A DNA stretch of 32,095 bases from Acidobacteriota bacterium (GTDB taxonomy: Bacteria; Acidobacteriota; Terriglobia; Terriglobales; SCQP01). A program made the translations under genes and the position numbers. Positions 1 to 32,095 of the stretch are shown one piece after another (position 1 is the stretch's first letter; each line of letters begins with the position of its first letter). Location of the stretch: contig JAJYIU010000032.1 of NCBI GenBank assembly GCA_021789895.1, forward strand, positions 1 to 32,095. The letters are read 5' to 3'. Under the pieces are notes generated by a model. That model had not been told where the DNA came from and searched no databases. It worked only from the letters and a program-made list of their open reading frames with translations.

Positions 1-868
1 TGCCGGCATTGCCGGAATTGCTGATGCCGCCGGCGAGCAGGACGGGGCCCTGGGCGCTGGGGCCGATTTCCAGGCTGGTAATCCAGCCGGAATTGACGAA
101 TTCGCCGCGTTCGCGGCCGGCGCCATCAAACAGCAGCACCAGGCTGGGCCACCAGGTAAAGTGGCGAAGCGCCCAAGCAATGCGCACGCCCGCCGGCGTA
201 GCATAAGCGGCAAGCGGGCCCTGGTTCCACGGCGGACTGAACCACCCGCCGCGAAAATGCAGGCGCAGGGAAGGAACCCAACTCCAACGCTGGCGGCCGG
301 CGTCGCTGAAGTCGTAGAGCCGGGATTGCTTCAGATTCCCGGCGGCGGAAGAGGGATCAAAGGTCATGGCGGCAGTAAAATTGCCGCCGTTTGGTCCGTA
401 CCAATGCCGGGCCGTACTGAGTGTAAAATGCGATGCGAATTGATGCCGCCACGCGACCCGCCCCGCCGCGTTGCGGCCAATCAGAGATTGCCCGCTTTGG
501 ACGAGGCTGGCAGCGGTATCGCTTGCCGCGGGGCGCAGGAGCAAGCGCAGCGCCGCCCCCATACCGGTTAGCAAAACCAGCAGCGCCGCCCAGCTACTCA
601 TACGCAGGCGGGACCTGCGCCAGTTCCAGCGATGATTTTGCATGCCGGCTTTGATCGGCTCGGGCTGCGGCGTGGATGCCTTCTGATGCAGCCAGGCATC
701 CAGCTCGTGCGTGTATGCAAAGACAATCGACCTTCGGCTGCCGGGAATGCGGTGTACCGGCAGACCCTTGGTGGCCTCCCAGCGGGATGCGGTACGGATA
801 TCCCGTCCCAGATAGGCGGCGATCTCTTTCCAGGAATCTAAACGGTGACTCAAGGGGGAATCGGTCAT
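1..868 (-). CDS. Membrane-anchored HTH protein, probable one-component regulator (partial, runs off left edge)
   Basis: The minus-strand frame is open from the ATG at 868-866 to the window edge, 289 codons with no stop, so the 3' end is missing. Residues 10-60 form a MerR/excisionase-like helix-turn-helix (SWKEIAAYLGRDIRTASRWE, then GLPVHRIPG and ELDAWL), a module common at the N-terminus of Acidobacteriota proteins. A basic stretch (RRSRLRM, about 84-90) precedes one hydrophobic segment (about 92-112, WAALLVLLTGMGAALRLLL). About 175 residues of a Trp/Gly-rich domain follow, including FVNSGWITSLEIG and LLAGGISNSG. The implied topology is cytoplasmic DNA-binding domain, single TM and extracytoplasmic sensor, as in CadC/ToxR-type regulators but with a different HTH. 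No strong Shine-Dalgarno is seen. It is divergent from the giant ORF at 1225, so control of that gene is plausible but inferred. The ligand is unknown. Confidence 0.8.
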   Translation of the reverse strand, partial: MTDSPLSHRLDSWKEIAAYLGRDIRTASRWEATKGLPVHRIPGSRRSIVFAYTHELDAWLHQKASTPQPEPIKAGMQNHRWNWRRSRLRMSSWAALLVLLTGMGAALRLLLRPAASDTAASLVQSGQSLIGRNAAGRVAWRHQFASHFTLSTARHWYGPNGGNFTAAMTFDPSSAAGNLKQSRLYDFSDAGRQRWSWVPSLRLHFRGGWFSPPWNQGPLAAYATPAGVRIAWALRHFTWWPSLVLLFDGAGRERGEFVNSGWITSLEIGPSAQGPVLLAGGISNSGNAG

Positions 869-920
869 AAAAAGAGCTGAATTAAAAAACTCGGGGGGGC
901 TGCAATCCAGCTTTATCAAA

Positions 921-926
921 ATTATA
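921..926 (-). promoter_or_regulatory. Candidate -10 box for the HTH-TM gene
   Basis: Read on the minus strand, these bases are a perfect TATAAT in an AT-rich patch, about 53 bp upstream of the ATG at 868. No good -35 match sits 16-18 bp upstream, so this is only a candidate. It would give a leader of roughly 45 nt. Confidence 0.3.
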
Positions 927-1062
927 TAGATAATGGCCAGCAACTTTCGCGTTAATCCTATTTTGGGACACGGGCAAACAGCAGAAAAATCAGGTAGTTA
1001 TATTCATGGACTGATTGCCGTCACCTTGCCTAATAACAGCGGTGCAGGACGGCAACTGTCTC

Positions 1063-1091
1063 TTGATGACAGTAAATGTTTGTCTTTAAAT
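1063..1091 (+). promoter_or_regulatory. Candidate sigma-70-type promoter for the giant ORF
   Basis: TTGATG (1063-1068) and TTAAAT (1086-1091) each match four of six consensus bases for -35 and -10 and are separated by exactly 17 bp. They lie in the AT-rich part of the divergent intergenic region. Transcription would start near 1098, leaving a leader of about 125 nt before the ATG at 1225. This is pattern matching only. Confidence 0.35.
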
Positions 1092-1213
1092 ACCCGTATT
1101 TGCCCGATCCTGCCACTTGCCAAACCGGGAGCCAACTGACGCAATCTGTTACTCGTCGCTTTACGACTCAGAAGTGACTGATGTATTCGATGGATGCCCC
1201 CCCTTTCATCGCT

Positions 1214-1220
1214 AGAGGAA
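1214..1220 (+). promoter_or_regulatory. Ribosome-binding site of the giant ORF
   Basis: AGAGGAA lies 4 nt before the ATG at 1225, with the GAGG core about 7 nt upstream. It supports that codon as the start; a Sec signal peptide begins directly after it. Confidence 0.6.
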
Positions 1221-1224
1221 TCGA

Positions 1225-4200
1225 ATGAAGCCGAGACACATCGTCCGAGCGGCCCTGCTGGCCGGAATGTTGACCCTGGTTTGCTATCCCCCCACCATGC
1301 CGGCGCAAGCCGGACCGGCAAGGCAGCCGGCGGCGGGGCGGGCCGCCGCCGCGGCCCGCCGCCAAGCCCAGCAGGCGGCGCGGCTCCAGGCGGCTTATGG
1401 CCGCCTGCCGCTCAGCTTTGAGCCCAACCAGGGTCAGGCGCCGCCCGCGGTACGCTACCTGGCGCACGGGGCCGGGTACACGCTGCTGCTGACGGCGAAG
1501 GGAGCGGTGCTCGCGCTCGCCGGGCGGGGCCAACGCACGACGGTGCGCATGCGGCTGGCGGGCGTGCGGCAGCAGCCGGTGTTTTCGGGACGGCAAGAGC
1601 TGGCGGGGCGGGTGAATTACCTGATCGGCAACGATCCGGCGCGCTGGCACACCCAGATTCCGCTCTACCGCCAAGTACAGGCGGCGAACGTCTATCGCGG
1701 CATCGCCCTGGTGTATTACGGCAACCGCGGCCGGCTGGAATACGATTTTGACGTGCATCCCGGGGCCCATCCCGGGGACATTCGCCTGCAGATGGAAGGC
1801 GCCGCGCCGGCGCGCATTGCCGCCGATGGCAGCCTGCAGTTTTCAACGCCGGCGGGAATGGTGAGTTGGCTGCATCCGGTGGCGTATCAGCCTGCGGTTG
1901 CCGGCCACGCCCGCCGCCCCGTCCAGGCTCGCTTCGTGCGCCTGGCGCACAAACAGTACGGTTTCCGGCTGGGCCCCTACGACCACGCCCGCCCGCTGGT
2001 CATCGATCCCAGCATCGTTTACTATCCCGCGCTGGTCTATTCCACCTTGCTCGGCAGCCCCAGTGGCACCGAGCAATCCGACACCCAGACCCATATCGCC
2101 GTAGATGGCAATGGCGATGCTTATCTGGTAGGCCAAACGAGCGCCTCCGATTTTCCGATGACCACGGGCGCTTACAACCCCAGCTTTCCCGGCGGCGTCT
2201 GCACGGACAGTAGCGGCGGAAGCAAGCCTTGCTCCGCCATTTTTATAACCAAGCTGAATGCCAGCGGCAGCCAGTTGGTTTACTCCACCTATCTGGGCGG
2301 CACCAATCGGGACAAAACTTTCGGAGTGGCGCTCGACAGCACCGGCCAGGCTTATGTGGTCGGCATGACTTCATCCGCGGATTTTCCCGTCACCGCCGGC
2401 GCCTACCAATCGCAGCTCGCCTCCGGCACGTGCGACGTGAATGGCGGTACCGCCGGAGCTTGCCCCAACGCCTTTTTGACGGTATTGAACGCCAGCGGAT
2501 CGGGCCTGGTGTATTCGACCTATTTAGGCGGTCCCGGTCCTTCCACTCCCGCTGGCCTCAGCGGCGCGAATGCCGGACTCGGCATCGCGGTACTCTCGCC
2601 TTCCGCGGTCTTCATCAATGGCGTCAGCGCTTCGAGCGGCTTTCCCACCACCGCCGGCGTATATCAGCCTGCCTATCCCGGCATCCCCGGCTGCTATTTC
2701 GGGGGTACCCAAGGCAACTGCCCGGTGGATTTCGTGGCCAGGTTCGATCCCACCCAGAGCGGCTTGGCCTCATTGGTGTATTCCACCTACCTCGGCGGCG
2801 CCCAGGGCTCAACCGGCATAGATGAATTGCTCATCAATAATGGCGGTCCTGCGGGCGGGATCGCGGTCGATAGCGCCGGCAATGCCTACGTCACCGGCCC
2901 CACCGACGATTACACCTTTCCCGACATTTCCGGCAGCTTCGGCACGGGCGGATCGGGACCCATTGGCAGTTGTTCCATCCTCGGCCAGTCGGGCATGTGC
3001 AATGTCGCCTTCGTGACCAAGTTGAACCCCACCGGCACGGCGCTGGTCTATTCCGGATTTATCGGCAATGGAAATGGCACCGACACCGGATCGTTGGCGA
3101 TCGCGCTAGACGGCAGCGATGACGCCTATATTACCGGATACACGACCAGCGGCTTTCCCACCACCGCCGGCGCCTTTCAGACTTCGTTTGGCGGCGGATC
3201 GCTCGACGCCTTTGTGACCGAAATCAACGCAGCCGGCAACGGCCTGGTGTACTCCACCTATCTGGGCGGCTCCGGGGATGAATTGGAGATGGCCAATGGC
3301 GGTAGCCTGGGCACCCTGGCCGTGGATGGCTCCGGCCAGGCCTATATCACAGGCAATACCGATTCCAGCGATTTTCCTACGCAGCATTCATTGCAGGCGT
3401 TCAACCAGGGCAACAACTGCACGGCTACCAACAATGATGGCACCACCCGCCCATGCACCGATGCCTTTATCACCATGCTCAACGCCAATGGCTCCGGCCT
3501 GGTATTTTCCAGCTTTTTCGGAAGCGGAGGCGATGACACAGGCGACGGCATCGCGCTCGATGCAAGCGGCAATATTTATGTTTCCGGCGAAACTCAAGGA
3601 AGTGGCAGTGGAAATTCATATGCTTTTCCCACCACATCGGGAGCATTCCAGACCACGTTGCCATGCTGCGAAAACGCTTCCTTTGCCGCCAAAATCTCAT
3701 TGAGCACCAGCGCCGTGGTGGTCAGCCCCACCTCGCTGAACTTTGGCGATGTCAATCTCAATACCACCAGCCCCGCCCAAACTCTGACGTTTGCCAACGA
3801 TACCAACGTTGCGGTGACGCCGCAAAGCGGCAATATCAGCGGCACGGATGCCTCTGAGTTTAACGTGCTCGGTGCTTCGACCTGCGCGATTGGCACGCCG
3901 ATACCCGCCGGGGGGACCTGCACGCTGATGATTACCTTCAGCCCTGCATACTCGGGAAGCGCCAGCGCCATGCTGACGGTGAGCACCGACAGCACGGTGA
4001 CGCCCGCGTTGTCGGTTCCGCTCAGCGGGAATGGCGTTTCCGGCGGCACGGTCTCGTTCTCGCCGGGCAGCCTCAACTTCGGCAATCAGGCGGTGGGCAC
4101 CACCAGTGCGCCGCAAATGGTCACGATCACCAACACCGGCACCGGTCCGGTGAATAACATCAATATCTCCACCACCTCGAGCGAGGACATTCAGGGCTTT

Positions 4201-7200
4201 CTGTTTGCTGCCAACTGTCCAAGCAGCCTGGCCGCCGGCGCCAGTTGCACGGTGAATATCAGCTTCGATCCCGATGCGGTAGCGACAGTCAACGGCCAGT
4301 TGCTGGTTTACGACGATGCCGCCGGCAGCCCGCAATTCATTAACCTCAGCGGCAGCGGGGTGCAGGGCGTCAATCCCGGGGTCACGTTCTCGCCCGCCAG
4401 TCTTTCGTTTGGCAATCAGGTAGCCGGCACGGTGAGCGCGCCGCAAACCGTGACCATCACCAACACCGGCACGAGCCCGCTGGCCATCACCAATATCGGT
4501 ACGCCGTCCACCTTCCCGAATATTCAAAACTGTCCCAGTTCGCTAGCGTCCATGGCCAGTTGCACGGTCAGCGTCAGCTTCGCTCCCAATGCTGTCGGAT
4601 CGACGAGCGGCACCTTGCAGGTTTTCGACAACGCCGCCGGCAGCCCGCAATTCATAAGCCTCTACGGCAGTGGGGTGCAGGGTACCGGCGTGGGGAATCC
4701 CGTGCCATTGATTGCCCAGCCGCTAGTGCCCGATGCCGCGATGCCGGGAGCCGCGAATTTCACGTTGACCGTCAACGGCACCGGCTTCGTGTCCGGCGCG
4801 GCAGTGGATTGGAATGGCCAGGCGCTGATGACCACTTTCGTCAGCAGCTCTCAATTGACCGCGGCAGTTTCATCCATGGACGTTGCCAACGGCGGCACCG
4901 CTGTCATCGCGGTGGTGAATCCCAGCGGCGCCAGATCCAACCCCGCCTTGTTCACGATTGTCGCCCCCTCGACCAATCCAACCTTTGTCAATGCCTCCAA
5001 CTCCCCCTTCCCCGCGGGGAATTCACCGGTGAAGGTTGCGATTGGCGACTTCAACGGCGACGGCAGAATGGACCTGGCCATCGCCAACAATTCGGATAAT
5101 ACGGTCACGATTCTGCTGGGGAATGGCAACGGCACGTTCACGCAAGCGCCGGGCTCGCCGATCGCCGTGGGCAACGCTCCCTACGCCATCGCGGTAGGCG
5201 ATTTCAACGGCGACGGCAGGCAGGACTTGGCTATCGCCAATGGCGGGATCAATCAAAACGGCTCGAATAATGTGACCATTCTGCTGGGCAACGGCGACGG
5301 CACCTTCAACCAGGCGTCCGGTTCGCCCATCGCCGTAGGGAATGGGGCGGATGCCCTTGCCGTAGGCGACTTCAATGGGGATGGCACGCTGGATCTGGCG
5401 GTCGCGAATTATAACGACGCCACTATAATCATCCTGATGGGCAATGGCGATGGCACATTTACGCCGGCATCGGGTTCGCCCCTATCGGTCGGCAGCGAAC
5501 CTATTGCCATTGCGGTGGGCGATTTCAACCACGACGGCAAGCTGGATCTGGTGGTCTCCGATTTTGGCAGCAGCAATGTGATTGTCTTGCTGGGCAACGG
5601 CGACGGCACCTTCACCTCGGCGCCCAGCCAGCCCGGAGTCGGCGTCGGACCCGATGGCATTGCCGTAGGCGATTTCAACGGCGATGGCAACCTGGATCTG
5701 GCGGTGGCGAACAGCAGCAGCAATAACCTGACCATCCTGCTGGGCAATGGCAGCGGCGGGTTCACCCCAGCCTCCGGCTCGCCCATCGGCATGACGAATC
5801 CCGCTCGCATCATCGCCGGCGACTTCAATGGGGATGGCAAGCTGGATCTGGCGGTCACGAATACAACCAACAACACGGTGACCCTGCTGCTGGGCAACGG
5901 CGATGGCACATTTACGCCTGCCGCCAGTTCGCCCGTGAGCGTGGGGTCCAATCCGTTCGGGATCGCCGCCGGCGATTTTAACAACGACGGCCTGCTCGAT
6001 TTTGTCACGGCCAATCTGTCCAATGTTTCCGTGATGTTGCAATCGCCCGCGGGCGGGAGCGGGTTTTCGGCCGGGATGGCCAGCTTCGCCTGCCTGGGGG
6101 CGTCGAGCTGCCTCCAACTGAATTTCGGCAACCAGGCGATCAACACCACCAGCGCGGCGCAGACGTTGACCATCACCAATACCGGCACCGGGCCGCTCGG
6201 GAATCTCTATATCACGACCCACTCGAATGAATCCATCCAAGGATTTCCCTTCACGACCAACTGCTCCAATACGCTGGCGGTCGGCGCCAGTTGCACGGTC
6301 AACATCAGCTTCCAGCCGAACGTCATCGGCGCGGTGAGCGGGCAACTGCTGGTCAGCGACGATGCCGTCAACAGCCCGCAAGTGCTGCCGCTCAGCGGCA
6401 CCGGGGTGCAAAGCGGTTCGGGCGGAGTGGTGACGATCACCCCCGGCAACCTCGGCTTCGGCGGACAGATTCTGGGCACGACCAGCAGCGCCCAGACGGT
6501 CACGATTACCAATACCGGCAGCGGAACGCTGGGCAGCATCGCGATTTCCATCTCGCCCGGCAGCGCGGCTTCGGTGTTTCCGTTCACCACCACTTGCGCC
6601 AGCACGCTCGCGGCCGGCGCCAGTTGCACCGTGAGCCTCAGCTTCGCACCCGCCGTGCAAGGGCTGGCCACCGGTCAACTGCAGGTCGCGGACGACGCCG
6701 CCAACAGCCCGCAATCCATTCCTATCGCCGGCAGCGGCATGCTAGCCAACCAGCTGCAGCAGATCATCACCACCATCGCCGGCGGGGACGCGCCCCAGGA
6801 TCTCCCAGCGAATCAAGCGCCGGTGGGCACTCCCTGCGGACTGTCTGCCGATGCCGCCGGCAATTTTTATCTGGGCGATTGGTCCAATAAACATATTTAT
6901 AAGATCAATAGCGCCGGCCAACTCACCACCATCGCCGGCAATGGCACGGTCATCTACACCGGCGACGGCCCGGCCACCGCTACCGGCTTTGAATTGGGCG
7001 GCTTTCCTATCTGCGGCTTTACGGCGGATAGCAGCGGCAATGTTTATTTTGTGGATCATCCCATCACGGGGCTAAGTGCGAGCGGCTTTCAGCAAACCAG
7101 CACCATCCGCGAAATTGTCGCCGCCACCGGCCAGATCCAAACCTTGATTCCGAATCTGCAACCCGGATACAGCGGCGACGGCGGGAAGGCCTCCAATGCC

Positions 7201-10200
7201 CAATTGAGCTCCGCCGTTTTTTCCCTGGCGTTGGATCCCACCGCGGCTTATGGCTTCATCGCCGATTCCGGCAACAACGTCATCCGCGAAGTCAATATCA
7301 GCACGGGTATCATCACCACCCTGGCCGGCAATGGCATGCCCGGCGTCACCGGCGATGGCGGTCCGGCCGGCGGGGCTTCGCTGGATTTTCCCACCAGCAT
7401 CGCCCTGGATGCAGCCGGCAATCTCTACATTGCCGAAGCGAACTTTGTCAAAGAAGTGCCCTGCGCCACGGGCGCAGCCGGTTGCGCACCGCCCAACGGC
7501 GAACAAGCCGGTTACATTTACAATCGCGTGACTTTACCCACCTCGGTCCAGCTCAACAACGGCACTTCCATGCTGGCCATTGCCGTGGATAATTCCGGGA
7601 ATGTCTATATCGCCGATACCGCGCACAATCTCATCTATAGTTCTCCCGCCGGGCAAACCACGGCGAGCTTGTACGCCGGCGGCGGCACCGCCGGCCTGGA
7701 TGAAGGCGGACCGGCCACTTCCGCTACCCTGCTTCACCCCAATGCTTTGCTCGCCGCCGGCGGCAATCTCTATCTCAACGACCCCGGCAACGCCCGCGTC
7801 CAGTTAGTGAATTCGACCGGCAACATCCAAACCATATTTGGCAACGGCTTATCTTCTTTATTCGGCGCTAACCTGCCCGCTACCCAGACGGAAGCCTCCA
7901 ACTACCAGGCCACCGCCGCGGATGCGCATGGGAACATTTATCTTTCCGATACCAATGACAATGTTATACGCGAAATCACGCCCCAAGGCATCATCAGCAC
8001 CGTCGCCGGGAATCTGACCAGCGGCAACAGCGGCGACAACGGCCCCGCCACGTCGGCGCAATTAAACCATCCCATGGGGATCGGCTTCGATGGTCAAGGC
8101 AATCTCTACATCGCCGACACGGCCAACAATGTCGTGCGCGAAGTCAAAGCCGCCACCGGCATCATCACCACCATCGCCGGCAATGGCACCAGCGGTTATA
8201 CCGGCGATGGCGGCCCGGCTACCAGCGCGGAACTCAATAACCCCGCTATTCTTGCGCTCGATCCCGCGGGGGATTTGTTCATCCTGGACTACAGCAATGT
8301 GGTCCGCGAAGTGACGCCGGATGGGATCATTCACACCGTCGCCGGCAATGGCGTCTATGGCAACACCGGCCTGGGCAGCCCGGCCACCAGCGCGGAACTT
8401 TCACCTGAATTTATTGCCGTGGATCACGCCGGCAATCTGTTCATCACCGACGATCAAAGCCAGGTGTTGGAAGTTCCTTGCGTGACGGCTTTGTCTAGCT
8501 GTACTCCGCCCAGCGGCGAGACCGCCGGCTATCTCTATGCCGTCGCCGGCAACGGCACCCCTGGCTACAGCGGCGATGGCGGGCCGGCAACGGCGGCGCA
8601 ACTGGCCGTCCCCTATGACCTGCGGGTGGATGCTTTGGGCAATATCTTCGTGCTGGATGCGGCCGAATCGGCGATTCGCGAATTCACCGTCGGCGGCACG
8701 ATCACGACGATTGCCGGAACGGGCATGCCCGGCTTTGGCGGCGACGGCGGGCCGGCGATAGATGCCCACCTGAACTGGCCCATGTTCATGGCCTTGACGC
8801 CCGCCGGCAGCCTGGTGTTCGACGATGAGGGCAATTCCCGCATTCGCAGCATCAGCAATGTGGAGGTCGCCGGGGCGAGTGTCAATCCGGCTGCACTCAA
8901 TTTTGCCGATCAACAGGTGGGCACTACCAGCGCGCCGCAGACCGTGACCATCACCAATACCGGCGGCGCCAATCTCGTTTTTTCATCGATCTCCGTCAAC
9001 GATAATGATTTCACGGTCGGCAATAACACTTGCGCGACTGGCGGGGATGGCCTTGTGCCCGGCGCAAGCTGCACGGTTTCGGTAATATTCCAACCCACGG
9101 TCATGGGCTCATATACCGTCACGCTGACCTTGACCGACAATGCCGCCGACAGCCCGCAAGCGGTCGCGCTCTCCGGCACCGCCTTCGCACCGGTGGCCAG
9201 TCTGTCATCCGCTTCGCTCAGCTTTGGCGATCAGTTGCTGCATACGGCCAGCAGCGCGCAAATAGTGACTTTATCCAATTCCGGCACGGCGGCGCTGGCG
9301 ATCAGCTCGATTACCGCCGCGGGCGACTTTGCCGAAACCAACACTTGCGGTTCTACCCTGGCGGTGGGCGCCAATTGCGCCATCTCGGTAATCTTCACAC
9401 CCACCGTAACAGGCGCGCGCACCGGCACGCTGACCTTGACCGACAATGCCGCCGACAGCCCGCAAGCGGTCGCGCTCTCCGGCACCGGCATCGCGCCGGT
9501 GGCCAGTCTGTCATCCGCTTCGCTCGACTTTGGCGATCAGTTGCTGCACACGGCCAGCAGCGCGCAAATAGTGACTTTATCCAATCCCGGCACGGCGGCG
9601 CTGGCGATCAGCTCGATTACCGCCGCGGGCGACTTTGCCGAAACCAACACTTGCGGTTCTACCCTGGCGGTGGGCGCCAATTGCGCCATCTCGGTAATCT
9701 TCACACCCACCGTAACAGGCGCGCGCACCGGCACGCTGACGATCACCGATAGCGCCGGCGGCAGCCCGCAGGCGGTCGCCTTGTCCGGCACCGGCACCGA
9801 GCCGTTGCTCAATATTGCGCCTGCATCGCTCAGCTTTGGGAATCAATTGCTGCACACGGCCAGCAGCGCGCAAATAGTGACTTTATCCAATCCCGGCACG
9901 GCGGCGCTGGCGATCAGCTCGATTGCCGCCTCGGGCGACTTTGCCGAAACCAACACTTGCGGTTCTACCCTGGCGGTGGGCGCCAATTGCGCCATCTCGG
10001 TAATCTTCACACCCACGGCCACGGGCGCGCGCACCGGCACGCTGACGATCACCGACAATGCCGGCGGCAGCCCGCAGACGGTCGCCTTGTCCGGCACTGG
10101 CACCGAGCCGTTGCTCAATATTGCACCCGCATTGCTCAGTTTTAGCAATCAATTGCTGAACACCACCAGCGGCGCGCAGGCGGTGACTTTATCCAACACC

Positions 10201-13200
10201 GGCACGGCGGCGATGACGATCAGTTTGATTGCCGCTTCGGGCGACTTTGCCGAAAATAACAATTGCGGTGCGTCACTCGCCATCAACGCCACTTGCGCCA
10301 TTTCGGTGACGTTCAAGCCGTCCGCGGAGGGCGCGCGCACGGGCACGCTGACAATCACCGACAATGCCGGCGGCAGCCCGCAGACGGTCGCCTTGTCCGG
10401 CATCGGGATCGAGCCGATGGCAGTGCTCTCGGCCAGCACGCTGGATTTTGGCAGCCAATATATCGGCCTGAACGGCACACCGCAGACGGTCACTTTGAGC
10501 AATACCGGTTCGGGAGCCACGGCGCCCTTGAGCATCAGCGGCATCAGCGCCTCGGCCGGGTTCGTCGAAAGCTCGAATTGCGGCAGCAGCCTGGCGATAG
10601 GCGCGAGTTGCACCATTTCCGTCAGCTTCGTTCCCACGACTGCCGGCGCCTACACCGGTGCGCTGACGATCAGCGATAACGCCGGTAACAGCCCGCAGGC
10701 GGTGGCGCTCAGCGGCACGGGGGTGATCGGCTATCCGACGGTCACGTTGAATACGACCAGCCTGACCTTCCCCAGCCAGCAGCCTGGCACGATCAGCGCG
10801 GCGCAGCCGGTGATCGTGTCCAATACCGGCCATGCCGTATTGAATATCGGCGGAATCGCGATTGACGCCGGATTCCAGCAAACCAACAACTGCGGCAGCA
10901 GTCTGGGAGTGGGCTCGAGCTGCACCATTCAGGTCAGCTTTGCGCCGGTAGCCAAGTCGGTAGGAACGATTACCGGCAATCTGACGATTACGGACAATGC
11001 CGCCAACAGCCCGCAAAGCGTAAGCCTGAGCGGCACCGCGGTAACGCTGAACAACTGGACCGGATTGACGGCCAGCGGAAGCCTGCCCTGGAGAAACGGC
11101 GCGGACGTGCTGCCGGATGGACAGGACGATCTGATCGTGTTCGGCGGGGGCAACAGCCAAACGAATCTGAATGACACCTGGGTGCTCAGCCATGCCGATG
11201 GCCTGGGCGGGACACCCACCTGGACGGAACTGACTCCGGCCAGCGAGCCGCCGGCCCGTCACAATGCGTTCGCGGCTTATGCCGCGGCATCCAACCGGCT
11301 GATCGTGTTTGGCGGCTGCGAGGGCGGATGTTATCCGATGGACACCGCGGTCTGGGTGCTGAGCCATGCCAATGGGCAAGGCGGCACGCCGGCGTGGAGT
11401 CAGCTTGCAACCAGCGGCACCGCCCCCTGGATCCGCCAGGGAGGGGTGACTGCATACGATCCCGGTAGCAACCGCCTGATCATCTTCGGCGGGCAAAACG
11501 GCTGGGGCTCGGGCGGGGTGTACACCGACACCTGGGTGCTGACCAATGCCGACGGGACTGGTTCCGGCAGTCCGACCTGGATCAAGCTGGCCACCAGCGG
11601 AGGCCCGCCGCAGTACAACTATTTCCCGGGCTCCTACTACGACGCGAAAAACAACCGGCTGGTGGTGCTGGGCGGCAGCGACGCGACGAGTGGGAGTTCC
11701 AATGCAATCTGGACGCTGGCGAACGCCAACGGCTTAGGCGGGACGCCGACCTGGACCAATAGCCTCGCCCAGGGCACGGCCGGGGCACCGAGCAATTTCC
11801 AGGGCGGGGGAATGTACTTCGCCGATTACAACGCCGGCAGCAACCTGGGTTGGGTGTTGCTGGTACCGACGATGGCGCAAATTCCCAATCCCGAATTGTG
11901 GCAAGTCTCCAACGCCAACGGGACGAGCACGCCCGCCTGGAACCAAACCCCGGCAAGCGGCCTGCCCAACGACGGCAGCGGCGTTTATCACTACATGGAG
12001 GGCATGGTCTTCAACCCGGACAGCGGGGTGTTGACGGCCCTGCTGGCCAACTCCGCGGACAACACCATGCAGGCGTATGTGCTGAACCCGCAACAGGCTT
12101 CGGCGCCGGTGGTCAAGCTTTCCGCCAGCAGCTTGAGTTATCCTTCCCAAACCGTGGCTTCGGCCAGCGCCGGGCAGCCAATCACCTTAACCAATATCGG
12201 CACAGCGCCTTTGGCGATCAGCTCAATTGCCGCTTCAGGCGACTTTGCCGCAAGCAACGATTGCAGCGCCTCGCTCGCGATCAACACCAGTTGCACGATT
12301 TCGGTGGCGTTTACCCCCACCCTGGCCGGGACGCGCACCGGCACGCTGACGATCATTGACGACGCCGGCGACAGCCCGCAGACGGTGGCGCTTAGCGGCG
12401 AGGGCGTGGACACTACGCCTGCCGTTTCGCTATCACCCACTACCTGGGACTTTGGCAACGTCTATCTCGGCCAAGCCGGGCTGGGCGTGATCACGCTGAC
12501 CAACACCGGCAACGCCACCCTGGCGATCAGCGGCATCAGCGTACCGGCAGCGTTCAATCTCAATACATCCAGCAACTGCGGCAGCAGCCTGAACGCCGGC
12601 GCCAGTTGCATCATTTCGGTCAGCTTCATTCCCACCACCGCCGGGCCCGTCACCGGCTCGCTGACTATCAGCGACAATGCCAGCGGCAGCCCGCAATCGG
12701 TGGCGCTGGCCGGCACGGGAGTGGTCGGCGCCCCCACCGCGGGGATCACGCCGGCGAACGGATTGAGTTTCGGCAGCCAAGCCACCGGCACGCCGAGTAC
12801 TCAGACGGTCATTCTGGCCAATACCGGCAACGGCGCGATGACGATCAGCTCGATCAGCGCGAGCGGCGATTTCAGCCAGGTCAACGGCTGCGGCGCCATG
12901 CTGGCGGCGAATGTCACTTGTTCGATATCCATTACCTTCACGCCGACGGCGACCGGCAGCCGCAGCGGAACCCTGTCCATTTCCGACAATGCGCCGAACA
13001 GCCCGCAAACCGTGACCCTGAGCGGCACCGGGATGGCGCCGGGCATTTCGTTCACGCCCAGCGCGATCGTGTTTGGCGGGACCGAATTGAATGCGACTGC
13101 CACGGCCGGCTTGACCATACAGAACACCGGCAATGAGGATCTGCACATCAGCGGCGCCAGCGCCAGCCTCGGCGATTTTGCCGTTGCCAGCGGTTGCGCC

Positions 13201-16200
13201 ATCGTGCCGGCAGGCAGCAGTTGCAGCTTGAACGTCAGCTTCACGCCCACCGCCACCGGCCTGCGCAGCGGCACGATCAGCTTCACCGACGATGCCGCCG
13301 GCAGTCCGCAAACCGTGCCGGTTTCCGGAATGGGCACCGCCCCCGGCGTTTTCCTCGCCCCCGCCAACGTCAGCTTCCCCCCGACCAACAAGGGGGCGAG
13401 CAGTTATCCGATTACCGTGACCCTGACCAACTCCGGTACCGGCGCGTTGAACAATCTTGCGATCGCCGCCCTGGGCGACTACACGATCACCAACCATTGC
13501 CCGGCTTCGCTCGGCGCCGGGCAGAACTGCGCCATTGACGTGGTTTTCACGCCGCAGATCGCCGGCCAGGATTCGGGCACGCTCAATTTCAGCGACGCCG
13601 CCGGACAGCAAACCGTTAATTTGTCGGGCACCGGCCTGGCGCCCGGCGCCAGCCTCAGCACCAACCAACTTTTCTTTGGCGGGCAGTTGACTGGAACCAC
13701 TTCGCCCGCGCAGACGGTAGTGTTGACCAACAACGGCACGGGGGTGCTGAACATCACCGGCATCACGACACTGGCCGGATTCAAGCTGGTGACCAGTTGC
13801 GTGGACACCAGCGGCACCGGCACGCTTGCCGCCGGCGCCAGTTGTCCGCTGAACATCGCCTTCGCCCCGCAGTCCAGCGGGGTGGACACGGGCAGTGTAG
13901 TGATCGCCGATTCGGCCGGGACCCAATTGGTGCAGGTTACCGGGTACGGCAACGTCGCCGGGCTGACAGTGACTCCGTCGGTGGTCACCTTCGGCGCGGA
14001 GATGGTGAACACCATCAGCGAATCGCAAACCATCACCGTCACCAACACCGGCACCACCGACCTGGTCTTGAATCCGATTCAAGCCAGCGGCGATTTTCAG
14101 GCGGTCAGCACCTGCCCGGCCGCTCCGGCCGTGTTGAAGGCGGGCGCCTCCTGTCCGGTCAACGTCAGTTTCGGGCCGACCACGGTGGGCGCGCGCAGTG
14201 CGACCCTGACGGTCAGCGACAGCGCGGGAACGGTCACAACTTCCGCCATCCTGCAAGGCACCGGGACCTTGCCCGGCATCAGCACCTCTCCCTCGACCCT
14301 GTTCTTTGGCGGCGAGGCGGTGAACACGACCAGCAGCATGCAAACCATCACCGTCAGCAATACCGGCACCGCGCCCCTGCAAATTTGGTTGATCAAGACC
14401 AGCGGCGATTTCAGCGAAATCAATAACTGTACCATGGCCAGTTTGCCGGCCGGCCAGACCTGTGTCATCAGCGTGGCGATGACTCCGACCACGCTGGGCA
14501 GCGAAAACGGCCAAATCGAGATCTACGATAACGCGGACGGGCTGCATACCATCGCGCTCAGCGGCGTCGGCATGGGCGCGGGCATATTGCTGCAGCCTTC
14601 GAGCCTGGCCTTTGGCAGCCAGCCGATCCCCAGCGCCAATGGCTCCGGGGTTACGTTGACCGGCCCGACGCAAGCGGTGCTGCTAACCAATACCGGCAAT
14701 GCTCCATTAGCGCTCTCAGGATTGAGTATCCAGAGTCCATTCAGCCAAAGCAACGACTGCGGCACGAGCCTTGCCCCCGGCGCAAGCTGCACGCTATCTA
14801 TCAGCTTTAATCCTACGATCCAGGGGCAGGCGACCGGTTCGCTGACGATTGCCGATACCTCCGGCAACTCCGAATCGGTCGCGTTGAACGGCTATGGCAG
14901 CCCCAACGGGTTAACCTTGTCGCCTTCCAGCCTCAATTTCGGCACTCAGGCGGTGAACCAAAACGGCAGCGCGCAAACCGTAACCCTGACCAACAATACG
15001 GGACAAAACATCAGCAACCTGAAGATTGTCGCCAGCGGCGAGTTCAGCGTAACCGATACTTGCGGCGGTGCCATCGCCAACGCGGGAAGTTGCACCCTGC
15101 AGGTCAGCCTGCAGCCGCTGACCTCGGGAACGATTACCGGCTCGATCAGCATCAGCGGCAACCTGAGCGGCAGTTCCTCGGCCGCATTGCGCAGTCCGCG
15201 GCCGCGCTATTCCTCCGGCTCGGTCAATGCCAACGGGCTGGCTGAGATTGCCTTAATCGGCAACGGCAGCGCCGCGGGCGTCAGCCTGTCGGCGAACAAC
15301 TTAACCTTTGTCAACCAGCCGACCGGAACGACCAGCGCGGCGCAGACGATCGTACTGACCAACAGCGGACAAGGCGATCTGGCCGGGGTGAACATCGGCA
15401 TTTCGGGTGATTTCAGCCAATCGAACACCTGCACAGCTACCGTAGCCGCCGGAGCCAAGTGCAGCATCCAGGTCAAGTTCACTCCGAGCGTGACCGGCAC
15501 GCGCACCGGCCAGTTGAGCATCACCGACAGCGCCGCCGGTTCGCCCCAAATCGTTTCGCTGAGCGGCGTCGGTTTTATTCCTACGCCGAAAGCCGATCTT
15601 TCGGCGGCCAATTTGGCCTTCACACGGCAGCCGGTGGGAACCGCCAGCAGCCCGCAAGTGCTGACCATTTCCAATTCCGGAACCGCCAATTTGACCTTCA
15701 GCGCCATCGGCCTGAGCGGAAAGAATGCGGCGGATTTCGCTATCGCGACCGGCGCCACGACCTGCACGACCAGCGCGGCGCTGGTTGCCGGCGCCAAGTG
15801 TACCATCGGCATCATCTTCACCCCCGGCGCGACCGGCGCCCGCAGCGCGACCTTGAGCCTGGCCGACAATGCGCTCACCAGCCCGCAAACGGTGGCCTTG
15901 GCTGGAGGCGGGGAAGATTATTCGTTGGCAGTGACGTCGGGAATGCCCAGTTCCATTACCATCTCGCCGGGCGCAAGCGCCAATTATTCGCTTAGCGTTG
16001 CCCCGCTCGGCAACTCCACGCAGTCCGTCACCCTGGCCTGCAGCGGGGCGCCGGCCTACTCCACTTGCAGCGTTTCGCCGGCCTCGCTGACTCTCGACGG
16101 GACGCATACCGCCGCGGTTGCAGTGACGGTCACCACCACCTCGGGCTCGTTCCTGCCGCCGCCGGCGCCCCCGTCCGTTCCCCGGCTGCCACCGGCGATC

Positions 16201-16458
16201 TGGCTGGCGCTGGCGGGATGGCTGGCGGCCGGCATGCTATGGCTGCGGCGGCGGCGCAGCCGGCGCTGGGCGTGGGGCGGGTTGGCCGGCTTGCTGCTCG
16301 CCAGCGCCATGCTGGCCGGCTGCGGCGGGTATAGCCGCACCAATGCCACGCCCGCGGGGAATTACACCCTGCAGGTCACGGCGACCTCAGGCACGCAATC
16401 GCACACTACGAGCCTGAACCTGACGGTTTCACTATGCCCGGGATGCAATAGCCATTAG
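1225..16458 (+). CDS. Giant secreted multi-propeller / choice-of-anchor-D surface protein (5,077 aa)
   Basis: One uninterrupted frame encodes a predicted cell-surface protein. Residues 1-29 are a signal peptide (cleavage near MPAQA|GP). Residues about 57-255 match the DUF7948-type domain that precedes SBBP repeats (LSFEPNQGQ, VRYLAHGAGYTLLLT). Then follow seven SBBP repeats (265-825), three choice-of-anchor-D modules, a TIG-like segment (about 1160-1250), seven FG-GAP repeats (1255-1605), two more modules, an NHL block (1846-2546), seven modules, a Kelch block (3273-3626) and twelve modules. The total is about 24 ASH/Hydin-like beta-sandwiches of about 102 residues, nearly all with one closely spaced Cys pair. 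The C-terminus has two hydrophobic segments (about 4991-5010 and 5018-5034) around a basic LRRRRSRR loop, then a short beta-rich tail ending CPGCNSH. The protein is probably exported and membrane-anchored. Adhesion, matrix or polysaccharide binding are guesses from modular architecture; no catalytic site was recognised. It is monocistronic. Confidence 0.9.
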   Translation: MKPRHIVRAALLAGMLTLVCYPPTMPAQAGPARQPAAGRAAAAARRQAQQAARLQAAYGRLPLSFEPNQGQAPPAVRYLAHGAGYTLLLTAKGAVLALAGRGQRTTVRMRLAGVRQQPVFSGRQELAGRVNYLIGNDPARWHTQIPLYRQVQAANVYRGIALVYYGNRGRLEYDFDVHPGAHPGDIRLQMEGAAPARIAADGSLQFSTPAGMVSWLHPVAYQPAVAGHARRPVQARFVRLAHKQYGFRLGPYDHARPLVIDPSIVYYPALVYSTLLGSPSGTEQSDTQTHIAVDGNGDAYLVGQTSASDFPMTTGAYNPSFPGGVCTDSSGGSKPCSAIFITKLNASGSQLVYSTYLGGTNRDKTFGVALDSTGQAYVVGMTSSADFPVTAGAYQSQLASGTCDVNGGTAGACPNAFLTVLNASGSGLVYSTYLGGPGPSTPAGLSGANAGLGIAVLSPSAVFINGVSASSGFPTTAGVYQPAYPGIPGCYFGGTQGNCPVDFVARFDPTQSGLASLVYSTYLGGAQGSTGIDELLINNGGPAGGIAVDSAGNAYVTGPTDDYTFPDISGSFGTGGSGPIGSCSILGQSGMCNVAFVTKLNPTGTALVYSGFIGNGNGTDTGSLAIALDGSDDAYITGYTTSGFPTTAGAFQTSFGGGSLDAFVTEINAAGNGLVYSTYLGGSGDELEMANGGSLGTLAVDGSGQAYITGNTDSSDFPTQHSLQAFNQGNNCTATNNDGTTRPCTDAFITMLNANGSGLVFSSFFGSGGDDTGDGIALDASGNIYVSGETQGSGSGNSYAFPTTSGAFQTTLPCCENASFAAKISLSTSAVVVSPTSLNFGDVNLNTTSPAQTLTFANDTNVAVTPQSGNISGTDASEFNVLGASTCAIGTPIPAGGTCTLMITFSPAYSGSASAMLTVSTDSTVTPALSVPLSGNGVSGGTVSFSPGSLNFGNQAVGTTSAPQMVTITNTGTGPVNNINISTTSSEDIQGFLFAANCPSSLAAGASCTVNISFDPDAVATVNGQLLVYDDAAGSPQFINLSGSGVQGVNPGVTFSPASLSFGNQVAGTVSAPQTVTITNTGTSPLAITNIGTPSTFPNIQNCPSSLASMASCTVSVSFAPNAVGSTSGTLQVFDNAAGSPQFISLYGSGVQGTGVGNPVPLIAQPLVPDAAMPGAANFTLTVNGTGFVSGAAVDWNGQALMTTFVSSSQLTAAVSSMDVANGGTAVIAVVNPSGARSNPALFTIVAPSTNPTFVNASNSPFPAGNSPVKVAIGDFNGDGRMDLAIANNSDNTVTILLGNGNGTFTQAPGSPIAVGNAPYAIAVGDFNGDGRQDLAIANGGINQNGSNNVTILLGNGDGTFNQASGSPIAVGNGADALAVGDFNGDGTLDLAVANYNDATIIILMGNGDGTFTPASGSPLSVGSEPIAIAVGDFNHDGKLDLVVSDFGSSNVIVLLGNGDGTFTSAPSQPGVGVGPDGIAVGDFNGDGNLDLAVANSSSNNLTILLGNGSGGFTPASGSPIGMTNPARIIAGDFNGDGKLDLAVTNTTNNTVTLLLGNGDGTFTPAASSPVSVGSNPFGIAAGDFNNDGLLDFVTANLSNVSVMLQSPAGGSGFSAGMASFACLGASSCLQLNFGNQAINTTSAAQTLTITNTGTGPLGNLYITTHSNESIQGFPFTTNCSNTLAVGASCTVNISFQPNVIGAVSGQLLVSDDAVNSPQVLPLSGTGVQSGSGGVVTITPGNLGFGGQILGTTSSAQTVTITNTGSGTLGSIAISISPGSAASVFPFTTTCASTLAAGASCTVSLSFAPAVQGLATGQLQVADDAANSPQSIPIAGSGMLANQLQQIITTIAGGDAPQDLPANQAPVGTPCGLSADAAGNFYLGDWSNKHIYKINSAGQLTTIAGNGTVIYTGDGPATATGFELGGFPICGFTADSSGNVYFVDHPITGLSASGFQQTSTIREIVAATGQIQTLIPNLQPGYSGDGGKASNAQLSSAVFSLALDPTAAYGFIADSGNNVIREVNISTGIITTLAGNGMPGVTGDGGPAGGASLDFPTSIALDAAGNLYIAEANFVKEVPCATGAAGCAPPNGEQAGYIYNRVTLPTSVQLNNGTSMLAIAVDNSGNVYIADTAHNLIYSSPAGQTTASLYAGGGTAGLDEGGPATSATLLHPNALLAAGGNLYLNDPGNARVQLVNSTGNIQTIFGNGLSSLFGANLPATQTEASNYQATAADAHGNIYLSDTNDNVIREITPQGIISTVAGNLTSGNSGDNGPATSAQLNHPMGIGFDGQGNLYIADTANNVVREVKAATGIITTIAGNGTSGYTGDGGPATSAELNNPAILALDPAGDLFILDYSNVVREVTPDGIIHTVAGNGVYGNTGLGSPATSAELSPEFIAVDHAGNLFITDDQSQVLEVPCVTALSSCTPPSGETAGYLYAVAGNGTPGYSGDGGPATAAQLAVPYDLRVDALGNIFVLDAAESAIREFTVGGTITTIAGTGMPGFGGDGGPAIDAHLNWPMFMALTPAGSLVFDDEGNSRIRSISNVEVAGASVNPAALNFADQQVGTTSAPQTVTITNTGGANLVFSSISVNDNDFTVGNNTCATGGDGLVPGASCTVSVIFQPTVMGSYTVTLTLTDNAADSPQAVALSGTAFAPVASLSSASLSFGDQLLHTASSAQIVTLSNSGTAALAISSITAAGDFAETNTCGSTLAVGANCAISVIFTPTVTGARTGTLTLTDNAADSPQAVALSGTGIAPVASLSSASLDFGDQLLHTASSAQIVTLSNPGTAALAISSITAAGDFAETNTCGSTLAVGANCAISVIFTPTVTGARTGTLTITDSAGGSPQAVALSGTGTEPLLNIAPASLSFGNQLLHTASSAQIVTLSNPGTAALAISSIAASGDFAETNTCGSTLAVGANCAISVIFTPTATGARTGTLTITDNAGGSPQTVALSGTGTEPLLNIAPALLSFSNQLLNTTSGAQAVTLSNTGTAAMTISLIAASGDFAENNNCGASLAINATCAISVTFKPSAEGARTGTLTITDNAGGSPQTVALSGIGIEPMAVLSASTLDFGSQYIGLNGTPQTVTLSNTGSGATAPLSISGISASAGFVESSNCGSSLAIGASCTISVSFVPTTAGAYTGALTISDNAGNSPQAVALSGTGVIGYPTVTLNTTSLTFPSQQPGTISAAQPVIVSNTGHAVLNIGGIAIDAGFQQTNNCGSSLGVGSSCTIQVSFAPVAKSVGTITGNLTITDNAANSPQSVSLSGTAVTLNNWTGLTASGSLPWRNGADVLPDGQDDLIVFGGGNSQTNLNDTWVLSHADGLGGTPTWTELTPASEPPARHNAFAAYAAASNRLIVFGGCEGGCYPMDTAVWVLSHANGQGGTPAWSQLATSGTAPWIRQGGVTAYDPGSNRLIIFGGQNGWGSGGVYTDTWVLTNADGTGSGSPTWIKLATSGGPPQYNYFPGSYYDAKNNRLVVLGGSDATSGSSNAIWTLANANGLGGTPTWTNSLAQGTAGAPSNFQGGGMYFADYNAGSNLGWVLLVPTMAQIPNPELWQVSNANGTSTPAWNQTPASGLPNDGSGVYHYMEGMVFNPDSGVLTALLANSADNTMQAYVLNPQQASAPVVKLSASSLSYPSQTVASASAGQPITLTNIGTAPLAISSIAASGDFAASNDCSASLAINTSCTISVAFTPTLAGTRTGTLTIIDDAGDSPQTVALSGEGVDTTPAVSLSPTTWDFGNVYLGQAGLGVITLTNTGNATLAISGISVPAAFNLNTSSNCGSSLNAGASCIISVSFIPTTAGPVTGSLTISDNASGSPQSVALAGTGVVGAPTAGITPANGLSFGSQATGTPSTQTVILANTGNGAMTISSISASGDFSQVNGCGAMLAANVTCSISITFTPTATGSRSGTLSISDNAPNSPQTVTLSGTGMAPGISFTPSAIVFGGTELNATATAGLTIQNTGNEDLHISGASASLGDFAVASGCAIVPAGSSCSLNVSFTPTATGLRSGTISFTDDAAGSPQTVPVSGMGTAPGVFLAPANVSFPPTNKGASSYPITVTLTNSGTGALNNLAIAALGDYTITNHCPASLGAGQNCAIDVVFTPQIAGQDSGTLNFSDAAGQQTVNLSGTGLAPGASLSTNQLFFGGQLTGTTSPAQTVVLTNNGTGVLNITGITTLAGFKLVTSCVDTSGTGTLAAGASCPLNIAFAPQSSGVDTGSVVIADSAGTQLVQVTGYGNVAGLTVTPSVVTFGAEMVNTISESQTITVTNTGTTDLVLNPIQASGDFQAVSTCPAAPAVLKAGASCPVNVSFGPTTVGARSATLTVSDSAGTVTTSAILQGTGTLPGISTSPSTLFFGGEAVNTTSSMQTITVSNTGTAPLQIWLIKTSGDFSEINNCTMASLPAGQTCVISVAMTPTTLGSENGQIEIYDNADGLHTIALSGVGMGAGILLQPSSLAFGSQPIPSANGSGVTLTGPTQAVLLTNTGNAPLALSGLSIQSPFSQSNDCGTSLAPGASCTLSISFNPTIQGQATGSLTIADTSGNSESVALNGYGSPNGLTLSPSSLNFGTQAVNQNGSAQTVTLTNNTGQNISNLKIVASGEFSVTDTCGGAIANAGSCTLQVSLQPLTSGTITGSISISGNLSGSSSAALRSPRPRYSSGSVNANGLAEIALIGNGSAAGVSLSANNLTFVNQPTGTTSAAQTIVLTNSGQGDLAGVNIGISGDFSQSNTCTATVAAGAKCSIQVKFTPSVTGTRTGQLSITDSAAGSPQIVSLSGVGFIPTPKADLSAANLAFTRQPVGTASSPQVLTISNSGTANLTFSAIGLSGKNAADFAIATGATTCTTSAALVAGAKCTIGIIFTPGATGARSATLSLADNALTSPQTVALAGGGEDYSLAVTSGMPSSITISPGASANYSLSVAPLGNSTQSVTLACSGAPAYSTCSVSPASLTLDGTHTAAVAVTVTTTSGSFLPPPAPPSVPRLPPAIWLALAGWLAAGMLWLRRRRSRRWAWGGLAGLLLASAMLAGCGGYSRTNATPAGNYTLQVTATSGTQSHTTSLNLTVSLCPGCNSH
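2020..3700 (+). repeat. SBBP beta-propeller block, seven repeats
   Basis: Seven units share the SBBP pattern LVYSTYLGG, then IAVDxxGNAYVTG, then SxDFPTT, at roughly residues 265-825 of the giant protein. Seven units fit one complete seven-bladed propeller. Units three and four carry longer insertions with extra Cys pairs. Unit five (LVYSGFIGNGNG) and unit seven (LVFSSFFGSGGDD) are the most diverged. Confidence 0.8.
4985..6040 (+). repeat. FG-GAP/VCBS-type repeat block, seven units
   Basis: Seven copies of GDFNxDGxxDLAxAN followed by VTILLGNGDGTF and a spacer with SPIxVG lie at about residues 1255-1605. The DxNxDGxxD core is the calcium-binding loop of integrin-like FG-GAP propellers, so calcium binding is expected. 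Seven units again fit a seven-bladed propeller. Confidence 0.85.
6760..8860 (+). repeat. NHL-type propeller block, about ten repeats
   Basis: Recurrent TTIAGNGxxGYxGDGGPATSAxL followed by P, DxxGNLYIADxxNxVIREV lie at about residues 1846-2546. About ten or eleven TIAGNG-like units can be counted, some degenerate (for example the Gly-poor unit near 7830-7900). That is more than one six-bladed NHL propeller. Two blades carry a matched insertion of type EVPC, CxPPxGE, AGYxY near 7450-7520 and 8470-8540. Confidence 0.8.
9190..10413 (+). repeat. 306-bp tandem DNA repeat, four units within the giant ORF
   Basis: Units begin at 9190, 9496, 9802 and 10108, with the equivalent point of a fifth, diverged module at 10414. 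Spacing is exactly 306 bp, one 102-residue choice-of-anchor-D module. Bases 9281-9434 appear identical to 9587-9740 by eye, and the third unit differs by only a handful of bases; the fourth is clearly more diverged. The pattern indicates recent in-frame duplication or gene conversion. Confidence 0.85.
11041..12100 (+). repeat. Kelch-like propeller block
   Basis: Units of NRLIVFGGxxG, then DTWVLSxAxGxGGTPxW, then LxxSGxxPxxR recur about five to six times at residues 3273-3626. This is the Kelch / galactose-oxidase-central-domain pattern. The last units (near 11760-12060) are degenerate. The block sits between two runs of choice-of-anchor-D modules and no Cys pairing is conserved in it. Confidence 0.75.
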
Positions 16459-16470
16459 GATGCCGCCAGC

Positions 16471-16505
16471 CCCCGGCGGATGGCGAACGACGCCAACCGC
16501 CGGGG
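16471..16505. terminator. Stem-loop between convergent genes, candidate bidirectional terminator
   Basis: The left arm CCCCGGCGG (16471-16479) pairs perfectly with CCGCCGGGG (16497-16505). A nested GGCG/CGCC stem (16482-16485 with 16491-16494) closes a 5-nt loop. It lies 12 bp past the giant ORF stop and 52 bp before the stop of the convergent minus-strand gene, where a shared terminator is expected. Neither strand has a clear U-tract, so efficiency is uncertain. Confidence 0.5.
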
Positions 16506-16557
16506 CCGGCGCTAAAGGGGCAATCAGCGTGGGGTAAGGCCAGGGACGGCGCTGATT

Positions 16558-16977
16558 TTACGAACCGGAGCCGGCGCCGGCCGAAGATGCCGCGGCCGCC
16601 TGGCGATGCAAGACGATATTCGAGTTGAACATATCGCTGGTGATTTTCAGGCTGAGGTCGTCGCCTTTCAACACGCCCGTATGATTGATATCGCCCTGGC
16701 CGAAATGGGTGATGAAACTGATCTGGCTGCCCTGTATTTTCAATTGATGGACAGCGATGGTGTTATCGCCGACCGTGATCTGGCCTTTCCAGACACCATC
16801 GGCCTGCCATAACTTCAAAGTCATCGTCATCGAGCCCTGAGGGCCTTCCATTTGACCACTCCAAGACCCTGTGAACTTGGATTTCGGCGAAGCGGCCAGG
16901 GAAGCGAGTGAAAGCAGGAGAACGAAAAGGGCCGCGCTCAGCGGCGGCAGAAAACGACGCCATGCGGAATGAGGCAT
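16558..16977 (-). CDS. Small secreted beta-rich protein of unknown function (139 aa)
   Basis: The start is placed at the ATG 16977-16975 because a strong GGAGGAAA lies 5 nt upstream; the open frame extends 21 codons further but that part looks non-coding. Residues 1-29 are a signal peptide (FLPPLSAALFVLLLSLASLAAS). The mature part begins FTGSWSGQMEGPQGSM and has alternating hydrophobic strands (MTLKLW, VWKGQITVG, HQLKIQGSQISFI). It ends in a low-complexity Ala/Ser/Gly tail. The GSWSG-EGPQGSM pattern resembles a small beta-barrel-like module found alone or fused to hydrolases in Acidobacteriota. No catalytic residues are evident. It is separated from the GNAT gene upstream by about 140 bp. Confidence 0.75.
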   Translation of the reverse strand: MPHSAWRRFLPPLSAALFVLLLSLASLAASPKSKFTGSWSGQMEGPQGSMTMTLKLWQADGVWKGQITVGDNTIAVHQLKIQGSQISFITHFGQGDINHTGVLKGDDLSLKITSDMFNSNIVLHRQAAAASSAGAGSGS

Positions 16978-16982
16978 AACGA

Positions 16983-16990
16983 TTTCCTCC
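16983..16990 (-). promoter_or_regulatory. Strong Shine-Dalgarno that fixes the start at 16977
   Basis: On the minus strand these bases read GGAGGAAA, 5 nt before the ATG. This is one of the clearest ribosome-binding sites in the window and argues against the longer open frame reaching 17040. Confidence 0.7.
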
Positions 16991-17090
16991 GTGCAGGCTG
17001 TAAACGCCGCCAGTGTGGCACAAGCCCGGCGCCAGTCCAAGCCGCGCCGGTGAATTTTTACAATCTTAAAAGTTCAAGCGGCGGCAGAGA

Positions 17091-17107
17091 TGGCGAATCA
17101 GTCGCCA
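17091..17107 (-). terminator. Candidate stem-loop terminator after the Sel1-GNAT pair
   Basis: TGGCGA (17091-17096) and TCGCCA (17102-17107) form a perfect 6-bp stem around a 5-nt loop, 13 bp beyond the GNAT stop on the minus strand. The following transcript has only scattered U residues, so it is a weak terminator candidate. Confidence 0.35.
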
Positions 17108-17119
17108 AGAAGAGCCGAT

Positions 17120-17587
17120 TCAGAGCGTTTTCCGGTATTCGTGGAGCGGCATGCCGAAGTAATCGCCGATGCGGCCGGAAGGGGCATAGCCGTGGCGGCG
17201 ATAAAAGCGGCGGGCGCGATGGAGGGGCTCGGTGGAGTCCAAGGTGACATAGCGGCATCCCAGGCGGCGAAGCTCTGTTTCCGCTTGTTGCAACAAAGCC
17301 GCCGAGACGCCTTGGCCGTGCCAGGCCGGGACCACCGCCATACCGCGCAAATGCCCTTCTTCGCCGTGAGCGGCGGCGCCGAGGGCGCCAATGATGCTCC
17401 CCTCCGCGACGGCCACAAACATGCGCATCTCCTGCAGGCGGCGTTCAAGCGCCGGCAGGTCGGGTACGGTATCGGCATACGCCGCCGGGGTATAGCGGTC
17501 GCGGTAAGCGGCGAAGGCGGCGGCCAGGCAGCGCTCGATGGCGGCGAGGTCCTGGTGGACGGCAGGGCGGACGAGAAACGGGGGCAT
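17120..17587 (-). CDS. GNAT-family N-acetyltransferase (155 aa)
   Basis: This is a single-domain acyl-CoA-dependent N-acetyltransferase, likely cytoplasmic. The N-terminus VRPAVHQDLAAIERC is the usual GNAT beta1-alpha1. Motif A spans about residues 79-103 (LRGMAVVPAWHGQGVSAALL), with the pyrophosphate-binding Q/RxxGxG/A loop as HGQGVS. Motif B is ARRFYRRHGY (125-134). The start at 17587 is chosen because this is where GNAT homology begins, although the frame is open upstream to 17752 over the end of the Sel1 gene. The gap to the upstream Sel1 stop is 23 bp, so the two are probably co-transcribed. The substrate cannot be predicted; small-molecule amines and protein N-termini are both possible. 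Confidence 0.85.
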   Translation of the reverse strand: MPPFLVRPAVHQDLAAIERCLAAAFAAYRDRYTPAAYADTVPDLPALERRLQEMRMFVAVAEGSIIGALGAAAHGEEGHLRGMAVVPAWHGQGVSAALLQQAETELRRLGCRYVTLDSTEPLHRARRFYRRHGYAPSGRIGDYFGMPLHEYRKTL

Positions 17588-17610
17588 CGGGATGCCAAAA
17601 GGCGGAGCGC

Positions 17611-18363
17611 TCAAGGGGCCAATTTCAGGGCCCGCCGATACCAATGATCCGCCTTCGCCGGATCGGGCGGCTGGCCGATGCCATAGCGGTAGAGCCAGGC
17701 GAGCGTATAGGCGGCGGTGGCGCTGCCCTGGCGCGCGGCCCGGCGAAACCAATAGCGGGCGCGTGCGGGGTTGGCGGCGATGCCGGCAACGCCATAGGTG
17801 CGGAGCACGCCCAGTTCCAGTTCGGCATGCAGATTTTCATGCCGGGCGGCGAGATGAAACCAGCGCAGCGCCTGCTGCGGGTCGGGTTTGCGGCCGCGTC
17901 CCAGCAGGGCCATCATGCCCAGCAAGTATTGATTCCGGTGGCGGGGGCCGTGATGGGCCCGTTGGCGCAGGAGCGCGAGCGCGCGCGCATAATGCGCAGC
18001 CGCGGCCTGCGGATCGGGCGAGACCAGCAAGCCATAACGATAAAGATCGCCCAGGCGCAACTCGGCCTCGGCGCTGTTTTGCCGCGCCGCCTGGCGGTAC
18101 CAGCGCAAGACGCGGGCGGAATCGCGCGGCACGCCGATGCCATAGTAATAAAGCAGCGCCAGACGCAATTCGGCCTTGACGTCGCCGGCGGCGGCCCGCC
18201 GCTCGACGCGCTGCGCCGCCAACCGCTGCCGGGCGCGCATAGCCGCCGCGTTGGCGAGCCCGCCGGTTTGCGCGCCGGCCGGCAGCACGAGCGCCAGCCC
18301 GCCGGCGAGCACCAGCCCCGCCGCCGGCGCAAGCCGGCGAAGCGATCTCTCCTGAGGGTGCAA
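17611..18363 (-). CDS. Secreted Sel1-repeat (TPR-like) protein (250 aa)
   Basis: The protein has a signal peptide (residues about 1-32, LAPAAGLVLAGGLALVLPAGAQ) and then about five Sel1-like repeats, recognisable by AExxLAxLYxYGxGVxxDxxxAxxWYRxAA. Examples are LALLYYYGIGVPRD, LGDLYRYGLLVSPD and LAWLYRYGIGQPPD. Sel1 repeats are alpha-alpha solenoids that mediate protein interactions, often in envelope or signalling complexes. The start is TTG (18363-18361) with AGGAG 5 nt upstream; the next ATG would remove the whole signal peptide. The gene is divergent from the glycosidase-like gene and probably heads a two-gene unit with the GNAT. The partner is unknown. Confidence 0.8.
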   Translation of the reverse strand: MHPQERSLRRLAPAAGLVLAGGLALVLPAGAQTGGLANAAAMRARQRLAAQRVERRAAAGDVKAELRLALLYYYGIGVPRDSARVLRWYRQAARQNSAEAELRLGDLYRYGLLVSPDPQAAAAHYARALALLRQRAHHGPRHRNQYLLGMMALLGRGRKPDPQQALRWFHLAARHENLHAELELGVLRTYGVAGIAANPARARYWFRRAARQGSATAAYTLAWLYRYGIGQPPDPAKADHWYRRALKLAP

Positions 18364-18368
18364 ACGCG

Positions 18369-18373
18369 CTCCT
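18369..18373 (-). promoter_or_regulatory. Shine-Dalgarno supporting the TTG start of the Sel1 gene
   Basis: On the minus strand these bases read AGGAG, 5 nt before the TTG at 18363-18361. Together with the signal peptide encoded immediately downstream, they support a non-ATG start. Confidence 0.6.
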
Positions 18374-18476
18374 TAGGCTCAATATACCTCCGCGTTGATT
18401 GGCGGCGGCGGCGAGGAGAGCGGAACGGGCCGGAAGAAAGCGGCTTATAGTAAGCTGCAGAATGTTGAGCCGACCG

Positions 18477-21164
18477 ATGCGATTGAGTAAAAAACAGCCA
18501 GCGAAAGTGCTGCTGGGCGCGGCCATCCTCAGCCTGGGGGTCGCGAGCGCGGCGCCGGCGGCGAGCCGGCCTGGCGGCATTCCAAAATTCCCACTGGCGC
18601 CCGGCCGGCTGGCCTGGAAGGGCGCGGCCAATCCCCGCCGCTTCATCCATGCCGTAGGCGAAGCCAGCGGGATATGGGGCTTTGAAAACGGAGCGCTCGA
18701 AGGGTGGGTCTATCCGCTCAAGCTGTTTCACGATTTTCAGCTTTCGTTCCAACTGGCCGGCTCCGCCCGCGTCTATTCCGGGCGGGAACTGGCAGCGAGC
18801 GCGCGCGTGTTTCCGCAAATGGCCGAATTACAATATTCGGCCGAAGCGTTTACCGTCCGAGAAATCCTGTTCGCGCCGCGCCGCGCTCCCGGGTTCGTAA
18901 TCCTGCTGGATGTGGACACGCCGCGCCCGCTGCGGATTACCCTCCGCTTCAAGCCGGACTTGAATCTGATGTGGCCCGCCGGCTTGGGCGGCCAGAGCTA
19001 CGACTGGGACGCCGGTCGCCATTGGCTGCGGCTGTCGGAGCCCAGCGGGCGGTTTTCCGCGCTGATTGGCTCGCCATTTGCCGTTACGTCCAGCGCGGCT
19101 GGTTATGCGCCCTATTTGACCTCGGCCCATCCCAATGAGGCGATGGTGCTGCGGGTGACGCCGGGAGAAGCGCAGCGCTATTACGTGCCGATTATCGCGG
19201 CGGCGGGCATTCGCGGCCATTATCATGCCGCTGCCGCCTATCGCGAGCTGTTGAACGATTTTCCGGAATTTTACGCGGCGAGCCGGCGGCATTACATGCG
19301 GTTGGAGCGGCGCGGGCCGCAGTTTTTGACGCCGGAGGCGGAGATCAATGCCGGAATGCGCTGGTCGCGCGTGGCGCTCGATCAACTGTACGTCTGCAAT
19401 CCCTATCTGGGCTGCGGGTATGTTTCCGGATATGGTTCGTCGGGAACCGGCGCCCGGCCGATGTACGCCTGGTATTTCGACGAGCCGGCGATTACCGCGG
19501 CGGCTTTTCTCGACGACGGCGACATAGCCGGATTAAAGCAGGCGGTAGAGTTCCTGGCGAAATACCAGCGCGCGGACGGCGCCATCCCGCATGAAATTTC
19601 GCAAAGCGCCGGCCTGATCGCCTGGTTCCGGGACTATCCTTACCCCTACATTCACCCGGATTCGACGCTTTGGTACCTGATTGCGATGGGGCGGATTTAC
19701 CGCTTTACCGGCGACCGGGCATTTGCGCGCCGGACCTGGCCACAGGTTCGCAAAGCATATCAATCCGCCGTCTCGCGGCTCGACCCGGCGGACGGGCTGC
19801 CGGTGATTCCCAAAGGCGATTGGGGCTCGATCGAGCTAGCCGGCTTTCGCAAGGACGCGGCCATGGCGGGCGAATGGATTGCCGCGCTGCGGGGCGTGCG
19901 CGAACTAGCCCGATTGGCCGGCGATCGAGCGCTGGCGCGGGAATGCGAGCTGAGAGAAAAACAGGCGGCGGCGTCGCTGGAGCGGGAATTCTGGAACCCG
20001 CAGACCGGGTTTTACAACTACGGCCTGTTCCGCTCGGGCAAACCGGTGACCTATCTCAATCCCGCCATCGGCACGGACGCCTGGCTCGGCAGCCTGCCGC
20101 GCGAGCGCGCCCAGGCGGTGCTGAAAAAACTGGTGACGGCATCGTTCCTGGCGGATTGGGGCGAGCGCAATATGTCGCTGGCGGACCCGCGTTACCGGGA
20201 AGGCTCATACCACATCGGTTCGGCCTGGCCATTCCTGACGGCCGCGCCGATGCTGGCGGAATTCCAATCCGATCAACCAGCCGAGGCGATGCTGATGTGG
20301 CGCTCCATGCTGCAATTGCGGAATTTCGATGCGCCGGGCGATCTGCCGGAAGCCTTGTCGGGGAGCTATTACCGGCTGCTGGACGAAGGCGTGCCGCACC
20401 AGATGTTTTCCGAACTGACCGCGGTGCCGGGGCTGGTCGAGGGGGTGATGGGGCTCGATCTCGACGTTCCGCGCAACGCCTTGCGATGGCGCCCGCATCT
20501 TCCGCCCAGTTGGCCGTGGGCAACGGTGCGGGATTTTCCATATGGCAAAGAGAGGATGAATTTTTCGCTGCGGCAGGCGGCGGCGGGGCAGCTTGAGGCC
20601 AAAATCCAATCCTCGGGAAGGCAGGCGATCCGGCTGGATTATTCGCCCGCGCTGCCGATGGGATCGAAGGTGATCGCGGTCGTGCAGGACGGGCGGGCGG
20701 CGCGGTTTACAGTTCGCACCCGCGGCGGCGACCTGCACGTCCATGTGCAGACGACATTTTTCCGCAGCACCGATATCGCGATCCGCTACCGGCCCGGCAT
20801 CGCGCTGGAAGCCGAATGGCTGCCTTTGCTCGCCGGCGACCGGAGCCGAAATATAAGGATATTGCAGACTCGATACCAGCCGGGCCGGCTGGAGTTGACG
20901 GTCGAGGGGCGTCCCGGACAAGTCTATAAAATCCGCGCTTATACGCCCTGGCGGCTGGCGCGAATCGCAGGCGTCCGCATCGTAGCGGGCGGCGATGGCT
21001 ATCGCACGCTCGAGCTCAGGGCGCCGAAGGGCCGGCGAGTGGACGCGGCCGGGTATATCCGCTGGCAGGCGCGCCTACGCATGCAATCAGCGCACAACGC
21101 ACCTCTCAATCAGGGCATGCGAGCGCGAGGCGACATCTCATTCGAGGCGGCGCCGGCGTTCTGA
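18477..21164 (+). CDS. Secreted six-hairpin glycosidase-like protein (glycogen-debranching / GH63-like)
   Basis: The protein is predicted to be an exported alpha/alpha-toroid glycoside hydrolase. The start at 18477 leaves MRLSKKQPAK followed by a hydrophobic core and APAAS cleavage; an ATG five codons upstream (18462) is equally possible and neither has a clear ribosome-binding site. A beta-rich N-terminal region (about 30-290) precedes the helical domain. Typical debranching/GH63-like signatures are KYQRADGAIPHEI, GDWGS (D448-W449), YREGSYHIGSAWPF (E575) and GDLPEALSGSYY. Acidic residues D448 and E575 are the best catalytic candidates, but this is inferred from motif context. A beta-rich C-terminal domain follows (about 690-895). 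Length 895 aa is long for the family. Substrate is probably an alpha-linked oligosaccharide. It lies 135 bp upstream of the glyco-operon and may act on the same surface glycan. Confidence 0.7.
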   Translation: MRLSKKQPAKVLLGAAILSLGVASAAPAASRPGGIPKFPLAPGRLAWKGAANPRRFIHAVGEASGIWGFENGALEGWVYPLKLFHDFQLSFQLAGSARVYSGRELAASARVFPQMAELQYSAEAFTVREILFAPRRAPGFVILLDVDTPRPLRITLRFKPDLNLMWPAGLGGQSYDWDAGRHWLRLSEPSGRFSALIGSPFAVTSSAAGYAPYLTSAHPNEAMVLRVTPGEAQRYYVPIIAAAGIRGHYHAAAAYRELLNDFPEFYAASRRHYMRLERRGPQFLTPEAEINAGMRWSRVALDQLYVCNPYLGCGYVSGYGSSGTGARPMYAWYFDEPAITAAAFLDDGDIAGLKQAVEFLAKYQRADGAIPHEISQSAGLIAWFRDYPYPYIHPDSTLWYLIAMGRIYRFTGDRAFARRTWPQVRKAYQSAVSRLDPADGLPVIPKGDWGSIELAGFRKDAAMAGEWIAALRGVRELARLAGDRALARECELREKQAAASLEREFWNPQTGFYNYGLFRSGKPVTYLNPAIGTDAWLGSLPRERAQAVLKKLVTASFLADWGERNMSLADPRYREGSYHIGSAWPFLTAAPMLAEFQSDQPAEAMLMWRSMLQLRNFDAPGDLPEALSGSYYRLLDEGVPHQMFSELTAVPGLVEGVMGLDLDVPRNALRWRPHLPPSWPWATVRDFPYGKERMNFSLRQAAAGQLEAKIQSSGRQAIRLDYSPALPMGSKVIAVVQDGRAARFTVRTRGGDLHVHVQTTFFRSTDIAIRYRPGIALEAEWLPLLAGDRSRNIRILQTRYQPGRLELTVEGRPGQVYKIRAYTPWRLARIAGVRIVAGGDGYRTLELRAPKGRRVDAAGYIRWQARLRMQSAHNAPLNQGMRARGDISFEAAPAF

Positions 21165-21299
21165 TTTCTCAATAAAGTTGTAACCCAATTCACGCGTTTG
21201 CATTTATTCGCATGGCGGCGAAATCGCGCAAGCGTTTCGTCAGGAACTTCCGGCCAACATGGCCGGGCAAGCCGAGAGCTGTACAGCACGGTGTAAAGC
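21165..21299. other. Intergenic region with small hairpins
   Basis: This 135-bp gap separates the glycosidase-like gene from the seven-gene run and is the natural place for the operon promoter. CCGGCC (21250-21255) and GGCCGG (21261-21266) can form a 6-bp hairpin, and GCTGTACAGC (21278-21287) is a perfect 10-bp palindrome just upstream of the ATG at 21300. No convincing -35/-10 pair was found. Confidence 0.4.
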
Positions 21300-22670
21300 A
21301 TGGCTACATTCATTGAAACTTCGAGGGTTGAAATTGCAAGCATACCAACGGCAGCCAGCGCGGAGCAGGGCGCAAGCCTCAATAAGCTGCTGGAAAAAAT
21401 CAAACAGCGCCAGGCGCGGGTAGGGGTGATCGGGCTGGGATACGTCGGCCTGCCGCTGGCGCTGGAGTTTGCCCGCTCCGGTTTTCGCGTTACCGGCTTC
21501 GAGGTGGACGCCGAGCGGGCCGAGCTGGCCAACCAGGGGCGGAGCTACATACCCGACGTGGCGAATGTGGCCTTGGAGCAAGCACTGAGCAGCCGGCGTT
21601 TCCGGGCCAGCGGCGATTTCCGCGAGCTGGAAGAGATGGATGCGGTCTCGATTTCGGTGCCCACGCCGCTGAGCAAGACCAAAGATCCAGATCTGTCGTA
21701 TGTGGTGCAGGCCGTGGACCAAGTGGCGGAGCGGCTACATCGCGGGCAGCTCATCGTGTTGGAGAGCACGACCTACCCGGGCACGACGGAAGAAGTGGTG
21801 TTGCCGCGGCTGGAGCGGGGCGGGATGCGGGTGGGCGAGGATTTCTTTCTCGCCTTTTCACCCGAGCGGGTGGATCCGGGAAATGCGCGCTACCAGACCG
21901 GCAACATCCCCAAGGTGGTGGGCGGGATGACGCCGCAATGCCAGCGCGCGGCCGCCGCGCTGTATGGAAGTTTTGCCTCCCGCCTGGTGACGGTTTCCTC
22001 GGCGCGCGCGGCGGAAATGGTCAAGCTGCTGGAAAACACCTTTCGGAACGTGAACATCGCGCTGGCCAACGAGATGGGCCAGCTCTGCCGCAAATTCAAT
22101 CTCGACGTTTGGGAAGTCATCGAAGCCGCGAGCAGCAAGCCGTTCGGCTTTATGCCGTTTTATCCCGGGCCCGGCCTGGGCGGCCACTGCATTCCGATCG
22201 ATCCGGTATATCTGACCTGGAAAGCGCACGCCAACGGCTTCGAACCGCGCCTGATCGAAGCGGCGCAGCAGATCAACGGGCAGATGCCGCGGCTGGCGGT
22301 CGAGCGCGTGGCCGAAGCGCTCAACGACGCCGGCAAAGCCATCCGTGGCTCGCGCATACACATTCTGGGCGTGAGCTATAAGCCGGACGTCGCCGATCTG
22401 CGGGAATCCCCGGCCCTGGATATCATGCGCCTGCTGGCGGAAAAACACGCCCGGCTTTCCTACACCGACCCCTGGGCGCCGCAGCTCGATGAGCCCGGGA
22501 TTGCCTTGGCATCGGAGCCCCTGGAGAGGCTCGAGGAAAAGGACTGCGCGGTGATCGTGACCCATCATCGCGCCTTCGATTACGCCAGGATTTTCCGCGA
22601 GGCGAAGTTGATCGTAGATACTCGCAACGCGCTGGCGGGGTATCACGATCCCAAGATTTACCGGCTTTGA
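21300..22670 (+). CDS. Nucleotide-sugar dehydrogenase (UDP-glucose/UDP-HexNAc 6-dehydrogenase family)
   Basis: This enzyme oxidises C6 of a UDP-sugar to the uronic acid using two NAD+. The Rossmann motif is GVIGLGYVGLPLA (starting at G42). The substrate-binding helix is KLLENTFRNVNIALANE, and the catalytic cysteine is C297 in GPGLGGHCIPIDP. The C-terminal UDP-binding domain includes ILGVSYKPDVADLRESPA. Total length 456 aa is normal. The SVPTPLSKTKDPD segment and PGLGGHCIPIDP resemble the WecC/TviB/WbpA branch (UDP-ManNAc, UDP-GlcNAc or UDP-GalNAc) more than classical Ugd, but the substrate is not settled. About 35 N-terminal residues precede the fold. The next gene begins 13 bp downstream, suggesting co-transcription. 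Confidence 0.9.
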   Translation: MATFIETSRVEIASIPTAASAEQGASLNKLLEKIKQRQARVGVIGLGYVGLPLALEFARSGFRVTGFEVDAERAELANQGRSYIPDVANVALEQALSSRRFRASGDFRELEEMDAVSISVPTPLSKTKDPDLSYVVQAVDQVAERLHRGQLIVLESTTYPGTTEEVVLPRLERGGMRVGEDFFLAFSPERVDPGNARYQTGNIPKVVGGMTPQCQRAAAALYGSFASRLVTVSSARAAEMVKLLENTFRNVNIALANEMGQLCRKFNLDVWEVIEAASSKPFGFMPFYPGPGLGGHCIPIDPVYLTWKAHANGFEPRLIEAAQQINGQMPRLAVERVAEALNDAGKAIRGSRIHILGVSYKPDVADLRESPALDIMRLLAEKHARLSYTDPWAPQLDEPGIALASEPLERLEEKDCAVIVTHHRAFDYARIFREAKLIVDTRNALAGYHDPKIYRL

Positions 22671-22683
22671 GGATGGTAGGGCC

Positions 22684-25281
22684 ATGGCGGATTCCCAACA
22701 CATCGCGGCGCAGCCGGGGCGAAAGCGCCGGCCAGGTTTTCCCCCGCCATTTGCGGCGGCGGCATTGCTGCTGGCGCTGGGGGCGGGCGGCGGGCTTTTG
22801 GGGCAGACGGCCAAAGGCGCCGGGCCCGGCGAGGCCGGGGAGCCGAGCGCGGTAATGGGCGTGGTTCGGGCCGCGAGCGCGCAGGGGAAAAAGGTCGTGA
22901 TGGCCGGGGTGAAGGTCAAGCTGGATTCATTCCAGCATGGGTTCGTGCCGCGAACGGTGCTGACCGACGCGCAGGGGCGGTTTCAATTCATACAGTTGAG
23001 CGCCGGCTCATACCGGCTGACGGTGCAGGTCATCGGGTTGCAGCGGTATGCGCAGAATTTCCGGCTGGCGGCGGGCGAACTGCATGCGGTGCAGATCACG
23101 CTGCAACTGGCAGCGATGCGCCAGCAGGTGGTGGTGCGGGCGTCGGCGTCGCCGCTGGATCTGGAAAGCGCGCTGCCGCCTTCCGGGCTGACGCCGCACC
23201 AGATTGCGGCGCTGCCGCTCACGGCGAAAAAGCTGAATCGCATACTGCCGCTGGCGCCCGGGGTGGTGCGCGCGCCGGACGGGCGGCTGTATTTCAAGGG
23301 CGAGAGCGAGAGCCAGGGCATGCTGCTGGTGGACGGGCTGCAGATGGTGGACCCGATTACGGGCAGCCTGACGATCAACATTCCGGCGGATTCGATTGCG
23401 AGCATCCATGTCTACAATGCGGCCGACAATTCCGAATATGGCGGCTTTTCCGGCAGCCTCACCAGCATTCGAACGCGCACGCCGGAAGGCCGCTGGCATT
23501 TCGGCCTGCACGATTTCGTACCCAGCCTACGCGGGCGCAGCGGCCATCTGGTGGGGCTTTCCAGCTACTCTCCGCGGCTGGTCTTGGGGGGGCCGCTGCC
23601 GGGTCTGAAGAACACCAGTTTTTTCGAGAACCTGCAGTATGAAATGCATAAGCGGCCGATCCGCGGCCTGGCCTGGCCGCGCAACGAAACCAAGATCGAG
23701 GGGGTGGATTCGTTTACCTCGTTCCAGACCCTATTTTCGCCACGGCACCTGTTGACGACGACGCTGAACCTGTTTCCGCTGCGACGCCAATTCGCCAACA
23801 TCAACGCCCTGGTGCCGCAAAGCGCGTCCGCCGATTATGGTCAGCACGGGGTCAGCGCTTCGGCCGACGATCAGGAGCAATTTTCCAATGGAGCGCTGCT
23901 GGCCACCCGCATCAGCTTTACCCGTTTCGACAGCTACGCCCACAGCCAGGGGACGGAAGACATGATGCTGACGCCGGAGGGCTGGGCGGGCGACTATTTT
24001 GCCACCTGGCAGCGCCGCGGCAACGAAATCGAAGCGCTGCCGCTGCTGCGCCTGCCCGAATTCGGGTGGCGGGGGCGGCATGAACTCAGTTTTGGGGTGG
24101 ATTACGTGCGGCGATCGTATCGCCAGGACAGCCTCTGGCGGCCGATTCAAATCAAGCGCGAGGACGGCAGCCTGGCCGAACAGATTCGTTTTACCGGCTC
24201 CGGCCCCATGACCGCCGACGACGCGGAGCTTTCCACCTTCGCGCAAGATCACTGGAAGCTGGACTCGCGGGCGGCGTTGAACCTGGGCTTGCGGGCGACG
24301 CACCAGTCGGACGGCCGGCGGCTGGCGCTGGGCCCGCGCGCCGGGCTGGCGCTCGCGCTCGACCGGGATGCGAAGACGCTCCTGCGCCTGGGCGGCGGCT
24401 GGTTTTATGGCCAAGTGCCGCTGCTGGCGGTGAGCTTCGGGCAAAACCCGGCGCGCACGATTCAGACCTACGGCGCAGCCGGCCAGCCCACGACCGGCGC
24501 CATCATGCTCGCCAACGTTTCCGTACCGGCCGGAGCAGCGCCGGGCGCGGCGGAGCCGGACAGCCCCGGCACCAGCACGCGCAACGTGACCTGGACTGCC
24601 GAACTGGAACGGCAACTCAACCGGCATTTCAGCCTGCACGCCAGTTACCTGAACAGCCAAACCCGGGATGAATTCATTTTGTCGCCCTTCATCGGGGCGT
24701 CGGGCGCGGGGATTGCGCTGGGGCCGCAAGGCAGCGCCCGCTACCAGCAATTCGAGCTCACAATGCGCTATCACGCCACAGCCGGGCAGGCGTTGAATGC
24801 GAGCTATATCCATAGCCGCGCGCGTGGCGATCTCAACACGCTCAACCAGCTCTGGATTCCGTTTCCCGCGCCGATCATACGGCCGGACGCGTGGGGCGCC
24901 TTGAATTCGGACGTGCCCAACCGCCTGCTCGCCTGGAGCATATTCCATCTGCCCTGGCAAGGGCTGGTGTTCAGTCCGATCGTGGATGTGCAAAGCGGGA
25001 TGCCCTACGCCACACTGGACGAGTTGCAAAATTACGCCGGACCGCCCAACCGGCGGCGCTTTCCGGCGTATTTCTCCTTCGACTGGAAGCTGTACCGCAC
25101 GTTTCGCCTTCCGCTGGCGCGGCTGGGCGACCGGCGGGTGCGGCTGGGGATTTATTTCATCAACTTCACCAACGCCGCCGATCCGCTACAGGTATTCAAC
25201 AACGCGGCGTCGCCGAATTACGGCCAATTCACGGGCAATCAGCATCGAGTGACCGGGCTGACGCTGGATTTGGTGAACTGA
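22684..25281 (+). CDS. TonB-dependent receptor / Oar-like outer-membrane protein (865 aa)
   Basis: A signal peptide (about 1-41, core FAAAALLLALGAGGGLLGQ) is followed by a carboxypeptidase-regulatory-like domain (about 57-140; VMGVVRA, VLTDAQGRFQFIQLSAGSYRL, VQVIGLQRYAQNF). A plug-like segment comes next (LLVDGLQMVDPITGSLTINIP; IASIHVYNAADNSEYGGFSGS). The rest is a long beta-barrel pattern ending YFINFTNAADPLQVFNN and HRVTGLTLDLVN. Oar-like receptors of this type are usually about 1,000 residues or more in Acidobacteriota, so this is a short member. No clear TonB box was seen. It lies within the glycosyltransferase run, between the nucleotide-sugar dehydrogenase and a LolA-like gene. The ligand is unknown; a glycan or glycolipid is suggested only by neighbourhood. 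Confidence 0.8.
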   Translation: MADSQHIAAQPGRKRRPGFPPPFAAAALLLALGAGGGLLGQTAKGAGPGEAGEPSAVMGVVRAASAQGKKVVMAGVKVKLDSFQHGFVPRTVLTDAQGRFQFIQLSAGSYRLTVQVIGLQRYAQNFRLAAGELHAVQITLQLAAMRQQVVVRASASPLDLESALPPSGLTPHQIAALPLTAKKLNRILPLAPGVVRAPDGRLYFKGESESQGMLLVDGLQMVDPITGSLTINIPADSIASIHVYNAADNSEYGGFSGSLTSIRTRTPEGRWHFGLHDFVPSLRGRSGHLVGLSSYSPRLVLGGPLPGLKNTSFFENLQYEMHKRPIRGLAWPRNETKIEGVDSFTSFQTLFSPRHLLTTTLNLFPLRRQFANINALVPQSASADYGQHGVSASADDQEQFSNGALLATRISFTRFDSYAHSQGTEDMMLTPEGWAGDYFATWQRRGNEIEALPLLRLPEFGWRGRHELSFGVDYVRRSYRQDSLWRPIQIKREDGSLAEQIRFTGSGPMTADDAELSTFAQDHWKLDSRAALNLGLRATHQSDGRRLALGPRAGLALALDRDAKTLLRLGGGWFYGQVPLLAVSFGQNPARTIQTYGAAGQPTTGAIMLANVSVPAGAAPGAAEPDSPGTSTRNVTWTAELERQLNRHFSLHASYLNSQTRDEFILSPFIGASGAGIALGPQGSARYQQFELTMRYHATAGQALNASYIHSRARGDLNTLNQLWIPFPAPIIRPDAWGALNSDVPNRLLAWSIFHLPWQGLVFSPIVDVQSGMPYATLDELQNYAGPPNRRRFPAYFSFDWKLYRTFRLPLARLGDRRVRLGIYFINFTNAADPLQVFNNAASPNYGQFTGNQHRVTGLTLDLVN

Positions 25282-25323
25282 AGCCGCGCGCGGGCGCGGG
25301 CCGGCTTGGCATTGGAATCCATC

Positions 25324-26247
25324 ATGAACAGAGATCCCGCGACAAGGCGGAAATTCATTCCGGGCCGGCGCCCAGCGCGGCGCGGCATCGTTCTCGGCGC
25401 GCTGGCGCTGCTGGCATCCGGCAGTCTGCGGGCGCAAGCGCACCGGCAGCCTCCCGGCGTCGCGCCGGCCACCGCCCCCTTGCGGCCGGCGGCGCCGGGA
25501 GTGACGGGCGAGGCGATTTTTCAAGCGCTGATCGAGCACAATCATGCCCGCGACCGGCAACTCGGGCGCTATCTCGAGACCCGCACCTACAGCATCGGCA
25601 ATCTCAAGGGGAAAGTGTACGCGCGCGAGATCGTCCAGGTGCGCTACCGCGCGCCGAGCACGAAACTGTTTCATCGCGAGGCGGCGCACGGTTCGTGGCT
25701 GGCGCGGCATCTGGTGTTGAACCGGCTGATCGCCAGCGAGAAGCAGACCAGCTCCGGGCGCCGGCATCGGGACAGCTCGATCACGCCCAGGAATTACGCC
25801 TTTCGCTTGCTGGGCGAGCAGCGGCTAGGGACGATCGCGTGCTACGTGGTGGAGGCGAAGCCGCGGCACAAGGGCAAATATCTTTTCACCGGCAAAATCT
25901 GGATCAGCCAGAGCGATTTCGCCATCGTCCGCATCGCCGGACATCCAGTGAAAAAGCTTTCGTTTTGGGTGGAGCGGGTCCATTTCGTGCGGCAGTACGA
26001 GCAGATCGGCCCGTTCTGGCTGCCGCAGACCGATTCGACACTGGCCAAGATCCGTTTTGCGGGCTGGAAGACGCTGACGATCGAGTATCACGTCGAGAGC
26101 ATCAATGGCCAGCCGTCCGCACCCGGCGCCGCTGCCGTCGCGGCGGGCAGTCCGGACGCGCCCCGCGCTTTCGTCCGGCGCCCGCCCGCGGCGGGAGCGA
26201 GCGCGGCGAGACTGACCGCGGCCCGGCGGGATGGAAGACAGCGATGA
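25324..26247 (+). CDS. Secreted LolA/outer-membrane-lipoprotein-sorting-like protein (307 aa)
   Basis: The ATG at 25324 is preferred over an upstream TTG (25306) because GGAA lies about 7 nt before it. The N-terminus has a signal peptide (GIVLGALALLASGSLRAQA) preceded by TRRKFI (7-12), close to the Tat consensus S/T-R-R-x-F-L, though the spacing to the hydrophobic core is long. The mature protein has beta-rich sequence typical of LolA-fold proteins: RYLETRTYSIGNLKGKV, CYVVEAKPRHKGKYLF, GKIWISQSDFAIVRIAG, FWLPQTDSTLAKIRF. Many Acidobacteriota encode such proteins near TonB-dependent receptors. The C-terminal 45 residues are low-complexity Ala/Arg. Its TGA overlaps the ATG of the next gene (ATGA), indicating translational coupling. 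A role in lipid or lipoprotein handling in the periplasm is inferred. Confidence 0.65.
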   Translation: MNRDPATRRKFIPGRRPARRGIVLGALALLASGSLRAQAHRQPPGVAPATAPLRPAAPGVTGEAIFQALIEHNHARDRQLGRYLETRTYSIGNLKGKVYAREIVQVRYRAPSTKLFHREAAHGSWLARHLVLNRLIASEKQTSSGRRHRDSSITPRNYAFRLLGEQRLGTIACYVVEAKPRHKGKYLFTGKIWISQSDFAIVRIAGHPVKKLSFWVERVHFVRQYEQIGPFWLPQTDSTLAKIRFAGWKTLTIEYHVESINGQPSAPGAAAVAAGSPDAPRAFVRRPPAAGASAARLTAARRDGRQR

Positions 26248-27845
26248 AAGAATTTCTAGAGCGGCATAAGACGACGATCTTAGCCGCCATCGTTTTGCTG
26301 GGGCTGATGCTGCGCCTGGGCGGACTAAGCCGGACGGGCTTCAACGAAGACGAGATCAATAAATACAATGCCGCCCAAGGCTATTTGCACCATGACTTTT
26401 CGCAAAACCGCGAACACCCCATGCTGATGAAAGCGCTGATCGCGGGCTCGCTCGCCGGCAGCGCATGGTGGAACCGCCATGCGGGCAGGCTGGGGCGGAT
26501 CGCGGATGAAACCGCGGTGCGCATGCCCAACGCGATCTTCGGCGGGTTGACGGCGGTGGTGCTGTTCCTGATGGCGCAAGAGCTGTTTGGCGCCGCGGCC
26601 GGCCTGTTCAGCGCCTGGTTCTGGGCGACCAATCCGCTGGCCATTTCCATCAACCGGGTGGCGAAGGAAGATACGCTGCTGGTTTTGTTTACCTGGCTGG
26701 GCTACTACTTCTATACCCGCGCGAAGAACATCGCTGCGGGCGAGGCAGCGGCGGCGGGAAGATATTACCTGGCCAGCGGCATCAGTTTCGGCTTGATGCT
26801 GGCGTCGAAGTACTTTCCGCACTACTTTGGCCTGATTTTTCTCTATTACTACTGGTTCGGCGACAAGGCCAAATACCCGCCCCGCGGCCGGAAGGACAAT
26901 CTGCTGCTGTTCGGCGGAATGATGGCGGCGTTGGTCGCGGCCAATCCGATCATTTTGCTGCCCGGCACGTGGATTTACATGCTGCATTACGTACAGGGGG
27001 CCGACCTCAGCCGGCACGCGTACCTGGCCTTCGGCCGGTACCGCAGCGAAGCGCTGGGGCTTGGCGGCGGGATGCCGGCGTGGTTCTATCTGCGCTACCT
27101 GGCGATCAAGACGCCGTTGCCGGTGCTGGCCGCCTTCGGCGCCGGACTGGTCGAGGCGCTGCGACGCCGGCGGGAAGCCGGGGCGTCGCTGCTGCTGTTC
27201 CTGCTGCTGGCCTGGATCGTGCCTTTCTCGCTGCTGAGCTCGAAGTGGCTGCGCTACATGCTGGCCTGGCTGCCGGCGGTGGTGATGCTGGCCGCGGTCG
27301 GGGCAGTCAAGCTGCTGGAGAGGCTGGCGGCGGCGGCGCGGCGATGGCAGCCACGCCCGGCGGCGTGGCTGGCGGCGGGGAGCGCGGCGCTAGTTCTGGC
27401 GGCGCCCGGCTGGGCGGCGCTGCGCGCCGCGCCCTATTATGCGCTTTACCAGAACGCGCTGGCGCGAGGGCCGGCCGGCGGCAGCTTTCCGCATGAAGAA
27501 CTGAACGACGCCGGGTTGCGAACCGCGGTACGGCGGATATGCCGTGCGGCGCCGCGCGGCGCCGTGGTCGCGGTCGAGAGCCCCACGATCCGGCGGGTGG
27601 CCGCTTATTACCTGATCCGCTATCAGCGGCGCGATTTGCGGGCGGTCACCCTGCGCGCATCCGGCACGCCGATTCATGCCGACCCGTATTACCTGATCGC
27701 GCTAGGGCGCAAATTCGAGGCCAGCGCGGGCCTGGTGCATCAACTCGAAGCGCATTCGCGGCCGGTCTGGATCGTGGACGTGGACGGCATCGCCGCCGAC
27801 GCAGTGTATCAAACGGCGGCGACGCGAGCGGAGCGCCGGCCATGA
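26244..27845 (+). CDS. GT-C family membrane glycosyltransferase, ArnT/PMT-like (533 aa)
   Basis: This is a polytopic inner-membrane enzyme with about ten hydrophobic segments. The first periplasmic loop carries NEDE (E35-D36-E37), the acidic motif expected in GT39/GT83-type enzymes such as ArnT, which transfer a sugar from a polyprenyl-phosphate donor on the periplasmic side. Further landmarks are HPMLMKALIA, VRMPNAIFGGLTAVVLF, NRVAKEDTLLVLF and LSSKWLRYMLAWLP. A soluble C-terminal domain of about 110 residues follows the last TM (from about residue 410). The start at 26244 is set by the ATGA overlap with the upstream stop; a much longer frame open upstream runs antiphase through two real genes and is ignored. 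The donor is presumably made by the GT2 at the end of the run. The acceptor is unknown, lipid A being the best guess. Confidence 0.85.
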   Translation: MKEFLERHKTTILAAIVLLGLMLRLGGLSRTGFNEDEINKYNAAQGYLHHDFSQNREHPMLMKALIAGSLAGSAWWNRHAGRLGRIADETAVRMPNAIFGGLTAVVLFLMAQELFGAAAGLFSAWFWATNPLAISINRVAKEDTLLVLFTWLGYYFYTRAKNIAAGEAAAAGRYYLASGISFGLMLASKYFPHYFGLIFLYYYWFGDKAKYPPRGRKDNLLLFGGMMAALVAANPIILLPGTWIYMLHYVQGADLSRHAYLAFGRYRSEALGLGGGMPAWFYLRYLAIKTPLPVLAAFGAGLVEALRRRREAGASLLLFLLLAWIVPFSLLSSKWLRYMLAWLPAVVMLAAVGAVKLLERLAAAARRWQPRPAAWLAAGSAALVLAAPGWAALRAAPYYALYQNALARGPAGGSFPHEELNDAGLRTAVRRICRAAPRGAVVAVESPTIRRVAAYYLIRYQRRDLRAVTLRASGTPIHADPYYLIALGRKFEASAGLVHQLEAHSRPVWIVDVDGIAADAVYQTAATRAERRP

Positions 27846-28888
27846 AGCGGCTGTCACGCACTTTCGGGCTGCTGGCGCTGGCGGCGGGACTGATGTTGTT
27901 CCTCTACCTAGTCACCCGCGCCGGCGTGGGCACGATCGAAGAAAAGTTTGCCGCCCTGGGCTGGGGGATGGCGGCGCTGATCGCGCTTTCCGGCGCGCGG
28001 GAAGGGCTGCGCGCGGTGGCCTGGCGACAATGCCTGGAGGCCGCGGAACCGCGGCCCGGCCTGGCGCGGTTGTTGGGATTGCGGCTGATGGGCAACGCCT
28101 ATACCGACATCACGCCCGCCGGCCCGTTGCTGGGGGAAAGCGTCAAAGTTTGGGCGGGCGCGAGCTCGATGCCGGCCAGCTCGAGCGCCGCCTCGGTGAC
28201 GATCGAGAACCTGGTGTATTCGGCGGCCGCGGCGCTGTTTGTCTTCGGCGGGATGGCGCTGCTGGTGTTCGCGATCGTGGCGCCGCGGCGATTGCAAATC
28301 GCCGCTTATGGCGCCGGCGGGCTGCTGCTGGCGGCGATGGTTGGGCTGACGTGGGCCCTGCGGCGGCGCGAGCCGGTGGTCGGAACGGCGCTGGATTGGC
28401 TGCAAGCGCGGGGATTGCGCTGGACTTTGATCGCGCGACACGAGCAGGGCATACGCAACTTCGGAGAGAAAGTGCACGCCTTTTTCCGCACCCGGCGAGC
28501 GGTCTTCTTGCGGGTACTGGCGCTGGAAGCAGCGGCGAACCTGACCGGGGTGGGCGAGGCGTACGTGATCTTGCGGGCCGCTGCCGGGCATGCGTCCTGG
28601 CTGGCGGCCTACCTGGCCGAGGCGGCCACGCGGGTGGCGCACCTGGCGTTTTTCATACCGCTGGGTTTGGGCACCGAGGAGGCGGCGGCTGGCGCCACCC
28701 TGGCCGCCCTCGGCTACAGCTTGAGCACGGGAGTATCGCTGGCGGTGATCCGCAAAGGCCGAACCCTGTTTTGGGACGCGGCCGGGCTGCTGTTTGCGGC
28801 CAGGAGGGCGATATGGCGACCGACCGTGCAGCCGCCGGAAGGGGGATTGAGCGCAAGCCATGAAACGCTTGATTGTGAATGCGGATGA
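27842..28888 (+). CDS. UPF0104 / LPG-synthase-TM-domain integral membrane protein, HpnL-like (348 aa)
   Basis: This polytopic protein matches the PF03706 family (lysylphosphatidylglycerol synthase TM region, HpnL, UPF0104). The key pattern is NAYTDITPAGPLLGESVKVW (N85 to W104, with E99), the family's conserved Pro/Gly-Glu-x-x-Lys signature. A second is the C-terminal FFIPLGLGTEEAA. About seven to eight TM segments are visible. It lacks the soluble aminoacyl-transferase domain of MprF. The start ATG overlaps the previous TGA (ATGA), and the C-terminus overlaps the next gene by 29 bp, so the group is strongly coupled. PF03706 includes lipid flippase domains, and a flippase for an undecaprenyl-phosphate sugar is the natural role here, but that is inference. 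Confidence 0.85.
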   Translation: MKRLSRTFGLLALAAGLMLFLYLVTRAGVGTIEEKFAALGWGMAALIALSGAREGLRAVAWRQCLEAAEPRPGLARLLGLRLMGNAYTDITPAGPLLGESVKVWAGASSMPASSSAASVTIENLVYSAAAALFVFGGMALLVFAIVAPRRLQIAAYGAGGLLLAAMVGLTWALRRREPVVGTALDWLQARGLRWTLIARHEQGIRNFGEKVHAFFRTRRAVFLRVLALEAAANLTGVGEAYVILRAAAGHASWLAAYLAEAATRVAHLAFFIPLGLGTEEAAAGATLAALGYSLSTGVSLAVIRKGRTLFWDAAGLLFAARRAIWRPTVQPPEGGLSASHETLDCECG

Positions 28889-29825
28889 TTACGGCCTGAC
28901 GCGCGGCGTGAATCGAGGCATCGTGGAAGCGCACCGCCGCGGCATCGTCACCAGCACTTCGTGGCTGGCGAACGGGGCGGCGTTCGAGCCAGGGCTGGAG
29001 CTGGCGCGGCAGCATCCACAACTGGAATCGGGAGTGCATTTGAATCTAACCCAGGGCCGGCCGATCGCTCCGGCGGAAGCGGTGGCCTCGCTAACCGGCC
29101 GGGATGGGCGCTTCGCCTATGCCGCCGCGCGGCTGGGGTGGGCGATGCTGCGGGGGCGGGTGCGCGCGGCGGAGATCGAGATCGAGCTTCGGGCGCAGAT
29201 TCAGAAGCTGATCGCGGCCGGCATCGAGCCCGTCCATCTCGACGGCCACCAGCACATACACGTGCTGCCGGGGGTGGCGCCGGCGGTGATTCGACTGGCG
29301 CGCGAATTCGGCATCCGGCGGGTGCGCAGCCCCTGGGAGCGCGCGACGGCCAGCGGACTGCAGGCGGAGGCGGCTTTTCCGCGCGCGCCGGCACGGCGAC
29401 GGCAATGGCTGGTGGCGCGCGCGGTGGCGCATTACGCGCGAGGGTTCGAAGCGCGGCTGGATGCGGCGGGGCTGATCCATCCCGCCCGGTTCTACGGCAT
29501 TCGCCACACCGGCAGGCTCGATACGGCCGCGCTACGCGGGCTGCTGACCAACCTGCCGGAGGGAGATGCCGAGCTGATGTGCCATCCGGGCTATGCGGAT
29601 GACGAACTGCGCGGGGCGGGCACGCGCCTGCAGGCCAGCCGCGAACTCGAGCTGCAAGCGCTGACCTCGGCCGAGGCCAAGGACGAGCTGGAGCGGCAGC
29701 AGATTCGGCTCATCGGCGCGCGCGAGCTGGAGCGCGGCGGCGGCCGCGCCGCGCCGCGCTGGACGGAGCACACCGCAGGCGCGGCGGCCGCGCCCGGTCT
29801 CGGGGGAGGGTCCATTCGTGAATAA
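28860..29825 (+). CDS. ChbG/HpnK/NaxD (YdjC)-family carbohydrate deacetylase (321 aa)
   Basis: This is a metal-dependent N-deacetylase of the YdjC fold. The diagnostic motifs are all present: NADDYGL (7-13, metal ligand among D9/D10), SGVHLNLTQG (H60), HLDGHQHIHVLPG (H126-D128, H130, H132, H134) and AELMCHPGY. Family members remove acetyl groups from chito-oligosaccharides (ChbG), glycosylated hopanoids (HpnK) and undecaprenyl-phosphate-GalNAc (NaxD in Francisella). The neighbour set (ArnC-like GT2, GT-C, membrane flippase-like protein) favours a NaxD-like role on a polyprenyl-linked HexNAc. The first 29 bp overlap the upstream gene, and the stop overlaps the next GTG start by 8 bp. The last 40 or so residues are low-complexity and probably disordered. 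Confidence 0.9.
   Translation: MKRLIVNADDYGLTRGVNRGIVEAHRRGIVTSTSWLANGAAFEPGLELARQHPQLESGVHLNLTQGRPIAPAEAVASLTGRDGRFAYAAARLGWAMLRGRVRAAEIEIELRAQIQKLIAAGIEPVHLDGHQHIHVLPGVAPAVIRLAREFGIRRVRSPWERATASGLQAEAAFPRAPARRRQWLVARAVAHYARGFEARLDAAGLIHPARFYGIRHTGRLDTAALRGLLTNLPEGDAELMCHPGYADDELRGAGTRLQASRELELQALTSAEAKDELERQQIRLIGARELERGGGRAAPRWTEHTAGAAAAPGLGGGSIRE
29803..29811 (+). promoter_or_regulatory. Ribosome-binding site deciding a GTG start
   Basis: GGGGGAGGG lies 6-7 nt before the GTG at 29818, inside the end of the deacetylase gene. It supports the GTG as the start of the GT2 gene; no ATG is available before the conserved GT-A sequence. Confidence 0.6.
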
Positions 29826-30840
29826 AGAAAGCCAATTCGAAATTTCCATCGTCATTCCTCTCTTTAACGAAGAAAACAATGCCGCGCCGCTGTATGTGGC
29901 GCTGACGCAGGTGCTGGGCGGGCTGGCGCAAAGTTACGAGATCGTGTTCGTGGACGACGGCAGCCGCGACCATACCTTGCGGGTGCTGGAAGAGATCTAT
30001 GCCAACGATTCGCGGGTGCAGATCGTGGTGCTGCGCCGCAACTTCGGGCAGACGGCGGCGCTAAAGGCCGGCTTCGACGCGGCGCGCGGGAAGATCATCG
30101 TTTCCATGGACGGCGATTTGCAGCACGATCCGGAAGAGATTCCAAATTTTCTGGAGAAGCTGGCGGAAGGCTACGATATCGTCAGCGGCTGGCGGGCGCA
30201 GCGGCAGGACCGCTGGCTGACGCGGCGCCTGCCCAGCCGGATCGCCAACTGGATGATGGCGAAGCTATCGGGCGTGGCGCTGCACGATTTTGGCACGACT
30301 TATAAAGCCTACCGGCGGGAGATTCTCGAGGACATACACCTGTACGGCGAGCTGCACCGCTTCATCCCCGCGCTGGCGGCCTGGTCGGGCGCGCGGATTA
30401 CGGAAATTCCGATCAAGAATCCGCCGCGGCGAAACGGCAGGTCGAATTACGGAATCTCGCGAGTGTTTCATGTTTCGCTGGACCTGATCAGCACGAAGTT
30501 CCTGTACGAATATCTGACGCGGCCGCTGCACTTTTTCGGCCTGCTCGGGCTGGCGGTGGCCGGGCTGGGCGGGGTGCTGGGGACTTACCTGGGCTACGAA
30601 AAGATCGCGCGCCACCAGGCGATCATGCTGCGGAACGGGCCGCTGCTGTTCGCGGCCACGCTCTGCATTTTGGCCGGCATACAACTGATCAGCCTGGGCC
30701 TGGGCACGGAGATTCTCTCGCGCACTTATTTCGAGTCGCAAAAAAAGCCGATTTACGCAGCGCGGGAGATCAAGCGGCACCGACCGCGGGCGGCGCAGGC
30801 GAGGCGGGCGGAAAGCACCGCCGGCCTGCCGACTGGCTGA
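29818..30840 (+). CDS. Polyprenyl-phosphate glycosyltransferase, GT2 family, ArnC/GtrB/DPMS-like (340 aa)
   Basis: The enzyme transfers a sugar from a nucleotide donor to undecaprenyl (or dolichyl-like) phosphate at the cytoplasmic face. The GT-A domain begins ISIVIPLFNEENN and contains VFVDDGSRD, RRNFGQTAALKAG and the DxD motif as D98-G-D100 in SMDGDLQHDPEEI. Acceptor-side motifs are FGTTYKAYRREIL and NGRSNYGISR. Two C-terminal TM segments follow (FFGLLGLAVAGLGGVLG and LLFAATLCILAGIQLISLG), ending ILSRTYFE, the layout of ArnC, GtrB and FlmF. Start is GTG with a strong ribosome-binding site; it overlaps the deacetylase stop by 8 bp. Within this run it would make the polyprenyl-phosphate sugar that the deacetylase, flippase-like protein and GT-C enzyme use in turn. 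Confidence 0.9.
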   Translation: MNKESQFEISIVIPLFNEENNAAPLYVALTQVLGGLAQSYEIVFVDDGSRDHTLRVLEEIYANDSRVQIVVLRRNFGQTAALKAGFDAARGKIIVSMDGDLQHDPEEIPNFLEKLAEGYDIVSGWRAQRQDRWLTRRLPSRIANWMMAKLSGVALHDFGTTYKAYRREILEDIHLYGELHRFIPALAAWSGARITEIPIKNPPRRNGRSNYGISRVFHVSLDLISTKFLYEYLTRPLHFFGLLGLAVAGLGGVLGTYLGYEKIARHQAIMLRNGPLLFAATLCILAGIQLISLGLGTEILSRTYFESQKKPIYAAREIKRHRPRAAQARRAESTAGLPTG

Positions 30841-30964
30841 AACCGGGTAGAGGAGATGACCGCGATCAGCGCCGGCGGCGGCGAAGGCAAAAAGAGCAGG
30901 TGATAAAATATGAGTTACGCAGAGTTAGTTGAACATAGAAACCAGGAGCGGTCTCCGCCGGGAC

Positions 30965-31570
30965 ATGGCCAGCACTCCCAAACCCGACATCGAGCAGGCA
31001 CTTGCCGGACTGAGCAGCGGGCGGGACGAGGACGTGGACCATGCCATCGCCGCAATGTACGCGACGGTGTACGCCTTCGGGATGAAGGTCTGCGGCAATT
31101 CATTTGACGCCGAAGACACCGCGCAGGAGACGCTGACACGGCTGGCGCGCTCGCTGCACCGCTTTACCAACGCCCGCGCCCTGGTGGTCTGGCTCTATAA
31201 GGTGGCAAAGAGCCAATGCCTGATGAGCCGGCGTCAAAGCAAGTTTGCGCCGAAGCAAATGCTTTCGCTGGAGGAGTTGATGCCGGCGCCAAGCTCGAAT
31301 GGGCTGGCGGGGGAGGCCCGCTGGGCGATCACGCCGGAAGAGCTGGCGATGAACAGCGAATTGCGAGAGCGCCTGGAGAAGGCGGTACTGGGGCTGCCGA
31401 AGGCGTACCGCCTGGTGCTGGTCTTGCGCGATATGGAACAGTTGGACACGAAAGAGGTGGCGGAAGTGGCGGGGATTTCGGAGAGCGCGGTCAAAGTCCG
31501 GCTACACCGGGCGCGCGCCTTCCTCCGCAATCAACTGGATGGCTGGTTGCGACAAAGGAAACAGCCATGA
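30965..31570 (+). CDS. ECF-type RNA polymerase sigma factor (about 201 aa)
   Basis: Region 2 is visible as MYATVYAFGMKVCGNSFDAED followed by TAQETLTRLARSLHRF and VVWLYKVAKSQCLMSRRQ (the -10 recognition part). Region 4 is LPKAYRLVLVLRDMEQLDTKE with the helix-turn-helix VAEVAGISESAVKVRLHRAR. The linker is about 50 residues. The start is placed at the ATG 30965, though a TTG 12 codons upstream (30929) is open. AGGAG at 30944 is too far (16 nt) and lies in a small hairpin with CTCC at 30953, so initiation is unsure. Its TGA overlaps the ATG of the anti-sigma gene. It may control its own operon; the sequence does not show whether it controls the glyco-operon upstream, which ends 124 bp before it. 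Confidence 0.88.
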   Translation: MASTPKPDIEQALAGLSSGRDEDVDHAIAAMYATVYAFGMKVCGNSFDAEDTAQETLTRLARSLHRFTNARALVVWLYKVAKSQCLMSRRQSKFAPKQMLSLEELMPAPSSNGLAGEARWAITPEELAMNSELRERLEKAVLGLPKAYRLVLVLRDMEQLDTKEVAEVAGISESAVKVRLHRARAFLRNQLDGWLRQRKQP

Positions 31571-31845
31571 CGCTGGATGCGAAGCCAGGCTGCCGGGAAG
31601 TGTTTGCAGCGCTTTCGGCGTTCGTGGACGGAGCGCTGCCCGATTCCGATTGCAGGCGGCTGGAAGAACACATGCAGGGCTGCAAACCGTGCCTGGCGTA
31701 TATCGAATCGCTGAAGACGACGATTCGGGCCTGCGGGGCCTACCAGGTACGCGGCATTCCGCCACCGCCGCCGGCAGTGCGGGAGGCGCTGCGGCGCCGG
31801 CTGGCAAGCATCTACGCTGGCGGGACGAAGCGGCGGAAGAGATAG
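31567..31845 (+). CDS. Zinc-finger anti-sigma factor (92 aa)
   Basis: This small protein carries the zinc-binding anti-sigma motif H35-x3-C39-x2-C42 (EEHMQGCKPC), preceded by C9 in GCREVFAALSAFVDGALPDSDC, as in RsrA/ChrR-type anti-sigma domains. It would bind and silence the sigma factor encoded immediately upstream; the ATGA overlap gives coupled, near-stoichiometric translation. There is no transmembrane segment, so the signal is probably cytoplasmic (redox, metal or a soluble partner) rather than envelope stress sensed directly. The C-terminus is basic (TKRRKR). C29 is an extra cysteine that could take part in redox sensing, but this is only suggestive. Confidence 0.85.
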   Translation: MTLDAKPGCREVFAALSAFVDGALPDSDCRRLEEHMQGCKPCLAYIESLKTTIRACGAYQVRGIPPPPPAVREALRRRLASIYAGGTKRRKR

Positions 31846-32095
31846 AAAATAGCAGTCAGCAGAAGCTTTCAGCTACAGCCGAAAGAAGCGGATGAGACAC
31901 GCGGGCGGACAAGAAGCGGGCGAAGGCGGCGGCATGGGCTTGAGCGGGAATGAATTAGCGCGATGCAAAGGCGCGCGGGCGAAAACGCCAGGTGTCTCGT
32001 TTCTCATTAGAGATTGCTCATAAAAGCGGCCAGCTTGCAGCCAGCAGGCATCAGCCGGGCAGGCGCCGGGGGCGAGAACGGCCGCGGAGGGGGAA
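31846..32095. other. Right-edge region with no convincing gene
   Basis: No frame here has both a ribosome-binding site and recognisable sequence. A 43-codon frame (31892-32023) has no good Shine-Dalgarno and a Gly/Ala/Arg-rich composition, so it is probably chance. GAGACAC (31894-31900) recurs inverted as GTGTCTC (31992-31998). The region may be the promoter region of a gene beyond the window. Confidence 0.4.

Follow-up and report, generated by a model that had tools for sequence, protein, structure and literature searches.

Within the 32,095-nucleotide stretch of Acidobacteriota DNA analyzed here (the window), an open reading frame on the forward strand (1225-16458) runs for 5,077 codons without a stop, with AGAGGA placed 5 bases upstream of its ATG. 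A preliminary description read the 5,077-aa product as a long stalk of beta-sandwiches carrying four heads, each a beta-propeller of another family, and considered this combination unusual. The question raised by this locus is whether these families are indeed united in a single chain and, if so, what kind of protein the giant represents.

The protein was scanned in four pieces against Pfam and NCBIfam, and its blades and modules were counted with HMMs built from the blades of the giant itself. The resulting domain order is DUF7948, SBBP (7 blades), choice-of-anchor D (CoaD, 3 modules), choice-of-anchor Z (CoaZ, 1), FG-GAP (7), CoaD (2), NHL (12), CoaD (7), Kelch (6), CoaD (12) and one lipo-invert tail (invert_tail); the DUF7948, the CoaZ module and the tail were additional to the earlier list. 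The coordinates are collected in Table 1. The seven SBBP and seven FG-GAP units described before were recovered, the CoaD runs of 3, 2, 7 and 12 proved exact (24 choice_anch_D matches), and the estimate of five to six Kelch units settles at six. For the NHL block, the family was correctly recognized but the number was not: 12 blades are counted instead of about ten.

Each of the four blocks exceeds the curated Pfam cut-off of a different family, and no two of them fall in the same one. SBBP (PF06739) reaches 105 bits (cut-off 20.5), with several repeats above the gathering score; the same model also scores on part of one NHL blade, where the NHL models are far stronger. The FG-GAP block matches FG-GAP_3 (PF13517) with 206 bits (cut-off 26.9) and PF01839 with 111 bits, and all seven blades contain a calcium-type loop, DFNxDGxxD. 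The NHL block is matched by TEN_NHL (PF25021, 112 bits vs. 27.1) and NHL (PF01436, 38 vs. 20). A Kelch propeller is predicted from the KLHDC2-type (86 bits vs. 50) and Kelch_3 (40 vs. 22) profiles.

Table 1. Features of the giant gene and of the gene upstream of it (window positions).
Feature	Positions	Strand	Residues	Basis
Divergent gene, cut by contig end (candidate regulator)	2..868	-		Profile search, neighborhood
Giant gene, 5,077 aa	1225..16458	+		ORF, orthologue in sister species
Signal peptide (putative)	1225..1308	+	~1-28	Read off the sequence
DUF7948	1417..2010	+	65-262	Pfam PF25778, 185 bits
SBBP propeller, 7 blades	2032..3690	+	270-822	Pfam, block HMM
CoaD modules 1-3	3691..4641	+	823-1139	choice_anch_D profile
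CoaZ module	4660..4968	+	1146-1248	NF058597, 87 bits (match aa 1159-1245)
FG-GAP propeller, 7 blades	4981..6057	+	1253-1611	Pfam, motif count, block HMM
CoaD modules 4-5	6058..6705	+	1612-1827	choice_anch_D profile
NHL propeller A, 6 blades (predicted)	6811..7842	+	1863-2206	Block HMM, model
NHL propeller B, 6 blades (predicted)	7843..8865	+	2207-2547	Block HMM, model
CoaD modules 6-12	8848..11007	+	2542-3261	choice_anch_D profile
Kelch propeller, 6 blades (predicted)	11050..12084	+	3276-3620	Pfam, block HMM
CoaD modules 13-24	12085..15879	+	3621-4885	choice_anch_D profile
invert_tail anchor	15880..16458	+		NF058595 match aa 4887-5069, structure model

The 12 NHL blades are predicted to form two six-bladed propellers. 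Solved six-bladed NHL rings fit the AlphaFold2 model of the block (a shallow alignment of 5 sequences; mean pLDDT 77.5) at two places. At the first, covering model residues 28-371, the best fits are 7djm (Z 34.8) and NHLRC2 (6g7w, Z 34.7). At the second, the alignments stretch from residue ~8 to 716 but comprise just 246-325 aligned residues: the teneurin-like protein TLP (9ifo) gives Z 38.7 over 325 residues at 42% identity, and the designed Pizza6 rings align over ~246 residues. As one six-bladed ring cannot span both halves, this second set is taken to combine an early strand with residues 372-716; in the model, the strand (aa 1843-1852, 6751-6780) closes propeller B. Ring A would then sit within the closing strand of ring B, a tentative arrangement that could be an artefact, as it comes from one model with a shallow alignment. 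With rings covering either 28-371 or only 246-325 residues of 8-716, a single 12-bladed ring is unsupported, and 12-blade NHL blocks in other giants further support two rings. A double NHL propeller brings the number of propellers to five, of four families. The picture of a beta-sandwich stalk with different propellers is supported by the domains, the order in the orthologue and the C-terminal anchor, with five heads in place of four.

An orthologue of 4,679 aa (P0002) is encoded by Acidobacteria bacterium YP1.bin64 (contig JAKASR010000021), a second species of the genus. Its domain order, blade numbers, anchor and divergent upstream gene are all identical in kind, whereas it has 20 CoaD modules (runs of 2, 2, 4 and 12) instead of 24. 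The architecture is real and conserved, as the same layout recurs in the sister species. The propellers form the constrained portion (79% identity for SBBP, 77% for NHL, 66-67% for FG-GAP and 66% for Kelch) and the spacers the variable one; the remaining parts show 71% (CoaZ), 56-68% (CoaD), 56% (N-terminus) and 60% (tail) identity. The propellers are under purifying selection: dN/dS ratios, which are rough because dS is high (~0.6-1.4), amount to 0.18-0.25 in the propellers, compared with 0.27-0.43 in CoaD, CoaZ, the N-terminus and the tail.

Parts of the gene have a more dynamic history. CoaD modules 7-10 arose by the recent in-frame tandem expansion of a 306-bp unit (window 9061-10419; 88% DNA identity across 1,053 bp), an expansion that is absent from the orthologue. 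A paralogue in the same genome, C18 (1,869 aa), shares the DUF7948, seven SBBP blades, CoaD, the invert_tail and the divergent gene, but has a single propeller and 8 CoaD modules. Residues 51-150 of the giant are ~90% identical to C18 vs. ~48% to the orthologue; that the first 150-200 residues are nearer to the paralogue suggests gene conversion, which probably affected the 5' end of the giant gene (window 1225-1825, compared with L003). Together with the differing CoaD number (24 vs. 20) and the abundance of two-family mosaics, the expansion and this 5' end in common with C18 speak for repeat accretion, in which repeat-rich genes of this lineage would recombine easily and the four-family chain would have arisen incidentally through fusion and tandem duplication, its heads lacking a joint function. 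However, the five propellers have stayed intact and in order at this dS, with a dN/dS of ~0.2 and no blade lost, even though CoaD counts vary; this reading is considered unlikely.

The stalk is built of 24 CoaD modules (NF012200), each scoring 57-82 bits against a cut-off of 45. A cysteine pair is conserved in all 24 (50 Cys in total), which fits with a location outside the cytoplasm, where the pairs would form disulfides. Modules 16-23 have colinear reciprocal best matches in two further giants, namely modules 9-16 of a 2,507-aa Kelch giant from the sister species and modules 6-13 of a 3,069-aa NHL giant from another genus, and they are partly colinear with modules 8-15 of the own-genome C46 (3,854 aa). 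The membrane-proximal stalk and tail hence represent a common chassis under different heads: giants with other heads contain the anchor together with eight C-terminal stalk modules.

The tail itself belongs to the lipo-invert family NF058595 (82 bits vs. a cut-off of 37, at the C-terminus). This family is present in all 14 genomes of the host's family, with 6-15 copies in 12 of them and never more than 15 per genome (window 15880-16458, loci L157-L186). In the structure model (pLDDT 85.4), the anchor is a single Ig-like sandwich (predicted at aa 4899-4971 and 5045-5068) made of strands flanking a two-helix hairpin (aa 4990-5009 and 5016-5031). One continuous domain of a bacterial sialidase (2ber, 404-502; 99 residues) superimposes on 98 residues within model positions 16-188 (Z 11.9, rmsd 2.0); the alignment omits the hairpin, which would be inserted in the Ig fold. 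A lipobox cysteine, Cys5033 (codon 16321-16323), lies at the end of this transmembrane hairpin and is invariant in 32/32 aligned tails, despite a mean column identity of just 40%. Lipidation of Cys5033 is putative. If signal peptidase II cuts there, the C-terminal strands would become a small lipoprotein completing the fold.

Alternatively, the anchor could retain the chain in the inner membrane, and crossing of the outer membrane would then need another account. This leaves room for a periplasmic or envelope-spanning structural protein, whose propellers would assemble with envelope partners and not with external ligands: without onward transport of the protein, the hairpin would stay in the inner membrane, and the CoaD modules also score with ASH/HYDIN-type scaffold domains of Pfam. 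Its dimensions argue against confinement to the periplasm, though: at ~3.5-4 nm per sandwich, 24 modules would measure ~90 nm when extended, which far exceeds that compartment. We regard a periplasmic role as improbable.

How rare is the combination? The Kelch block was searched in 80 relatives, 396 genomes of the phylum and the GTDB r220 contig collection, DUF7948 in the 396 phylum genomes and NHL in 60 relatives, and the largest ORFs were inspected. None of these searches yielded a further four-family protein, and none of the own-genome CoaD, SBBP and invert_tail proteins examined combines the four. The propeller classes were also counted in 132 distinct ORFs (minimum length 600 aa) that carry one or more of them, a set chosen by propeller searches, partly fragments of longer ORFs, and not a random sample. 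In this set, four families occur only in the orthologue, three in none and two in 19. As far as searched, in a survey that is non-exhaustive since the counting HMMs derive from the giant and the contig scan relies on short conserved patterns, the four-family architecture is conserved within one genus only. The rarity claimed for it is supported, and of proteins with the same propeller order only the same-genus orthologue turned up. The 15-kb repeat-rich gene lies on a short contig, but an assembly chimera, with separate propeller genes misjoined across similar CoaD repeats, is ruled out by the sister-species contig, where the same chain recurs with block identities of 56-79%.

The combination is new in the searched material; the kind of protein is not. 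One or two propeller families with CoaD and an invert_tail anchor are common in the host's family and phylum, and Acidobacteriota often encode two-family mosaics and single-family giants. Some giants of 3,000-4,900 aa pair a single propeller family with CoaD or other repeats, for example SBBP with 23 CoaD modules (G024), NHL with CoaD (G005 and C46) and SBBP (G019). In another genus of the family, a 4,908-aa NHL/CoaD giant (L187, 2009-16732, reverse strand) has other long repeats and a lipo-invert-like tail. A 2,856-aa ORF (L152, 4898-13465, reverse strand) contains 29 NHL units and apparently comprises several consecutive NHL propellers.

The product of the divergent gene combines a weak N-terminal helix-turn-helix match (below the Pfam cut-offs), one apparent transmembrane stretch and an exported domain. 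The orthologue and C18 likewise have this gene upstream in divergent orientation. In a phylum search with five relatives as queries, followed by reading of the neighborhoods, a Kelch or PD40 propeller gene was the divergent neighbor at 4/5 of the strongest new loci with a readable neighbor (236-294 bits), an association that is not unbiased, as 2/5 query rows had been picked near Kelch genes. Such a neighbor is also present at G390:C13 and rarely at other weaker loci. The divergent protein may control expression of the giant and is a candidate regulator.

Downstream, on the forward strand (window 18399-31842), are genes for an MGH1-like glycoside hydrolase, a UDP-glucose dehydrogenase family protein, an outer-membrane beta-barrel with a carboxypeptidase-regulatory domain, a PMT-type glycosyltransferase, LPG_synthase_TM, YdjC, GT2, an ECF sigma factor and a zf-HC2 anti-sigma-like protein. 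This looks like an envelope-glycan region. No tRNA genes and no Rfam families were found in the window.

Taken together, it appears reasonably likely that the giant is a Sec-exported, C-terminally anchored, multi-head surface display protein. Export is supported by the CoaD cysteine pairs, the putative signal peptide and the anchor. The chain would be held at its C-terminus by the split Ig-like lipo-invert domain, with the transmembrane hairpin ending in the lipobox cysteine. Above it would rise the CoaD stalk, in which eight of the twelve proximal modules match other giants in position. Outward from there, the Kelch, double NHL, FG-GAP and lastly DUF7948-SBBP heads would follow, separated by CoaD runs of varying length. 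These heads would most probably act as separate binding modules whose ligands are glycans or proteins, the FG-GAP ring by way of its seven calcium-type loops, and their number could permit multivalent adhesion or capture at the surface. Expression would perhaps be controlled by the divergently encoded, membrane helix-turn-helix-like protein.

More tentatively, and with some doubt, this may be a distinct display system: a common chassis of about eight CoaD modules conserved in position and a split, lipid-anchored Ig domain with the lipobox inside the fold, interchangeable sets of propellers (here five, of four families) and expression under a membrane helix-turn-helix family whose genes adjoin those of propellers in several Acidobacteriota. 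This phylum has many giant repeat proteins, and the present one is a conserved example whose heads, stalk and anchor lend themselves to separate study. The common chassis with variable heads suggests a route to surface diversification in Acidobacteriota. Moreover, the anchor model offers a testable proposal for a C-terminal tail that occurs many times in a genome, and a candidate regulator is at hand in the divergent gene.

Literature searches returned nothing specific on choice-of-anchor, lipo-invert, SBBP or nested and tandem propellers, and almost nothing on Acidobacteriota giant repeat proteins. Among the proteins compared, a DAIDIE01 protein (1,627 aa; DUF7948-SBBP-CoaD-Kelch) shares SBBP, Kelch (60% identical), CoaD and the invert_tail with the giant, but is without FG-GAP and NHL. 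G052 and G054 (~2,550 aa; 13-14 FG-GAP and 12 NHL units) likewise have two of its propeller families and 12-blade NHL blocks, whereas SBBP, Kelch and CoaD were not detected in them. The closest NHL ring is that of the bacterial teneurin-like proteins (TLP, 9ifo; PMC13018210), six-bladed in both, and the rest of the TLP chain differs. Its YD/RHS shell and toxin domain are absent from the giant, and Pfam gave no YD/RHS repeats anywhere along its length; of the FN-plug, NHL and YD-shell superfold only the NHL part is present, which sets the giant apart from teneurins and TLP. It is not a polymorphic toxin either, as its C-terminus is a conserved anchor without a toxin domain (Pfam, NCBIfam). With respect to NF058595, the tail is a member, and its interpretation as a split Ig-like fold comes from the structure model of the present analysis. 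FG-GAP propellers with calcium loops occur in bacteria, at times in tandem (PMC3192720). The giant resembles these integrin-type rings in its seven blades and calcium-type DxDG loops, the loops being the basis of the likeness; here, in contrast, the ring belongs to a chain of five propellers.
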